From NCBI GenBank assembly GCA_030753015.1, contig JASMDC010000003.1, positions 62,001-126,000 of the forward strand: DNA of 64,000 bases. The letters are read 5' to 3'. The first letter of the stretch is position 1, and every line of letters starts with the position of its first letter. This DNA is from Candidatus Undinarchaeales archaeon (lineage in GTDB: Archaea > SpSt-1190 > JASMDC01). The position numbers and the translations under genes were made by a program. Under the pieces are notes generated by a model. That model had not been told where the DNA came from. It searched no databases and was given only the letters and a program-made list of their open reading frames with translations. This document shows, piece after piece, positions 1-64,000 of the stretch.

Positions 1-128
1 GACTCGAAGTGCTCCCTCACAGCCGAGTGCGAGGGATAGGGCGATAACGGATTACTGAAGGGCGAATCCCCCTCGATTTGCGAAAAAGTTATAGGGGGGG
101 ACGTGAGCTTGCATGCAATCTCAGAGTA

Positions 129-1010
129 ATGAAAATGACGTGGCCAACGATCAGTCTGCCAAAGGACCCCGAACTAGAGGAGAAATATTTTCACGAGCTC
201 GAGGAAGATATAATCCAGATAGAGAAGGAAGCAGGGCTCCTGGAAAAGAACGCGCCCTTCCGTAAGTACGAAAAGGAGTATTTCAAAGAGATCGGAAATA
301 GCGCAACTCCTGTGAAGGCAAGTAGAGTAATCGAAGCTGCAAGCAGCGCAGATATTGTATATCTGGGAGATTACCATTTTTCACCTGAATGCCAAGATGT
401 ACAACTGGCCGTTCTCGACGCCATGGCGGCGAAGAGTGCGAAGGATGGGCGGCCTCTCCACCTTGCAGTTGAGTTTTTTGCAGAGCCCTATCAGGACGCT
501 GTGGACGAATACCTCGCTGGGAAGCTCACGCCGGGCCAGCTAGCACACCGTACGAATTTCGACGAGGAGATGGGTGTGAACTTCGAGAGCTATGTGCGGC
601 TCCTTGACTACGCACGGGACCATGGGATCGCAGTTCACGCGACGGAGTACTCGAGGGATGATCGGAAGGGTAAGGATCTCTACGCAAGGGACGAGCACGC
701 AGCGAATTCAATCGTCAATCTATTCGATAATGATGAAGTTGAACGGCCGCGCGTGGCAGTCGTGTACGGTACCTATCATACAAGTCCTGGACATCTCCCG
801 AAGCAGGTCGATAGACGACTTGATGAACCTACAAGAAATGTGAGCATCATAAGCTCTGCCCCGGACATATACTGGTCACTGGCATATAGCATGCCCGGTG
901 AAGACCTCGAGGCGGCCCGGGTGAAAGAAGATGTCTTCTACGTTCCAGAGGTAAGCGAGACGGAGCACAGCGAACGCTACCTTAACAACTTAGATGCGTG
1001 CCAACTCTGA
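129..1010 (+). CDS. ChaN/TIKI-like (DUF399) protein
   Basis: The protein resembles the ChaN-like branch of the EreA/ChaN/TIKI fold. Visible signatures are a VYLGDYH strand early in the domain (compare LLGE.H in ChaN), HLAVEFF followed by a DEYLAGKLT stretch (compare LALEMF...RYLAG), and a late VVYGTYHTSPGHLP segment where ChaN has its gly-his strand. Known members bind haem or act as metallohydrolases; the substrate here is unknown. No signal peptide or membrane segment is visible, so it is probably cytoplasmic. The frame is open from 78. I prefer ATG 129, about 39 bases after a TATA-like GTTATAG at 89-95; ATG 138 is also possible. The family call is fairly firm, the function is not. Confidence 0.7.
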   Translation: MKMTWPTISLPKDPELEEKYFHELEEDIIQIEKEAGLLEKNAPFRKYEKEYFKEIGNSATPVKASRVIEAASSADIVYLGDYHFSPECQDVQLAVLDAMAAKSAKDGRPLHLAVEFFAEPYQDAVDEYLAGKLTPGQLAHRTNFDEEMGVNFESYVRLLDYARDHGIAVHATEYSRDDRKGKDLYARDEHAANSIVNLFDNDEVERPRVAVVYGTYHTSPGHLPKQVDRRLDEPTRNVSIISSAPDIYWSLAYSMPGEDLEAARVKEDVFYVPEVSETEHSERYLNNLDACQL

Positions 1011-1064
1011 GACCGCGGTCTGTTCGCGTCCATTTTTTAAGCATTGAACTACTCAAGTCGCTCC

Positions 1065-2327
1065 GTGCTGGAGCGGAAGCGGGATAACCTGCGTTTCCTC
1101 CTGGACGAACTGGAGGGGTGGAAGGAGAGCGAGCTCATAACTTGTGAGCAGCACGAGACTCTTGCCAAGCGCTATAAAGAGCGCCTCGACTTAATCGAGA
1201 AGGAGACCACGGGCGAGGACGCGGTCTACCTGGAAGAGGCTTACGGGACCTGGCTCGTTCGTTTGGGCACGATGGCGGTGCTCGCGGCCTTCTCCATTAT
1301 AGCTGCCTACTCGATGGGGTGGTTCACGTCCGGCCAGAAAGTACTCCTTACCTTCCTAGGATCGGGATTATTCTGCGGTCTGGCCATTAAGCTTCGATCC
1401 GCGCTCAGAGAGACACTGTCCAACGCCCTGCTCTTTATTGGGGGCTCTCTCCTCGTAGCGGCTATCGGACTCCTATATTCCTTCGACTTCGTTGGAGCTG
1501 GAGTGGAGGCCCTTCTTCAGCTTGGAGCGGCAGTTGCGCTTGTCAAGCTTGCCGAGCGCTTCGACTCCATATGGGTGCTAATCGAGGGGATGAGCACTGC
1601 GGTGGGCGCGGGGACCCTCCTGTATCAAGAGGTGCTCCCCGAAATAGTCGTCTTACTGTGTGCTGCCGTGACCTGCGCTTGGTTCGCCCATCGCGTCATC
1701 GAGCGCTCACCCGCGGCCTTGGCGTACGACCTGTTCGTCTCGTTCTTCGTACTCGGATTCCTTGCGTGGGAGATACTGGAGATCCTGCAAGAGCACTGGA
1801 CGAACTTCCATTGGTACCTGATCCCGCTGTCGCTCCTTATCTATTCGGTCATCCTCCTTGTCACGGCTCCGCGCGTGAAGCGGAAGCATGGCGGGTGGTC
1901 AGCCGTTCCCTTCTACTTGGCAGGATGTGCCGGGACCGCCATCATGTGGGGCATGTTCGTCCTCGATTTTAGCAGGGCCATGGACTTTACGGCGCCAGTG
2001 GGCCTGGGGGCGGTCACGTACCTACCAATGGGAATAGCTTTCCTTCGTTGGGGGCGACAGGAGGGCGAGACCGTCGTCATCGCCGCAGGCGGACTTGTTC
2101 TCCTCTTCGACCTCACCCTCGTAGCGAACGTGCTCGAGCTGCCTCCGGCCGTAGCGGCAACGCTCCTCCTCCTCGCTGGCGTCGGTGTGCTGTTCGCAGC
2201 CTGGCGCTTCGATGTACGGCGACGGGAACTCTTAGCTGCTCTTGGGGCTTCTGAAGAGAAGGATGATAAACTGGGCGATACCGCCGAAGGTGCAATGGAG
2301 GGCGTTGGCGCGCTCTTGGAGCGGTGA
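1065..2327 (+). CDS. DUF2157-like polytopic membrane protein
   Basis: An N-terminal charged helical region of about 60 residues, containing ITCEQHETLAKRY, is followed by roughly ten hydrophobic segments and a charged C-terminal tail. This matches the DUF2157 architecture (soluble helix with a bacterial-type I-x-x-x-Q motif, then many membrane helices). Function is unknown. A TATA-like TTTTTTAA sits at 1033-1040. An in-frame GTG at 1065 lies about 29 bases from its centre, so a leaderless GTG start is preferred over the TTG at 1044. It lies downstream of the ChaN-like gene on the same strand and ends 3 bases before the convergent yjbQ-type gene. Confidence 0.65.
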   Translation: MLERKRDNLRFLLDELEGWKESELITCEQHETLAKRYKERLDLIEKETTGEDAVYLEEAYGTWLVRLGTMAVLAAFSIIAAYSMGWFTSGQKVLLTFLGSGLFCGLAIKLRSALRETLSNALLFIGGSLLVAAIGLLYSFDFVGAGVEALLQLGAAVALVKLAERFDSIWVLIEGMSTAVGAGTLLYQEVLPEIVVLLCAAVTCAWFAHRVIERSPAALAYDLFVSFFVLGFLAWEILEILQEHWTNFHWYLIPLSLLIYSVILLVTAPRVKRKHGGWSAVPFYLAGCAGTAIMWGMFVLDFSRAMDFTAPVGLGAVTYLPMGIAFLRWGRQEGETVVIAAGGLVLLFDLTLVANVLELPPAVAATLLLLAGVGVLFAAWRFDVRRRELLAALGASEEKDDKLGDTAEGAMEGVGALLER

Positions 2328-2330
2328 CGC

Positions 2331-2756
2331 TCAATCACCCTCGTGCACAGACGACGTCCCTATGATTGTAATGGACACCTTCCGTTTACGCGGGCGGACG
2401 TCCAGCTCAACAAGGAAGATCGACTGCCAGGTACCCAGTTGTAATCGATCATCGCGCACAGGTATGGTACAGGATGGGCCGAGCATAAGTGAGCGAACAT
2501 GGCTCTGGGGATTCTCCCCATGCTTATAGTTCGCCTTCTTCGGTACGAGCCGCTCGATCGCGGCCTTGAAGTCCTCCACTGCAGCAGGGTCGTTCTCGTT
2601 CAGGACGATGGCACTGGTTGCCCCTGGGACGAACACCGTGGCGGTGCCTGTACGCACCTTTGCCTCAGTGATAACGGACGCAACTAGCTCTGTGATGTCC
2701 TGGAAGTCAAGTTCTCCCGCGGTCGAGATGGGGACGTCCCGAGCGTACACGACCAT
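2331..2756 (-). CDS. YjbQ/UPF0047 family protein
   Basis: This is a small single-domain protein of the YjbQ (UPF0047) family, described as having secondary thiamine-phosphate synthase activity. Diagnostic features are the HGENPQSHVRSLMLGPS region with its conserved histidines, followed by TIPVRDDRLQLGTWQ, the family's C-terminal signature, and a final basic beta strand. Length (141 residues) is normal. ATG 2756 follows the TAA of ino1 by one base and has a GGAGG-type ribosome site inside the end of ino1, so the two genes are almost certainly cotranscribed. Whether thiamine phosphate synthesis is the true role is uncertain. Confidence 0.85.
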   Translation of the reverse strand: MVVYARDVPISTAGELDFQDITELVASVITEAKVRTGTATVFVPGATSAIVLNENDPAAVEDFKAAIERLVPKKANYKHGENPQSHVRSLMLGPSCTIPVRDDRLQLGTWQSIFLVELDVRPRKRKVSITIIGTSSVHEGD

Positions 2757-2757
2757 C

Positions 2758-3831
2758 TTATTGATCCTCCGCACCGATCCAGGTCAGTATCCTATTGAAC
2801 GCCTCGATACGGCTAGGGAAGAGGACAGGGCCGCTCTTGAAGAAGAAGGCGCTGAGGTCCCGAGGGACGAAATCACACTTCTCCTTGGCGATGGGCACCA
2901 GACGGATCAGGTCTGCAAGTAGCACGGATGCGGAGGGCGAATCACTGATACGTGCGGTGATGGTGATGAAGTTGGTTGTCCCGGCGAAGGTGTTGTAGTG
3001 TATGTTCAGGTACATGTGCTTGGTATCGGGGTCCATATGTGCCGGTGGGATGTAATCGATACCGATGTAATGCGGGATTTCCACGCCGGGGTACACGGTC
3101 GTGATGATGCGGGACTTGGACCGTTTCTTGGCAGCGCCCCTTCCGCTCGAATCTGAGAGGGAGAGGAAGTCAGTGTTAGATGCGTACTGCCACTGAGCGA
3201 TATTGAGCGGGATCCGCCCGTGCTGGGAGAGGTGGCACAACAGATCATGGGTGAGCGGAGTTGCTCCGGAGGCGAAGTCGTTCCCCATTAGCACGGCTTT
3301 ATTCTCTCTGGCGAGGTAGTCGTACTCCTCATCACCACAGATGGGGGTGGGGATCCCGTTGATTACACTCACTCCCTCCTGGAGGGCGTAGAGGGAGTAG
3401 ACCTTGCTCGAGGTCATATCTACGTCCGGCTCGGTCGTGGAGCAGATCGCCAGAACATCAAGGTTCTTCATCCGATCCCTTAGGTACGTCTCGGTCTCTC
3501 CGCGTTTCTTATGGTCCCAGATGGAAACGATGTTCTTGACTACGTGGTCCCTTTCCACACATACGCCCTCTTCTACTATGATATCATCGTAGTAACCCTT
3601 GGGAAGAGGGTAATACTTGCGGATGACCTCACCGACGCTCTTACCTACCTTGTCCCCATCGATGTCGAACACGCGTACGAGCTCGATGTCGTCCAAAGGG
3701 ACAGGTATGACATCCCTGACGGGATTGGTCAAGCAGGTCCAGATATCTCTGCCTTCGCGATGGAGAGCGAGGCCATAGAGGAAGCACGATGATAAATAGC
3801 CGAGGCCGACGATACCGATTCGGATGGTCAT
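2758..3831 (-). CDS. ino1: myo-inositol-1-phosphate synthase family
   Basis: The enzyme would convert glucose 6-phosphate to L-myo-inositol 1-phosphate with internal NAD redox. In archaea this supplies inositol phospholipids or di-inositol-phosphate solutes. An N-terminal Rossmann motif GIVGLGYLSSCF binds NAD. The middle contains NGIPTPICGDEEY and MGNDFASGATPLTHDLL, the family's conserved catalytic-domain segments, followed by a Ser/Lys-rich SGRGAAKKRSKSR loop and the GIDYIPP strand. Length (357) fits archaeal homologues. A TATA-like box on the minus strand near 3868-3875 lies about 40 bases before the ATG. It forms an operon with the yjbQ-like gene. Confidence 0.85.
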   Translation of the reverse strand: MTIRIGIVGLGYLSSCFLYGLALHREGRDIWTCLTNPVRDVIPVPLDDIELVRVFDIDGDKVGKSVGEVIRKYYPLPKGYYDDIIVEEGVCVERDHVVKNIVSIWDHKKRGETETYLRDRMKNLDVLAICSTTEPDVDMTSSKVYSLYALQEGVSVINGIPTPICGDEEYDYLARENKAVLMGNDFASGATPLTHDLLCHLSQHGRIPLNIAQWQYASNTDFLSLSDSSGRGAAKKRSKSRIITTVYPGVEIPHYIGIDYIPPAHMDPDTKHMYLNIHYNTFAGTTNFITITARISDSPSASVLLADLIRLVPIAKEKCDFVPRDLSAFFFKSGPVLFPSRIEAFNRILTWIGAEDQ

Positions 3832-4084
3832 GGTCGTGTCACCGCTCTCTGCTAACGGGGTAGAAGATAAAAATTGGACCCTAGCTCTTCCGAGCCTTGT
3901 CGCGAACGTAGTGAACTAATATTTCTTCATAGTCTTTTCAAAAAACGGTAAATATACCTTATTTAGCAGCTAAACCGAATATTTGTACTCTAAAAAGCGT
4001 GAGCAACGACCAGCAACCATAAACGGCGCTCCACTACCACAAGCTACTGTTCGAAATTCGTAGTGAAACGTCCCAGAAAAAACC

Positions 4085-4097
4085 CATTTATATGGTT
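4085..4097 (+). promoter_or_regulatory. TATA box of the 8-kb exported protein gene
   Basis: TTTATAT at 4087-4093 is preceded by a run of A (a possible BRE) and would place transcription start near 4115-4120, just before the GGTGATC at 4123-4129. The whole 3832-4123 stretch is clearly AT-richer than its neighbours and holds no gene I can support. Confidence 0.55.
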
Positions 4098-4132
4098 GCA
4101 ACCTACCACTTTCACGGGTACAGGTGATCACT

Positions 4133-7100
4133 TTGACTAGATTGAAGAGGACCATTGCTGGATTGTTGATCGTGCTGCTACTTCTGGGTGTAGCGGAAGG
4201 AGAGGTGGCGTGTGAAATACCGCGACCGGATATATGTACACAGGAGTACGATCCGGTGTGTGGCTCGGACGGAGAGGTGTATGGAAACGGGTGCACTGCG
4301 TGTAGCAACACCGCCGTGGAGTATTACACTGCTGGCGAATGCGACGCGCCGGTAGGGGGGACTCCCGAAGAAGACGCGTCCATCCCACCGCCAGAGCTGG
4401 TCCATCCCGAATGCCCCCAGAACATGGAGGAGGTCTGCCTTTGCGATCAATGCTTCTGCACAACACCCCGGTGCGTTGTGGACGCCGACTGCACTACGAA
4501 GGTCACGTGTGCCGCGAACGAAGTGGATATCTGCCAGGACGAGGTCTGCACCTGTATCAGCACTGACGACGTGGACCTGGTGGACGTTAACGACACTGCG
4601 GACTGGGGGGACGACGAGATCCCGCTCCCGCTGGGAGTCGAGTGCCGCGTCCAGAGCCTTGAGAGCGAAAACATCAAGGACTACTACGACAAGACATCGC
4701 GACAACTCTGCTCAATCTCTGAAGCATTCTCGAATTTCATCGGCACCGAGCCCGACGAGATGAGGGCTCGGGCGGATTATGGTTTCTCTGCAGAACGTCC
4801 AGAATGGTCGGGTGTGTTCACCGAGACGGAGGACTCCCTGGGACGTGCGATATCAGAGACCGCAAGCGCGGAACATCGCCTCGCTCAGCACATGGTCCGT
4901 TTCATCAACACCGTCAAGGTCATGCTCAACCTCTGCGGCACTGCTGACTACGTATGCGGCCACGAGTGCACGCTGTGCGGTGGTGCTGCAAGTGGCCAGT
5001 CACCTTGCTCTTGCGAGGACGAGTCTTGTTGTAACTCCCTTGTTACTGAAGACATGTGCAGCGTCGCCACCACCTGTTCATGGAATCCCAGCGATGCTGG
5101 CGAGTGCGATGATAAGGCCGATGGAGACAAGTGTTCCAACGGCAACGGTATCTGCTGCGCAGGTAAGAAAGGAGCCAGTGACACGAACGTCTCTATGTGC
5201 ATCATCGGTGGGATAGAGTGCGGAGACTTCGAAGACGAGTGCTCCGACCAGACCGACGGAGCGCGGTGCGGTACTGCAGGAAGATGCTGCGGAAAACGAT
5301 GCGTCGAGGGTGCGTTCTCATGTGACGCAGGGACCTGTTCGCTAAGTTGCGGCAGCTTCGATTCCGATAAATGCCAGAATTTCGACTGTTCGGGCAACAA
5401 TAAGACCACGTGCGGCGAAACCAACGATACAAAGGGGATCTGTATGTGGAAGTCCTATGATAACGTCCCCGGCGACGACGATAACGATGGGGATGGTATC
5501 AATCGCTGCTACGACAACATGACATGCGATGCCGATGGCGACAGTATCCCCGACCGGGTAGACGAGGACATCGACGGCGACGGTATCCCCAACGAGGAAG
5601 ACCTGGACGTCGACGGCGATGGCGTCCCGAACGAGGAGGATCGGCTCCCCGGTGATGACAATGACGTCACATCGAAGAAGCTGTACGGTATCAAGTACAG
5701 CCTCCAACGCTGGGACGAAGAGGATGGCTGGTCCAATATCGACGAAGAGGTGGAATGTGTCAATGAATGTACCCACGAGTGCATCTGGCAGAACACCTGT
5801 CGGAATGGAGCCGACCTTGTCCAGTGCATATTCGGAGACCAGAACGATGGACAGCAAGGCGATTGTGATTGCCAAGGCCGACCGCAGGACAGCCAGGTGG
5901 AGCAGATCTCCACTGAGGTAACTCCCGGAGAGGGTGAGCTGGACTTCGACGGAGACGGAGTGCGTATTTGTATCGATAACGAGACGTGCGATTCTGACGG
6001 CGACGGCAACCTCGACTATGAGGATGAGGACGATGATAACGACGGCACGGTGGACGTGCTGGACGAGGACGACGACGGGGACGGCAACCTCGACACCGAG
6101 GACCTGCTCTTCGGCGACGACGATGACTTCACCTTCACGTCCTACAAGATGGACGACGATCTTGACTGTATCCTCACCTGCGGTCCGGACTTCCGACAGT
6201 GCGACTCGGACGGGGACGGTATCAACATCCCCCAGGACCCCGACGACGACGACGACGGTATTTCCGACGACGCTGGCGATCTGGACCAGGACGGGGACTC
6301 TCAGGGTAACGGGTGTGTGAACATCTGCAACCTCAACACCACGCAGGACCAATGTCTGCCGGCTTGTCCCAAGAGCTGGGAGAGCGGTGCGGACCAGTGC
6401 GGAGAGTGGTCGGGATCGTGCATGGGCACGATCAACCGCTACTATGAGAACCTCTATCTTATCGAGCACCTAGGGATCCTGGTGAACAACGAGATCAACA
6501 ATATAGTCACCTATTCCCGGGAGAACGACACTTTAGTGGAGATGGCGACACAAGATAACGAGATCAACGTCACTGCCATCAGTGAGCTCGATATCAATAT
6601 GGACACTCCGGTCCTTGCGGCCATCATGGACAAGCTCGCGGACAAGGTAGTGGACGAGGCTGTGGCCAAGTACGTTGCCGACGTCGTGTTCGCCTTCATT
6701 GGAAGGAGCGACGAATTGGCCGGGAACGCCACAATGGTAGGTGAGCTACTGGACGAGTACAACGCAGGAATAGAAGCGAACCGCGAAGCGGTGCTCGCTA
6801 ATCTGGCAAATCTAGCAGAGCGTAACTGCGACCTATCGGAGGCCCTCCAGTGCTTTGAAGGCAAGAGCGCCTTTGACAGTGGACCGGGGGAATACGGTAT
6901 CGCTGAGCTGAACAACGAAGGATTCTGGCTCGATCTCGAGAACAACATCACCACGTACTTCGATCCCGCGGAGCTCGGTCAGGAACCGCCGGTCGAGATG
7001 ATCCAAGCCTGTAACGATGACGCTTGCTCCACGAGAAAGGAGGTAGAATCCCTGGACGATGCCTCCGACGTGCGTGTGGAGGGCGAGGAGCTCGTTCTTG

Positions 7101-10100
7101 TCACCGAATCGCGCGGCCTCTACAAGGACTATGTTCTCTTCGTGCCCAACTACAACAATGGGACCCTACCTCAAGAGCTGCAAGTAAAGGCTTCTATCAC
7201 CGGTGGTGGCTCAAGTGTCGAGGAGAAGACGCTCGTGTTCCCGAGCGCCGATGCTGCGAACCATACGATATCCCTGTCGCTTGCGACCATCTCTTACAAT
7301 GGTGCTGACCTCCTCGTCCGCTGGGGCGTTGACGCGCCCGCGCAGATAGCATGTGAGGAGCCGATATCCGATGTATGCACCCAGGAGTACGCCCCCGTAT
7401 GCGGTTCAGACGGGCGCACCCATTCAAACGGCTGCACGGCCTGCTCCACCGCGGGGGTCGAGACCTATTCACCTGGCGAGTGCGGCGCCATTACGCCCGG
7501 TACGAGCCCCGAAGGAGCGATCCTGGAGATTCGCATCACTCGTGGTGACCTGCCCCATGTTTGGCGTGTCCACGATGTTGGCCGGCTCTCCAGCGTGGTG
7601 AAAGGCGTAGATCGGAGCGTGCGCGAGGACCGCGCCCGACAGTGGGCCCGGAGGACGCGCATAGCATCTATCGACGGCCGCCGGATCGAGCTGGAGGAGC
7701 CCTACGCATACTCGGCGTTCATGGCGGGCGTGTTCAAGGAAGCGTGCCTGCTCTCGAGCGCGAACGTACAGATGCTGGATGAGGATCCGACCATGAGGCC
7801 GTCCAAGCTCCTGGACGTAGTCGCACCGTTGAACAAGATCGAGGAGGTGCTCCCGCCACGGGAGGATGACATCCTCGGAAGGCTCTTTGCAACCTGGGGC
7901 AGCAACGTATCGCTACCCAATCTCATATCCTTTGGTGATCCGATCTTCTCGGCAGAGGATGCGGTGCGCCAGGACCGTGCAGTGGAGGAGACCAACCAGA
8001 TGCTCTCACACATGTGCGTCCAGAACATCGAGCGGGGCACGGGAGCACCACCTGAGGAGCCCATCCCCGAGGCCTTTGTGGACACGGGTTTCCACTACAA
8101 CTGCGACTCCATCACATCTGAGGAGCTGTGCGGGGCGGCTGAGAGCGTTGCTTACTGCACATGGGAGAACGGTACTTGCATGAATATCGTGACCAACGAT
8201 ATCCTGCGGATAATCGAGCTCGACAGGATCGAGCTGGACGAGTTCACCTTCACCATGCAGGGGAGCGGTATCGCCCATGACGACCTGTTGATCTATGACA
8301 CTGCGACGTACGTTTCTCCCCAGTGCGTCCCGGCCGTACTCATGCGGCTTGGCCTTGGCGAAGATATGTGCACGTCCTTCGAACAGCTAGCGGAGCTCAT
8401 GATGGAGAACAACTGCACGAAGGGCGGGATCATCGACTGTCTGGACACAGAGGCGACAACGCCACGTATCACGATGCGAGAGCTCGTCTGGCTCGTTGAA
8501 TGCCCGTTGGCGGGCGTGACGTCCGGCACCGGCAACGATGGTTTGGACAACGATGGCGACGGTGCTATCGACGAGGACCCGCAGGACGATCTTGACAACG
8601 ATGGCGACGGCCTCATCGATGAGGACGGTCATGGCGGTGACGGTAAGGACAATGATGGTGACGGTCTCATCGACGAGGACTGGCGAGATGGTCAGGACAA
8701 CGATGGTGACGGTCGCATCGACGAGGACGGTGCCGGTATCGACGACTACAACGCTGATGGCCAGGACAACGATGATGATGGCCTCATCGACGAGGACGTA
8801 TGGGATGGCCAAGACAACGACAACGACGGCCTCATCGACGAGGATGGCTGGGGCGGCGACGGCCTGGACAACGACGGCGATGGCCTCATCGACGAGGACC
8901 CGCGCAACGACGTGGACGACGATGGCGATGGCCGTATCGACGAAGATGGTGCTGGCGTGGACGAGCACTGGCGTGAGGAGGCCGAATGCGATGCTTACAC
9001 CGTGGAGATCGAAGAGCATGCAGGGATGTCCGTGGGCGTTGGTGAGAAGTTGACCTATATTGTCACCATTACCGATACGTCCGAGGCGGAGAGCTGCAAG
9101 GAGCGGATCATCCGCATCACGGCAACCTCTGAAGGCCCCTGTGGTGTTGCGACTGTTCCGATGCCATTACAGTTCGACCTCGTCAAGGGCGATGTAGCGG
9201 TCAAGGAACTGGACGTCATCGCCTACTATGAGGAAGGGCAATGCATCATCCATGTCGTCGTGGAGGACGGTGGCCGACATTCCGCCGACCGCGAGTTCGC
9301 GATATCTCTGGACCCGTCACTGATCACACAGGAATGCCTTCCTGGCGAGCACCTTCAGAACGGTGCCTGCTGCGTGCTCGGCGAGACATGCTGCCGTACC
9401 TCGGAGGACTGTGCCACCGAGGGAACATGCATCGGTAACTACTTCATGCCCGCCGTGTGCGGTCCGGACCACTATTGCTTGACGACGCTCGACGTGGACA
9501 AGGTGGAGGACTGCACAAAACAGAGCAAGCTCTGCAGCGAGGAGCACAAGCGCTGCATGGACCCGAACGAGCTGAACATCCGTATCGACCTTGCCGTTCT
9601 GACAATCGTCCGGAACGAGTACAAGAAGGGCACGGAGCTTGAGCTCGTAGCCGATGTTGTGGACGTCAACCTACAGCACGTCCTGGGTGCCGTGATTAAC
9701 GTCAAGCTCGGTGACACGGTCGTGGGGCTACAGGAGAGCAATAACCTGTACCGCGGCATCATCGCGCTCGACGTTCCCGGAGAGCAAGAGTTGGTAATCA
9801 CCGCCAAGCGCGGCGAGGATCGGGACGAGTACTCCAAGACGATCACGGTGTACGAGCTCTTGGACTTCGAGATAGAGGCGGAGCCTCTCGCAATCTACCG
9901 TGGCGGCACCGTGTCCGTGCACGTGATACCCAAGGACACCGCAGGTACCGTGCTCGAGAACGTGCTTGTCAAGTACTTCCTCGATGCCGAGGAGGTGCTT
10001 GGCGGGAGCACCATCGAGATACCCATGGAGGCATCGGCTGGCGCCCACGGCCTCAAGACCTGTATCTTCAAGAAGTACTATAAGCCAGGACCGGCCTGTG

Positions 10101-12214
10101 TCATCCAGGGCGACTACTGCTGCAAGCTCAAGGGTCTGGTCGTGCTCACCGGCGGTTTCGCCATGAAGGCCGTCGATGCAGAGGGCCGCGAGAAGGGAAT
10201 ATTCTCTCATGGAGAGGACATCATCGTAGCTGTCACCACAGATGAAGACACAGAGGTGAGCTGCGAGGCTGGCGGTGAGACGAAGACGTGCACCACGGCT
10301 GAGCGCACGTGCTCCGTGACGTTCGCAGGTGCCACTTCGGGCGACCTCGAAGTCACGTGTTCGGCATTCAGCATGAGCAAGGTGCTACATGTACCAGTAT
10401 ATAGCAGCATCACCACAGTAACGCTCTCTCAGAGCCTGGCCAAGGTGAAGCCTGGTGATGTCATATCCATCACCGAGGTCCGCGATGCAGCAGGTTCGGT
10501 GACCGAGTACGAGGCATACTGGACAGTGGACGGTACAGTCGTGCCCGGTGCACAGCTCGAGGTCCTCGACGAACCTGGCCTCCATGACATCGAACTGAAG
10601 GTGTCGGCCTCAGGCTATCAAGAGTACTCGGAACGCTACACCATGGATGTGGAAGCGGACCGGTCCTTCAGCGTTTCCATGTTACCGGACTTCCAGTCGG
10701 TCAATCCGGGCGTTGCCGCCACGTTCACGATACGCGTCACGAACGACGGCAATGTGAAGCAGTTGTTCACCCTGAAGGTCGACAGTGCCGAGGTGTTCGC
10801 CGAGAAGAGCGAGCTTGAGATCGAAGCAAGTGAGAGCACCGACATAAAGCTCGTGATGACCAAGGACGCAGTGGGCGTCTTTGACATCGGCGCGACGGTC
10901 CTTGGTGTCGAGCAACAGAAGCACGTGAGCGGCCAGCTTGAGGTGGCGACGGAGGAGAAACGTGGCGTCAAGATAGCTCTGGTCCAGAAGGAGACCGAGG
11001 TCGAGGCGGGCACATCCGTTTCCATCGGGTTCGAGATATGGAACACAGGCAACGTCGCCGATACCTATGTGGTGAGTACCGATGGTATCCAGCTCAAGGA
11101 TGTCGACATGTCACTTGGTAGCAATGCCAAGCAGGTGTTCCCAGTGCTCCTCTCCAAGGCAGGTACATACGCCTTCACCTTCACCGTGACGTCGAAGAGC
11201 GATCCTTCCATAAAGGACGAGGTCGAGGGTAGCCTGATGGCGTACAGCTACGACTACGCCATCAATCCCGAGGAGCTTTTGATCGAGGGCCAGATCAACG
11301 AGCGTATGGAGTTCGAGTTCACTCTGGAGAACAAGGGTCAGAAGTCCAACACCTTCTCCTTCTCCAGCAGCGGGACCGACCTGGTGTTCGAGAAGACCTT
11401 CCTTACCCTCGGTCCCGGTGAGAAGAAGCCCATCAAGGGCCGCAAGACCGTGAAGGCGGATGCTGTGGACACCATCACCGTGGTCGACAAGGTGAAGAGC
11501 ACTGAGAAGAGCGCCACTCTCAAGTCGTCACTTGTGCAAGCGTTCACGCTGGACCTGGACAAAGGGGAGCTCCAGATGGTGCGGGGCGGTAAGGGCGAGT
11601 TCACCATCACCGTGGAGAACAAGCTCGATGAGGCGCTCACGCTGGACATCCAGCTCAGCGCTCCCGGCGGTAAGGAGCTGGCGTGGATCACCAAGACCAT
11701 AACAGTAGCTGCCAAGGACACTGGTCAGGAAGCGAACGAGATCACCATCGCCGATGATGCTGAGCTCGGGGAGTTCTCTATCGCCGTGGTCGCACGGAAG
11801 GGTGAGGAGGTACGCTCCAAGGAACTGACCATCCGCGTGGTGCCCGACATAGGTGCTATCCAGGACGAGATTAACGCCTTCATTTCTGACATGGGTGGCA
11901 TTGAGGAAGCGATTTCACTGCTGGAGCGTCAGGGCATCGATCCCGTCTCCGCCAAGACCGCTTTCAAGGTGACGAAGATGTCATCTATGGAGGTGGACGA
12001 GGAGTTCAAGAACGGCAGGTACGACATTGCGACCACGAAGCTCCTGAAGGCTCGCGATTCGCTGAAGAAGACCAAGAACGAACTGGACAATGCTCGGCTC
12101 TTGGCAGGGGCGAAGGGGTATACGGGAACGAGCTACGTGCTGCCCGCGATCGTGCTCGTGCTCGTCGCGGCCGGCGCCTTCGCGGTGAACAAGAAAGGCC
12201 TACTGGGCAAGTAA
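4133..12214 (+). CDS. Giant exported protein, Kazal and Asp-rich repeats
   Basis: About 2,690 residues. A basic-hydrophobic signal peptide (residues 1-25) is followed by a Kazal-type protease-inhibitor-like domain, a Cys-rich stretch, and two Asp-rich thrombospondin-type-3-like blocks at about 5461-5665 and 5939-6310. Next come a helical region, a second Kazal domain near 7350-7482 that closely resembles the first, and a third Asp-rich block of eight near-identical repeats (8540-8949). The last third is a string of Ig-like CARDB/NEW3-like beta domains, a helical hairpin, one membrane helix (about 12126-12190) and a short basic tail. It is therefore probably anchored outside the cell and calcium-binding; its ligand is unknown. 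The TTG at 4133 is preferred because GGTGATC at 4123-4129 is well spaced to it; GTG 4124 lies inside that site. Confidence 0.85.
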   Translation: MTRLKRTIAGLLIVLLLLGVAEGEVACEIPRPDICTQEYDPVCGSDGEVYGNGCTACSNTAVEYYTAGECDAPVGGTPEEDASIPPPELVHPECPQNMEEVCLCDQCFCTTPRCVVDADCTTKVTCAANEVDICQDEVCTCISTDDVDLVDVNDTADWGDDEIPLPLGVECRVQSLESENIKDYYDKTSRQLCSISEAFSNFIGTEPDEMRARADYGFSAERPEWSGVFTETEDSLGRAISETASAEHRLAQHMVRFINTVKVMLNLCGTADYVCGHECTLCGGAASGQSPCSCEDESCCNSLVTEDMCSVATTCSWNPSDAGECDDKADGDKCSNGNGICCAGKKGASDTNVSMCIIGGIECGDFEDECSDQTDGARCGTAGRCCGKRCVEGAFSCDAGTCSLSCGSFDSDKCQNFDCSGNNKTTCGETNDTKGICMWKSYDNVPGDDDNDGDGINRCYDNMTCDADGDSIPDRVDEDIDGDGIPNEEDLDVDGDGVPNEEDRLPGDDNDVTSKKLYGIKYSLQRWDEEDGWSNIDEEVECVNECTHECIWQNTCRNGADLVQCIFGDQNDGQQGDCDCQGRPQDSQVEQISTEVTPGEGELDFDGDGVRICIDNETCDSDGDGNLDYEDEDDDNDGTVDVLDEDDDGDGNLDTEDLLFGDDDDFTFTSYKMDDDLDCILTCGPDFRQCDSDGDGINIPQDPDDDDDGISDDAGDLDQDGDSQGNGCVNICNLNTTQDQCLPACPKSWESGADQCGEWSGSCMGTINRYYENLYLIEHLGILVNNEINNIVTYSRENDTLVEMATQDNEINVTAISELDINMDTPVLAAIMDKLADKVVDEAVAKYVADVVFAFIGRSDELAGNATMVGELLDEYNAGIEANREAVLANLANLAERNCDLSEALQCFEGKSAFDSGPGEYGIAELNNEGFWLDLENNITTYFDPAELGQEPPVEMIQACNDDACSTRKEVESLDDASDVRVEGEELVLVTESRGLYKDYVLFVPNYNNGTLPQELQVKASITGGGSSVEEKTLVFPSADAANHTISLSLATISYNGADLLVRWGVDAPAQIACEEPISDVCTQEYAPVCGSDGRTHSNGCTACSTAGVETYSPGECGAITPGTSPEGAILEIRITRGDLPHVWRVHDVGRLSSVVKGVDRSVREDRARQWARRTRIASIDGRRIELEEPYAYSAFMAGVFKEACLLSSANVQMLDEDPTMRPSKLLDVVAPLNKIEEVLPPREDDILGRLFATWGSNVSLPNLISFGDPIFSAEDAVRQDRAVEETNQMLSHMCVQNIERGTGAPPEEPIPEAFVDTGFHYNCDSITSEELCGAAESVAYCTWENGTCMNIVTNDILRIIELDRIELDEFTFTMQGSGIAHDDLLIYDTATYVSPQCVPAVLMRLGLGEDMCTSFEQLAELMMENNCTKGGIIDCLDTEATTPRITMRELVWLVECPLAGVTSGTGNDGLDNDGDGAIDEDPQDDLDNDGDGLIDEDGHGGDGKDNDGDGLIDEDWRDGQDNDGDGRIDEDGAGIDDYNADGQDNDDDGLIDEDVWDGQDNDNDGLIDEDGWGGDGLDNDGDGLIDEDPRNDVDDDGDGRIDEDGAGVDEHWREEAECDAYTVEIEEHAGMSVGVGEKLTYIVTITDTSEAESCKERIIRITATSEGPCGVATVPMPLQFDLVKGDVAVKELDVIAYYEEGQCIIHVVVEDGGRHSADREFAISLDPSLITQECLPGEHLQNGACCVLGETCCRTSEDCATEGTCIGNYFMPAVCGPDHYCLTTLDVDKVEDCTKQSKLCSEEHKRCMDPNELNIRIDLAVLTIVRNEYKKGTELELVADVVDVNLQHVLGAVINVKLGDTVVGLQESNNLYRGIIALDVPGEQELVITAKRGEDRDEYSKTITVYELLDFEIEAEPLAIYRGGTVSVHVIPKDTAGTVLENVLVKYFLDAEEVLGGSTIEIPMEASAGAHGLKTCIFKKYYKPGPACVIQGDYCCKLKGLVVLTGGFAMKAVDAEGREKGIFSHGEDIIVAVTTDEDTEVSCEAGGETKTCTTAERTCSVTFAGATSGDLEVTCSAFSMSKVLHVPVYSSITTVTLSQSLAKVKPGDVISITEVRDAAGSVTEYEAYWTVDGTVVPGAQLEVLDEPGLHDIELKVSASGYQEYSERYTMDVEADRSFSVSMLPDFQSVNPGVAATFTIRVTNDGNVKQLFTLKVDSAEVFAEKSELEIEASESTDIKLVMTKDAVGVFDIGATVLGVEQQKHVSGQLEVATEEKRGVKIALVQKETEVEAGTSVSIGFEIWNTGNVADTYVVSTDGIQLKDVDMSLGSNAKQVFPVLLSKAGTYAFTFTVTSKSDPSIKDEVEGSLMAYSYDYAINPEELLIEGQINERMEFEFTLENKGQKSNTFSFSSSGTDLVFEKTFLTLGPGEKKPIKGRKTVKADAVDTITVVDKVKSTEKSATLKSSLVQAFTLDLDKGELQMVRGGKGEFTITVENKLDEALTLDIQLSAPGGKELAWITKTITVAAKDTGQEANEITIADDAELGEFSIAVVARKGEEVRSKELTIRVVPDIGAIQDEINAFISDMGGIEEAISLLERQGIDPVSAKTAFKVTKMSSMEVDEEFKNGRYDIATTKLLKARDSLKKTKNELDNARLLAGAKGYTGTSYVLPAIVLVLVAAGAFAVNKKGLLGK
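8540..8949 (+). repeat. Eight coding repeats, D-N-D-G-D-G-L-I-D-E-D type
   Basis: Eight in-frame copies of a 13-residue core (x-x-D-N-D-G-D-G-L/R/A-I-D-E-D), separated by spacers of 3-11 residues. The Asp spacing resembles calcium-binding loops of thrombospondin type 3 and dockerin-like repeats. The DNA copies differ mostly at third positions, so the similarity is held at protein level rather than being a recent DNA expansion. Confidence 0.85.
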
Positions 12215-12233
12215 CCGATAGGGGAACGCCGTT

Positions 12234-12255
12234 GGGGGCGGGCTGTCCCGCCCCC
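12234..12255. terminator. GC-rich hairpin between convergent genes
   Basis: A perfect 9-bp stem GGGGGCGGG / CCCGCCCCC with loop CTGT lies 20 bases after the stop of the giant gene and 34 bases from the stop of the convergent gene. No T-tract follows, so its role in archaeal termination is inferred from position and stability. Confidence 0.5.
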
Positions 12256-12288
12256 CGCGACAATCGTCGAAGATGAAGCGAGAGCGGT

Positions 12289-12759
12289 CTAATCCCAGCG
12301 TACGACTGTGGTGGGCATGGTCCCGCGCGGCGTATCCATTCGTCTGTACTGCTCGAAGGTACGCTCGGGCTCGAGCTCCCTAACGAAATCCACCAATGAT
12401 TCCCTGACCTCGTCGGTCCCCTCGAAGGAGACCGAGGCGGTCGAGTAGCTTTCAGGAGTCCCATAACCGAGATCACGGGCGCCCTCAAGGAAATCGTGTA
12501 CCGTAACCTCATCAGCGCTAAGGGTGATTCGGTAGACCTCTCTTTCGGTCGTTACACCGTCTCGTTGTCTGACGAGGTCCTGGTGCCCGCCTGTGGCGGA
12601 CACATCGGGAAGAGCATCGTATTGCTCGACAAGCATAGCTACGTCATAGGCGAGGTGTTCGTCGGTCCTCGGTTCGAAAACAGAGCACCCCTCGTTAGCA
12701 CCGAACTCGGTTTCGATGCTCTTGTAGGCGCAGATCGTGTAATCGAGGATGATCTCCAT
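12289..12759 (-). CDS. Uncharacterised 156-residue acidic protein
   Basis: I do not recognise this protein. It is soluble, acidic and has no signal peptide, zinc motif or membrane segment. The start at ATG 12759 begins with a beta-strand-like MEIILDYTICAY. A Ser-Phe-Glu-Gly strand and a long DEVRESLVDFVRELE helix occupy the C-terminal third, suggesting a small alpha/beta fold of two related halves. The frame is open upstream to 12831, but that extension is basic and low-complexity. It lies downstream of the FKBP gene on the same strand, with a TTTTAA element near 12798. Coding is likely from composition and clean spacing. Confidence 0.6.
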   Translation of the reverse strand: MEIILDYTICAYKSIETEFGANEGCSVFEPRTDEHLAYDVAMLVEQYDALPDVSATGGHQDLVRQRDGVTTEREVYRITLSADEVTVHDFLEGARDLGYGTPESYSTASVSFEGTDEVRESLVDFVRELEPERTFEQYRRMDTPRGTMPTTVVRWD

Positions 12760-12831
12760 GATTGTTCGCCTTGTGAGGCGCTCAGCAGCGGGCGGTGTTT
12801 TAAGGTTTTCCTTTCGGTGGGCCGAACTCAT

Positions 12832-13218
12832 CTACGACAATAGATTCTTCAGCCACCAACCCAGCCTGAGGCGTAAGGACTGGCTTCCATTGATGTCCTC
12901 CACCGTGAGCTTGAAGATGAGGTCCTTTCCGGCCATGGGGTGGCTCCCCGACCGGCCGTAACCCTTCTCAGCTGGGATATACACTTCCTTCTCCTCACCG
13001 ATTGCCATCCCGACGAGGGCCTCCTCGAAGCCGGGGATGACCTTGTGCTCACCTACGACGACCTTCTTGGGACCATATTTCCGCTTGGGCTTGTAGACCT
13101 CGGCCTTCTTGGCGTACTCCTTCACGGACGTGTCGAAGATCTCGTGGGTGTCGGCATACCATCCTATGTAGGTGACATCAAGAGCATCCCCTTCCTTCAC
13201 GACCACGGGATCGACCAT
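12832..13218 (-). CDS. FKBP-type peptidyl-prolyl isomerase, short form
   Basis: The FKBP core is clear: VVKEGDALDVTYIGW, FDTS, VVVGEHKVIPGFEEALVGM, GEEKEVYIPAEKGYG and a final LIFKLTVEDI strand. It would catalyse cis-trans isomerisation of proline peptide bonds and assist folding. The insertion after FDTS (KEYAKKAEVYKPKRKYGP) is typical of archaeal FKBPs. The long insert-in-flap (IF) chaperone domain that most archaeal homologues carry after the GYG loop is absent, replaced by about six residues. A basic hydrophobic tail ends the protein. No signal peptide is visible, so it is probably cytoplasmic. Confidence 0.88.
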   Translation of the reverse strand: MVDPVVVKEGDALDVTYIGWYADTHEIFDTSVKEYAKKAEVYKPKRKYGPKKVVVGEHKVIPGFEEALVGMAIGEEKEVYIPAEKGYGRSGSHPMAGKDLIFKLTVEDINGSQSLRLRLGWWLKNLLS

Positions 13219-13239
13219 ATTGCGGTACCGGCCAGCAGA

Positions 13240-14577
13240 TTATCCTCTAATGAGCCTGAGTACCTCATCCCTCTTCGCAACCATGGTATTGGGGTCCTTG
13301 GCCTCGAGGTTGAGACGGAGCAGGGGTTCAGTATTGGAGGGGCGGACGTTGAACCACCAGTCATTGAGCTCGATCTTCAGACCGTCCAGATGGGATACGT
13401 TGCCCTCCTCTCCATAGACGCTCTCCAGCTTCTTGAGCACGGCGTCCTTGTCCTTGACGGTTGAATTGATCTCACCTGAGATGTGATAGGTATGTGCGTT
13501 GGAGAGTATCTGGGAGAGACGCCCACCTCGACGGGACACAAGCTCCACCATCATCAGTGCGGGGATCCATCCGTTGTCGACGTATACATCGTCGCCACGG
13601 AAGTAGTAGTGGCCGGAGATCTCGCCGGCGAACACAGCATTGTCCTCACGCATGGAAGCCTTGATGAAGGCGTGGCCAACCCGGGAAATCTTCGGTACGC
13701 CCCGTGCCTTGCGGATAGAATCACGAACGTACCACGAAGCGCGAAGGTCGTAGTACACGACGTCCCCGGGATTGTCCTGGAGCACGCGCTGAGCCAAGAG
13801 CCCTGTGATGAAATCGCCAGGAACGAACTTGCCCGTGTTGTCGATAAAGAAGCATCTGTCGGTGTCACCGTCCCAGGCGATGCCCAAGTCGGCACCTTGG
13901 ACTATTACCTCGTCCATAATCTGCCGCCGGTTCTCCTCCACCATGGGATTAGCATCATGGACGGGGAAGGTCCCGTCCAGCTCGAAGTTCAGGGATATGA
14001 TCTCAATAGGTAAGCCCTTGAACACGAGCGGCGCGATCTTGCCGGCCATACCGTTGGATGCGTCCATGACCACTTTCATTGGTTGGATGGCCTTCACGTC
14101 CACGAAGGAGTGGACCCAAACCACGAAGTCGTCCATGACGTCACGTTCGATGATCGTGCCCTTCTGGACAGGTTCAGGGAAGGCGTTCTTCTCCACAAGG
14201 GCCTTGATGTCCCGAAGACCCGTCTCGATGCTGATCGGGATGGCCTTCTCCCGCACGATCTTCATCCCGTTGTCCTCGGGGGGATTGTGGGATGCGGTGA
14301 TCATCACCCCGGCGCCCTTCTCGAGATGGTGGACCGCGAAATAGAGCACGTCGGTCCCCACCAAGCCGAGATCGATGACGTTGGCGCCCTGTTCGGTGAC
14401 GCCTCGGGCCAGGGCCTTAAACATCTGTGGTGACGAGATGCGCATGTCACGCCCGATGACGACCTCGTCAACGCCCAGCATCGCGACAATCGCGCGTCCC
14501 ACACGGAAAGCGATGTCCTCTGTCAGCTCGGTGCCGAACTTCCCCCGGATGTCATAGGCCTTGAAGATATCCCCCAT
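13240..14577 (-). CDS. Phosphomannomutase/phosphoglucomutase family
   Basis: An alpha-D-phosphohexomutase of about 445 residues that interconverts hexose 1- and 6-phosphates for nucleotide-sugar and glycan synthesis. The four family signatures are present in order: N-terminal FKAYDIRGKFG, the phosphoserine loop TASHNPPEDNGMK, the metal-binding loop DGDTDR, the sugar-binding EISGHYYFRGD, and the C-terminal phosphate-binding RPSNTEPLLRL. ATG 14577 starts exactly at the family N-terminus (MGDIFKAYDIRG); the open frame upstream to 14742 is the antisense of the nitroreductase. It appears to share a TATA element at 14606-14616 with the divergent F420 operon. Substrate preference (mannose or glucose) cannot be read from the sequence. 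Confidence 0.93.
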   Translation of the reverse strand: MGDIFKAYDIRGKFGTELTEDIAFRVGRAIVAMLGVDEVVIGRDMRISSPQMFKALARGVTEQGANVIDLGLVGTDVLYFAVHHLEKGAGVMITASHNPPEDNGMKIVREKAIPISIETGLRDIKALVEKNAFPEPVQKGTIIERDVMDDFVVWVHSFVDVKAIQPMKVVMDASNGMAGKIAPLVFKGLPIEIISLNFELDGTFPVHDANPMVEENRRQIMDEVIVQGADLGIAWDGDTDRCFFIDNTGKFVPGDFITGLLAQRVLQDNPGDVVYYDLRASWYVRDSIRKARGVPKISRVGHAFIKASMREDNAVFAGEISGHYYFRGDDVYVDNGWIPALMMVELVSRRGGRLSQILSNAHTYHISGEINSTVKDKDAVLKKLESVYGEEGNVSHLDGLKIELNDWWFNVRPSNTEPLLRLNLEAKDPNTMVAKRDEVLRLIRG

Positions 14578-14604
14578 GGTCACACCGGTGTGGAGAACAA
14601 GGCT

Positions 14605-14617
14605 CAGGGTTAAAGGC
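14605..14617. promoter_or_regulatory. Shared TATA element, hexomutase and F420 operon
   Basis: GGTTAAAGGC around 14608-14617 reads as a TATA-like element on both strands. It lies about 27 bases before the nitroreductase ATG (14639) and about 34 bases before the hexomutase ATG (14577), as expected for leaderless or near-leaderless divergent transcripts. Confidence 0.5.
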
Positions 14618-14638
14618 TTTGCGCCCGAGGGGACGGCC

Positions 14639-15223
14639 ATGGAGCTCGCCGAGGCGCTGGCCACCCGGCGGAGCGTGCGCAAACTGGCCCCGGACCCCGT
14701 TCCACGAGAGATCATCGAGGAGCTTGTGAGCGCAGCGACCATGGCCCCAAACGCTCATAACTCCCAACCGTGGCAGTTCGTGGTGGTGGAGGAGATGCGC
14801 GAGGCCCTTGTGGACGCTCTGGCATCGAGCCTCAGAAGCGACCTCCTTGGTGAAGGAGAGGGTCCTGACGAAGCTCAGCGGATCGCGGAGGCCAAGACTG
14901 GACGGTTCCGACACCCGCCCACGCTCCTGCTCGTTTGTCTGGACGCACAGCGGATCAAGGCAAGCCCGCGTCACGACGCAGAACGGCTCCTGGCAGTGCA
15001 TAGCGTCGCAGCCGCCATCCAGAACCTACTACTGGCCGCCCATGACCGAGGTCTGGCCACATGCTGGTACTGCGCACCAGCATTCTGCCCCGAGACCGTG
15101 CGAAAGGCGCTGGACCTCTCACCCGGCGTTGAGCCCCAGGCCCTTGTGGCGCTAGGCAGGCCGGCAGAGGATCCCACATCACCCCTTCGCCGACCGCTTG
15201 CGGAGGTCCTGGTGTGGCGATGA
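14639..15223 (+). CDS. Nitroreductase-family flavoprotein, FbiB-like
   Basis: A 194-residue FMN-dependent nitroreductase-fold protein: an ATRRSVRKL phosphate-binding start, the APNAHNSQPWQF segment, a central RHPPTLLLVCLD strand, HSVAAAIQNLLLAAHDRGLATCWY and a VALGRPAED end. In actinobacteria the C-terminal domain of FbiB has this fold and reduces dehydro-F420-0. Here the gene is the first of an overlapping trio with cofD and cofC, and its TGA overlaps the cofD ATG. A role as a free-standing dehydro-F420 reductase is therefore a reasonable inference, but a separate flavin oxidoreductase role is not excluded. The start is leaderless relative to the TATA at about 14611. Confidence 0.8.
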   Translation: MELAEALATRRSVRKLAPDPVPREIIEELVSAATMAPNAHNSQPWQFVVVEEMREALVDALASSLRSDLLGEGEGPDEAQRIAEAKTGRFRHPPTLLLVCLDAQRIKASPRHDAERLLAVHSVAAAIQNLLLAAHDRGLATCWYCAPAFCPETVRKALDLSPGVEPQALVALGRPAEDPTSPLRRPLAEVLVWR

Positions 15224-16164
15224 CCCGGGCGTGCGTGCTTTGCGGGGGGGTGGGTGCGGCCCGTTTCCTCACAGGGCTCGTGCGTGTCATTTCCCCGGAG
15301 GATATCGGATGTATCGTGAACACTGGCGACGACATCGATGTATGGGGCGCGCGCGTATGCCCGGACGTTGACATAGTCACGTATACCCTTGCTGGGATCG
15401 TAGACCGGGACAAAGGCTGGGGCGTAGCGGGCGACACGTTCACGTGCTTGGAGACCATGGCGCGCTTGGGGGAGATGAACTGGTTCCGCCTCGGGGACGC
15501 CGATCTTGCCCTGTCCCTTGTACGCACTCGGTTACTTGGGATCGGACGCGAGCTTGAGGACGCGACCGCGGAGCTCGTCCATCGTTTGGGGATCGCAGTG
15601 ACAATCGTCCCCATGTCCAACGAACGTGTGGAAACGCACGTGACTACTCCCACTGGCGAGATGTCCTTCGAGGAATACTTCGTGCGTGAGGGGTGCCGGC
15701 CCGAGATGAGGAAAGTGCGTTACGCGGGCGCCGACATCGCCCGACCGAGCCGAGGTGCCGAGCGCCTCCTTCGTGAGTCCGAGGTCCTTCTCATAGCCCC
15801 CTCCAATCCGTTGGCCAGCATCGGCCCGATACTGGCCGTTCCCGGAATGCGTGAGCTCGTGGAGAGGTTCGACGGGCCGCGAATCGCTGTCAGCCCCCTC
15901 ATAGGAGGTAGGACGGTCAAGGGGCCTGCCGACCGGATGCTCCGCGCTGTCGGATTCACTCCGAGCGTGGAGGGACTGGCCACGTTCTACGACGGCCTCA
16001 TTGACGGATTCGTCATCGACGAGGTAGATTCCTCCAGCGCCCCCGAACTGGAGGGCCGGGGGCTCGCGGTTCACGCGCTCCCATCGCTCATGGACACGCC
16101 AGCCCGGGCAGAGGCTGTGGCCCGAGGGGCCCTCGAGCTCGCCAAGGAGGTCGGACGCCCGTGA
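15220..16164 (+). CDS. cofD: 2-phospho-L-lactate transferase (CofD)
   Basis: CofD transfers the phospho-lactyl (or phosphoenolpyruvyl) group from its GDP/GPP-activated form onto the riboflavin-like Fo to make F420-0 or dehydro-F420-0. The N-terminus has the family's LCGGVGAARFLTGL nucleotide loop and NTGDDIDVWGARVCPDVDIVTYTLAG, then GWGVAGDTF. Further on are IAPSNPLASIGPIL and SPLIGGRTVKGPADRM. Length (314) is normal. ATG 15220 overlaps the nitroreductase stop (ATGA), and the downstream GTGA overlap with cofC shows a coupled operon. A GTG at 15214 is an alternative start. Confidence 0.95.
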   Translation: MTRACVLCGGVGAARFLTGLVRVISPEDIGCIVNTGDDIDVWGARVCPDVDIVTYTLAGIVDRDKGWGVAGDTFTCLETMARLGEMNWFRLGDADLALSLVRTRLLGIGRELEDATAELVHRLGIAVTIVPMSNERVETHVTTPTGEMSFEEYFVREGCRPEMRKVRYAGADIARPSRGAERLLRESEVLLIAPSNPLASIGPILAVPGMRELVERFDGPRIAVSPLIGGRTVKGPADRMLRAVGFTPSVEGLATFYDGLIDGFVIDEVDSSSAPELEGRGLAVHALPSLMDTPARAEAVARGALELAKEVGRP

Positions 16165-16766
16165 ACGGCTGCATCCTGGTACCAGTCAAGGGCTTCCGCA
16201 AGGCCCTTGGCAAGACGCGTCTCGCGGAATCCTTCAGACCCGCTGAACGGGCAATACTCGTTGAAAGCATGGCCGAGCGCGTTGTGCGGACGGCGTCTGA
16301 GGTGGCCCCCGTATATCTCCTCGCACGTGAGGATCCGCCCCCAAAGGTCGCAGCCCACGTGTACGACACCCTCGTCGATTTAGGGCGGGGCCTGAACGCA
16401 GAACTTGAGGCCGCGATTGACACCCTCCTTGCTAACGAACATGACAGGCTCCTCGTACTCCCAGGGGACATCCCCCTAGTGACGACCTCGGTCCTTGAGT
16501 GCGCTCTTCATCAGCTCGATGACCATGATGTCGTCGTGGCACCGGCAACAGATGGCGGGACCGCGCTCCTCGGTATACGATCGCCGCGACGGTCGAGGAT
16601 GCTGTTCGGAGAGCGGTCGAGCTGTAGGGCACATGCTGAAAACGCCCAGGATCATGGACTTTCCGTTTTTGTACTGGACAGCGAGGGTCCTCTCCTGGAC
16701 GTGGACACGGCTGATGATGTCGTCCTTGTTCAGGATGAGCTCTCTACTACCGAGAGATGCCGGTAG
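16161..16766 (+). CDS. cofC: 2-phospho-L-lactate guanylyltransferase (CofC)
   Basis: CofC/FbiD activates 2-phospholactate (or phosphoenolpyruvate or 3-phosphoglycerate, depending on lineage) with GTP for use by CofD. It is a MobA-like nucleotidyltransferase: N-terminal ILVPVKGFRKALGKTRLAE, a middle LLVLPGDIPLVT with the metal-binding aspartate, APATDGGTALLG, and a C-terminal LLDVDTADDV. The GTG start at 16161 overlaps the cofD TGA. The 3' end overlaps the convergent cofH by 37 bases. Family membership is clear; which three-carbon acid it uses cannot be decided from sequence alone. Confidence 0.93.
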   Translation: MNGCILVPVKGFRKALGKTRLAESFRPAERAILVESMAERVVRTASEVAPVYLLAREDPPPKVAAHVYDTLVDLGRGLNAELEAAIDTLLANEHDRLLVLPGDIPLVTTSVLECALHQLDDHDVVVAPATDGGTALLGIRSPRRSRMLFGERSSCRAHAENAQDHGLSVFVLDSEGPLLDVDTADDVVLVQDELSTTERCR

Positions 16767-17764
16767 AGAGTATCGCGTCGAATGGGTCGACGCCCCGCCT
16801 CCCTGGCAAGCGCAGCCAGGGACTCTGCGCTCATAGCCTGACCGTTGCGTCCTCCTGCCAGCCGCGTGATGTTCTCGGCCCCGAGAGTGCCGCCCAGATC
16901 GTTGCCGCCCCAGTCGAGGGCCTTGGCGGCCGTCCCCCGGCCGAGCTTTACCCAGGAGACCTGGATGTTGGGGATGAGGGGGTGGAGGACCAGACGCGCA
17001 GCGGCCACCATCAGGAGGTCAGCGGCCGTTCCAGGTGACTTGATGCCCCGCTCCCGGAACAGTGGCGTGTTCGGGGAAATGAAGGAGAGGGGTACGAACT
17101 CAGTGAACCCGCCCGTCTCCTCTTGGAGATCACGGAGAAGGTAGAGGTGCTCCAAGCGCTCGTCCCACCCCTCGCCGATGCCATAGAGCATGGTGCACGT
17201 TGTTGGGATGCCCTGTTCGTGGGCCGAACGAACCACGTTTAGCCATTCTGCAGTACCGAGCTTCTCAGGACAAACTTCCTTACGGACATAATCAACAAGC
17301 ACCTCGGCCGCTGTACCCGGCATGGATCCAAGGCCCGCCCGCTGTAGTTCCTTGAGGACCGCCTCGACGTCCTCTCCCGTCTGACGAGCCGCGTGGACCA
17401 CCTCCTGCGGGGAGAAAGCGTGGATGTGGATGTTAGGTGCGGCCTTCCGAACGGCCCGCACTATGGCCACATAATACTCAAGGAAGAGGTCAGGGTGAAG
17501 CCCGCCCTGGATACACACCTCCGTGGCGCCGTCCCTAGCCGCGCAACGTGCCTCTTCCGCCACGTCCTCGACAGAGCTCAGATATCCCTCGCGGTTCGCG
17601 AAAGCACAGAACAGGCATGTGTTGATACATACATCAGTGAAGTTGATATTACGATTAACCACGAATGTGACATCATCTCCAACGGCCTCCGCTCTGAGGG
17701 CGTCGGCCATTCTCTGCGCCTCGACCGGACGGGTGATCAGACGTCGGACATCCTCGCGGTCCAA
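16730..17764 (-). CDS. cofH: Fo synthase subunit 2 (CofH), radical SAM
   Basis: CofH joins the tyrosine-derived 4-hydroxybenzyl radical to 5-amino-6-ribitylaminouracil, the first half of Fo assembly. The radical SAM signature is in the typical CofH context NRNINFTDVCINTCLFCAF (C-x3-C-x2-C), followed by CIQGGLHPDLFLEYY, HAFSPQEV, GLGSMPGTAAEVL and LGRGTAAKALDWGGNDLGGTLGAENI, all conserved in CofH. GTG 17776 overlaps the cofG stop, but a GGTGATCC ribosome site spans the junction and is better placed for TTG 17764. It is cotranscribed with cofG. Confidence 0.93.
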   Translation of the reverse strand: MDREDVRRLITRPVEAQRMADALRAEAVGDDVTFVVNRNINFTDVCINTCLFCAFANREGYLSSVEDVAEEARCAARDGATEVCIQGGLHPDLFLEYYVAIVRAVRKAAPNIHIHAFSPQEVVHAARQTGEDVEAVLKELQRAGLGSMPGTAAEVLVDYVRKEVCPEKLGTAEWLNVVRSAHEQGIPTTCTMLYGIGEGWDERLEHLYLLRDLQEETGGFTEFVPLSFISPNTPLFRERGIKSPGTAADLLMVAAARLVLHPLIPNIQVSWVKLGRGTAAKALDWGGNDLGGTLGAENITRLAGGRNGQAMSAESLAALAREAGRRPIRRDTLYRHLSVVESSS

Positions 17765-17768
17765 AGGA

Positions 17769-18800
17769 TCACCCACAGCATGACACCTCTTGGGCTAGGG
17801 CGAGCACGCGGGGAGCGAGATGGGTGGGAGTAACGTACTGCTCCCGGACAGGGAGCCTGCGGGAGAGGACAAATCCGGCTTCGTCGCACACGACCCCGAG
17901 CTCGTTAAGAGTGGGCCATGACCGGTCCGGATTAATGAAGTCCGGCGTCACAGGCGATACGCCGCCAAGGTCATCTGCTACGGCCATGGCGCGCATGAGA
18001 AGATCCTGAGAAACAAGATTGGGGGGGATCTGGATGCTGACGTCGGGCGGGAGGTTAAGGCGGGCCATTGCTAGGGTGTCGAGGACCACCTCATCGGTGG
18101 GAGACGGCACGTCCTCCATCGGTGTTCCCTCGTTAGGGGCGAATGGCTGGACGATGACCTCTTGGATATGGCCATAGCGCGCATGGATGTCAGCAATCAC
18201 CTTGAGCGTCTGCTCCCGTTCGAGGCGCGTTTCGCCGATACCCACGAGGATGCCTGTAGTGAAGGGGATGCCTTGTCGTCCTGCTGTGGCGATATGAGCG
18301 AGCCGAAGGGTGGGGACCTTCCCGGGGCATCCATTATGCGGCCCGCCCGGGCCCCCTAGACGCTCGCTGGAGGTCTCTAACATGAGTCCCATGCCCGCAT
18401 TCACCTTTGCTAGCGTCTCGAGCTCGTCCGCGACGAGGACACCCGCGTTGGTGTGGGGGAGCAGGCCGCTCTCCAGCGCCCGGCCGGCCAGGTCAGCAAG
18501 GAACTCCACCATTCTGTTGTATCCCCACTCCTTGAGCTTGTTTCGCACGTATGGGTCAGAATCCGACCGCTCACCAAGTGTGAAGAGCGCCTCTGTGCAT
18601 CCCGCCCGAGCAGCACGTTCTATAAGATTCCGGGCCTCACTCGGTGAAAGCACCCTGGGGCGATCGTCCCCGCGTACCCGGAATCCGCAGTAAGCGCAGT
18701 TATTGACGCAGGCTGTAGTGACCGGTAGGAAGGCGTTCGACGATACAGTCACCCGGCGGCCGAACGCTTCCTGTCGGCGCCTACATGCGGCCTCCCACAT
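17769..18800 (-). CDS. cofG: Fo synthase subunit 1 (CofG), radical SAM
   Basis: CofG completes the deazaflavin ring of Fo after CofH. The radical SAM motif CVNNCAYCGF (C-x3-C-x2-C) is preceded by SSNAFLPVTTA. Other conserved stretches are EALFTLGE, GYNRMVEFL, LLPHTNAG, GLMLETSSERL, GIPFTTGILVGIGET, VQPFAPNEGTPM and PPNLVS. Length (343) is normal for the stand-alone archaeal form, whereas actinobacteria fuse CofG and CofH. ATG 18800 sits about 27 bases from the TATA at 18824-18831, consistent with a leaderless message that also covers cofH. Confidence 0.95.
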   Translation of the reverse strand: MWEAACRRRQEAFGRRVTVSSNAFLPVTTACVNNCAYCGFRVRGDDRPRVLSPSEARNLIERAARAGCTEALFTLGERSDSDPYVRNKLKEWGYNRMVEFLADLAGRALESGLLPHTNAGVLVADELETLAKVNAGMGLMLETSSERLGGPGGPHNGCPGKVPTLRLAHIATAGRQGIPFTTGILVGIGETRLEREQTLKVIADIHARYGHIQEVIVQPFAPNEGTPMEDVPSPTDEVVLDTLAMARLNLPPDVSIQIPPNLVSQDLLMRAMAVADDLGGVSPVTPDFINPDRSWPTLNELGVVCDEAGFVLSRRLPVREQYVTPTHLAPRVLALAQEVSCCG

Positions 18801-18821
18801 CGAGTAGTGGATGAGGGTAAA

Positions 18822-18832
18822 AGCATTTATTG
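18822..18832. promoter_or_regulatory. Shared TATA element, cofG and divergent gene
   Basis: CATTTATT at 18824-18831 lies about 27 bases from the cofG ATG on the minus strand and about 30 bases from ATG 18857 on the plus strand. Each distance is right for a leaderless start. Confidence 0.5.
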
Positions 18833-18856
18833 ATGGCGCCGCCAGATGACGTCAAG

Positions 18857-19747
18857 ATGGTAGGGGACCCACTCCCCGATGGAACGAGCCCGCCAATCAT
18901 ACACGAGGCTCGCGCCAACATTGACAAGGAGGAGAAACGCGGCATCTCCATCGACACCGCGATCAAGCAGCGCAGCCCTTACATGATGGTGCGCGAGGAC
19001 GAGGAGCCCGTACCGCAGCAGGAGGGAGCGCCCGAAGCAGGGAGCGCTGACACGGTGTCCGGCGCCTCTGCAGACGATGCAGTTGCTTTCATTGCCAAGG
19101 CATCAGGTGTCGATAGTGGATCGAAGGCGCGAGTGGGGACATCGGTCGCTCCGACCGAGACGTTCTTCGAGGAGTCCGAGGAGCTTGAGCAGAACAAGCT
19201 AAAGGACATAGTCGTCACCCTTGGGACCATGCTCATCATGTTCGTCGTCCTTCTGGCCGTCCTCTACGGTGGTTACCGTGTGGTTTCGGTCACGGCACCG
19301 GGCATCGCAAGCGCCCTGGGGGAAGCGAAGAGCGAAGGCCCACTCTACAACATCACCTGTGCAGGATTCTCCGCGTGCCCTGACGACATCTTGGAAGCAT
19401 GCGGGTTTGAGGGTGAGGTGGCCTGTGTGGACATCAATAACGCGGGACCAGCCACCATCCCCGGGACCGCACTCCTAAAGGCGAGCGTTTCCATCTCCGG
19501 GGAGAGCGGGATGCATACCTACGATGCCGACTCGCTTCGCATCGTTAATGCTGATGGTACCTCATGTAACACACTCGCAGGATGCGTGTCGTGCCTTGAT
19601 CAGGAATGGGCTGAGCAGAAGGTAAAGACCTTGGTCATCCCGGCCGCGCCGCTGGGCGAACTAAAGACCAGTCGTCACTCCATCACACCAGGCCTGGACA
19701 GGGCGAATCTGCTTCATGACTGCCCGTTCGGAACGAATCTTGTCTGA
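18857..19747 (+). CDS. Single-pass membrane protein, extracellular domain
   Basis: About 296 residues, not recognised. A charged, low-complexity cytoplasmic region (Glu/Ala/Gly-rich, about 120 residues) is followed by one membrane helix (IVVTLGTMLIMFVVLLAVLYGGY) and an extracellular domain of about 150 residues. That domain has six or seven cysteines and beta-strand character (ITCAGFSACPDD, VACVDINNAG), ending in a DRANLLHDCPFG segment. The NNAGPATIPGTALLKASVSI stretch resembles a CARDB-like Ig fold. ATG 18857 is preferred as leaderless; ATG 18833 is an in-frame alternative. Orientation and function are inferred. Confidence 0.65.
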   Translation: MVGDPLPDGTSPPIIHEARANIDKEEKRGISIDTAIKQRSPYMMVREDEEPVPQQEGAPEAGSADTVSGASADDAVAFIAKASGVDSGSKARVGTSVAPTETFFEESEELEQNKLKDIVVTLGTMLIMFVVLLAVLYGGYRVVSVTAPGIASALGEAKSEGPLYNITCAGFSACPDDILEACGFEGEVACVDINNAGPATIPGTALLKASVSISGESGMHTYDADSLRIVNADGTSCNTLAGCVSCLDQEWAEQKVKTLVIPAAPLGELKTSRHSITPGLDRANLLHDCPFGTNLV

Positions 19748-19848
19748 GGCTGACCGAAAGGGATAAGAATCCTAATTCCTTCTCCGGGACACGTAGGCGA
19801 GAACGGGTTAACCACGAGCGTTCAAAACCCGTGACGTGACAATCATTC

Positions 19849-20901
19849 ATGGAGGCATTGAAAGTGGCAAAGGACAAGCTTTTCGGTAAACACCTCCTGT
19901 GTACACAGGACTGGGAGGTTGACGAACTCATCCGTGCACTGGAGCTTGCGGAGGACATGCAGAAGGAGCGCTTCTCAGGTAAATATTACGACGTCCTGAA
20001 GATGCGGACGTACATGATGTTCTTCTACAACCCTTCTGTGCGCACACGGCAATCCTTCGAGTGCGCCGCGACCGAGCTCGGGGGTCATGCACAGTTCCTC
20101 GAGCCCAAGTCCATGCGGCTAAAAACGAAGAAGACCGCAGGCGAGACAGTCGAGGATGCTGCTCAGGTCATGGCCAGGTACGGTGCAGGTGTGGGTATTC
20201 GCATCCTTGAGGACAAGATCGGCGCCTATGGGGAGGGGCAAAAGCTCCTGGAGGACTATTGCAAGTGGAGCCCGGCACCCATCCACAGCATGGCTCACGA
20301 CAAGTTCCACCCCTTCCAAGGTCTCGCTGACGTCATGGGGCTCAAGAAGCATCTCAAGACGCCCGACTACAACTTCAAGGGGAAGAAGATCCTCCAGGTG
20401 TGGGGGAAGGGTGCACTTGCGCGTTCTTGGTGCTCGGTGCAGGAGAGCATCCTCATCAACTCCCGCTTGGGCATGGACGTGTGCTTGGCCTACCCGGAGG
20501 GCTTCGATCTGGATCCCGAGGTCATCGCTCTGGTGAAGGCCAACTGCAAGGCCAACGATGCCGAGTTCGAGATCCTGAACGACGTTGACGAGGCCTACGA
20601 CGACAGCGTTGATGTCGTGTACTCCCGCAACTGGATGACCGCTGGCGCTTACAAGGGCGGCGAGTTCGATAAGCCGGGAGAAATAGAGAAGAGTCTCCAG
20701 CACACGGGTTGGATCTGCGACGGGCCCAAGATGGCCAAGACCAACAATGCCTTGTTCATCCACCCCATGCCCATCGACCGCGGTAACGAGGTTTCGGATG
20801 ATGTGGCCAGCGGCCCTCGCTCGATCGTCTACGATGTCGCGGAGAACCGACTTCACGTACAGAAGGCGGTCATGGCCCTCACCATGGGGAACCTTCCCTA
20901 A
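19849..20901 (+). CDS. Ornithine/N-acetylornithine carbamoyltransferase family
   Basis: This 350-residue protein belongs to the aspartate/ornithine carbamoyltransferase superfamily. The carbamoyl-phosphate loop is NPSVRTRQSFE (S-x-R-T-R type), followed by GETVEDAAQVMARY, HPFQGLADVMGL (H-P-x-Q) and a C-terminal HPMPIDRGNEVSDDV plus AENRLHVQKAVM. The spacing and the HPxP-x-x-R-G region resemble N-acetylornithine carbamoyltransferases and the knotted carbamoyltransferases more than standard ArgF, which has HCLP. It probably acts in arginine biosynthesis, but a catabolic YgeW-like role is possible. No arginine genes are adjacent. An inverted repeat ACGGGTT/AACCCGT lies in its upstream region. Confidence 0.8.
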   Translation: MEALKVAKDKLFGKHLLCTQDWEVDELIRALELAEDMQKERFSGKYYDVLKMRTYMMFFYNPSVRTRQSFECAATELGGHAQFLEPKSMRLKTKKTAGETVEDAAQVMARYGAGVGIRILEDKIGAYGEGQKLLEDYCKWSPAPIHSMAHDKFHPFQGLADVMGLKKHLKTPDYNFKGKKILQVWGKGALARSWCSVQESILINSRLGMDVCLAYPEGFDLDPEVIALVKANCKANDAEFEILNDVDEAYDDSVDVVYSRNWMTAGAYKGGEFDKPGEIEKSLQHTGWICDGPKMAKTNNALFIHPMPIDRGNEVSDDVASGPRSIVYDVAENRLHVQKAVMALTMGNLP

Positions 20902-21222
20902 GTGCAAGGATTGCGGGAAGCACGCCGGCCCCTTACACAAGGGGCCGGTAAAACCTCTGTTCACGGATGTCTCGATGTTTCATCGCCCGTATAGTGTACC
21001 GTGCACACTGTACGGTCAAACGCCGGAACGAATGACAGGATGTGCCTTTAGATAAGGGCGGAGGACATTTCCAAATCCGTCTTATGCCAGGCCTCCGTTT
21101 CTGGCGTCTGAATCGTATTCAAACGTTTCTCAATGTTTCCAAACGGTGATGGCCAACCAGCGTCCGCCGATAATGCAGAGAACGTGACGCGAGGGCCTAT
21201 GTTGCGCAACCATTGCAACAAA
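20902..21222. other. Gene-free stretch after the carbamoyltransferase
   Basis: About 320 bases before the next promoter with no credible coding sequence. It holds a strong terminator-like hairpin (20925-20948) and an imperfect 11-bp inverted repeat (20987-20997 with 21005-21015, one mismatch, 7-base loop). Nothing else recognisable; a small RNA between about 21050 and 21210 cannot be excluded. Confidence 0.5.
20925..20948 (+). terminator. Perfect hairpin after the carbamoyltransferase gene
   Basis: A 10-bp perfect stem CCGGCCCCTT / AAGGGGCCGG with loop ACAC begins 23 bases after the stop codon and is followed by TAAAA. The terminator role is inferred. Confidence 0.5.
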
Positions 21223-21235
21223 CCCATATATATCG
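21223..21235 (+). promoter_or_regulatory. TATA box of the 722-residue exported protein
   Basis: CATATATAT at 21225-21233 would start transcription near 21255. The AGGGGGG purine run at about 21263-21270 then serves as the ribosome site for ATG 21276. Confidence 0.6.
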
Positions 21236-21275
21236 TCTCAACCACCGGTCTCTAACGGTACAAAGGGGGGCTCAC

Positions 21276-23441
21276 ATGCGGGAACGTCTCATAGCGGTCG
21301 TATTCGTCATCGCACTGGTCTTCGCCAGCGCTCCGGACGACCTGAGCAATAAGTCGATAGGGGGGATTGGGGGAGATCCGTCGGGTCTATCTGTGCCCGG
21401 CGAACTACCTTCCGACGCGCCCTCTACCCGCGGGGAGATTTCCGAGAACGCGCTCAAGCAGCGCATACTGAGGGCAGCCCTGATAATCAGGACGGTGGAC
21501 GACCGCATCGAACGTGCCGAACTGTCTGCTACTATGAACGGAATTATCGATCTCTTGATACTCAACAAGATCGATGAAGCTCGTGAACTCCTGACGGAAA
21601 TGGAGGGACGGGCCGAAGTGGTGCTGAGGGAGCAGCGCCGACAGTGGTCGGAGGCTGATATAAGGGAGCTGGAGATGATCGCCGTAAGCTTAGAGGATGG
21701 TACGCAAAAGACCACGCTTGAGAATGCCTTAGCCGTAGCACGTGATCTCAAGAATGAGGGAATCGACGCAGAGACCATCCGTGAGAGGATCGGAAATGAC
21801 GCAGCTGCGCTGCTCGCAGAGCGACAGAGCAAGAAGGCCGCAGCGCTACTGGAGCAGGTGAGGATTGATATAGTCCGGATGCGTGAGGGGGATACGACGC
21901 TCCATAGTATGGCCGTTCGCCAGGGGAAGATGATCGGGCAGGCCGAGCGCAAGCTGGAAGATGGGATGCCTGATAATGCGCTCCACCTTCTTGAACGCGT
22001 GAGCGCTGAACAGCAGGATGCCCTACGTGCGACGCCTCTCGTCGGTGAGGTTGTCGGTATGGAGGAGTTCCCGGTGCTAAGTACCCAGGGTCGTGCACCC
22101 GGAACCGTCCTTCCTGAGGAATGGAATGACACCATACCGGCCGCAGGGCCCGAACGTACATCCGCGAGCAATCGGCAACCGCGGGCCGTCATCGAACAGA
22201 TGAAAGGCGAGGTGCGTGAGCAGATCGCAGTCCTCAAGGCCCGGTTGATCACCGCTCACGACAAGGAGCGATCGATCGAGCAGCGCCTGACCATGGCAAC
22301 GCCAGAGAAGCGGCAGATATTGCGCAGACGTTTGGCGATCATGAGGGTGAGGAAACGTAGCATCCCCGCCTTCGTCATATCCGGTAGCCTCGATAAGGTC
22401 GAAGCTCTTGTTGAGGAGGTCGAACGTGACCTGGCAAGCCTTGAAGAGCAGCTACCACGGATATCCGCCTTGAAGAGCGAGGTAAGACGGATCCGACCGA
22501 AGAAGACCCTCCGACAGGACCGCGACCGGGTCCGCACCCTGATCTCCAATATCAGGCTCCGCGAGCTCGATGACCGCGTAGAAAATATGCCCGTTGACTA
22601 CACGGGGGACGACGATCGGGAAGTGGAACTCCTCCTCGCGCTCAATCCAACGAACGATGAGATCGCGAACGAACTCGCCATCAGTGATGGGCTCGAGGCC
22701 AAGGTCGATATAGAACTGTCCGGCCAGGTTGTTGCGCTCGAGGGGGCCGATGACATAGGGCCTGTTGAGAAGAGCGTCTTCACGATGAGCGTGAGCGCCA
22801 CAGAGGCGGTAGTTGACGTGCGCATTGTCAAGATAATCCCCAAGGTCATAGCCGTGAACGTGGCGGACCTCGCATTTTCGGCAGAGCCAGATGTGGTCGA
22901 GAGCGATCCAATCGTGCTCTGGGACCTTGGCCACCTCGAGGCCGGAGAGGAAGTGGAGCTGGTCTTTACTGCTGACGGTGCGGTGGAGCCTACATCAGTG
23001 GGGGAGAGCGAGGTGCTCGTGCTCAAGAGCCCCGCGTACGCGGCCCCACATCTGGAGGCGCCCGTTGAGGTAGAGGCGAGTGAGGAGCTAATCGAGCAGA
23101 TCGCCGAGACAGTCGCCGTCGTCACGGAAGAACCCCCATCTGTCAGGACCACTGACAGAATCGACCCAAGCCTGTCGATGGGGATCCCCCTCCAGGATGA
23201 ACCCGGATTCTTCATCCTAATAATGGTCCTCGTACTAGTGGCCGCATTCCTCGTCGGCGTGGTATTCAAAGCGGACATGGTGTTCGCAGCGCCCAGACCG
23301 CCCACACCGCCCGCATCTGGGACCGTCTGGGACGCACAGCTGGTGAAGAGCGCAGAATGGAACATCCCACCGCGCTCCGTCAAGGGATACCAATCCGATC
23401 CCTTGTACCCGGGGAGATACAGGGAGCAGAAGAAGGACTAG
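21276..23441 (+). CDS. Exported coiled-coil protein, C-terminal anchor
   Basis: About 721 residues, family not recognised. A signal peptide (MRERLIAVVFVIALVFASA) is followed by some 450 residues of charged helix with repeated heptad-like Leu/Ile spacing, probably coiled coil. Next comes a beta-rich domain with an IIPKVIAVNVADLAF strand and a WDLGHLEAGEEVELVF motif typical of extracellular NEW3/DUF11-like domains, then one membrane helix (FFILIMVLVLVAAFLVGVVF) and a Pro-rich cytoplasmic tail of about 55 residues. The architecture suggests a long stalk projecting from the membrane. ATG 21276 matches the signal peptide and promoter; the frame is open upstream to 21213. Confidence 0.75.
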   Translation: MRERLIAVVFVIALVFASAPDDLSNKSIGGIGGDPSGLSVPGELPSDAPSTRGEISENALKQRILRAALIIRTVDDRIERAELSATMNGIIDLLILNKIDEARELLTEMEGRAEVVLREQRRQWSEADIRELEMIAVSLEDGTQKTTLENALAVARDLKNEGIDAETIRERIGNDAAALLAERQSKKAAALLEQVRIDIVRMREGDTTLHSMAVRQGKMIGQAERKLEDGMPDNALHLLERVSAEQQDALRATPLVGEVVGMEEFPVLSTQGRAPGTVLPEEWNDTIPAAGPERTSASNRQPRAVIEQMKGEVREQIAVLKARLITAHDKERSIEQRLTMATPEKRQILRRRLAIMRVRKRSIPAFVISGSLDKVEALVEEVERDLASLEEQLPRISALKSEVRRIRPKKTLRQDRDRVRTLISNIRLRELDDRVENMPVDYTGDDDREVELLLALNPTNDEIANELAISDGLEAKVDIELSGQVVALEGADDIGPVEKSVFTMSVSATEAVVDVRIVKIIPKVIAVNVADLAFSAEPDVVESDPIVLWDLGHLEAGEEVELVFTADGAVEPTSVGESEVLVLKSPAYAAPHLEAPVEVEASEELIEQIAETVAVVTEEPPSVRTTDRIDPSLSMGIPLQDEPGFFILIMVLVLVAAFLVGVVFKADMVFAAPRPPTPPASGTVWDAQLVKSAEWNIPPRSVKGYQSDPLYPGRYREQKKD

Positions 23442-23608
23442 TGACCGAGCATCAGGAAGACCACTGCCAGCAGTACCCCGAGAGCTATGAAGAGGTTTAT
23501 CGAAATGCCCCCGGCGTAGGCGATGAGAGCAACGGTCTCGGGATTGTGCTTACGAAGGCGTTGCATGTACGCATCGATTCTGCCCTGAATCCGGGCCCCT
23601 ATGAACAA
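23438..23608 (-). CDS. Small single-pass membrane protein (putative)
   Basis: A 56-residue frame with a basic amphipathic N-terminus (QGRIDAYMQRLRKHN) and one membrane helix (INLFIALGVLLAVVFLMLGH). It overlaps the previous gene's stop by 4 bases in convergent orientation. TTG 23608 lies about 20 bases from the TATA element at 23625-23632; an internal ATG at 23566 is an alternative start. The clear charge-then-helix pattern supports it, but the gene is short and the start uncertain. Confidence 0.4.
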   Translation of the reverse strand: MFIGARIQGRIDAYMQRLRKHNPETVALIAYAGGISINLFIALGVLLAVVFLMLGH

Positions 23609-23621
23609 TAGAGCGGTAGAT

Positions 23622-23632
23622 AGACATTTATC
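23622..23632. promoter_or_regulatory. TATA element between two small membrane genes
   Basis: CATTTATC at 23625-23632 lies 27 bases before ATG 23655 (leaderless spacing). Read on the other strand as GATAAATG, it may serve the minus-strand small gene. Confidence 0.45.
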
Positions 23633-23654
23633 TCTTGAGAGATGATGATGTCGG

Positions 23655-23888
23655 ATGGGATTCATAGAGACCATTCGCCCCCTGCTCGTGCAGCTGGAGA
23701 ATAAGATCTATCCGCTCTTCTTCCTTCTGAGTATACTTCTCATCAGTCTCAGCGGCATAGCCTATCTCCCCGTCTTGGAGCTCCGGTTGCGTATCTTCGT
23801 GGACAGCCTCCTGTTCTTCATCAGCCTGTTCATCATATGGGGCATGGGCGAGATACTCCTCATTGTGATACGGGAGTTCGAGATGTAG
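23655..23888 (+). CDS. Small two-helix membrane protein
   Basis: A 77-residue protein with two membrane helices (YPLFFLLSILLISLSGIAYL and FVDSLLFFISLFIIWGMGEI) joined by a short acidic-basic loop and ending in a charged IREFEM tail. No family recognised. The ATG is spaced for leaderless transcription from the TATA at 23625-23632. It is convergent with the Cys-rich zinc-ribbon protein, ending 11 bases before that gene's stop. Coding is likely because hydrophobicity is well ordered and start and promoter agree. Confidence 0.6.
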   Translation: MGFIETIRPLLVQLENKIYPLFFLLSILLISLSGIAYLPVLELRLRIFVDSLLFFISLFIIWGMGEILLIVIREFEM

Positions 23889-23898
23889 GGGTGCCCCC

Positions 23899-25584
23899 TT
23901 AGTCCTCGCTTTTCTGCTCCGGTGCGTCACGTTTGAGCAGCCATGCCAGCGTGTTGCGTAGGAGGGTGCGGCTGTCAGGCTCGTCACGCGAAAGCCCGTT
24001 TGCGTCACCGAACAGCACAGCACGACCCTTCTCCACGTCACGGGCGGCCATGACGACGATGTAGCCCTTCTTCTCGTTCATGTCCGGGACGAAGTTGCTA
24101 TCCTCGTCAGCGAAGCTAGTCTGGCTGGCGTAGAGCACGACGTCCTCTGTTTCTTCAACGTCCAGAGAGCAGCTCGCAGTGAGCCGGAGCTTGTTCACAC
24201 CCTTGGCCACGGGGTGGCCGGTGTTGTGCACGAAGGGCATATAGGTGACGTTCTCGCCCTCATAGTCGCACACGAGGTCGGAGTTGAACCGGGCACCGAG
24301 CTTGAACGTGATCTTGTTAAGGTTCGAGTTGTCGGCACCTCCGGCACCCACCAAGAACAGACCTGCTCCGGCACGCACGCGAGCGAGCACGTTCTCGAGC
24401 GCGTCATGCCCGGGAGTCTTGTCTGGTGATACAACGACCAGGAGATCGCCATCGAACCCTTCCATGTTCGTAAGGTCCTTTGGTTTGAGGGAAAGGTCAC
24501 CAAGAGCACTGGTGAGGGCGCTCTTCACTGTGTCGTCAAGGGAGTCGAGTCCAAGGACGTTTATCGAGCCACTGCTTCCAGGTTCGCCCGCGAGGTCGGC
24601 AGAGCAGTAAGGGCATACCTTCCAATCGCTGTTGATCGCCTTCCCGCATTCGGGGCAGTTGAACTCCCCCATGAGGATGGCGCGCTTGACCTCTTCCTTC
24701 TTGGCGGTACGCTCCTTCATCTCTGTGGGCTCTCGCACCTCTTTCTCGGGCTCTTCCTCCTCTTCAGGCTCTTCGGGCTCTTCCTCCTCCTCTTCCTCGT
24801 CGTCCTCCTTTTCAGGTGCTGCCTTACGTCCGTGCAGGACGACGATAAGGAGCGCTACTAGCAGGAGAAAGGCACCTCCAATGTAGAGCTCATACCCGGC
24901 AGGGATGCCCGGGATGAGCGCGGGGGCCGCTGTAACGGCGGGCGTGCTGCACACATTATCCATGCATTCAAGCCCCTCGTCACAATCATCCGTCTTACTA
25001 CAACAATCCTCACTCTGACCACAGCAGATGCTTCCGCCACTGGTCACGTTCACACAGAACCCGGAGAGGCACTGGGCGGTACCGGTGCACGCAGCACCAT
25101 CTGCAAGAGCCACGACCGGTCTAATTACGCACCGGGAGCCACTGCACATATCTCCATCGGCGCAGTCCCCGTCCTTGGTGCAGCACGTACGCGTTGTCGA
25201 GCAGCACACGTCGTTCTGACAGTGCTCGCCCTCGAGGCATCCGCAGTCAGCGCAGCAAGAGGTGGTGTTCTCCCCGCGGTCACACTGGCCATCGCCGCAG
25301 ACCACACGGTAGCATCCTTGTGCTGAAGCGCCGCCACGGGCAGCCTTGCACACCTCATCTTCACCACAAACGCAGTCGTCAGGGGAACTGAGGCAGGTCT
25401 CTCCTAATGCCTTCGTGCAGTCCGTATCGCCGATGCACTCGCTTGAATTGAGCATGTGACAGTCGATGCTACAACTAGTGCACTCGCCATTAGCGACGTC
25501 GCAAACTCGGTCGCCGCACGTGGCCCCAAGGGCCAGAGAGAGGACGAGGGCAATTATTGTCAGGAACAGCACGGAGGTTCTCAT
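23899..25584 (-). CDS. Cys-rich anchored protein with zinc ribbon
   Basis: About 561 residues. Signal peptide (MRTSVLFLTIIALVLSLALG), then about 200 residues of Cys-rich ectodomain. This begins with a module shared with two other window proteins (CGDRVCD...CTSCSIDC, GETCLSSPDDCVC, GCYRVVCGDGQCD...CCADCGC). One membrane helix (LYIGGAFLLLVALLIVVLHG) leads to a strongly Glu-rich linker, a C4 zinc ribbon (CPEC-x10-CPYC) and a C-terminal alpha/beta domain of about 220 residues. The last domain resembles the glutamine-amidotransferase-like DUF4350/GldG type (DLLVVVSPDKTPGHDALENVL, GAGLFLVGAGG, GRAVLFGDANGLS). The zinc ribbon and last domain should face the cytoplasm. This looks like a surface receptor or regulator; no catalytic Cys is evident. 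Confidence 0.75.
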   Translation of the reverse strand: MRTSVLFLTIIALVLSLALGATCGDRVCDVANGECTSCSIDCHMLNSSECIGDTDCTKALGETCLSSPDDCVCGEDEVCKAARGGASAQGCYRVVCGDGQCDRGENTTSCCADCGCLEGEHCQNDVCCSTTRTCCTKDGDCADGDMCSGSRCVIRPVVALADGAACTGTAQCLSGFCVNVTSGGSICCGQSEDCCSKTDDCDEGLECMDNVCSTPAVTAAPALIPGIPAGYELYIGGAFLLLVALLIVVLHGRKAAPEKEDDEEEEEEEPEEPEEEEEPEKEVREPTEMKERTAKKEEVKRAILMGEFNCPECGKAINSDWKVCPYCSADLAGEPGSSGSINVLGLDSLDDTVKSALTSALGDLSLKPKDLTNMEGFDGDLLVVVSPDKTPGHDALENVLARVRAGAGLFLVGAGGADNSNLNKITFKLGARFNSDLVCDYEGENVTYMPFVHNTGHPVAKGVNKLRLTASCSLDVEETEDVVLYASQTSFADEDSNFVPDMNEKKGYIVVMAARDVEKGRAVLFGDANGLSRDEPDSRTLLRNTLAWLLKRDAPEQKSED

Positions 25585-25649
25585 GGTACAGACCTTCCGA
25601 TGAACCACGGCCACTTATCTTCTTATGTCTTTAGTCCGCGCGGGGGAGC

Positions 25650-28278
25650 TCACGGCCCGCACACGCACATGCACGTGGGCAGGATCGTACATGCATCGGG
25701 AACGATCTCGATATCACATCCCGACTCGCATCTGCAGTCGTAGGAGACCGTGCAACCGGACCCGATGAGCGTTACGCTCCCTTGTTGTCTGAGGGGGAGG
25801 GTCCCACTGCGCACTCGTAATGCTAGGTCGATGTCCTCGATAAACGGCTTGCCATCGGGGCCCCGGACGGCCGCACGCAGGCGGTATCGCCCCTCACTTG
25901 TAGGGATGAACTCCCCGATCACTTCAATGGTCCGGCCGGCACCGGGTGGTAGCGTGAGCTGTTCATCCAGTTCCTTTATTGCACCTCCATCCGGGTTTGT
26001 CAGATTGACATCGACAGTGACATCCATCACCATCCGTCCGGGATTTCTGAGCTTGATGATAGCTCGGGCAGGAATGTCGGGCGGAGTGTGGAGGGAGAAG
26101 TGACCATTCTGGATAAACCGTGCAACGGCCGTGACAGCTGTACCCGTCACCGTGGCCTGGCGCTCCACAAGATGTCCAAGGTCGACCTGCTCCTCGCCGG
26201 ATCCGTCCGGTTCGGCCATGGTGACGCTAATCTCAAGCGAATGCCCCAAAGAGAACAGAGGGATGCGGAATGGTGCCGACTCGAGGATGATCGTTCGCTC
26301 CACCTGTCTATCCAGTACGGTGTGCACGAGCGTTTTTCCTTCGGTGAGGTCCTCGACGGCGACAGTGATCAGTTTTCGTGCGAGGTCGCCGAGGTTGTGA
26401 ACCTTCACAACGGCCCGCGCTTCCTCCCCAACACGTACGAGAGCGGCGGGCCGGTCGGTCATAACATAGGCCTGGGTCACTACGACCCCGGTGGAGACGG
26501 CCACCGTACCCTTGTCCGACGACACCTCCTCTTCGTCCTCGTCCCGAAGGACGAGGCGGACATGTATCCGTCCCGAACTACGCTCCCCCTCACTGGGACT
26601 ATACTCACACAACATAATGTCACGCACGTCAGTAAGAGCGGACACATCATAAGGAGCTTCAAGGCATGTGCCCTCGATCCCCTCCAGTGAAAGGGTCCCG
26701 GAGAATGCAGTGAGCCCTTTGTTCAGGATCCGGGCGCCTATCATGACCGTAGCATCATCATCGATTGCGACCACCTCGGCCCTGTTGGATGTGAGGCTCA
26801 GGGTGACAGTGATCGTGCCTGTTCGAAGCGGTATCTCGCTGAACGGGCAGAGGCAGCACACCCCCTCTCCTGACGAGCATGCACCGAGGATCGGGCAGCC
26901 CCGCTCCCGGCACGTTAAGGCGAGGACACTGTTCGGATCATTTGCCATCATCTCCGCGGCCACCGTTCTGCCTGCGTGAAGGGCCATCTCCGATGTCGTG
27001 TAATCGAGGCATCCGGGAGTCCTCAAGAACACGCAGCGAGCATCCCCGTCACAGCCCAAGCGTCCGGGCAGGTGTTTATGGAGCAAACCTAGCTGCTCGA
27101 CCATGAGGTACTTGTCCTCGGTCTTCCAGATCTGGTCAAGGTCGAAGTTATCGTCATCCACGGGCAATCCGGGCTCTACAGAGAATGCGACATCACGGTC
27201 CGTCGAAAGGGCGGGACAGTCACCTGCCGGGGTCACGAACACGTTCGAGTGCGTCCCCCATGCCGCGATGTTCAGGTCGCCCCAGAATCCCTGGTGACCA
27301 GCGCTCGCGGGCATCCCCCCCATCATCAGGATGGCTTGGGTGATGTTACGCTGGAACGCGTCCACGACGTCATCCTCGCTGTATGGGGAAAGAATCTCCC
27401 GCATCTCTTTCACGAGACGGTCCTGGTTCCTGACACTCGCTGCGCTCATGGCACCCGCCTCGAGACCACCGCGAACATCGGACCCCCACGCCTCGAGCCG
27501 CTGGATGACTTGGCCGATGTCCGCCGAATAAGCATCGATGAATTCCTCTAATGCGATGAGCCCGTCACGCACAGCACACGGTGAAGCGGTCCCTTGGACG
27601 AACCCGGATTCCCTTGATCCGTCCACTTTGCACATATCGATCGTGTGCGCCAGGTCGACAGCGCATAGTGCTTCATTGTCCCGGTCTATAAAACCCCGGT
27701 CCTGGTTCTCGGGAATACCGTCGCCATTTGTGTCCATACATCCTGTATAGGTGCGACAAACCCCACAACTATTGAACCGGCCGGGATCCGCAGGCGATGT
27801 CGGCTCAAGGGACGGATTGTTCGAGAGGGGGCTGTAGGCGCAGGTGGCCTTCGCGTGGTCGAAGCACAGGGTGGGTTCGCAGACTGGATTGGTGAGGAAT
27901 TCGTCGATCGAGTCGAAGCAGGTGATTGCTGGATTCGGTACACCATCGGGACCGGCAATGTAATCTAGGCAGGGATTATAGGCAATCTTCGCATCGTTGT
28001 AAAGCGCGTGGCAGTGCTGGCATGTCTGGTTCAGCGTCGCTCATATAGGTCTTGTACCGACGGTCCACCTCCACATCGCTGTAGGCGTTGAGGTTGCATG
28101 CGAAGGTTAAGATGGTATAGAAGAGGAGCACGTAGGCCGCAACGGCGAGGGAGAGGAGCGCGCCGGCCGTGGGCACGGCCAGCACCACGCCGAGGATGGC
28201 AGTGGGGAGGCTCCCTTTCTGGATATTGAACCGACTTATAGCAGAGAAATCAGCGAACGTCATTGTATCTTCCCCCAT
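25650..28278 (-). CDS. Exported CARDB-type protein, apparent frameshift
   Basis: Two overlapping frames read as one protein of about 875 residues if one base is skipped between 28040 and 27976. The upstream frame (from ATG 28278, after a GGTGAT ribosome site) gives a short cytoplasmic end and hydrophobic helices (TAILGVVLAVPTAGALLSLA). The downstream frame has no ATG, GTG or TTG until 27737, yet its residues before that are clearly extracellular and Cys-rich (NQTCQHCHALYNDAKIAYNPC, CEPTLCFDHAKATCAY). The rest is helical, then has CARDB-like beta domains, and ends in a Cys cluster. A sequencing or assembly error is the simplest reason; a real break or programmed shift remains possible. Function unknown. 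Confidence 0.65.
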
Positions 28279-28285
28279 GGTCATA

Positions 28286-29005
28286 TCACCCTATTCCTTC
28301 ATCGATAGGGAGGAGCTCCTCGAAACGACAAATGAGCACCTCCGTCAATCGTTCGAGCACGGCCTCGCCCTTAGTGGCAGACGCCAAGGTGGGATCGCCC
28401 CACACCCCCGATACGGGCTCCGCAGGCCGGGCCGTGAAGCCCTTTTTCGGGATTTCCTGACCTGGCCGGGCCAGAGCCATGTCCACGAGCTCGGGGGCTA
28501 TAGCGAGCATTAAAGATGTTTCGGTCTCCCCGGCATGATAAGTCGGTGTCTCCACCAGGTCGTCGATGGCGATGGTCCAGGGTGTCAACACCGCGCCCTT
28601 TACGTCCACCCTCCCTTGCAGGGCCGTGCACATGGCCTCCTGCAATGCCGTGAGATGGGCGCTCCCGCCGTGACCTGTGATCACAACAATCCCGCTAACA
28701 CCCCCGTCCGCCAGCGCGGTCACGATGTCATGGACCACAGCGCGTAGTGCGTCGAACCCGATGGACACGGTCCCCGGCAATCGCGCGGTCGTACGACAGT
28801 AGCCATAGGGCAGTGCAGGGAGGCAGATGGCGCCAGTGCGGTCCGCGACACGCCGGGCCAGAGCGGTGGCGATGATGGTATCCGTTGCCGATGGCAGGTG
28901 AGGTCCATGCTCCTCGATGGCGCCCACGGGGAGCACTGCACGGCCCTCCCTAACGAGCGGACGTGCGGCGTCCTGGTAGATACCACATGGGAGCTGTCCT
29001 GCCAT
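28286..29005 (-). CDS. Creatininase/ArfB-family amidohydrolase
   Basis: A 239-residue metal-dependent amidohydrolase. The metal-binding signatures are PVGAIEEHGPHLPSATDT (E and H ligands, D later), VITGHGGSAHLTALQEA and HAGETETSLML. In archaea, ArfB of this family deformylates a ribosylaminopyrimidine in riboflavin and F420 biosynthesis, which would fit the F420 genes nearby; other members are creatininases or mycofactocin MftE. It sits 2 bases downstream of the PEP-synthase-like gene and a few bases before the frameshifted gene, all on the minus strand. ArfB is the preferred reading but is not proven. Confidence 0.85.
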   Translation of the reverse strand: MAGQLPCGIYQDAARPLVREGRAVLPVGAIEEHGPHLPSATDTIIATALARRVADRTGAICLPALPYGYCRTTARLPGTVSIGFDALRAVVHDIVTALADGGVSGIVVITGHGGSAHLTALQEAMCTALQGRVDVKGAVLTPWTIAIDDLVETPTYHAGETETSLMLAIAPELVDMALARPGQEIPKKGFTARPAEPVSGVWGDPTLASATKGEAVLERLTEVLICRFEELLPIDEGIG

Positions 29006-29007
29006 CG

Positions 29008-30828
29008 TTATTCTCCGGCAAGGCGGTCGAGCACGAACCGCATCTCAGCCCTGGCGAGGACGGTCTGCAATCCCGAAGCATCGTCCCGGGTCAGGCAGAG
29101 GGCCGTGACCCCGCATGACACCAGGAACCGTAATAGGTCGGGGTCGTGGCTGTCCCACAACAGGGTACAGGGAAGACCTGTCGCCCGGCACGACCGGGCC
29201 ACCGAGGCCAGAGCGTTGCGGATCGCACCGTTCGTCTCCAACGCCTCGCGCCCGTATCCCGGTGCGAGGTCCGGGAAGAGCGACTCGCCATCGATGAGAA
29301 CTCCGTCAACACCGGCGGCGCATACGTCCTCGATAAGCCAGAGGGAGAGCGGTGAGGCGAGCTGGACCCATACCGCGACCTCCACACCCGCATCATCGAG
29401 GGCATCCAAGGCAGCTTCGAGACCTTCCATGGAGGATATCCCCTGGAGCACCGCGGTCACTCGCTTCGCATCGGTAAGAGCCGCCAGCACCCGGTTCGTC
29501 GCCGTCGCCAGGGCGGCCGGATCGTGCGCGTCCACACCGACCAGCACCTCGCGGTCTGCTGCACCGTCCCTGATCAGCGCCTCCAGCGCTTCGGTCGCGC
29601 GTACCAGCACAGCGTCCGACCACGTGGCAGGAGCACTTCCTGCTTGCAGGAGCTGGAGCAGGAGCGTGCCCGTGGGGGCCACGCCACCTTCTGAGGGGAC
29701 GGTCGGTGCGGGCGCAGGTGCGACGATCGGTGTGCCCATGTCCAGCGTTGGTACCGGTGCAGGCATATCTGCGAGGATGTCCAGAGAGGCGAGCCCTGCG
29801 AAGCCGGTCTCGGCAGCGGGTGCTGCAGCCGTCTGCGCCTCGACGGGAGACGGTGCATCGGGAAGACGCTTGACCCCCGTGACCGCGAGACGCCCGCGAT
29901 AGGCGGCCCAGCCCAGCTCCAATGGGCCGTCGAGCACGCTCTCCAGTCGTCGTGCCAATCCCGCCACCTCCGTCACGAGAGGATCGGGGAGCTTCTGGGC
30001 CTTGGCCTTGGCGGCACCGAGCGCCACACGACCTGATCGCTCCAGCCGTTCGCAGATATCGTCGCGCACGAGCTTGTGGCTCTGGCGTCCCACGGTGCGG
30101 GACACGATATCCATCGAGTCACGGTCGATCCGATACAGGTCACCCACCACGTCGCCACCGCACAGGATAGGGGTTAGACCCGCAACAGCTTCGATCTCAA
30201 GCATTCCCTGGTCGTCGTTGGCCTGGGAACGGACCACGCCAGATACGTCGGATGCGACCATCTTCTGGACGATGACGGCAACGTCAAGAGCAGGCTTCGT
30301 GGCCTGGACGGGGATGAGCGATGGTTCGAACCGTGTTGCCCAGCACCGCTTGACAGCCTCCATAAGGTCGTTCTCGCCCTTGACATTGAGGAGCGCGGAC
30401 CCTTCGTCATCATCGGGGAGGGAGGAGCGGACCGCCACGAATGAGAGGTTCCGGTTCATGACCAGGCCCTTGGTGGACTTGGGGATCTCGCTCAGTTCCT
30501 TACCATAGCTCATGCGCTCGTACGCTTGCCTGATAGGGGTCACCAGCTCTCGTGGCATGTCCGCTTTAGCGATCTCGGCCATGATGCGCCTGGAGTTGTC
30601 CTCCACGGACGCCAGGTCAGTGGTGTCCACCTTGGACAGGAGGGCTGCGATCCGCTTACCAATGCCGTTGTGGGCGAGGAAGGAGTGGAACATCCCCGTA
30701 GGGAGCACGAATCCGGGGGGGACATCGATCCCCTCCCGTAGGATACGATCGAGGGTCCGGGCCTTGCGCCCCACCATGGTCGTCGTCTGTCCCCCGAGCT
30801 CACCGAGCATCACTACGCTGTCTGTCAT
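29008..30828 (-). CDS. PEP synthase-like protein without His domain
   Basis: A 606-residue protein whose N-terminal ~320 residues match the nucleotide-binding PPDK_N domain of phosphoenolpyruvate synthase (GGQTTTMVGRKARTL, FVLPTGMF, VAVRSSLPDDDEGSALLNVKG, VIVQKMVASDVSGVV). The last ~200 residues resemble the PEP/pyruvate-binding TIM barrel (VWVQLASPLSLWLIEDVCA, FLVSCGVTALCLTRDD). The central phosphohistidine swivelling domain, normally marked by a T-x-H-A motif, is missing. A Pro/Ala/Thr-rich linker (about residues 325-395) takes its place. Without the His it cannot run the normal phosphotransfer in cis. It is divergent from the phosphoglycerate mutase gene and first of a minus-strand operon. 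Confidence 0.75.
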   Translation of the reverse strand: MTDSVVMLGELGGQTTTMVGRKARTLDRILREGIDVPPGFVLPTGMFHSFLAHNGIGKRIAALLSKVDTTDLASVEDNSRRIMAEIAKADMPRELVTPIRQAYERMSYGKELSEIPKSTKGLVMNRNLSFVAVRSSLPDDDEGSALLNVKGENDLMEAVKRCWATRFEPSLIPVQATKPALDVAVIVQKMVASDVSGVVRSQANDDQGMLEIEAVAGLTPILCGGDVVGDLYRIDRDSMDIVSRTVGRQSHKLVRDDICERLERSGRVALGAAKAKAQKLPDPLVTEVAGLARRLESVLDGPLELGWAAYRGRLAVTGVKRLPDAPSPVEAQTAAAPAAETGFAGLASLDILADMPAPVPTLDMGTPIVAPAPAPTVPSEGGVAPTGTLLLQLLQAGSAPATWSDAVLVRATEALEALIRDGAADREVLVGVDAHDPAALATATNRVLAALTDAKRVTAVLQGISSMEGLEAALDALDDAGVEVAVWVQLASPLSLWLIEDVCAAGVDGVLIDGESLFPDLAPGYGREALETNGAIRNALASVARSCRATGLPCTLLWDSHDPDLLRFLVSCGVTALCLTRDDASGLQTVLARAEMRFVLDRLAGE

Positions 30829-30855
30829 GGTATGAACCGATGGAGTGGAGGAGGT

Positions 30856-30869
30856 TCATTAATAAAAAA
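30856..30869. promoter_or_regulatory. TATA region between PEP-synthase-like and mutase
   Basis: CATTAATAAAA at 30858-30868 lies about 35 bases before the minus-strand ATG 30828 and about 59 bases before ATG 30922. It is the only AT-rich element in the 93-base divergent gap. Confidence 0.4.
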
Positions 30870-30921
30870 CCTCGCCGCCCCCGGTAGGTTTTTGAATGTG
30901 TGCCCCCGACCTCACGGGATC

Positions 30922-32511
30922 ATGAATTCACCCGTGCCCACACCCATGGGTGACGCCGTCCAGGCAGCCTACCGTCGGGGTGAGGACGATGAGGCCATGG
31001 AGCCGCTTGTGCTCGTGGACGGTGCCGGCCCACCTATCGGTCGCATCAAGGACGGCGACCATGTGATCTTCTACGACATCCGCGGCGAACGGGAAGTGGA
31101 ACTGACCCTGGCATTCGTGGACCCGAGGTTCCCCCACTTCCCGATCGAGCCCATGCGTGTGCCGTTCACGACCATGATCGAGTACCGCAGCGACCTCCCC
31201 GTGTCGGTTGCTTTCCCGTCCCCCGGACGTCTGGACGACACGCTGGCCCACGTGGTCAGCAGGGCGGGCCTGCGCCAGGCACGCGTCTCCGAGTCGGAGA
31301 AGGCCGTCCATATCAACTACTTCTTCTCAGGCAAGTGCGAGAAGCCGCTCCCGGGGGAGGTACGCGAGGAAGTGCCCTCGCCCCGGGACGTGCCCTTCGA
31401 CACCGTCCCGCGGATGAACGCCGAGGGCGTCGCGGACGCAGTGGTCCGCAGGCTCAAGGAGCCGGACCTTGCCTTCATCACCGCCAACATCGCCAACGTG
31501 GACGTCGTGGGCCACATCGAGAACCGCGAGGCGATCGGGACGGCCGTTGCGGCCGTGGACGCCGCGGCAGGGCGTATCATCGAATCCGCACGAGCGGCCG
31601 GTGTGACAACGCTCGTGACCGCCGACCACGGTACCGTGGAGAGCTGGCTCTACTCGGACGGCTCGATCGATACCGGTCACACGAAGAGCCCGGTCCCTTT
31701 CGTGCTCGTCCCCCCCGAGGGCGCGCCCGAGGGGATCGCAATCAGGGACGGCGGCGAACTTGCTGACGTAGCGCCGACAGTCGCAGTCCTCATGGATCTG
31801 GAGACCCCCTCATCCTGGACGGGACGTCCGTTGCTTGCGGACAAGACTGTGCTCTCGCCCGGACGGGTGCTCCTCCTCATCCTCGACGGGTGGGGTGAGG
31901 GCGACAGCGGGGACGGCGACCTAATCGCTTCTGCGAGCACACCGGTCATGGACCGGCTCCGCTCGCTCTATCCCAACACCACCCTGTGCGCTGCGGGCGA
32001 GGCTGTGGGAATGCCCCCGAAGGCTGTTGGCAACTCCGAGGTGGGTCATCTTCATCTGGGTGCCGGACGCCGGATCCCGTCGGACCGTGTCCGCATCGAT
32101 ATGTCGCTTGCCGATGGGAGCTTCTTGGAGAACCCAGCGTTCCTCAACGCTGTGCGGGCCTCACGTGACGCCGGTACGGCACTTCACCTCCTGGGCATTA
32201 TATCGTTCTACTCCTCACATGGCTCCGTGCGCCATCTCAAGGCGCTGCTGGAGCTGGCGGCCCGCGAGCGCCATCCCGAGGTGTACGTCCACGGGATGCT
32301 TGGTAGGCGTGGCGAGCGCCCCGAGGCGGGTGCCGGTTACGTGCGCGATGTCGAACAGGATTGCGCCCGTCTTGGCGTCGGACGGGTCACTACCATGATC
32401 GGGCGCTTCTGGTCCCTGGACAGGGAGGAGAACTGGGACCGTATCGAGAAGACCTATGACGCCTTGGTCCGCGGCGTGGCACGGCACGTACCGGACGATC
32501 CCAAGGAGTGA
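30922..32511 (+). CDS. gpmI: Circularly permuted phosphoglycerate mutase (iPGM type)
   Basis: A 529-residue alkaline-phosphatase-superfamily phosphoglycerate mutase with its halves in reverse order. Residues about 10-305 match the C-terminal half of cofactor-independent PGM: GRIKDGDHVIFYDIR, HINYFFSGKCEKPLPGE, NVDVVGHIENREA, TADHG, HTKSPVPF, DGGELADVAPT. Residues about 315-525 match the N-terminal half: LLLILDGWGEGDSGDGD, KAVGNSEVGHLHLGAGR, HLLGIISFYSSHGS, GRFWSLDREENWDR. All expected ligands remain: D194, H198 and H253; D322, D235 and H236; catalytic S372. It should interconvert 3- and 2-phosphoglycerate. ATG 30922 is chosen over TTG 30832. Downstream is a kinase pair. Confidence 0.85.
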   Translation: MNSPVPTPMGDAVQAAYRRGEDDEAMEPLVLVDGAGPPIGRIKDGDHVIFYDIRGEREVELTLAFVDPRFPHFPIEPMRVPFTTMIEYRSDLPVSVAFPSPGRLDDTLAHVVSRAGLRQARVSESEKAVHINYFFSGKCEKPLPGEVREEVPSPRDVPFDTVPRMNAEGVADAVVRRLKEPDLAFITANIANVDVVGHIENREAIGTAVAAVDAAAGRIIESARAAGVTTLVTADHGTVESWLYSDGSIDTGHTKSPVPFVLVPPEGAPEGIAIRDGGELADVAPTVAVLMDLETPSSWTGRPLLADKTVLSPGRVLLLILDGWGEGDSGDGDLIASASTPVMDRLRSLYPNTTLCAAGEAVGMPPKAVGNSEVGHLHLGAGRRIPSDRVRIDMSLADGSFLENPAFLNAVRASRDAGTALHLLGIISFYSSHGSVRHLKALLELAARERHPEVYVHGMLGRRGERPEAGAGYVRDVEQDCARLGVGRVTTMIGRFWSLDREENWDRIEKTYDALVRGVARHVPDDPKE

Positions 32512-32516
32512 GCATC

Positions 32517-33536
32517 ATGACGGAACAGGACGCACGCATCGCACAGGACCTCGTACGACCGGAGGCCTTCCCCGAGGAGACCGGTCCCGCAACGTTGATC
32601 CAGACCCATATATCCTTCGTGTTCATCGCCGACGAGCATGTGTACAAGGTGAAGAAGGCCGTTGACTTCGGGTTCCTCGACTTCTCATCCCTTGAGAAGC
32701 GGAAACACTTCTGTGACGCTGAGGTGTCGCTCAATCGCCGACTGTCGCCCCACGTATACCTCGAGGTCGTACCGGTGACCGAGAGCGATGGTCGTCTCGT
32801 GTTCGGCGGGGACGGAGAACCAGTTGACTGGGCCGTTCGGATGCGCCGCATTCCCATGGATAGGCAGATGCTCAAATTGATCGAGGCAGGTAACCTTGTC
32901 GAGCCGGATGTACGTCGTGTGGCCGAGACGATAGCCAAGTTCCATCGTGAAGAACCGGTCAAGCCCGAACTGGCCAAGTTCGGCACACTCGAGACGGTGA
33001 AGTTCAACACCGACGAGAACTTCGAGCAGACGACAGGTTACATCGATCGCACGATCACCCGTGAGCAGTACGATGCGCTCAAGGGCTATACCGATAGATT
33101 CTATCGCGACAGGGCCGACCTTCTGGCCCGAAGGATCTCCGATGGCTTCGTCAAGGACTGCCATGGCGACCTTCATCTGGAGCACATAATCCTCACGGAC
33201 CCGGTGACGGTGTTCGACTGTATAGAGTTCAACGAGCGGTTCCGCTACTCCGACACCGCTGCCGACATAGCTTTCCTTGCCATGGAACTGGACTTCCGTG
33301 GCCGCCCGGAGCTCACCAAGGTGCTCATGGATGCCTATGTGACCGCCTCGGGTGATCCTGATGTGATGGGCATGCTCACCTTCTACAAGGTCTATCGAGC
33401 CTATGTGCGGGGCAAGGTCATCTCGTTCAGGCTGGACGATCCCAACATCCCGGAGGACGAGAAGCGTAAGGCCACCGAGAGCGCGTCACGATACTTCGAG
33501 CTGGCCCACTCCTATGTTGCGGAGGTACTTGCGTGA
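32517..33536 (+). CDS. Aminoglycoside-phosphotransferase-like kinase (COG2187)
   Basis: An APH/protein-kinase-like fold of 339 residues. Features are a VYKVKKAVDFGFLDF strand with the ATP-binding Lys, a helix with EVSLNRRL, the catalytic loop CHGDLHLEHI (H-G-D-x-x-x-x-H type), and VFDCIEFNERFRYSDTAADIAF, whose Asp would bind metal. In bacteria COG2187 is normally fused in one chain to the AAA-type kinase encoded here by the next gene, which starts inside this gene's stop (GTGA overlap). The natural substrate is unknown. A GTG at 32508 overlapping the mutase stop is an alternative start. Confidence 0.8.
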   Translation: MTEQDARIAQDLVRPEAFPEETGPATLIQTHISFVFIADEHVYKVKKAVDFGFLDFSSLEKRKHFCDAEVSLNRRLSPHVYLEVVPVTESDGRLVFGGDGEPVDWAVRMRRIPMDRQMLKLIEAGNLVEPDVRRVAETIAKFHREEPVKPELAKFGTLETVKFNTDENFEQTTGYIDRTITREQYDALKGYTDRFYRDRADLLARRISDGFVKDCHGDLHLEHIILTDPVTVFDCIEFNERFRYSDTAADIAFLAMELDFRGRPELTKVLMDAYVTASGDPDVMGMLTFYKVYRAYVRGKVISFRLDDPNIPEDEKRKATESASRYFELAHSYVAEVLA

Positions 33537-34099
33537 AAGCGCTCGTGATCGCCTGCGGGCTCATGGGCTCTGGAAAGAGCAGCGTCGCCCGTGCCCTCGC
33601 TGAGGTGCTCGCAGCCGATGTCGTCTCCTCCGACGTCGTGCGCAAGGAGCTTACCGATGTGGACCTCGATGAGCATCGGTACGTTGCGTTCGACAAGGGC
33701 ATCTACTCAGGCGACACGACGCGTCTGGTCTACGAGCACATGTGCGAACGGGCAGCGACATGGCTCAAGTCCGGCCAGCCAATCGTGCTCGACGCCTGTT
33801 TCGGGAAACGCTGGCAGCGCGACCTCGCCCGCACCACTGCTCTGCGGTACGGTGCTCCGTTCCTCTGTGTGGAGGTCACCTGCCCCCTCAGCGAGCTGAA
33901 GCGGCGGCTGGCCTCGCGAGAGGCGGACGGAACTGACGTGTCCGACGGACGGCTGGAGATCTTCGAGGAGCACAGGCGCAAGTTCGAGGCCATAGAGGAG
34001 CTGGCGGCACCCGAGCATCTGGTCGTGGATGGTCGGGATCCGCCGAAAGAGAACGCACGGTCGGCCCTTGTCGACCTCAGGAAACGCACGTCCAGGTGA
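33533..34099 (+). CDS. AAA/P-loop kinase (COG0645, gluconate-kinase-like)
   Basis: A 188-residue P-loop small-molecule kinase. It has Walker A (CGLMGSGKSSVARAL), a DVVSSDVVRKEL acceptor segment, a Walker-B-like PIVLDACF strand, an Arg-rich lid (KRRLASREADGTDVSD) and a C-terminal VDGRDPP. The GTG start at 33533 overlaps the TGA of the APH-like gene, so the two are coupled and together correspond to the two-domain fused protein known in bacteria. Substrate unknown. A hairpin follows before tRNA-Ala. Confidence 0.82.
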   Translation: MKALVIACGLMGSGKSSVARALAEVLAADVVSSDVVRKELTDVDLDEHRYVAFDKGIYSGDTTRLVYEHMCERAATWLKSGQPIVLDACFGKRWQRDLARTTALRYGAPFLCVEVTCPLSELKRRLASREADGTDVSDGRLEIFEEHRRKFEAIEELAAPEHLVVDGRDPPKENARSALVDLRKRTSR

Positions 34100-34112
34100 T
34101 GATGTGGACATT

Positions 34113-34135
34113 GGGGCAGGGAAGGGCCCTACCCC
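34113..34135. terminator. Hairpin between kinase gene and tRNA-Ala
   Basis: Stem GGGG-C-AGGG / CCCT-A-CCCC with one internal mismatch and loop AAGGG lies between convergent transcripts, 14 bases after the kinase stop and 7 bases past the tRNA 3' end. Confidence 0.4.
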
Positions 34136-34141
34136 GCTTCA

Positions 34142-34214
34142 TGGACTGGACGGGATTTGAACCCGTGGCCTCCGCCTTGCGAAGGCGGCGCTCTACCAGC
34201 TGAGCTACCAGCCC
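34142..34214 (-). tRNA. tRNA-Ala (CGC)
   Basis: A full 73-base cloverleaf on the minus strand. Acceptor stem GGGCTGG/CCAGTCC carries the G3:U70 wobble that identifies alanine tRNAs. The D arm contains TAGCTCAGCTGGTAGAGC, the anticodon stem CCGCC/GGCGG encloses loop TTCGCAA (anticodon CGC), and the T arm contains GGTTCAAATCC. Discriminator A; CCA is not encoded. No intron. A TATA-like ATTATAAG (34239-34246, minus) is 28 bases upstream. Confidence 0.96.
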
Positions 34215-34236
34215 ATCGTGCCGTGTCGGCGCTATA

Positions 34237-34247
34237 GACTTATAATG
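34237..34247. promoter_or_regulatory. TATA element of tRNA-Ala
   Basis: CTTATAAT, read on the minus strand as ATTATAAG, is centred 28 bases before the tRNA-Ala 5' end. It may also serve the divergent transglutaminase gene (40 bases to ATG 34282). Confidence 0.45.
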
Positions 34248-34281
34248 GTTATCCACGGGCCACCGCCGACGCTACCACGGA

Positions 34282-36588
34282 ATGAGAATGACAAAAGGAA
34301 AGGGTCTTAAGCAGGCGATGTCTGTTCATATATCTACCATGGCGCTAACCGCCCGCACCGTTGTGCGTATCACCTGCTTGCTGCTGCTCCTCGGGATGCT
34401 CATGGCGACCGCCGCGGCCGTCCCGATCGACAATCCCCGTGAGTTGGGCTACGCACGGCTCAAGTTCACTTACAGTGCTGCCATGACGGCCACCCCCAAG
34501 AGCACCGATGCCCGGCTGAGCGAACTGACGGTCCACGTCTTCCGCGTTCCTCAGGAGGACGCGCGGCAGCGCATAGTCTCACTTGACGTTGACACCCCGG
34601 GCAAGCTCGATAACGACGCGCTCGGCAATCGTTTTGCCACGTTCACCTGGAAGGAGGTGGCGCCGGAGGGGACCTATCCCCTCAAGATCACCTCTGAGGT
34701 CGAGGTGCGTGCCAGGCAGGTCCCGGTCCGCGATCCTCCGCCCTTCCCACTCCCTCCCGACGATGTGACGGGCCATCGCGACTTTCTCAACCCCGGCCAG
34801 TTCACGACCTATGACCCGGAAATGGCTGCCATCGCTTTCGAGGTCACTCGCGATGCGACGGACGCCCTGGACGCGGCCATTCTTCTCGCCATATGGGTGC
34901 ACGATTACGTGACGTACGATCCCATTTGCGGTGACACGATCCGCGGCGCGGCCTGGACGTTCGAGAACAAGCGTGGTACCTGCGACGAGATAACCCACCT
35001 GTACATGTCGCTTTGTAGGGCGGTCGGGCTTCCCGTCAGGTACGTCTCCGGTTACGCGTTCGGCACCTTTGAGGAATCGGACGATTGGGGTCCGCATGCC
35101 TGGGCCGAGGTGTTCCTCCCCGGCACGGGCTGGGTGCCCATGGACCCGACCTACAATGAGATCGGTTGGCTCGATCCCACCCATCTGAAGATCTCGGTGT
35201 CCACCGATGGCAACACGACGTCCGAGCGTCACACGGTGCGCTTCGTGGAGGTGGAGCTCGCTAAAAGCGCTCCGGCGATATCTATCGAGGTGCTCGATGC
35301 CGCTGACGCGACCCCGCCCATGACCCTTTCGCTCGATGCACCGGATGAGCTGGGCGCCAACGATCCCGTGCTCATCCGCGCACATGTGAAGAACCTGCGC
35401 GACACCGTGCTCGTAACGTCGCTCAAGCTGGGATATCGTACCGAGAAGGGCGAGTTCCATCTCATCTGGGGACGCGAAGAGCAATCGCTCAGGCTGGAGC
35501 CTCGTGAGGAGGCCGAACTTCACTGGATGCTCCAGGCGCCCGACCTTACCCTTGAGTGCACAACCGATGGAACGGGCCGCAGGTTCTGCACCTACTACCA
35601 GTACGATTTCGCAGTGCACTCCGACGTGACCGCCAACGTGAGTGTGCGGTTCGTATCCAACCACGAGCGGACCGCCGGGCTCAAAGTAGATCTCCCCAAG
35701 GACCGCTACGGTGTGGGGGAGGAGGTGCGCGCAGCGTTGAGCGTGGACGAGCCTACGACTGTGTACGTCATCACCGACGTTACCAAGCTCGATACATCGC
35801 GGTTCACCGTGGACGGGGCGAGCGCCCTGACCTTCCCGGCGGACCGCTCCGGAACCCTCCTCATCTATGCTGCGGACGGGACACTGGTCAATCATACGAT
35901 CCACGTGTCCCAGGACGGCGCCATTGCCGCCGACGCGGTATCGTTCCCCGAGCACGTGACGAAGGGCGAGACCATCCCTGTATCGATAGCCTTGAGGAAT
36001 TCGGGAAGCCGGGATGCATCCCGGTTCGCCGTCCGAGTGAGCAGCCAGAACCTCGTGCTCGCAGAGCGCGTGGTCGATGCCTTGTCTCCGGGGGCATCGA
36101 CCGAGATCATGCTGGAGGTGCCCTCCACGACGCTCGAGGTGGGCGAGCATGTCCTCACACTTGAGGTGGGGGGAGAGAATCCGACTCAGTACTTCGGACA
36201 TGTGCGCATCGAGGGCGCTCCCGCGTTGGCGATGTCGGCAAAGCTACCTGCCCGGATGGTCGCAGGTCGGCGATATCGCAGCGTGCTGACCCTGACGAAC
36301 ACCGGTACCGCTCCCGCGACCGGGCTCGCTTTCAACGTAATTCTCCCTTCCGGGCTCGTCTTCTCGGGTTTCCCGTACCCGCCCACCCTGAACCCTGGCG
36401 AGGTCCACTCAAGGGCCGTGGAGCTGGTGCCTGGCTACGACATGTCCGCGGGGAACCACACCCTTGCCCTGGAGCTCGTCCACGGGGGCTCGACGACACG
36501 GCGCGATTTCAGTTTCGAGGTCGAGAACGGCCCGGCACTCCAGTTCCTAGCACTACTGGATTCGATCTACAAGCTCTTTGTGGGCTGA
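34282..36588 (+). CDS. Exported transglutaminase-like protein
   Basis: About 768 residues. After a basic start there is a signal or membrane segment (TCLLLLLGMLMATAAAVP) and a beta-rich region. A transglutaminase-like core then has the full triad: C234 in KRGTCDEITHLYMSL, H272 in WGPHAWAEVF and D288 in WVPMDPTYNEIG. The remaining ~470 residues are Ig-like domains with NEW3/CARDB features (VSIALRNSGSRDASRFAVRV, LTLTNTGTAPATGLAF). A weak hydrophobic C-terminus (LQFLALLDSIYKLFVG) ends the chain. Such proteins act as proteases or peptide crosslinkers outside the cell; the substrate is unknown. ATG 34339 is another possible start, right at the signal peptide. Confidence 0.82.
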   Translation: MRMTKGKGLKQAMSVHISTMALTARTVVRITCLLLLLGMLMATAAAVPIDNPRELGYARLKFTYSAAMTATPKSTDARLSELTVHVFRVPQEDARQRIVSLDVDTPGKLDNDALGNRFATFTWKEVAPEGTYPLKITSEVEVRARQVPVRDPPPFPLPPDDVTGHRDFLNPGQFTTYDPEMAAIAFEVTRDATDALDAAILLAIWVHDYVTYDPICGDTIRGAAWTFENKRGTCDEITHLYMSLCRAVGLPVRYVSGYAFGTFEESDDWGPHAWAEVFLPGTGWVPMDPTYNEIGWLDPTHLKISVSTDGNTTSERHTVRFVEVELAKSAPAISIEVLDAADATPPMTLSLDAPDELGANDPVLIRAHVKNLRDTVLVTSLKLGYRTEKGEFHLIWGREEQSLRLEPREEAELHWMLQAPDLTLECTTDGTGRRFCTYYQYDFAVHSDVTANVSVRFVSNHERTAGLKVDLPKDRYGVGEEVRAALSVDEPTTVYVITDVTKLDTSRFTVDGASALTFPADRSGTLLIYAADGTLVNHTIHVSQDGAIAADAVSFPEHVTKGETIPVSIALRNSGSRDASRFAVRVSSQNLVLAERVVDALSPGASTEIMLEVPSTTLEVGEHVLTLEVGGENPTQYFGHVRIEGAPALAMSAKLPARMVAGRRYRSVLTLTNTGTAPATGLAFNVILPSGLVFSGFPYPPTLNPGEVHSRAVELVPGYDMSAGNHTLALELVHGGSTTRRDFSFEVENGPALQFLALLDSIYKLFVG

Positions 36589-36600
36589 CGTGCGAGCCCG

Positions 36601-37512
36601 TCATTCAAGAGAGACGGCCAGGTCCTTCTTCGCCAGCTCTTCATTCCGCCCAAGGGCTTCCTGGACCGTTGTCAACAGGTCGTCCATGGACTCCAGGTGC
36701 TGCTCCTGCTGCTTCTCCAGGCGCTCGACCTGCTCGAGCCGGCGGACGAGGGACTTCTCGATGTTGATGATACGCCCATCGAGGAGAGCGAACTCCTTAC
36801 GCATGGTCTCCTCCCAGTCGTGGAGCCTGTCGTTCACACGCCCCTCGATGCTGGTCATGGTCCCCTCGAGCTTGCCCACTCGGCTCTTGAGGGTTACCAT
36901 GCTGGCCTTCAGTTCGCTCGACCGGTCGCCGGACACATGCTCCAGTCGCTCGGTGAGCTCCTCCAGGAGCTTCAGGCGGGTCTCCAGCTCGATTATGTGC
37001 TCCTCATGCGGGCCGGGCGACTCTTCCAGGTGCCTGATCCGGCCTTCTAGGGTCATTCCGCTCTTCTGGAGGGCGAGCACACCATCGTTCATCTCCTTGA
37101 GGTGGCGGTCAACAGCGCTGGACGAGCGTTCCACGGTGGTGGCCAGATCGACCACCTTGCCGATGGTGTCCTCCAGGAAGGTGCGGTCCTTGGTGAACTT
37201 CTCCATCTCACCTGCAAGGAGCTCCACACGACGGACCTCTGACTTGATCTGCTGGCGCAGGTCGTCGGAGCGTTCAGTGAGCTCGACCAGCCGCTCGACC
37301 TCGTCCACGACCTTCATGCTCTCGACGCGCTCCATGCGCTGGAACATGCGTTTCTCGATGTCGGTGACGTGGCCGCGAAGGGTATCGAGCTCCTCACGCG
37401 CATCCAGAACATCCTTCTTGGGAGAGAGTTCGGAGAAACGGCGTCGACAGAGCTTGGACAGCTCTGTGAGGTGGGTGCTCAATACTTCAAGCTCTTCCTC
37501 AACGTTGGTCAT
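36601..37512 (-). CDS. Long coiled-coil protein, function unknown
   Basis: A 303-residue, highly charged, almost wholly helical protein with continuous heptad patterns (LTELSKLCRRRFSEL, VERLVELTERSDDLRQQI, LEGRIRHLEES, RRLEQVERLEKQQEQHLESMDDLL). No signal peptide, membrane segment or globular domain is visible. It resembles tropomyosin- or SMC-arm-like spacers but no family can be named. The start has a GAGGAG ribosome site, and a TATA-like TAAATATAAA (about 37556-37566, minus) lies upstream. It ends 12 bases from the convergent transglutaminase gene. Confidence 0.7.
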   Translation of the reverse strand: MTNVEEELEVLSTHLTELSKLCRRRFSELSPKKDVLDAREELDTLRGHVTDIEKRMFQRMERVESMKVVDEVERLVELTERSDDLRQQIKSEVRRVELLAGEMEKFTKDRTFLEDTIGKVVDLATTVERSSSAVDRHLKEMNDGVLALQKSGMTLEGRIRHLEESPGPHEEHIIELETRLKLLEELTERLEHVSGDRSSELKASMVTLKSRVGKLEGTMTSIEGRVNDRLHDWEETMRKEFALLDGRIINIEKSLVRRLEQVERLEKQQEQHLESMDDLLTTVQEALGRNEELAKKDLAVSLE

Positions 37513-37654
37513 CGCGCTCTCACTCCTCTAGCCCTATCCCATGGGGTGCCGTCTTCCTTTATATTTACGTTGATTTCGCGGACTCGGGTACCGGCATCGC
37601 GCCCCCCACACATAGTTATTTCAGCTTTGGCTAGAAGGTGGAGGGGGAACGGCC

Positions 37655-38977
37655 ATGGTACCTGCACGCCAGAGCGATCTGTTCACTTGGGAGGCCGATG
37701 GAGCTCCTTCCGCTCATGACGATCATTCCGGCCCGATGACCGCATCTGGCAGCATCCCACAATCCGCCCCGAACGACGAGAATGTGCTCTCCGTAACAGA
37801 GCTCACCGCCCGCATCAAGGGTCTTCTCGAGCGGGACAGCGCGCTCGCCGACCTGCGCGTGCGTGGCGAGCTCTCAGGCGTCAAGGAGCACTCCAGTGGC
37901 CACTGGTACTTCACCCTCAAGGACGAGGATGCCGTGGTCGGCTGCGTTATGTGGAGGAGCAGCGCTTCGAAGTTGCGCTTCACACCAGAGGATGGACTGG
38001 AAGTGGTGGCCCATGGGCATGTGTCAGTCTACGAGAAGCGCGGTCAGTACCAGCTCTACGTGCGGTCCCTGGAACCCGCGGGCAAGGGTGGGCTGTACGA
38101 GGCGTTCGAGCGGCTCAAGCATCGCCTCGAGATAGAGGGACTGTTCGCACCTGAGCGCAAGCGGCCCCTTCCGAAGTTCCCCCGATGGATCGGAGTGGTG
38201 ACGTCGCCGACCGGCGCCGTCGTACGTGATATAATCAATGTGCTGGGCCGACGCTGGCCTCTGGCGAACGTCCTCCTGGCGCCTGCGAAGGTACAGGGCG
38301 AGGGGGCTGCCGAAGAGGTGGCGGCGGCAATAGCCCGGTTGAGCGAGCGCGATGACATGGATGTGCTCATCGTGGGGCGCGGGGGTGGTTCCCTTGAGGA
38401 CCTGTGGGCCTTCAACGAGGAGGTCGTGGCACGGGCCATTGCTCAGAGCCCCGTCCCGGTCATATCGGCCGTAGGCCACGAGACCGACTTCACCATCGCG
38501 GACTTCGTGGCGGACGAGCGGGCTCCCACCCCATCTGCCGCTGCAGAGCTGGCCGTACCGGACCGGGCCGAGCTGGCCCGGAGCGTGAGCGAATTTGGAG
38601 GGCGATGTTCGGCCAGTGTCCGGGGACGGCTCGGTCAGGAGCGGAGCGCGATGGCATTGGCCGTCCAGGCGCTCCATGCCCGCGACCCTCGCCGACGCAT
38701 CGAGCAGGAGCGACAGACCATTGACATGCTCACGATGACCCTCACTAACGTCATCATCACCTACATTTCAGAGGGGCGGCGCGACCTTGAGCGGACCGCA
38801 GGAAGGCTCGGGGCGCTCGATCCCCATGCCGTCCTTCAGCGCGGCTACTCGATCACATTGGCCGGGGAGCGGATAGTGCGGGATGCAACAAGCCTCGCAC
38901 CCGGCGATACCGTTCGCACCATACTTGCCCGCGGCGCAGTTTCCTCGCGGGTGGAAATAGTGGAAGATGACAGATAA
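37655..38977 (+). CDS. xseA: Exodeoxyribonuclease VII large subunit
   Basis: XseA of exonuclease VII, a single-strand-specific nuclease that trims DNA ends in repair and recombination. The N-terminal OB fold is clear (LRVRGELSGVKEHSSGHWYFTLKDEDA, CVMWRSS), followed by the catalytic domain (GVVTSPTGAVVRDIINVLGRRWP, VLIVGRGGGSLEDLWAFNEE, AVGHETDFTIADFVADERAPTPSAAAEL). A shortened coiled-coil stretch and the C-terminal ALDPHAVLQRGYSI segment complete it. An unusual acidic N-terminal extension of about 45 residues precedes the OB fold. A GGTGGAGGGGG ribosome site precedes ATG 37655. xseB overlaps its end by 11 bases. Confidence 0.94.
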   Translation: MVPARQSDLFTWEADGAPSAHDDHSGPMTASGSIPQSAPNDENVLSVTELTARIKGLLERDSALADLRVRGELSGVKEHSSGHWYFTLKDEDAVVGCVMWRSSASKLRFTPEDGLEVVAHGHVSVYEKRGQYQLYVRSLEPAGKGGLYEAFERLKHRLEIEGLFAPERKRPLPKFPRWIGVVTSPTGAVVRDIINVLGRRWPLANVLLAPAKVQGEGAAEEVAAAIARLSERDDMDVLIVGRGGGSLEDLWAFNEEVVARAIAQSPVPVISAVGHETDFTIADFVADERAPTPSAAAELAVPDRAELARSVSEFGGRCSASVRGRLGQERSAMALAVQALHARDPRRRIEQERQTIDMLTMTLTNVIITYISEGRRDLERTAGRLGALDPHAVLQRGYSITLAGERIVRDATSLAPGDTVRTILARGAVSSRVEIVEDDR

Positions 38978-39245
38978 GGACGTGATACTTATGACGGATG
39001 CAGGAGAGGACACAGGACGGGAGAAGGACTTCGAGGCAGCATTGATCCGTCTCAAGGACGTGACCATGACGCTCGAAGGAGGAGACCTCACCCTGGAGGA
39101 GTCCATGCGTCTCTTCGAGGAGGGGATGCGCTTGGCCGCCCAATGCTCCAAGAGGTTGGACGAGGCGGAGCAGCGAGTGGAGGCCCTGGTGGCCGGTAAG
39201 GAGGGAGAGCGGACGGAACCCTTCGCACCCATGGAAGAGCCCTGA
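38967..39245 (+). CDS. xseB: Exodeoxyribonuclease VII small subunit
   Basis: A 92-residue XseB with the typical all-helical core (FEAALIRLKDVTMTLEGGDLTLEESMRLFEEGMRLAAQCSKRLDEAEQRVE region). XseB binds several copies along the coiled coil of XseA to form active exonuclease VII. ATG 38967 overlaps the xseA stop; the internal ATG 38991 would give the shorter length usual in bacteria. Both are in frame, so translation is coupled to xseA either way. Confidence 0.92.
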   Translation: MTDKDVILMTDAGEDTGREKDFEAALIRLKDVTMTLEGGDLTLEESMRLFEEGMRLAAQCSKRLDEAEQRVEALVAGKEGERTEPFAPMEEP

Positions 39246-39248
39246 GGG

Positions 39249-39752
39249 CTAGCCCTTGAGCACGTGGAAGACCAGATGGGCCATCTCGGAGGCTGCCAGG
39301 CGTGCGCCGAGTGCGGCGGCCTTGGGGGAGCCGGGCACACAAAAAACAGCCCGTCCGGCAACTACTCCCGCCATAGCTCGGGAGAGGAACGCTGCCGTTC
39401 CGACCTGCTCCACAGAACGGGCACGGAAGAGCTCGCCGAACCCCGGTAAAGTCTTGTCCAAGAGGGGCTCTAAGGTCTCGATGGTGATATCGCGAGGTCC
39501 GACACCCGTCCCTCCGGTGCAGAACACCACGTCCACGTCCTTCTCCTGAACGACCGACCGTACGGCGTCGGGCTCGTCGGGGACCACCCGTACCTCGACC
39601 ACCGTTATACCAGCATGCTCCAGCTCATCCCGGGCGGCGGGGCCTGAACGGTCCTCACGTTCACCGCTGTGGCACCGATCGCTCACGGTGACGACCCGGA
39701 CTGTTACGGGGCGGTCGTCAGGTGGTCGGTGATGATGGTCACTCACGAGCAT
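39249..39752 (-). CDS. moaB: Molybdenum cofactor protein MoaB/Mog
   Basis: A molybdopterin adenylyltransferase-type protein of about 167 residues, which activates molybdopterin with ATP before metal insertion. It has TVSDRCHSGEREDRSGP near the N-terminus, the VFCTGGTGVGPRDITIETLEPLLDKTLPGFGELF signature region, and VFCVPGSPKAAAL. ATG 39752 is preferred; it overlaps the moaC stop by 14 bases. A His-rich SDHHHRPPDD segment before the core is unusual. It is the last gene of moaA-moaC-moaB. Confidence 0.92.
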   Translation of the reverse strand: MLVSDHHHRPPDDRPVTVRVVTVSDRCHSGEREDRSGPAARDELEHAGITVVEVRVVPDEPDAVRSVVQEKDVDVVFCTGGTGVGPRDITIETLEPLLDKTLPGFGELFRARSVEQVGTAAFLSRAMAGVVAGRAVFCVPGSPKAAALGARLAASEMAHLVFHVLKG

Positions 39753-40188
39753 CACCCTTCTTCTTGTCCTCGACCCTGATATCGGTGATGCGTGTCGATG
39801 GATACTGGCCCCCCTCATCCTTCTCGTAGGCCTTGGTCATGTCCCATACAGCAAGTAGGCCAGCGGTGACGCCGGCGAGCGCCTCCATCTCTACACCGGT
39901 GCGCGCCCGGCTCTTGACGGTAACTGTGCACGAGATAGAGCTCTCGTCAAGGTCCCAGTCGACATCCACCCGCTCGATCGGGAGGGGATGGCACAGGGGC
40001 ACGATACGTGGTGTATCCTTGACGGCGAGAACAGCGGCCACTCGGGCAGTGGCCAGGACATCGCCCTTGACGATCCTGCCCTCCCTGACCCGGGCGAGGG
40101 TCCCAGCGCTGAGTAGGATACGACCGGAGGCTCGTGCAGTGCGCGGTACGACCGGTTTCTCGGATACGTCGACCATGGCGGTTCCCAT
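39739..40188 (-). CDS. moaC: Cyclic pyranopterin monophosphate synthase (MoaC)
   Basis: MoaC converts the MoaA product to cyclic pyranopterin monophosphate. Family motifs are KGDVLATARVAAVLAVK, PLCHPLPI, ARTGVEMEALAGVT and WDMTKAYEKDEGGQYP. Length (149) is normal. The start is set by an AGGTGATGA ribosome site that contains the moaA stop, spaced 5 bases from ATG 40188, so the genes are cotranscribed. Confidence 0.95.
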   Translation of the reverse strand: MGTAMVDVSEKPVVPRTARASGRILLSAGTLARVREGRIVKGDVLATARVAAVLAVKDTPRIVPLCHPLPIERVDVDWDLDESSISCTVTVKSRARTGVEMEALAGVTAGLLAVWDMTKAYEKDEGGQYPSTRITDIRVEDKKKGDARE

Positions 40189-40194
40189 TGTTCA

Positions 40195-41100
40195 TCACCT
40201 GAAATACGGTTCACGGGCAACGATGGCCCGCTCGAAGGCTTTCCGGCAGGCATCTATGTCGTCCGTTCGAAGTGGAGTGAGGATGTCGAAGAGGTTGTCC
40301 TTGCGCATGAGGCACGGCTTGAGATGGCCGTTGGCCGTGAGACGCAATCTCGAGCAGTTGGCGCAGAAAGTGCTGTTGTGCATGCTGCGGACCACTTCCA
40401 CCGTGAGCCCGCCGGACAATTTGTACTTGGTCCTGGCATGGAGGCTGCGTCTGATGATCATGTCTGCTTCACGCGAGAGGCGCTCCTCAAGAGGTGCGGC
40501 GGAGAACTTAGCACCGCCGTAAGCGTCGCAGGGGAGGTTCGTGTCCACAAGCTCGATGACCTGGAGGATGGCCCCCGAGTCCCGTGCGTAGTCCATGAGC
40601 CGATCGAGCTCGTGAGCGTTCCTGTTGGTGAGCACGAAGTTGAGCTTCACCGGGGAAAGGTGCTCGATTGCCGCGTCAAGACCTTCCAATACATCGTCGA
40701 GGGTTCCCACGCCGGTCATCTCCCGGTACAGGGCTGGGTCCAAGGTGTCCAGTGAGACGTTCACCCGGTCCAGTCCCGCAGCGGCCAGCCCCGTGGCCTT
40801 TGCGGCGAGCAGTACCCCGTTAGTGGTCATGGAGATGTCCCTGATGCCCTCCACGGCGCGGATGGCGGCCACGACGTCGCTGATGTCCTTTCGCACAAGA
40901 GGCTCGCCGCCCGTGAGCTTCACGGCCCGCACCCCGAATCCTGTGCCCACACGCACGATGGTGCCGACCTCTTTGGGCGTCATCTCGACGCCAGCTCCTG
41001 TGTCGCTCCCCTCGCGGTGGCAGTAGTCGCACCGGAGGTTGCATCGCTCGGTCAAGGAAATACGCAGCCCCTTCACCGGTCGACCGTGGGGATCGAGCAT
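40195..41100 (-). CDS. moaA: GTP 3',8-cyclase (MoaA), radical SAM
   Basis: MoaA is the radical SAM enzyme for the first step of molybdopterin biosynthesis. The N-terminal cluster motif is CNLRCDYCHREG, followed by KLTGGEPLVRKD, VNVSLDTLDP and a second C-terminal Fe-S motif (CANCSRLRLTANGHLKPCL). ATG 41100 (MLDPHGRPVKGLRISLTERC) lies 26 bases after a TTTTTAA element, so it is probably leaderless; the frame is open to 41139. Length (301) is normal. Confidence 0.94.
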   Translation of the reverse strand: MLDPHGRPVKGLRISLTERCNLRCDYCHREGSDTGAGVEMTPKEVGTIVRVGTGFGVRAVKLTGGEPLVRKDISDVVAAIRAVEGIRDISMTTNGVLLAAKATGLAAAGLDRVNVSLDTLDPALYREMTGVGTLDDVLEGLDAAIEHLSPVKLNFVLTNRNAHELDRLMDYARDSGAILQVIELVDTNLPCDAYGGAKFSAAPLEERLSREADMIIRRSLHARTKYKLSGGLTVEVVRSMHNSTFCANCSRLRLTANGHLKPCLMRKDNLFDILTPLRTDDIDACRKAFERAIVAREPYFR

Positions 41101-41135
41101 GGGGCTGACCATGACCGTGGTAGTTAAAAATCCTT

Positions 41136-41882
41136 TCATGTGCGACCGCGGGCGGCCCGCTCAAAGGCGACAGCGAGATCGGGATCCACCCGACCGCCCC
41201 GCTTCAGGGCGGAGGCGACGATGACACCGTCGGCATGCCCGAGCAGGTCCGAGATGGTGTGCGCCGTCGCACCGCTCCCGATCAGTACCGGTACGTCCAC
41301 GACCCCTCGCACTAGGTCGAGGTCGTCCGGATCGGGAGGTGCTCCCGTGGCCGGTCCGGAGACGATGAGAGCGTCTGCCAGGCCCCGGCCCACGGCATCG
41401 CGCGCCTCGTCCTCGAGAGAGGGTGCCAGGGAGCGTGCGTGCTTTACGTGAACATCGGCGTATACCTCAACGTCGCTATCAAGAAGGCGCTTGAGTCGCT
41501 GGACGCGGTCAGCGCACCCGTTCACGGTCCCTTGGTCACACACAGCTGCGTACACGTATACGTTGGCGCGGATGAACTTAGCGCCGGTAGCGGCGGCGAT
41601 CGCTACGGCTGCTTCCGCGCCGTTGCGCAGCACGTTCACCCCGAAAGGGATGGCAAGACCATCGGCGGCCCGAGTGATCACAGCGGTCATGGCGGCAACG
41701 GTGGTCATCGAGGACGTCGGCTCGAAGGGTATATCATTGAAGTTCTCGAACACCACCCCCTCGAATCCTGCATTGACAAAGGCCTCCACATCTTGCCGCG
41801 CATTACGCACCACAGCGTCCATGACTCCTCCCCACCGGGGGCTTCCCGGGAGCGGGTCCAGATGAACTGCGCCGATGAGCAT
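41136..41882 (-). CDS. BtpA/SgcQ-family TIM-barrel protein
   Basis: A BtpA-family alpha/beta barrel of 248 residues. Family features are IGAVHLDPLPGSP at the start, GVVFENFNDIPF, PFGVNVLRN, FIRANVYV, YADVHVKHA, ADALIVSGPATG and VPVLIGSGAT. In cyanobacteria BtpA affects photosystem I; in archaea the role and substrate are unknown. The start at ATG 41882 is 29 bases from the TATA at 41906-41915 and so probably leaderless. It lies upstream of moaA on the same strand with a 35-base gap. Confidence 0.88.
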   Translation of the reverse strand: MLIGAVHLDPLPGSPRWGGVMDAVVRNARQDVEAFVNAGFEGVVFENFNDIPFEPTSSMTTVAAMTAVITRAADGLAIPFGVNVLRNGAEAAVAIAAATGAKFIRANVYVYAAVCDQGTVNGCADRVQRLKRLLDSDVEVYADVHVKHARSLAPSLEDEARDAVGRGLADALIVSGPATGAPPDPDDLDLVRGVVDVPVLIGSGATAHTISDLLGHADGVIVASALKRGGRVDPDLAVAFERAARGRT

Positions 41883-41904
41883 GATGCGCGCGGAAACAAA
41901 ACAC

Positions 41905-41916
41905 ACATAAATATTA
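41905..41916. promoter_or_regulatory. Shared TATA element, BtpA gene and tRNA-Val
   Basis: CATAAATATT at 41906-41915 is centred 28-29 bases from both the tRNA-Val 5' end (41939) and the BtpA-family ATG (41882). One element fits both divergent transcripts. Confidence 0.6.
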
Positions 41917-41938
41917 CTGGCCGAACCGGAGTAAAAGA

Positions 41939-42012
41939 GGGCCTGTAGTCTAGATGGTTATGATGCTGCCTTGACAAGGCAGAGGTCCGGAGTTCAAATC
42001 TCCGCGGGCCCA
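41939..42012 (+). tRNA. tRNA-Val (GAC)
   Basis: A 74-base cloverleaf. Acceptor GGGCCTG/CGGGCCC (one G-U pair), D arm TAGTCTAGATGGTTATGA, anticodon stem CTGCC/GGCAG with loop TTGACAA (anticodon GAC), T arm CGGAGTTCAAATCTCCG, discriminator A. CCA is not encoded and no intron is present. Confidence 0.95.
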
Positions 42013-42016
42013 CTAC

Positions 42017-42041
42017 CGGGAGGGGCCGATCGTCCCTCCCG
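42017..42041. terminator. Hairpin between tRNA-Val and the giant gene
   Basis: A perfect 8-bp stem CGGGAGGG / CCCTCCCG with a 9-base loop begins 5 bases after the tRNA 3' end and lies 16 bases beyond the stop of the convergent giant gene. It could end both transcripts. Confidence 0.5.
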
Positions 42042-42056
42042 AATCCTGCTCCCTAG

Positions 42057-45000
42057 TTAAGGGTGGAATCCTCGGTAGTCGAGGTCCTCTTCCTCCTCGG
42101 TCTTCTTTGCCTTGGCATCGGACGTCGAACCCTCGTCACCGGGGTGCAGCCCCTTCCCGGGTGTGCTCGGTCCTGACACTGCACCGGGGTGCAGCCCCCT
42201 GGCCGCATCGCTCAGCTCCTCCTTGGGCTCCTCTTTCTTGGGGGGAGGTGCGGCTTGTTGAGCCTGTGCCTGCATGGCCTGTCCCTGCCCCCAGCCGCCG
42301 GCCTGCCCGCCCCACTGAGCGTTGTTCGCAGGCGTGGCGCGCCACGCTCCGCTCTGGCCGTAATACCCGCCGCCGCCATAGTACTGGTTGGCCATGTAGT
42401 TTGCCTGCTGTTGCTGCTGCCACGCACCCTGGGTCGCGACGGGGACTGCCTTACCGGGGAAGAACCGCCGTTTGACGGCCAGGAAGAGAGCACCGATGAT
42501 GACGATGACCTCGATGAAGTCCTTGATATTGGCCAGCACGCCGATCTGCTCGAGCACCGACTCCTGCTCGACCGCCACAACGACCTTGCGGATGATGGTC
42601 TTGTTGGGCAGCCCGCGCGGGACGGCGTTGATGATGATCACGTGGCTCCCGGGGATATGTCCCTGGACATCCACCGAGAGCGGGAAGGTGGCGTTCACGT
42701 CGATGTTCACCTTGAGGCGCTTGGTCCATGCGAGACCGACCAAAGTGGAATCGCTCTCGATGGTGATGTCGAAAGCATCGCGCAGGGAGCCGGTGTTCTT
42801 CACGGTGAAGGATAGGAGCTTGGTCTGCTTTTCCACCATAACGAGGGTTGCCTCGCTCTCGATCTCCGCGTCACAGATGCAGTCGGCCGAGTTGCGGCAG
42901 TTCTCACCGATGCCGGGAGCGCACTTCCGGTTGATGCAGTCATCAGGGGTACAGTCGACACGGCAAGAATCGCACTCCGTCGCCAGCTCGCACTCACCGT
43001 CACCGCACCCGCCACGACAGGAGTTGGTCTCAGGATCGCACTTCTGATTCCCGGGGCACTCACAATCGACGCAGCATGTTCCTGAGGTCTCGTCAGGGCT
43101 GTCACAGTGCTTGTCGCCGCACGCAATCCGATAGCACCCAATCTCGTTGGATTCGGGGCGCTGCGCGTCGCAGGTGAATCCGGGCATGCATGAGCAGTCC
43201 TTGGGAGCGCTAGCACAGTTCTCGCCCATGGACGTGTCGCACACCCCGTTGTTGAGGCAGTCCTTGATAGAGCAGTCCTGGGGACATTGGCCGCACTCGT
43301 TCTGACACTTGCCGTCACCGCACTCGGCCTTGGCGCACTTCTGGGATTGGTCGCAGGTGTACCCTTTCTCGCACATGCCTTCGCAGAAGCAATCTCCACC
43401 GCCGCTGCTCCGCACCATGCACTCGCTGTCCCCGTCGCACACACCCGTCTCACATGCCGAGCCGCAATCGCTCGCCTCGTAGATGCACTGGCCGAGGATG
43501 CACCGGTCCACGGAGCAGGCGTTCCCATCGTCGCATCCGCAGTCCTCGGGGCAGGTGTTGCAGTCCTCAGTGGCCTCGCACACATTGTTGGGGCACTCGG
43601 CGGTACAGGCATTGGTGGGGTCAGTGGGGCAGGGGTCCTCTGAGTCGGGCATACCGTCCATATCGCGGTCGGGCAGACAGCGGTCATCAGCACAGATGTA
43701 GGTGAACTCGAAGGCGGTCTTGCATGCCTTGTTCGAATCGGTCATGTTCCCACACCGCACGCACCGGGCAGCGGGATCGCAGATGAGCCCCATCTCGGCG
43801 CAGGACACCTCGGTGCCGGGCGTGCACACCGAGATCTGGCACGAGAACTCGATGTGGACGTTCTGGTGGCACATGTCCGTGCAGTCCTTGTCACCTTGGC
43901 AGGGCTTGCATGCGTTCTTTGGATCGCGCGGGCAGGGGTCCTTGTCATCGGCGAACCCGTCGTTGTCGTAGTCGGGCGCGCACCCGTGTGCCCATGTGGT
44001 GGTGGGATCACAGGTCTCCGTTCCCTTGCACTGGCAGTCCTGGGGGCAGTCGTTGCAGTCCTCTCCCTCGTCGCACTTGCCGTTGCCACACAACATCTCG
44101 CACCGGCCACCCTTGCACCCGAAATCCGTGCCGTAGGTGAGCGTGCAGTTGACATCCGACACACAGTTCACGCATCCCTCCCGGGTACAGATCCCACCTT
44201 CGGCCTTGCAGTCCTGCTCCGGTTTGTCCTGGCAGATATAGTTGTTGCACGACTGGCCGCGATAGATGTTCTGCTCGCAGGTGTACGGGCAGTTCTCGTC
44301 CTTGAAGCACTTGGCGACCTTGCAACCGAGGGTCTGGAAGTCGCAGGCGTAGTTCGCACCGTACTGTGCCTGGCACTGCTCGGTAGAGATGCACTGGAGG
44401 CAGCCTGTGGGCAGCTGACAGATCTGGTTGGAGCCGCCTGTGGAGCAGTCCTGGATGTCGGCACCAAGGATCTCGCACTTGAAGTTCTGGCAGGTATAGT
44501 TGAGGAAGGAGTAACGCTGGCACTGGTCCTCGCAGTGGGTGTCGTCCAGGCACTCCACGCATCCGCGATCCGAGTTGCACTGGAAGAGGATCTCCGAGCA
44601 GTCCGAGGACACAGCCTCGCACAGCCCGGTGTGGCAGGTATAGTTGAGGAAGGTGCGGCTACCGCCGCCACCACATTGGTTGGAGCACGGCGGGCTCGTT
44701 GCCTGGCAGTCGCCCACCTCATTGCACGTACCGGGAGCGTTGCTGTCACAGCAGATACTGCCGAAGGAGTTACAGGTGAGCTCACCGGTAGCGAGGTTGC
44801 AGCCTACGTTCCCACCACAGTCGAGGCGCCCGCAGTCCTTTCCGGGGAAGAAACCGGGACGCGGCGAGATGCAGGTGCCCGCGCAACAGAACCCACGGGA
44901 GTTCTCCGTGACACAGGGTGCCTCGTCAGGGAAGCACTCGGGCTTGCACAGCCATTCCTTGAGCGGATCGTCCACGCAGATGGGCTTGGAAGCGTCACAG

Positions 45001-48000
45001 TTGCGCACCTGACCGTTGGGGCAGGTGACCGCCTTGCTGCACTTCTTGGTACCGGGGTCGCACACGCTGTTACCACCGCACTCGCAGTCCTTCTCGCACG
45101 ACTCGCCCTCCTCCTTCGTCTTCTTCTCGACGCACGAGCCCAGCACACAGCACTGGGAAGTGCAATGGATATCCGACGTGCACCCCGTCATGCACGTTCC
45201 CACGGTTGGATCGCATATGTAGGAACCACACGAGTCCTCAGTGGGGATGTCGTACTCGCCGAGCTTTGAGCACTGGGTGGTCCGGGTTCGCCCTTCGTTG
45301 CACACGTGCCGCTCGAAGGTATCGCACAGCCACTCGCTCTCGCGGCACGTCACCTTCCCACCATCGCACTGGTTGAGACCGCACCCCCCGCCGGGATTCC
45401 ATTGGGCGCTGGACATGGCCTCGCACCCGTTGCCGCAGCAGAAACCACTGGTCCCCAGGTGCTCGCAGGCAGCAGCGCCGAAGGCCGAGCATGAGGCGCA
45501 GCGGTCGAGGCCCGTCTGGCCATCGATGTCGATGCAGGGGAACTGTGTCTGGCAGTCGATACTGGAGGCGCACGCCGTTCGGCACTGGCCCACCGAGGGA
45601 TCGCACGTATAAGGAGAGCAGTCGCCAAGGCTCGAGAACGCCCCCACGTTGCTGCACTGGCCCCGGAGTGTAAGGTCCGGCGAGCACACGGGATCACCAT
45701 AGGTATCGCACACCCACGAGTCATCCTCGCACTTCACAGCACCGTTGCAGTCCTGTTCACCGCAGCGGTTGGCGGGAGTCCACTCCGCTACGGGCGGTGC
45801 GTTGCAGGCATCGCCGCAGCAGAAGCCCGTCTTCCCGCCGAGGTCGCACACGGACGCCTCGTGGCCCGTGCAGGTGTCACAGGTCTCGGGGACACCATCT
45901 GTAGTGAGGTCGATGCAGGAATATGATGTGAGACAATGGTCGTTGGACACGCATGTGGTCCGACACTTACCTGTCGTGCCGTCGCACTTGTAGGGCACGC
46001 AGTTAGCGGCCTGGCCCGTGTTGAAGATGCCGGTCTGGGTGCAGGTGGAGGACTGGTCCTGGAAGCACTTGTACTGACCGGCGGTATTGCACTTCCAGTC
46101 ACCTGCGATGCACTTGACCTCTCCGTCGCACGGATTCTCACCGCACTCCGCCTCGGGGAACCATGAGAGATAGAGCATCCCCTTGCATGTTCCACCGCAG
46201 CAGTAACCCGAGAGGATATCCTCCTGGCACTTCCTCGATCCGTGCTTGTTGCATGTGGAGCACTTATCGAGCCGGCCGTTCCCATCGGTGTCGATGCACG
46301 TCAGTCCCGACTGGCAGTCGGCGTCTGAGATACAGAGCGCCCCTTCACCAGCCAGGTCCGTGCAAAGATGGGTGTTACGGTCACAGAATCCCGCCTCGCA
46401 CTCGCAGTCCTTGTTGCACGACTGACCACTGGGGAGCTTGGAGGAGTAGCACTTGTTGTTGCAGCACTCGCCCTCGCCCGCCACTGTGTAGCAGAGGCTT
46501 CCCTGAGCCATGCCCTCACACGAGTTGCAGGTGTCCACCTGCCCGTTGACGTCGCTGTCACGGCAGATCGGAGTACAGTGGTTGCCAACGCAGCATACGC
46601 CCGTCGTACCCTGTGTGTCGATGATCTTGTTACCATTGTCCTCAGCAGCGTCGCAGGTGCCGCACCGCCACCCATTGTTACCGGTCTTGTCAACGCAGTA
46701 ACCGGACTGACACTGATTGCCGTGCGTACAAGGCTGCCCGTCCACGTATTTACATGTACGCGGATTACCAGCGCACTTCATGTTGGTTGCGCACTCGCAG
46801 TCATTACCGCAGGGCTCGGTTACCCCCTTCCACCCCACGTTGCACAAGTTCGAGCAGCACTGCTTGATGACGCCGTTCTCATCGAGACAGCCCACGCCGT
46901 CCACGACGCAGTTCCCGCAGGTGTAGGCGCCGCTGGACACGCACTGGCCAGAAGAGCACAAGGCTGCTGAAGTACAGGTCTCGCCTGCTGAGAGCTTGCA
47001 CAGCCCGTTGTGGCACTCCGTGCCCACGTTGCACTCGCAATCACGCTGACACGGTGAGTTGATGGGTTTGGCGTAGATGCACTGGTTGTTGCAGCACCAG
47101 CCCTGGGCGAGCACATCGGTGGAGCAGGGGGTCTTTGCTAACATCCCCATACAGGTACCGCACGTACCGTCCACGCACACCTTGCTGGCGCAATCGCGGC
47201 CCGACTCGCACCCCTGGCCGTTGATCTTCTTACAGGTGTCAACGTTCGGTCCACCGTAGGTGTCGACGCACGTGAAACGGGTCTGGTCGCATACACAGTC
47301 CTTGCCGCACGGTGCGTTGAGCCCGCCCTTCTCGGGCGGGGTGATGCAGGTGGACGTGCAGCACTCACCCTGGATACCGGCCCCTTCATAGCATGTGTTG
47401 CCCTCGGTGCACGTCATGGCGCATTGGGTTGTGCCCGCATCGCAGATCTTGGCGCAGCAGGTGTCCCACGCCCAGGAGTTCCCGCATACCGAACCATCGA
47501 TACCCGCGGTGATCTTGCACGACATGCCGACAGCAGCCTGGTCGCACTGCCCGTTGGAGAGGCATACGCCGGAGGTGCAGTCAGTGCTCAGTGTGCACGT
47601 TTGGGCCTTCTTGAGCTTGCACTTCTTACCGATGCCCGTTTCGGTGCAGGCGAAGTTCTGGTGGCACTCGCAATAGCTGTCGCACGGTCCATCGAGCGCC
47701 TGCGGTGCCGCGCACTCGCCCCCGCAGCACCAACCGTCCGAGATGGTGATCGTCTTGCAGGCAGTGAAGTCATCGGTGTTGCACGTTCCGCAGATGCTCT
47801 CACCGGGGGCGCCCACGCACAGCCCCGTACCGCACTGATCGCCCGATGTGCAGGGCTGTCCGGCTGCCTTCTTGCATACAGCGCCGATGCATTCCATGTT
47901 CGATCCGCATTGGCACGTGAAGGTACAACCCTCTCCAAGGCCCTTGGGAGCCGTGCAGATGTTGTTGCAGCACTTACCAGAGGTGACGGTCGTGCTAGCG

Positions 48001-51000
48001 CACGAGGTGAAGTCCACGATGCCGGTGCAGGTGCGGCACGTGCCTGCGACGCACTGGCCAACGGCGCATTCGCCCGCGGTGACGCACGCCTGCCCGGCCT
48101 TCTTCTTGCATCGGTTGTCCTTGCATGTGAAGGTGGGATCGCAGTTGCAGTCGACCGTGCATCCCTCGTCCTGCCCCTTGTGCCGGTTGCATCCGCCGGA
48201 GCAGCAATAGCCGTCGTCAACGGTACCGGTCTTGCACTGGGTGTCGACGCTCTTGCCCCCACAAGAGCCGCACACGTAGTTACCACCAGCGGTCTGTTGG
48301 ACACACACGTCGCTAGCGCACTGGTCACCTGATATGCACGCCTCTCCGTTCTTCCGCTTACATTGGAATCCGGTACAGAGGAACTGATCCTTGCACTGGC
48401 AGTCCTCGGTGCAAGCGTCCCCCAGTTCGCCGGGTGAGACGCACTCGTCCGCGCAGCACCAGCCGTTGGCCACCGCCTGGGTGTCGCAGGCGTTCGTCTT
48501 GCCCTTCCCTACGCAGGTCCCGCACACATCGTTAACGCATACGCTGCTGGAGCAGTCCTCACCATGGATGCAGTTCTGACTGTTTTTGAGCTTGCAGAGC
48601 AGTCCCGTGCAGGAGTACTGGTCCTGGCACTGACAGTCGGCACCACATCCGGCGTCGAGCGCGCCGTGGGTCACGCATGCGCCCTCACAGCACCAGCCGT
48701 CGAGGATGGTGGCGGTCTTGCACTGGGATGAAATTGCCTTGCCGGCGCATGTACCACACGTACCGGCCACGCACACACCACTTGAGCACTCGGCCCCACT
48801 CGTGCATGTCTGGCCGTCCTTGAGCTTGCACTTATCACCTCCAGCATCATCGGTGCACGCCAGCGTGTTCTTGCATTGGCAGCTCTTGACGCAGGCCGCG
48901 TCAAGGAGCAGGAGTTCTCCAGGAGTGTAACAGGCGTCGGCGCAGCAGGATCCCTGTGTACCTTGGTTCTCGTAGCACACATGGTCCTCGACGCAGGTAG
49001 TCGTAGAGCATAGGTTGAGCCCTACGTCACAGATGGCATTACAGCAAACTGATCCGCACACTGTCCCGATGTTGGCACCGGCGATCTTGCAGATGTCGCC
49101 CGTGTCGTCAGGTCCACAGGTGCTATCGGTCCGGCATATACCGCTGGCGCACTGCCCGCTGTCCGTGCAGCTCTGGCCGTCGTTCTTCTTGCATTTGTTG
49201 CCCGCGCACTGCATACCCACCTTGCACTCGCAGTTCTGGACGCAGTCCTCTCCCGTCTCCTTCGGGCTGACGCAAGCACCGGCACAGCACCAGCCGTCGG
49301 AGAACGTCGGTGTCATGCACCCCGTGCTGATGTCGGTCTTTCCCACACAAGTACCGCATATGCCGCTCACGCAGGCGCCCGAGGCGCACGCGGTGCCGTT
49401 CGTGCATCCCTGGCCTGCCGCCATTCGACACTTGTTGTCCGTGGCTACGGCGCACTCCAGGTTCGCACCGCACTCGCAGTGCTCTTCACAGTCCTTCTCA
49501 TACCCCTTGCGGTCGGTCGTGAGGAAGCACTGGTCGGCGCAGCAGCTCCCGTACTTCTTAACACCGCTCACCAGCTTCATGCAGGCGTGTCCTAGGCCGC
49601 ATTCGTTGCATACATCGCTGTCGGAATCGCAGTACCCGTTACAGCACTCATCGTGGCAGACGAGCCCGTCGATGTTCGTGTCGACCTTGCAGAGGTCGCC
49701 CTGGCCCGAGTTCGTGGCGCAGGCGGCTCCACCGGCAGAGCACACCTTCGAGTCACAATCCGTGCTCTGGGAACAGGTCTGGCCTCCGGTGAGCTTGCAC
49801 AGTCCTATACCGAACGAACAGCTTAGCTCGGTATCGCCCTGGCAGTTGCAGTTGCCGGTACATACGCCGTTGAGGGGGACCGCGTCGACGCACTCGCCGT
49901 TGCAGCACCACCCGCTCTGCGTGTTGCCGGACTGGCACGACACCTTGTCCTGGGTGCACTCTTCGCACAGGCCGTCCACGCATATGTTCGTACCGCACTG
50001 GTTCCCCTGGGTGCAGGGCTGGCCGCTCTTGGTCTTGCATATTCCACCCGTGCACTCGAGCTGGGCCGTCTCATCGCACTCACAGGTCACCTGGCACACC
50101 TGGCCAAGGGGCTGCTTCTCCGCCTGGCGGATGCAATTGTTGTTGCAGCACTTCCCCTGCTGCCCGCCCTGGCCGCCGTCGCTCTCGTAGCAGGTGGCAC
50201 CCGCGTTCGCGCAATTTGCACCGCAGGTGTAGGGCGTGGTTCCCGTGTTGCAGGTGTTGGCGCAGCAGACATCGTTGCACACCGATCCTGCGTGAGTCCC
50301 TCCGAGCATGCACTTGGATCCCGTCGTGGGCGTCCCGCATTTGCCCGCCGCGTCGCAGAGCTCTGAGGAACATTGGGCGCTGTCCGTGCAGGTCTGGTCG
50401 TTCTTCAGTTTGCAGAGCTTGTTCCCTTCGGCCCCGACGCACTGCATCGTGGTCTCGCAGTGACAGTCCGAGGTGCATTGTGCGTCCAGCCCCTGCGGTG
50501 CCACGCACTGGACCCCGCAGCACCAGCCGTCGTCCACGCCATCACGGCTACATGTCGTGAAGTCGCTCCCCCCGCAAGCGCCGCACATCCCGTCCACACA
50601 CACACCGCTAACGCACTGGTCCCAGGAGGTGCAGGTCTGGCCGTCGACCTTCTTGCACTTCTTGTTCCCGACGGCCCCCGCGCACAGGTAGTTGTTCAGG
50701 CAGTGGCAGTCGGCGGTGCACGAACCGTCCAGACTCTTGGGCTCCACGCACTCAGCACCGCAGCACCAGCCCGTGAGGGCCCCTGCGCTGCACTCCTTCT
50801 TGGTGGTCCCGGCCCCGCATGTTCCGCACTTGTAGCTGTCCTGCGTCATCTCGATGCACACGCTGCTGGCACATTGGTTGCCCGCGGAACAGGTCCGGTC
50901 GTCCTTCAGCTTGCACGCAAGGAGCGTGCACACGAAATCACCCTTGCACTGACAGTCTGCGGCACAGATGCCGTCGAGCCCCTTACGCTCGTCTTCCGTG

Positions 51001-54000
51001 TAGCATCCCGTTTGGCAGCAGATGCCCGGGGTTCCGGAGCCCTCATAGCACTCCACCCAGACGTTGTTGCATGTATTGACGCAGGCCTTCGTCGCACCGA
51101 AGCAGAAGTTGGGCATCCCGCAGCATTGACCGCCGCAGGCCGTTCCCTTGGTACCGGGGTACTGGACGTAACACTTTGATGGGGATGTGAGCCCGCCGTT
51201 GCACACCTGGGGGTCCACGGCGCAGATGCTGTTGGCACAGTCCAGGCTCTTCTCGCAGGCCTGAGTCTCCTTGAGCTTGCAGAAGCCCTCGGTGCATTGA
51301 AAGGTCTCCTCACAGTAGCAGTCACTGACGCACGCCGCTCCTAGCCCTTGGCGTACCCGACAAGCATTATCGCAGCACAAACCGTTGAATCCGTCGCCCT
51401 CACATGCCACGCCAGCGTTCCCGGCGGTACATGCACCGCATTTATAGGTGCCGCCATCGCTGACGCAAAGGCCGGAGGAACACTGGGACCAGGAGGAACA
51501 GGTCCGACCGTTCTTGTACAGGCACTTGTTCCCCGTGCACGAGTACTCGGTCTTGCACTGACAGCCAGCGTTGCATGCATCGAACAGCCCACCCCGCTCA
51601 TCGAGCGTGAAACACTCGTTCTGGCAACATACTCCCTCTGTGCCGGCACCTTCGTAGCAGGTCGCACCGACCACCCCGCAGAGCACGACGCACTGGTCGT
51701 TGATGCAGAACGAAGGCAGCCCGCAACACTTATCCTGGCACACGGTCCCCTTTGTGGGATCGTCCATGAAACACTGGTTCGGACTGACCAGCGCCCCGTT
51801 GCACACGCCATCAAGGCTGCATAGCTTCTGGGAACAGTCGTCGCTCTGCGTGCAGCTCTGGCCCTCCTTGAGCTTGCACTTCTTCCCCGCCCCCGTGTCC
51901 GTGCAGCCGAAGGCCTCGCCGCAGTTGCAGTTCTGGGCACAAGCACCGTCCTGGCTGACCGGGGCAGTGCAGGCGCCGGTACAGCACCAACCGGTGACGC
52001 CATCAGCGGTGCAGTTGAAGCTCGTGTCCTTCCCGGCACAGCCTCCGCACACGTAGGCGCCGCCCGCTGTCCCCATGACGCACTCGCCGCTGGCGCACTG
52101 GGACCAGGTGGTGCAGGCCTCCCCGTCCTCCTTCTTGCACTTGTTCCCCGCGCACTGGAGCCCATCCTCGCATTCGCAGTGGTCCGTGCAGTCCTCGTCG
52201 AGTCCCAGGGGTGTGACACACTGGTTGAGGCAGCACCAGCCTGTGGCGGTCTCCGATTTACATGCATAGGTCAGGTCCTTCCCATCACAAGTGCCGCAGG
52301 TGTAATCGCCACCAGGTGTAGCCTGGACACACGCACCGCTGGCACACTCCGACCAGACCGTGCACGGGCCGCCCACCTCCTTCTTGCACTTCTTGTTGTT
52401 CTCCGGACCCGTGCATATTAGGCCTCCCGTGCACTGGCATGTAACCGTGCAGGACTCGCCGGAAGGCAACCGCTCAACGTCACGGACACACCCGTCGTTG
52501 CAGCACTTACCTTCTTGGCCGCCCTGGGAGCCCACGGTCTTGTAGCAGGTCGCTCCTCCGATAGCGCAGCCCGTCCCGCAGGTGTCGGGATCGGTGCTAG
52601 TGTCGCAGATTGTGGCACAACAGGCGTCAGCGCACACGGTCCCCGAGGGATTGCCCGTGAGCATGCACTTGGAGCCCGTGGCAGGGGTACTGCAGAGGCC
52701 GCTCGCGTCGCAGAGACCTGAAGAGCACTGACCGCTATCAGTGCAGGCCTGTCCGTTGACCTTTCTGCAGGTCCTGCTACCTTCCTCTCCGGCGCATTCG
52801 GTGTTCTCGACGCACTGGCAGTCGGCTGTGCAGGCCGTGCCCACGTCGCCAGGGATTGAACAGGCGTTTGCGCAGCACCGCCCGTCAGCTATCCCATTGG
52901 CGATACAGGCTGTCCCGTCATTCCCTGTGCACGATCCGCAGGTGTCGTCCACACAAACACTGTTGGCGCATTCGGACCAGGTCGTGCAATCCTGACCGTC
53001 CACCCGCTTACACTTGGTGCCCGAACACTCGAAGTTTGCCAGGCAATGGCAGTCCTGCGTGCATCCACTATCGAGACCCGCGGGGGCGATACACTGGTCA
53101 TTACAGCACAATCCAATGATGCCCTCGGCCTTGCAGGCGAAGGTCGCGTCCTTGGCCTGACATGAGCCGCATACGTAATTACCACCGGCGGTCTGTTGGA
53201 CGCACACGACGCTGGCACACTCGTCCCAGGCGGTGCAGGGTTCACCTGCAGCAAGGCGGCACGTCTTGCTACCCTCCGGGCCACCGCATGCGAGCCCGTC
53301 CTGGCACTCGCAGGTCTCGGTGCATGAAGTGCCCGCGGCCTTTCTCTCAGCTTCTCGGACGCACTGGTCATTGCAGCATGCGCCCTGCTGACCTCCCTGT
53401 CCTCCGGCAGTCTCGTAGCAGGTCTCTCCAGCGGAGGCGCAGGCGGTATCGCAGGTGTCGGGTTCGGTTCCCGTGTCGCAGATGTTGCTGCAGCACGCTT
53501 CGTTGCACACTGATCCGGTCGGATTCCCAGAGAGCAGGCAAGCGGCTCCGGTAGCGGGCGTCCCACAGAGGCCTGTGGCAGCACAGAGCTTCGAAGCGCA
53601 TTGACCGCTATCGGTGCACGTCTGTCCCGCCTCCTTCTTACAGCCATCGGTAGTGCACTGCAGGTTGGTATTGCACTTGCATGCCACGCCCCCGCAGTCA
53701 CCGTCAAGGGCGAGAGGGGCGAAACACGTGTTCTGGCAACACCATCCGTCGGCCACACCTTCCTTGGTGCAGGCCGTGAGGTCGTCCTGGTCGGCACAGG
53801 TGCCACAGGCGCCGTCCACGCACACGCCGCTAGCGCACTCAGTCCCGACCGTACAGGTCTGCTCATTGGCCTTCAGACACTTCTTTGAACCTTCTTCCCC
53901 AACGCAGTCCAGGTTCGCCTGACAGTGGCAGTCTAGTGTACAGGATCCTTCCGCCGCTACGAGGACGATACATTCGTCATTGCATAGGGAATAGCCATCC

Positions 54001-54449
54001 TCGCAGGTGGTCGTGGAGCACGCATTTTCAGTGCAAAGGAAATTGATGCAATCCGCCGCCTCGCAGCACTCGCCACCAATCATCCAGGTCGTATCGCAGC
54101 ATATGCCGCCGGTCTTTGCCTTGCACCCGTGAGCGTTGTTGCACTCCTGGCAGTCGTTGCACGTCAAATCGACGCAAATCTTATCCGAGCAGGTCTTGCA
54201 GTTATCGCATTCGTCGTCGGAACAGCAGTTCTTACCAACGAACCAGAACCCCATACAGCATATACCACCGGTTTTTTCCACGCATGCGTGGTCGATAAGA
54301 TCCTGGCAGGCGGTGCACACGAGGTCAACGCAGGCCCCGTCTTCACAGCTCTGGTCAGCGTTGCAGTCGTCGTTGGTAGTGCAAGCTGCGGATAAAGTTA
54401 CCACTAAAAAAAGCACGAGAGCTATAACGGTCCATATGGAGAGTCTCAT
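42057..54449 (-). CDS. Giant Cys-rich anchored protein, 4130 residues
   Basis: One uninterrupted frame. A signal peptide (MRLSIWTVIALVLFLVVTLSA) is followed by about 2,700 residues with some 28 Cys-rich modules, in which about one residue in six to eight is Cys (pattern G-W-C-C-x-x-x-C ... D-C-x-C ... G-Q-x-C-T-x-x-x-Q-C-A-S-x-x-C-V). Then come three longer Cys-rich repeats, an EGF-like stretch with Asp-rich loops, the module shared with two other window proteins (about 42870-43330), an Ig-like domain, one membrane helix (FIEVIVIIGALFLAV), a Gln/Gly/Tyr/Trp-rich cytoplasmic region, and three G-L/F-H-P motifs at the end. The structure is probably disulphide-rich and surface-anchored. The ATG overlaps the CWB2-like gene's stop. 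Confidence 0.9.
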   Translation of the reverse strand: MRLSIWTVIALVLFLVVTLSAACTTNDDCNADQSCEDGACVDLVCTACQDLIDHACVEKTGGICCMGFWFVGKNCCSDDECDNCKTCSDKICVDLTCNDCQECNNAHGCKAKTGGICCDTTWMIGGECCEAADCINFLCTENACSTTTCEDGYSLCNDECIVLVAAEGSCTLDCHCQANLDCVGEEGSKKCLKANEQTCTVGTECASGVCVDGACGTCADQDDLTACTKEGVADGWCCQNTCFAPLALDGDCGGVACKCNTNLQCTTDGCKKEAGQTCTDSGQCASKLCAATGLCGTPATGAACLLSGNPTGSVCNEACCSNICDTGTEPDTCDTACASAGETCYETAGGQGGQQGACCNDQCVREAERKAAGTSCTETCECQDGLACGGPEGSKTCRLAAGEPCTAWDECASVVCVQQTAGGNYVCGSCQAKDATFACKAEGIIGLCCNDQCIAPAGLDSGCTQDCHCLANFECSGTKCKRVDGQDCTTWSECANSVCVDDTCGSCTGNDGTACIANGIADGRCCANACSIPGDVGTACTADCQCVENTECAGEEGSRTCRKVNGQACTDSGQCSSGLCDASGLCSTPATGSKCMLTGNPSGTVCADACCATICDTSTDPDTCGTGCAIGGATCYKTVGSQGGQEGKCCNDGCVRDVERLPSGESCTVTCQCTGGLICTGPENNKKCKKEVGGPCTVWSECASGACVQATPGGDYTCGTCDGKDLTYACKSETATGWCCLNQCVTPLGLDEDCTDHCECEDGLQCAGNKCKKEDGEACTTWSQCASGECVMGTAGGAYVCGGCAGKDTSFNCTADGVTGWCCTGACTAPVSQDGACAQNCNCGEAFGCTDTGAGKKCKLKEGQSCTQSDDCSQKLCSLDGVCNGALVSPNQCFMDDPTKGTVCQDKCCGLPSFCINDQCVVLCGVVGATCYEGAGTEGVCCQNECFTLDERGGLFDACNAGCQCKTEYSCTGNKCLYKNGRTCSSWSQCSSGLCVSDGGTYKCGACTAGNAGVACEGDGFNGLCCDNACRVRQGLGAACVSDCYCEETFQCTEGFCKLKETQACEKSLDCANSICAVDPQVCNGGLTSPSKCYVQYPGTKGTACGGQCCGMPNFCFGATKACVNTCNNVWVECYEGSGTPGICCQTGCYTEDERKGLDGICAADCQCKGDFVCTLLACKLKDDRTCSAGNQCASSVCIEMTQDSYKCGTCGAGTTKKECSAGALTGWCCGAECVEPKSLDGSCTADCHCLNNYLCAGAVGNKKCKKVDGQTCTSWDQCVSGVCVDGMCGACGGSDFTTCSRDGVDDGWCCGVQCVAPQGLDAQCTSDCHCETTMQCVGAEGNKLCKLKNDQTCTDSAQCSSELCDAAGKCGTPTTGSKCMLGGTHAGSVCNDVCCANTCNTGTTPYTCGANCANAGATCYESDGGQGGQQGKCCNNNCIRQAEKQPLGQVCQVTCECDETAQLECTGGICKTKSGQPCTQGNQCGTNICVDGLCEECTQDKVSCQSGNTQSGWCCNGECVDAVPLNGVCTGNCNCQGDTELSCSFGIGLCKLTGGQTCSQSTDCDSKVCSAGGAACATNSGQGDLCKVDTNIDGLVCHDECCNGYCDSDSDVCNECGLGHACMKLVSGVKKYGSCCADQCFLTTDRKGYEKDCEEHCECGANLECAVATDNKCRMAAGQGCTNGTACASGACVSGICGTCVGKTDISTGCMTPTFSDGWCCAGACVSPKETGEDCVQNCECKVGMQCAGNKCKKNDGQSCTDSGQCASGICRTDSTCGPDDTGDICKIAGANIGTVCGSVCCNAICDVGLNLCSTTTCVEDHVCYENQGTQGSCCADACYTPGELLLLDAACVKSCQCKNTLACTDDAGGDKCKLKDGQTCTSGAECSSGVCVAGTCGTCAGKAISSQCKTATILDGWCCEGACVTHGALDAGCGADCQCQDQYSCTGLLCKLKNSQNCIHGEDCSSSVCVNDVCGTCVGKGKTNACDTQAVANGWCCADECVSPGELGDACTEDCQCKDQFLCTGFQCKRKNGEACISGDQCASDVCVQQTAGGNYVCGSCGGKSVDTQCKTGTVDDGYCCSGGCNRHKGQDEGCTVDCNCDPTFTCKDNRCKKKAGQACVTAGECAVGQCVAGTCRTCTGIVDFTSCASTTVTSGKCCNNICTAPKGLGEGCTFTCQCGSNMECIGAVCKKAAGQPCTSGDQCGTGLCVGAPGESICGTCNTDDFTACKTITISDGWCCGGECAAPQALDGPCDSYCECHQNFACTETGIGKKCKLKKAQTCTLSTDCTSGVCLSNGQCDQAAVGMSCKITAGIDGSVCGNSWAWDTCCAKICDAGTTQCAMTCTEGNTCYEGAGIQGECCTSTCITPPEKGGLNAPCGKDCVCDQTRFTCVDTYGGPNVDTCKKINGQGCESGRDCASKVCVDGTCGTCMGMLAKTPCSTDVLAQGWCCNNQCIYAKPINSPCQRDCECNVGTECHNGLCKLSAGETCTSAALCSSGQCVSSGAYTCGNCVVDGVGCLDENGVIKQCCSNLCNVGWKGVTEPCGNDCECATNMKCAGNPRTCKYVDGQPCTHGNQCQSGYCVDKTGNNGWRCGTCDAAEDNGNKIIDTQGTTGVCCVGNHCTPICRDSDVNGQVDTCNSCEGMAQGSLCYTVAGEGECCNNKCYSSKLPSGQSCNKDCECEAGFCDRNTHLCTDLAGEGALCISDADCQSGLTCIDTDGNGRLDKCSTCNKHGSRKCQEDILSGYCCGGTCKGMLYLSWFPEAECGENPCDGEVKCIAGDWKCNTAGQYKCFQDQSSTCTQTGIFNTGQAANCVPYKCDGTTGKCRTTCVSNDHCLTSYSCIDLTTDGVPETCDTCTGHEASVCDLGGKTGFCCGDACNAPPVAEWTPANRCGEQDCNGAVKCEDDSWVCDTYGDPVCSPDLTLRGQCSNVGAFSSLGDCSPYTCDPSVGQCRTACASSIDCQTQFPCIDIDGQTGLDRCASCSAFGAAACEHLGTSGFCCGNGCEAMSSAQWNPGGGCGLNQCDGGKVTCRESEWLCDTFERHVCNEGRTRTTQCSKLGEYDIPTEDSCGSYICDPTVGTCMTGCTSDIHCTSQCCVLGSCVEKKTKEEGESCEKDCECGGNSVCDPGTKKCSKAVTCPNGQVRNCDASKPICVDDPLKEWLCKPECFPDEAPCVTENSRGFCCAGTCISPRPGFFPGKDCGRLDCGGNVGCNLATGELTCNSFGSICCDSNAPGTCNEVGDCQATSPPCSNQCGGGGSRTFLNYTCHTGLCEAVSSDCSEILFQCNSDRGCVECLDDTHCEDQCQRYSFLNYTCQNFKCEILGADIQDCSTGGSNQICQLPTGCLQCISTEQCQAQYGANYACDFQTLGCKVAKCFKDENCPYTCEQNIYRGQSCNNYICQDKPEQDCKAEGGICTREGCVNCVSDVNCTLTYGTDFGCKGGRCEMLCGNGKCDEGEDCNDCPQDCQCKGTETCDPTTTWAHGCAPDYDNDGFADDKDPCPRDPKNACKPCQGDKDCTDMCHQNVHIEFSCQISVCTPGTEVSCAEMGLICDPAARCVRCGNMTDSNKACKTAFEFTYICADDRCLPDRDMDGMPDSEDPCPTDPTNACTAECPNNVCEATEDCNTCPEDCGCDDGNACSVDRCILGQCIYEASDCGSACETGVCDGDSECMVRSSGGGDCFCEGMCEKGYTCDQSQKCAKAECGDGKCQNECGQCPQDCSIKDCLNNGVCDTSMGENCASAPKDCSCMPGFTCDAQRPESNEIGCYRIACGDKHCDSPDETSGTCCVDCECPGNQKCDPETNSCRGGCGDGECELATECDSCRVDCTPDDCINRKCAPGIGENCRNSADCICDAEIESEATLVMVEKQTKLLSFTVKNTGSLRDAFDITIESDSTLVGLAWTKRLKVNIDVNATFPLSVDVQGHIPGSHVIIINAVPRGLPNKTIIRKVVVAVEQESVLEQIGVLANIKDFIEVIVIIGALFLAVKRRFFPGKAVPVATQGAWQQQQQANYMANQYYGGGGYYGQSGAWRATPANNAQWGGQAGGWGQGQAMQAQAQQAAPPPKKEEPKEELSDAARGLHPGAVSGPSTPGKGLHPGDEGSTSDAKAKKTEEEEDLDYRGFHP
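46350..54390 (-). repeat. About 28 coding Cys-rich modules
   Basis: In-frame modules of roughly 75-90 residues in two alternating kinds. One is built on G-W-C-C-x3-C-(V/I)-x-P-x2-L-x4-C-x2-D-C-x-C. The other carries a longer insert with C-Y-E/K-x-(A/V)-G-x-Q-G and C-C-x2-x-C-(V/F/Y). I counted about 28 by eye. Neighbouring copies differ at many positions, so the array is old rather than a fresh tandem expansion. Confidence 0.8.
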
Positions 54450-55744
54450 TCTATCATCTGCCGTGCCCTCTGGACACGTTCGAGTGCTGTCTCTAATCGT
54501 TGCAGACCTTCTGACAGCGCACCTCCCTGTAACAGCTCAACGCTCTGTGAGAGATCGCTCTGGACCTCGTCCAATAAGAATAGCATTCGGGTACTATTTA
54601 AGGGTTCCGACGCAGTGTTGCGTTCTTCCTCAATCCATACGCGCCGTCCTGATGGGCTGATCTCAGCCCAGCGTTCCCAGCGCAACCGGCCCCGCTCACG
54701 CCACCCCTCCTCCCATGCTTCTGCGAACTTGCCCTCGCGTACAAGCACATCGAAGCCAGTGGGATCCGCAAGACTGTCACGCAGCCATCCGAGAGGCCAT
54801 TTTTCGTCCACAAGGATCGGTTTCGAGGCAGCGCTCCACGTGGGAAGGTCCTCCAGGGCATGTCCCGCGGAAGCACCGGCGGGATCCCCCACCAACTCCC
54901 GGCGTACGAGAGGTCCGACGCCTCTCCCCCCCACCGTAGCCTCCTCGATCCCACCCATGACGGTTGTGTAGGCGGTCTCTGTTCCGTCCATGCTCCCCAC
55001 GACCACCACTTCCGAAAGACGTCCGGCCAAGGATGCGAGCCGAGGGGCATCATCGCAGTGGAGATACATCATGTCGTCGACCGGACGCACGGGGAGCGAG
55101 AGAGAGGATGCGACCACGGGATCGCAATAGAGGACTGCACGTGTACCCTCGAGGGTAGGCGACAGTGTTGTGAGGGCACTGCCACAGAGACCGAGGGAGA
55201 GGTCGATACCTGGAGCGAACACTGCCGATGGCCCCAGTCGTCGAACCTCGCTCGCAACTGCTGCTGTAAGCTGACCAGGGACAAGGAGAAGGGGCGTGGC
55301 ACTGAGGCCTCGTGCCCGGATCATTGACACCAGGTCGTCCTGGCGAACTATGGCCACCGTGTCAGCTTCCCCCCAGAAGAACCGCGACACCTCCACGGAA
55401 GTACCCGTAGCTGTGGCCCCCCACAAGCGTACAGTGCGCGCATGAGCCGCGAGATCCTCCTCGAGGGCGGGCGGAAGCACAGCGGGACCCCCCACGAGCA
55501 CCACCAGCCGGGGCTTCATCTGCTCAAGCACACCAAGGGAGTGGGACCCAAGGGTGCCGTCCGTTGCGAGCACAGGTGCTCCCACAAGGCGGGCCGCTTG
55601 GGCAGCAAGGGCGCAGTCCAGGTGAGTTGCGGTCGAGCAGATGAGAACGGTGCCCACTTGTGGCCCGACCTGGCTCCCAATGCCGGCAAAGGAGGTGCTA
55701 AGGAGCAGGAAACAGCAGCAGATTAATGTGCAGGCCCGGCTCAT
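54446..55744 (-). CDS. Exported CWB2-like (cell-wall-binding repeat) protein
   Basis: About 432 residues. A Cys-rich signal peptide (LICCCFLLLSTSFAG) is followed by at least two repeats resembling PF04122 (cell wall binding repeat 2). These show DCALAAQAARLVGAPVLATDG, then PRLVVLVGGPAVLPPALEEDL, then RTVRLWGATATGTSVEVSR, ADTVAIVRQDD and ATPLLLVPG. The C-terminal third is Trp/Arg/Glu-rich and ends in an amphipathic helix (LLQGGALSEGLQRLETALERVQRARQ region). CWB2 domains bind anionic wall polymers in Firmicutes; the archaeal partner is unknown. It overlaps the upstream winged-helix gene and the downstream giant gene by 4 bases each, so the three form one operon. Confidence 0.72.
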   Translation of the reverse strand: MSRACTLICCCFLLLSTSFAGIGSQVGPQVGTVLICSTATHLDCALAAQAARLVGAPVLATDGTLGSHSLGVLEQMKPRLVVLVGGPAVLPPALEEDLAAHARTVRLWGATATGTSVEVSRFFWGEADTVAIVRQDDLVSMIRARGLSATPLLLVPGQLTAAVASEVRRLGPSAVFAPGIDLSLGLCGSALTTLSPTLEGTRAVLYCDPVVASSLSLPVRPVDDMMYLHCDDAPRLASLAGRLSEVVVVGSMDGTETAYTTVMGGIEEATVGGRGVGPLVRRELVGDPAGASAGHALEDLPTWSAASKPILVDEKWPLGWLRDSLADPTGFDVLVREGKFAEAWEEGWRERGRLRWERWAEISPSGRRVWIEEERNTASEPLNSTRMLFLLDEVQSDLSQSVELLQGGALSEGLQRLETALERVQRARQMIE

Positions 55745-56706
55745 CGCCGGAGCGCCCCCCGATTGAGGATGACGCGGTTGGTCTTGCCGACGGGGGAGCG
55801 GGTAATGATACCGCGTTCCTCAAGGCCTGAGAGAATGCGGCTGAGCTTGGCCTTGGAAAAGTCCGTGGTCTTTTGAAGTTCCTTCTGGAGGGGAGGATCA
55901 TCAGAGTTCAGGATGGCCTCGATGACAACGCGCTCGTTCTCCTCCATCACTGACAGGATATCCTCTTCCCGCACTTCCTCCTCTCGATGAAGCTGTCGCA
56001 CACCTATCGAATAGCCGAGAACGAAGAACGCCACGGCCAGGCCTACGGCCATGGGAGTCCGGTCGGGCGGTGGGGGTACCGGCTCTGTGGCAGGGCTCCG
56101 CGCTGCTTTCTCGAACCCTACGTAGAAGGTCATCTCCTCTCCAGGTTCAAGGCCTCCCCGTCGCCATTCGAACGAGAGTTGTCGACCGTCCGTACGCACG
56201 ATCGCGTTGGGGTAGAGCACTGGCCGGGCCTGGGATGCTCGCCGCTGGAGGCTGACGGGCAGCACAAAGCCCTCCGGTAGGTGGGCGACGAGCTTGAAGT
56301 CGAGCACAGGGTCCTCCGCCCGGTACGTTAAGGAGAAGTCCATCCCTTCTTCCATGCTCCGCACAAGCTCGCCCGTGCTGAACCTGAGACTGATGTTCAC
56401 GATCCCCTCGGGAGCCAGCGGCTGCCTGAAAGGAATGACAACCTCCTTGGTATTCCATGGTCCGTCACGCACTGAATGGGTGAGGTTCCCCTGAGCATCG
56501 AAGACCTCCAGATCCTTCATCCCACCCAACAGCGAGAACGTCGTGGAATCGAGGGGCGTGCCCGAAGTGTTCTCCCCCACGATATCGATGCGCTCTACAC
56601 ATGTTCCATCCGGTGCGATATCAATATCGATGTAAAGTGAGTGGAAATACATATCGGCCACGGTGGGAGTAAGCAGGAGGAACGCCACGAGTAGCCAAGC
56701 TCGCAT
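55741..56706 (-). CDS. Membrane-anchored winged-helix regulator
   Basis: A 321-residue protein with a signal segment (MRAWLLVAFLLLTPTVAD) and a beta-rich extracellular domain of about 195 residues with N-glycosylation sequons (GENTSGT, GNLTHS, VNISLRF). A Pro-rich stalk leads to one membrane helix (MAVGLAVAFFVLGYSIGV) and a cytoplasmic MarR/ArsR-like winged helix (ERVVIEAILNSDDPPLQKEL, SKAKLSRILSGLEERGIITR, KTNRVIL wing). It should sense outside and bind DNA inside. It heads the operon with the CWB2-like and giant genes, so autogenous control is plausible. A TATA box is centred 33 bases before ATG 56706. Confidence 0.8.
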   Translation of the reverse strand: MRAWLLVAFLLLTPTVADMYFHSLYIDIDIAPDGTCVERIDIVGENTSGTPLDSTTFSLLGGMKDLEVFDAQGNLTHSVRDGPWNTKEVVIPFRQPLAPEGIVNISLRFSTGELVRSMEEGMDFSLTYRAEDPVLDFKLVAHLPEGFVLPVSLQRRASQARPVLYPNAIVRTDGRQLSFEWRRGGLEPGEEMTFYVGFEKAARSPATEPVPPPPDRTPMAVGLAVAFFVLGYSIGVRQLHREEEVREEDILSVMEENERVVIEAILNSDDPPLQKELQKTTDFSKAKLSRILSGLEERGIITRSPVGKTNRVILNRGALRR

Positions 56707-56733
56707 TACGTCGGGGGAACGCGTCCAAGCTTT

Positions 56734-56744
56734 TTATTTATATA
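56734..56744 (-). promoter_or_regulatory. TATA box of the winged-helix/giant operon
   Basis: TATATAAATA (minus strand, about 56734-56743) lies within the 44-base gap after the 1.36-kb Cys-rich gene. It predicts transcription start near 56713, a leader of only a few bases before ATG 56706. Confidence 0.6.
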
Positions 56745-56750
56745 CAAGCA

Positions 56751-58110
56751 TTATCGGCGCTGCCAGGCACCGCCTTGCTGCCCTTGCTGTGGATAACGAC
56801 TCCATCCCGGGGGTGCTTGGTACATCCCGGGGGCGCCTCCATATGCTTGGGGCTGCTGCCCCCATTGCTGCTGGTCGGAGGGAGGCTGGACTCCTCCCTT
56901 CTTATTCTTGTCAAGGTAATAGGTCTTGAAGAGGTACACCCCCAGAAGGGGTAGGAGCACGATCTCGAGGGCGTCGTAGAGCTCCTTGATGTACATGATA
57001 TAGCTGAAGAAGGTCTTAGTGAGGATGTACTCGAAGAGGCCCATGGGGGAAACTATGATGGTGTACTTCGTCGCAAAAAGCTCTTGGGCCTGATCCGAGC
57101 GCACCTTTATGATAATATCGCTCTGTTCTTGCTGTCGCCCGGAGAGGTAGGGGGCGATTAGGTCAACCCTGAACTGTTCCAAATCGCCGGGCTCCATAGG
57201 CTTGATCTGCTTGTACCAGTTCTTCATACCGAAGGAGCCATTGATTATGTCGACCACGTAGCTGTCGGTGATGTTACCTGCGTTCTCCACATCGAAGTAG
57301 AACACATGCTCCTCACCCTCCTGGATCTCCACGTTATCGTTGGGGAACGAGACCGATGGAAGGCACACACAGTCCTCTGTGTTCCGGCAGTTCTCGCCAA
57401 TGCTCGGGACACAGGCCGTGTCGTTGCATCCAGAAGGAGTACAGTCGAGGGAGCATGAGAGACATTCGGTGGGCTCGCAGAGTCCGTCACCGCACCGAAG
57501 GATGCAGCGGTGGAGCGTCGCGTTGCAGGCCTCGTCGGGATTATCGCAGCCGCAGTCCTCGCAGCACGAGCCAGACGTCTCGAAGGGTTTCTCGCACTTC
57601 CCGTCTCCGCACTCGATTTCGTAGCATCCACGCTCGTCGGCCCGTTCGTGGTTCGGATTGCAGTACCGATCGAAACAGGGGCAGTCCGTCGGGACGGTGT
57701 CACAGTTCTCACCGAGCTTGACGTCACACACCCGGTTGTTCTTGCACGTGTCCTTTGAACAGTCCTCGTCACAGAGGCCACATTCGTGCTCGCACTTCCC
57801 GTCGGGGCATACGGAGGCCGTGCATTTGGTGTACTTGCAGTGGTAACCCAGTTGGCACATGGAGTCGCAGAGGCAATAACCTCCGTCCCCCGGGATGACC
57901 GAGACACAGCCCTTCTCTCCATTGCACACCTTACCGTCACCGCAGGGGAATCCGCAACCTATGGTGTTGAAGATACATGACCCGGACCGGCAGAGCGCCT
58001 TAGTACAGGGATTGTCGTCCACGCATTCGAGGTCGTTCTGACATCCGGCGGCCAGGATGAGGAGCAGGCCAATCAGGAATCCCAGGGTGCGTGCAGGGGG
58101 GATGTGACAT
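56751..58110 (-). CDS. Small Cys-rich anchored protein, frameshifted start
   Basis: Reads as about 452 residues: a lipoprotein-like signal (LGFLIGLLLILAAGC), a Cys-rich ectodomain matching the giant's C-terminal module (GENCDTVPTDCPC, GCYEIECGDGKCEKPFETSGSCCEDCGC, GENCRNTEDCVC), an Ig-like domain (DVENAGNITDSYVV), one membrane helix (ALEIVLLPLLGVYLFKTYYL) and a Gln/Gly/Tyr/Pro-rich tail. The long frame lacks a start before GTG 58022. ATG 58110 joins the signal frame only if one base is lost from the six-base G run at 58096-58101. A TATA at about 58131-58136 sits 24 bases from ATG 58110, supporting that start. This is probably a sequencing error, possibly phase variation. Confidence 0.75.
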
Positions 58111-58132
58111 CACCTCGCGGCGCCGCGAACCT

Positions 58133-58462
58133 TTAATTTCCACCGTCCTTCCGTCGAGAAAGGATCTCGAGCCCGGCATTGATGCCTATAAGGAGCTCGC
58201 TTATCTCGTGGGGGTCCGTCGTCGCCTCCAGCCTAGCTACGAGTTCATTGATTTTATAACTAACGATGCGGTCGAGCGGTCGAGCCTCCCCTTTCTTCTC
58301 GTTCGATACCCCCTGTTTCGAGCAACGGGGGCAGATGACCTTGCCCTTCACCTTGAAGAGTGGCGAACCACAAGTGGGGCAGTGCTTGGAGAGCATCTTG
58401 CCTCCTGCTAGAAGGAGCGTGGTCATCTCCTTGAGCGGATCTTCCTCCTCCATTATGCTCAC
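58133..58462 (-). CDS. p27/UPF0148 (SSSCA1-like) zinc-ribbon protein
   Basis: A 109-residue archaeal UPF0148/autoantigen-p27-family protein. The N-terminal helix EMTTLLLAGGKMLSKHCPTCGSPLF leads into a C4 zinc ribbon (CPTC-x13-CPRC), followed by a basic linker and a C-terminal helical region. The cellular role is unknown; in archaea it is a conserved small protein. GTG 58462 is spaced for a leaderless start from the TATA at 58485-58491; ATG 58453 is the alternative. It is followed 22 bases later by the Cys-rich anchored gene, possibly cotranscribed. Confidence 0.85.
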   Translation of the reverse strand: MSIMEEEDPLKEMTTLLLAGGKMLSKHCPTCGSPLFKVKGKVICPRCSKQGVSNEKKGEARPLDRIVSYKINELVARLEATTDPHEISELLIGINAGLEILSRRKDGGN

Positions 58463-58482
58463 TGACCCGGTCCTAAAGCCGA

Positions 58483-58493
58483 TGCCTTAAGAA
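58483..58493. promoter_or_regulatory. Shared palindromic TATA-like element, p27 and PAC2
   Basis: CCTTAAG at 58485-58491 is centred 26 bases from the p27 GTG (58462) and 28 bases from the PAC2 ATG (58516). Both divergent starts have leaderless spacing. Confidence 0.5.
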
Positions 58494-58515
58494 TGTTAGC
58501 CCCCTCGTATCCTGC

Positions 58516-59271
58516 ATGGCCGATGTAGAAGTGCGGTGCAAGTTGGAATCACTCGCAGGCTACACCCTGGTCATGGGTTTTCCTGACGTTGGGCTCGCCG
58601 GTGCGATTGCTGCAGAGCATATCTCCGCTAAAGCAGGGATGCGTGAAGTGGGCCACATCCAATCGGACCGGCTCGTACCCCTGGCGGTCGTCGAGGAAGG
58701 GATTGTCGCACGACCCATCTCCATCTACGTCTCCAAGCGCCGCAAGCTCGTCCTCATCCGCTCCTATGTCCACCTCCCACCGCGGTTGGCCCACGAAGTA
58801 TCCCGCGCAGTTGTGGGTTGGGCCCACGAATCAGGGATCACCGAGGTGATATGCTTCGCAGGCGTGCTCATAGAGGAAGGCCAGGACGGTGGCGATGACG
58901 TATACGTGGCGACCACGACAGGGGAGGCTTTAAACGGAGACCGTCTACAACGGCTGCTGAACCGGGATGGCGTGTATCCCTGGACGGGCTCCGTGTACGG
59001 CTTCGTAGGGCAGGTCTTGCTCGATTGTATCGATGTTGACCTCCCCGCCGTCTCACTCGTGGTGGAGACCCGTGCCGACTACCCGGACGCCCGGGCGGCG
59101 GCCACCTGTATTCGCACCCTCAACCGGTATCTCAACCTACGCATAGACCTGGAGCCACTCATGGAGGAGGCCAACCTCATCGAGGGGCAGATGAAGTCGG
59201 TTATGGATCATGCCAGCAGGCTCCACCAGCAAATGGAGCAGACGACGAGCGCGAACCTGATGTTCAGATAG
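58516..59271 (+). CDS. PAC2-family protein (proteasome assembly chaperone-like)
   Basis: A 251-residue PAC2-family protein: VMGFPDVGLAGAIAAEHI near the start, IQSDRLVPLAVVEEG, ISIYVSKRRKLVLIRSYVHLP, GVYPWTGSVYGFVGQVLLDC, LVVETRADYPDARAAATCIRTLNRYLNL and a C-terminal helical EANLIEGQMKSVMDHASRLHQQMEQ. Archaeal PAC2 homologues are related to the eukaryotic proteasome assembly chaperone, but direct function is not established. Start ATG 58516 is leaderless. A 230-base gap follows. Confidence 0.9.
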   Translation: MADVEVRCKLESLAGYTLVMGFPDVGLAGAIAAEHISAKAGMREVGHIQSDRLVPLAVVEEGIVARPISIYVSKRRKLVLIRSYVHLPPRLAHEVSRAVVGWAHESGITEVICFAGVLIEEGQDGGDDVYVATTTGEALNGDRLQRLLNRDGVYPWTGSVYGFVGQVLLDCIDVDLPAVSLVVETRADYPDARAAATCIRTLNRYLNLRIDLEPLMEEANLIEGQMKSVMDHASRLHQQMEQTTSANLMFR

Positions 59272-59504
59272 GTCACCCATCTACCGATCTTCGGATGAAA
59301 AAAGGCACGTGACCACATCCATTCACCGTGTATCGGGCATCCCGCGCTAGATATCCCAATCCAAGCCATCTCCAGGGTCGGTTCATCGAGGGAAATGGTT
59401 CCCGGAACCTTCGTCCACCATGAACAGCGCAGAATCAGTCTATCGCTCCCCGGTGACAATGGTTGGCCCGGATTATTCATTATCCTTGCATGGCAGATGA
59501 TTAC

Positions 59505-60590
59505 ATGGTGAGAACCATGGATGTGACAGATAAAGACCAATCGACGACCCTGCTGGTCGTTATTTCCATCATCGGGTGCATCCTTGCGCTTGATGTAATG
59601 GATATAGATGGCAGATGGAATACGGATGTGGGCATAACCCGCCTTCGAGAGGTGGGGGTGTCCATAGGTAACTGGGGACTGAACGCGGCTGGAGCCGTTC
59701 TACGTATCGTTGGCGACGGTATCGGCACTGGCGCATCGGAAGGCGCCTACTCGTCGCCGCCTTTCGAGGTGATATCACTACAGGAACCGCCTCCACTGAT
59801 GCCGAGAGTCGTTCACCAGCCAGCGCCTGCACCGCCGGTGATGACTGGGCAGGCGCCACCGGTGGACATGGTGTTCGTCCTGGATTCGACCGGGAGCATG
59901 AGTGATGAGATTACCACCGTAAAGCTACACATAGAGCGAATCGTGGCCGAGGCGCGGGATGGTGATCCGCAGCCTGACCTCCGCGTAGGTCTTGTGACCT
60001 ATCGCGACCATCCACCAGAGGAGAGGGATTATCTACTTAGGACCATACCCCTGACGCATAACATCGATTCGTTCACCAAAGAGTTGGTGAATGTGAACGC
60101 CAACGGTGGCGGGGACTCACCCGAGGCGGTTGTGGAAGGACTCAAGGCGTCTCTTTCCCTAGACTGGAGACCCCGCGCCTCGAAGATTGTCTTCCTAATC
60201 GGTGATGCACCGCCGTACGGTCACTGCAACGACCGACGATCCCGGGGCGACCACCTCCTCAACGTAGCCCACTGGGCAGCCGATATGGGCATTGTTGTGT
60301 ACCCCCTCTCCGGGTCCGGAATGGGTCCGTGCGGTGTGGGGCTATGGCAGGAGGTCGCACGCATCACCGGAGGCACTTACGAGATGCTGGTGTATGAACG
60401 CAGAAACGTCCAGAAGGAGTACGAGGGGCGGGGAACGCCGCTTAAAGCCTGGCAGGTCGCAGAGATGCGGCGGGAAGCCACCTTTGACGCAGAAAACAAT
60501 ACCGTGCTTGATAACCAGCTGGCCATCTTCGCCCGCGACAACATAGCGGCGCAGGTGGCTCGTGAGCAAGGCGTGAAGTATAGTAGGTAG
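59505..60590 (+). CDS. Membrane-anchored von Willebrand A domain protein
   Basis: About 361 residues. An N-terminal membrane helix (TTLLVVISIIGCILALDVM) is followed by a Pro-rich linker and a von Willebrand factor A domain. MIDAS elements are visible: VDMVFVLDSTGSMSDE (D-x-T-x-S type), VGLVTYRDHPPEERDY, ANGGGDSPEAVVEGL, IVFLIGDAPPYGH and ITGGTYEML. The domain probably binds a protein ligand through a divalent metal on the outer face. The family resembles VWA proteins with a C-terminal extension of about 60 charged residues. Starts at 59490 and 59520 are also in frame; 59505 fits a TATA-like TTATTCATTAT near 59472-59482. Confidence 0.82.
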   Translation: MVRTMDVTDKDQSTTLLVVISIIGCILALDVMDIDGRWNTDVGITRLREVGVSIGNWGLNAAGAVLRIVGDGIGTGASEGAYSSPPFEVISLQEPPPLMPRVVHQPAPAPPVMTGQAPPVDMVFVLDSTGSMSDEITTVKLHIERIVAEARDGDPQPDLRVGLVTYRDHPPEERDYLLRTIPLTHNIDSFTKELVNVNANGGGDSPEAVVEGLKASLSLDWRPRASKIVFLIGDAPPYGHCNDRRSRGDHLLNVAHWAADMGIVVYPLSGSGMGPCGVGLWQEVARITGGTYEMLVYERRNVQKEYEGRGTPLKAWQVAEMRREATFDAENNTVLDNQLAIFARDNIAAQVAREQGVKYSR

Positions 60591-60609
60591 GTATTATACC
60601 GTTCCCCGC

Positions 60610-61647
60610 CTAGAGCCCCTTGTCCGCTCCGCCGGCGAGGGGCTCGACCTCGGCCTCGTACCGGTCAGCAGTGGGGAACTCGCGAACGATCGCGCATCGC
60701 AGCCCCTTTCTCGCGAGACGTCGTGCCACTGCAGATGAGGTCTCGATACGTTCCTTATCTGGATCGGGTGCCCATGAGCGACGGGGGAATGCTGCCATCA
60801 CATTAGGATCCATAGTGTACACGACACCCTTCTCCAACAGACCATCATCGGTCACGCGCTCGAACGGTCGGCGCAGGTTCTGGGCTGTGCGGATGTAACG
60901 GTTGGCGAGCTGGATCCCGTCCTTGAGGTGTGAGGGGCAGAGCTGGACCGCAAGTGATGTGTGCTCCTCCGCCCAGCGCACGAGCTCGGCGCCTAGCTCG
61001 TAACTCCCGTCCACGACGCATCCCTCGGGCGAAGGGACAAGTCCGTGCTCACGCATGGCAGATCCCGTTCTGTCCGTGTACTCCAGTTCGTTGAGGTTAC
61101 AGAAGGCAGCTCCCGCCTCGTCCAGAAAGCGCAGGTACGCTTTGAGGCGTTCGCTCTCGCCGGGGAGGACGGGCACTTCAGCACCCACGGCCCACTCAAG
61201 CTCTAGTGCGTGCTTCACAGCGTCCTTTGCGAAGTGGAACCGTATCTCGTCAACCCCGGCGTCATGCAGCTGTGAGAGCACTGTAGATGTCGCCCGGGAG
61301 CCGTCCGTGTAGAGATGGATATGGAAACGCTCTCCCTGATGCTCCTTGAGGAGGCGGACCAGATGAACCGTCCGGTCGACACAGGCGAGGGGATCGCCCC
61401 CCGTGACGCCAGCGCCGAGGGCACGCATACGCTCTGCCTCAAGGAGGATATCCTCGTCCCGTGCGATGGGCCTCTCGTTGGCCCACGTATCGTCCACTTC
61501 TCGTCGCCGGTCGGAGAGCGGGCAGTAGAAACAGCCTCGACCGCATACTCCCGTGACGAATAGCACGAGCTTGGCCCCTTTGACACATAGGCGGCATCCT
61601 GCGGGTAGCTTTCCCGTGTAGGGGGCGTCTGCTTTCGTGTACCGCAT
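60610..61647 (-). CDS. Radical SAM protein, COG2108 type
   Basis: A 345-residue radical SAM protein with a leading CRLCVKGAKLVLFVTGVCGRGCFYCPLS, giving C-x3-C-x2-C for the SAM cluster after a further C-x2-C pair. Downstream are GAGVTGGDPLA, FHIHLYTDGSRAT and EIRFHFA. This N-terminal layout matches the archaeal COG2108 family, of unknown reaction and related to pyruvate-formate-lyase-activating enzymes. It may be divergently transcribed with the slipin gene from a shared TATA at 61688-61695. No substrate can be inferred. Confidence 0.85.
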   Translation of the reverse strand: MRYTKADAPYTGKLPAGCRLCVKGAKLVLFVTGVCGRGCFYCPLSDRRREVDDTWANERPIARDEDILLEAERMRALGAGVTGGDPLACVDRTVHLVRLLKEHQGERFHIHLYTDGSRATSTVLSQLHDAGVDEIRFHFAKDAVKHALELEWAVGAEVPVLPGESERLKAYLRFLDEAGAAFCNLNELEYTDRTGSAMREHGLVPSPEGCVVDGSYELGAELVRWAEEHTSLAVQLCPSHLKDGIQLANRYIRTAQNLRRPFERVTDDGLLEKGVVYTMDPNVMAAFPRRSWAPDPDKERIETSSAVARRLARKGLRCAIVREFPTADRYEAEVEPLAGGADKGL

Positions 61648-61684
61648 CTGTGGGACACCTCGGGGCTTTTACTCTGCAATAGTA

Positions 61685-61697
61685 ACGTTTATATACT
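61685..61697. promoter_or_regulatory. Shared TATA box, radical SAM and slipin genes
   Basis: TTTATATA at 61688-61695 reads as a strong TATA box on both strands, about 40 bases from the slipin ATG (61732) and about 45 from the radical SAM ATG (61647). Confidence 0.55.
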
Positions 61698-61731
61698 CAT
61701 TCAGGGTACAGAATCTAGGTAGGGACGACCT

Positions 61732-62664
61732 ATGACCACGATCAAACAGTTCACCATAGAGCGCATAGAAGCCGTTTTCGTGATGCTGCTGATGCTTGTC
61801 ATCATCGCGGCACTGAACGAGGAGGTTCGAATGCTCTTCGTGTTCCCCATTTTCCTCTTGCTGTTGGGGACCCTCATCCAAGTAGGTTTCAAGACGGGGA
61901 TCCTCGTGCAGCTCGATGACTATGAACGGGCGATCGTGCTCCGTCGTGGTCGTTTCCACCGTATCTCCAAGTCGGGGTGGAACATAAAGCTGCCCTGGCT
62001 CGAGGAGATGAAGATCGTCGACCTACGACAGAAGACTATGAACCTCCCGCCCCAGCAGGCCTACACCGCTGACGAGGTCAAGGTCCATCTGGACACCGTT
62101 GTGTTCTACAAGGTTATCGATCCGCGCAAGGTCGTGCTCGAGGTTGACCACTTCACCGAATCGCTGGAGGAGTACGTCCGCTCCGCGCTTCGCGACATAG
62201 CGGGCAACTTAACCGTGGTGGAGCTTATCGGCGAGATCGAGAAGGTCAACGATCTCGTTAAGGCCAAGATAGAGCCTTTCACCTCGGACTGGGGTATCAA
62301 TATCGTCGGCGTCCAGATCACCAATGTCCAGCTGCCGCAGACCATTGAATCTGCCATGCAGCAGCTCAAGCGGCAGAAGGACCTGTGGGCCGCAGCCCGT
62401 TGGCAGGCCAAGGCACGTCAGATGGAGATCGAGTCGCTCGCCCATGCAGCTAAGCACCTCGATGACCGGGCCCTCAAATACCTATATCTAAAGGAAGCGT
62501 TGCCCAAGCTCGCCGAGGGTGAGGGCAACAAGGTGTTCTTCCCTGTGGACTTCAAAAGCGGCGACATGTCCAATGCAATGAGCATGGATCGCATGATGGA
62601 GAAGGAGAAGAAGGCCGAGGGTGAACAGGCGAACACCGCTCCGCCCCACATCCGCCAGCGGTAG
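61732..62664 (+). CDS. SPFH/band-7 slipin-like membrane protein
   Basis: A 310-residue slipin. Two N-terminal hydrophobic segments (VFVMLLMLVIIAALN, MLFVFPIFLLLLGTLIQVGF) precede a canonical SPFH domain: VQLDDYERAIVLRRGRF, GWNIKLPWLEEMKIVDLR, YTADEVKVHLDTVVFYKVIDPRKVV, SALRDIAGNLTVVELIGE and VGVQITNVQLPQTIESAM. A helical arm rich in KRQKDLWAAARWQAKARQME follows. Slipins form ring-like membrane microdomain assemblies and often sit next to an NfeD protease, which I do not see here. The C-terminus is Met- and charge-rich. Confidence 0.9.
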   Translation: MTTIKQFTIERIEAVFVMLLMLVIIAALNEEVRMLFVFPIFLLLLGTLIQVGFKTGILVQLDDYERAIVLRRGRFHRISKSGWNIKLPWLEEMKIVDLRQKTMNLPPQQAYTADEVKVHLDTVVFYKVIDPRKVVLEVDHFTESLEEYVRSALRDIAGNLTVVELIGEIEKVNDLVKAKIEPFTSDWGINIVGVQITNVQLPQTIESAMQQLKRQKDLWAAARWQAKARQMEIESLAHAAKHLDDRALKYLYLKEALPKLAEGEGNKVFFPVDFKSGDMSNAMSMDRMMEKEKKAEGEQANTAPPHIRQR

Positions 62665-62747
62665 TGCATCTGCGACCGTGCCGCGCGCACTCCTCAGAAA
62701 GGAATAAGATTCAGAGCATCCATAGGAATGCAAATCAGGTGACCCTC

Positions 62748-62894
62748 ATGTGCTGTGGCAGTCGTCCACCAGTGAGTTATAATGGCCACGCAGGCTATGT
62801 ATCGGGCGGATATTCCTGCGGTACTGGATGCACAAGTGATACCTACGGCGGGTACGGCTTTGGGGCAGGTAACAGCCATCCACAGCGGTACTAA
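62748..62894 (+). CDS. Tiny Gly/Tyr/Cys-rich protein
   Basis: A 48-residue protein starting MCCGSRPPVSYNGHAGYV, rich in Gly, Tyr, Ser and Cys, with no membrane helix. ATG 62748 is well placed 5 bases after an AGGTGA ribosome site (62737-62742). The frame stays open upstream to 62664, but that part lacks a Shine-Dalgarno site. No family recognised. The composition recalls the low-complexity tails of the two Cys-rich anchored proteins. Coding is plausible on ribosome-site grounds only. Confidence 0.5.
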   Translation: MCCGSRPPVSYNGHAGYVSGGYSCGTGCTSDTYGGYGFGAGNSHPQRY

Positions 62895-62912
62895 TCGTAT
62901 CGCTCAACCGCA

Positions 62913-62923
62913 ACACTTATAGG
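62913..62923 (+). promoter_or_regulatory. TATA box of the 97-residue membrane protein
   Basis: CTTATAG at 62916-62922 is centred 29 bases before ATG 62948, consistent with a leaderless message. Confidence 0.5.
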
Positions 62924-62947
62924 GCGGACCATCCGCCAAACCGCACA

Positions 62948-63241
62948 ATGTATGCTCTGGACGACCTCGAGACGGTCGGATATGCCGCGTCCATGGACGC
63001 GACTGTCTACTCGACGGTTAACGATCTGGAGACCGGGGACTGGGCTATTATCGGAATCGGTGCGGCTGTTGCCGTGGGTGTCGGTGCGTTAGTCTATGGC
63101 GTGGCCACAGGCAAGATAGACTGTGACCAGGGGTACTCTCCCAGCACGGACGGCGATGATGCCATTGACTGGTTGCTGAATCCAGCGAATCCTGCCAGCC
63201 CGATCTCGCCAATGAACCCTGCCAGTCCCATCTGGAACTGA
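62948..63241 (+). CDS. Small single-pass membrane protein, NPASP-repeat tail
   Basis: A 97-residue protein. An acidic N-terminal region contains two related segments (YALDDLETVGYAASMDATV and YSTVNDLETGDW). One Gly/Ala/Val-rich membrane helix (IIGIGAAVAVGVGALVYGVA) follows, then a short acidic loop and a Pro/Asn/Ser tail with three N-P-A-(S/N)-P units. No family recognised. The start is leaderless from the TATA at 62916-62922. The tandem N-P-A-S-P tail looks like a binding or sorting element, but that is a guess. Confidence 0.65.
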   Translation: MYALDDLETVGYAASMDATVYSTVNDLETGDWAIIGIGAAVAVGVGALVYGVATGKIDCDQGYSPSTDGDDAIDWLLNPANPASPISPMNPASPIWN

Positions 63242-63262
63242 TGTTACTACTGCCCCGTGGTA

Positions 63263-63274
63263 AACTATATAAAG
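63263..63274 (+). promoter_or_regulatory. TATA box of the 3'-truncated gene
   Basis: CTATATAAA at 63265-63273 is a near-consensus archaeal TATA box. Transcription from about 63292 would leave a short leader with an AGAGGAGCG ribosome site (63302-63310) before ATG 63315. Confidence 0.65.
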
Positions 63275-63314
63275 GGCAAATGACATAGGATAGAGGAGCA
63301 GAGAGGAGCGAACT

Positions 63315-64000
63315 ATGGAATACACCGGCGATCGGGAGGTGGACCTGCAGGCAATCCCATTGGAGGCTAAGTTGGATGCCGCCGTGGGCTACCTGCTCTC
63401 GACGCCTTACGAGCAATTGGAAGCCGGTGAACGCAACCTGCGTAACCATATCCTGGCCAAGAACGGGGCCCCCAACTATAGGGCAGGCGAGGAACTCATC
63501 TCTACAATGGAAGGTGTCGCGTACGTCGCCAACGAGTACGGCGAGAAGGATGCGGCCAAGTTCTCAGCAGGCATCCAGGCTCCCTTGACACAGATGCTCA
63601 CCGTGATGGAGCGGGACGTTGAGGAGCTCTACCAAGCGGCATCTAAGGACGAGCGACAGGTGCTCGAGAAATCCTCCTTCTCCGAGCTGTACACCCGTGT
63701 CATGGACAATTCTGACTCCCATCTGCGCGAGCTCATCGACTCATCGGCCCCTTACTCCGAGATAATGGCGAAGGCCAAGGAGTACGATGAGGAGCACACG
63801 GGCTCACTCTCACCGGCCGCTGAGACAATACACGACTTCTCGATCCGGGTGGACCGTGACCGCCGCGGTATATCACGACAAGCATTCCTCATCCCCTACG
63901 GTCTTGTATCCATGGGCACGGCCGCCGCTGCCGGCGACATAGCTGGTGGCCTGCACCGCATGGCCAATATCGGCGTGCTCTCGTACGGACGCGAAGGAGT
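63315..64000 (+). CDS. Uncharacterised protein, truncated at window end
   Basis: The frame is open from ATG 63315 to the last base, giving at least 228 residues; the C-terminus lies outside the window. It begins MEYTGDREVDLQAIPLEAK and continues as a charged, mostly helical protein (LELDAAVGYLL-like, MLTVMERDVEELYQAASKDERQ, SHLRELIDSSAPYSEIMAKAKEYDEE). The visible end turns hydrophobic and Gly/Ala-rich (FLIPYGLVSMGTAAAAGDIA). No signal peptide or known motif. A strong TATA box and a well-spaced ribosome site support the start. Confidence 0.75.
   Translation, partial: MEYTGDREVDLQAIPLEAKLDAAVGYLLSTPYEQLEAGERNLRNHILAKNGAPNYRAGEELISTMEGVAYVANEYGEKDAAKFSAGIQAPLTQMLTVMERDVEELYQAASKDERQVLEKSSFSELYTRVMDNSDSHLRELIDSSAPYSEIMAKAKEYDEEHTGSLSPAAETIHDFSIRVDRDRRGISRQAFLIPYGLVSMGTAAAAGDIAGGLHRMANIGVLSYGREG

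Follow-up and report, generated by a model that had tools for sequence, protein, structure and literature searches.

Cofactor-independent phosphoglycerate mutase (iPGM, GpmI; TIGR01307) is a two-domain enzyme whose classical chain runs from a first part of the phosphatase domain through the transferase domain to a second part of the phosphatase domain. In the structures of the Bacillus stearothermophilus (Bst) enzyme, Arg153 and Asp154 contact the glycerate, and Asp154 is probably important for function. The wider family has a known precedent for recruitment outside glycolysis in the phosphonoformyl transferase PhpG (NF038358), which carries out a transfer on 3-phosphoglycerate. Central-metabolism enzymes with a natural circular permutation conserved across dozens of genomes are, to our knowledge, rare. 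In agreement with the initial annotation, which knew of no described natural permuted iPGM, we found no description of one in 5.39 million open papers, covering permutation of phosphoglycerate mutase, of its superfamily and of glycolytic enzymes, and a word search of a bacterial PGM survey (PMC2964296) gave no mention of a fusion or a changed domain order.

Here, we describe a gene from an archaeal draft genome, located in an analyzed stretch of 64,000 nucleotides (the window), in which the two halves of iPGM are exchanged. We favour, with some reserve, the explanation that it belongs to a conserved natural subfamily of permuted iPGMs that has kept the fold and chemistry of iPGM, has a changed substrate and most likely no longer serves as glycolytic PGM.

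Gene structure and permuted order

The gene, its parts and the two genes that follow it are as follows (all on the plus strand).

30922..32511, +, iPGM-like gene in permuted order, 529 codons and a stop, one open frame, 80 co-linear homologues
30952..31836, +, protein part 1, residues 11-305, equivalent to classical iPGM 218-509 (profile and phmmer alignment): remaining transferase domain (RGER, Bst R261/R264), then second phosphatase-domain part; within it metal ligands D194, H198, D235, H236 and H253, and also K127
31837..31863, +, linker, residues 306-314, bridging the old C- and N-termini; length variable among homologues
31864..32481, +, protein part 2, residues 315-520, equivalent to classical iPGM 5-210 (phmmer, TIGR01307): first phosphatase-domain part (D322, nucleophile S372), then first transferase-domain part; within it transferase residues H433, GRRGE 461-465, R495 and R501
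32302..32316, +, GRRGE loop, residues 461-465, in place of the classical DGRD(V/T); Bst Asp154 is replaced by Gly464
32508..33536, +, APH-family (PF01636) gene, 4-base overlap with the mutase stop
33533..34099, +, AAA_33 P-loop kinase-like gene, 4-base overlap with the APH gene

An in-frame ATG at 30832 would lengthen the open reading frame; homologues begin near the ATG at 30922. The initial annotation had claimed that the C-terminal half precedes the N-terminal half in an unbroken frame and proposed an alignment to the B. stearothermophilus enzyme as a check, and both this alignment and the family profile bear the claim out. In phmmer searches, residues 11-305 match chain positions 218-509 of PDB 1ejj (B. 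stearothermophilus iPGM; 182 bits, with about 34% identity over this first part) and residues 315-520 match positions 5-210 (177 bits), such that the two stretches are out of order. Likewise, residues 11-305 correspond to positions 215-504 of the TIGR01307 model and the second half to positions 2-209. A normal domain order is ruled out by these alignments. The Pfam domains Metalloenzyme (98-294) and iPGM_N (392-522) are recognized; PF01676 Metalloenzyme (alkaline phosphatase superfamily) scores 184.7 bits against a gathering score of 24.3. The whole-protein TIGR01307 score of 431.9, which is the sum of the two out-of-order stretches, exceeds the cut-off of 330.65, and the NF003897 score of 353.9 stays below the cut-off of 862.

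Judged from these alignments, the gene is a true circular permutation of iPGM in a single frame. Instead of the classical order, its product runs from the remaining transferase domain to the second phosphatase part, the linker, the first phosphatase part and finally the initial transferase segment. The new termini lie in the loop after Bst position ~210, within the transferase domain and not at a hinge. The old termini are joined inside the phosphatase domain by a linker that measures 8-18 residues in nearly all homologues, mostly 8-14.

The permuted chain is expected to refold as a normal two-domain iPGM. Built from 50 permuted sequences, an AlphaFold2 model is confident (pLDDT 93.3, pTM 0.89), and its residues 7-307 superimpose on the 3-PGA-bound Staphylococcus aureus iPGM 4nwj with 291 residues aligned at 1.8 A (Z 22.4); since structure aligners follow chain order, this comparison covers the first half, and the fold of the second half is predicted from sequence. 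AlphaFold gave no usable model from the single sequence (pLDDT 36).

Distribution, origin and co-occurrence with other mutases

Scanning bacterial and archaeal genome contigs with the window protein yielded 127 related loci, 80 of which were kept. Every one of the 80 follows the permuted order within one open frame and covers the query from residues ~1-12 to 515-529, with 49-62% identity over the best segment. According to record titles, the permuted homologues derive from Chloroflexota (Anaerolineae, Ardenticatenales, Thermoflexales), Syntrophia (Syntrophaceae/Smithellaceae), other deltaproteobacterial groups, Aminicenantes, Fibrobacterota, Chitinispirillaceae, WOR-3/Stahlbacteria and Eisenbacteria. 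The initial annotation had named an assembly rearrangement as refutation, and the window does stem from a draft metagenome assembly (117 contigs, 5% contamination), in which two fragments of a normal iPGM might have been misjoined by an artefact of assembly or binning. Chance and assembly error are excluded because 80 independent contigs from many studies share the permuted order; moreover, the permuted proteins form one clade and the genome of the window has no classical iPGM copy, its only iPGM-type (TIGR01307) gene being the permuted one. A misjoin thus has a vanishingly small probability.

In a maximum-likelihood tree of 44 permuted proteins, rotated into classical order, and 34 classical proteins, all permuted proteins are on one side of a single branch (SH-aLRT 100; stem of 0.79 substitutions per site), for which a single origin of the permutation would be sufficient. 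This event presumably began with a tandem duplication in frame, after which both ends were lost; the old termini would thereby have been fused in the phosphatase domain, and new ones opened on a surface loop within the transferase domain. Long-branch iPGMs of classical order (548-559 aa; L098, L099, L100, L197-L200) co-occur with the permuted gene in their genomes.

The window protein is placed in a Chloroflexota-centred subclade (support 96). Homologues in permuted order, which the initial annotation had expected to be sought in archaea, were found in none of the other nine genomes of the same phylum, and the matches in further sampled archaeal genomes were either two stretches in classical order or weak, partial hits. 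Acquisition of the window gene from bacteria is the simplest reading, because the genome itself is archaeal, as indicated by its L15e ribosomal protein, yet the relatives in permuted order are bacterial; at 5% contamination, the contig may alternatively have been misbinned.

The permuted protein is not the sole PGM of its host in the genome of the window, which encodes a typical separate aPGM (448.7 bits, over cut-off) and a typical dPGM (393.6 bits), nor in most other genomes. Among 30 permuted-bearing bacterial genomes, 28 encode a TIGR00306 protein over cut-off, six a dPGM and five a classical iPGM. Typing of ten TIGR00306 proteins identified six as PRK04200/'proposed homoserine kinase' and four as PRK04135 aPGM; the remainder were assigned by score and sequence start. 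Another canonical PGM is thus present in about 27 of the 30 genomes, partly by score-based assignment; none was found in the draft genomes G072, G074 and G088.

A further sample was taken from a single phylum, that of G069, where 14 of 247 genomes carry the permuted gene (12 full-length, two at contig ends) and 136 carry classical iPGM only. Classical iPGM and PRK04135 aPGM are mutually exclusive in this sample (together in 0/136), and aPGM is present in 60 of the 97 genomes without any iPGM. Among the permuted-bearing genomes, however, six of 14 encode aPGM (versus 0/136; Fisher p = 2e-7, with related genomes that are not independent). Four of the other eight have a classical iPGM and one more has a dPGM; the draft genomes G238 and, as fragmentary cases, G131 and G263 yielded no further bona fide PGM. 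Some hosts without a bona fide second PGM carry PRK04200-type aPGM relatives. Classical iPGM replaces aPGM in the phylum sampled and the permuted gene does not; it behaves as an addition, not a replacement.

Active site, gene neighbourhood and possible function

The seven metal and serine ligands D194, H198, H253, D235, H236, D322 and S372 correspond to Bst D403, H407, H462, D444, H445, D12 and S62 and are invariant in all 81 permuted sequences, as are the substrate residues H123, R153, R185, R191, R261, R264 and K336 (Bst numbers). Bst Asp154 is Asp in 34/34 alignable classical enzymes and Gly in 81/81 permuted ones. The GRRGE loop, which is shared by all 81 permuted sequences and by none of the 34 classical ones, turns the net negative charge of the DGRD loop into a net positive charge that would suit a more anionic ligand. 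Two further signatures are without exception among the permuted proteins: the R-x-D-R motif at Bst 261-264 reads RGER, and the loop preceding His123 reads SSHG. From the conserved ligands, the initial annotation had concluded that the protein should be active with its new termini. The ligands are indeed all kept and the phosphatase-superfamily centre is intact, but PGM activity cannot be assumed because Asp154 is lost, the loop is changed and the hosts usually have other PGMs.

We propose that Ser372, once activated by the two-metal site (D194/H198/H253 and D322/D235/H236), would accept the phosphoryl group of a small phosphorylated acid via a phosphoserine mechanism, with the conserved Arg, Lys and His residues of the transferase domain forming a cage that holds this acid. 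The protein is most likely no longer the glycolytic PGM of the cell, because GRRGE replaces the Asp154 loop in every member and most hosts keep aPGM, dPGM or classical iPGM. A more likely role is that of a mutase, phosphotransferase or phosphatase within an accessory pathway, where its substrate would be a related phospho-acid, perhaps a more anionic one. In our reading, it is an iPGM paralogue that has been neofunctionalised and has spread horizontally, and we lean slightly towards the more far-reaching proposal of a new enzyme family, in which the substrate loop changed after the permutation, a new phosphoryl-transfer reaction arose and the gene spread horizontally across many bacterial phyla and into an archaeon.

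Against a changed substrate speaks that all phosphate- and carboxylate-binding residues except D154 are kept, such that PGA may still be the substrate. The permuted protein could accordingly be a fully active glycolytic/gluconeogenic PGM that is redundant with the PGMs of its host and in which Glu465 of the GRRGE loop, or a neighbouring residue, could substitute for Asp154. This would agree with the invariance of 14 of the 15 active-site positions checked, with a TIGR01307 score above the equivalog cut-off, with the few hosts that seem to have no other canonical PGM and with the presence of more than one PGM type in E. coli and other control genomes. The complete loss of Asp154 in the permuted proteins, whereas every classical enzyme keeps it, the missed NF003897 cut-off, and the exclusivity of iPGM and aPGM that is broken only by permuted-bearing genomes make such a plain PGM doubtful in our view, though it retains a considerable share of the probability, and we prefer the altered enzyme with a changed substrate.

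Gene neighbourhoods provide no common clue. A family-wide operon was searched for across the permuted loci, but none is conserved and no neighbourhood indicates one pathway; the neighbours in Syntrophia (LysM peptidase, Pcm, macro domain, IspD) form clusters that look lineage-specific, and a shared operon was therefore dismissed as a guide to function. In the window, the APH-family gene is probably co-transcribed with the permuted iPGM. The APH/AAA_33, PPDK_N and creatininase genes of the window have no counterpart at the other permuted loci. Placed divergently from the permuted gene is a gene for a 606-aa protein (29008-30828, -) in which the ATP-binding part (PPDK_N) of PEP synthase/PPDK is the sole recognized region and the C-terminal region is not recognized. 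Elsewhere, the window contains an F420 biosynthesis cluster (CofD, CofC, CofH and CofG at 15214-18800) and two very long open reading frames, 42057-54449 (-, 4130 aa) and 4124-12214 (+, 2696 aa).

At four loci, each of another lineage, sulfur genes adjoin the permuted gene directly: CysD and CysN/C with a sulfotransferase at L044 (Fibrobacterota; 2953-8739), an ATP-sulfurylase/APS kinase at L021 (3-2695), a sulfotransferase at L035 (6695-9572) that is orthologous and 65% identical to that of L044, and a CysQ-like phosphatase at L017 (8001-10369). Together with the positive charge gained through the GRRGE loop, they would be consistent with a role in sulfate activation or sulfation, e.g., on a PAPS-related or a sulfated/phosphorylated acid. 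However, a motif scan of the flanks detected sulfate-activation or sulfation genes at none of the other loci, including those of the window, Syntrophia and Aminicenantes, and the CysQ match is below its curated cut-off. The association concerns only four of 80 loci and came to attention post hoc; it is a lead and not a result, and we regard a function in sulfation as improbable.

Since this conserved permutation goes back to a single event and accompanies a fixed change in the active site, it can be used to test whether permuting an enzyme makes a new function accessible. The family is also a trap for annotation, as the permuted genes are likely misnamed GpmI, and counted as glycolytic PGM, because whole-protein scores exceed the TIGR01307 cut-off. 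This affects metabolic reconstructions of uncultured bacteria, despite the differing order and catalytic Asp.

Among known enzymes, aPGMs (TIGR00306/PRK04135/PRK04200) share with the permuted protein the alkaline phosphatase superfamily and the same metal core, but its score of 28.6 bits, from a partial match, is far from the TIGR00306 cut-off of 320. PhpG belongs to the aPGM branch and catalyzes another reaction, and the permuted protein has no match to NF038358. Similarity to iPGM (GpmI; TIGR01307; PDB 1ejj/1o98, 4nwj) extends over the whole length and includes the two-metal site, the Ser nucleophile, His123, the Arg cage and Lys336. In contrast to iPGM, the halves are reversed, Asp154 is lost, the GRRGE, RGER and SSHG signatures are present, and the proteins form a separate clade that co-occurs with other PGMs. 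The permuted protein is thus derived from iPGM and probably retains iPGM-like chemistry, while it departs from iPGM in two defining features, the order of its chain and Asp154.
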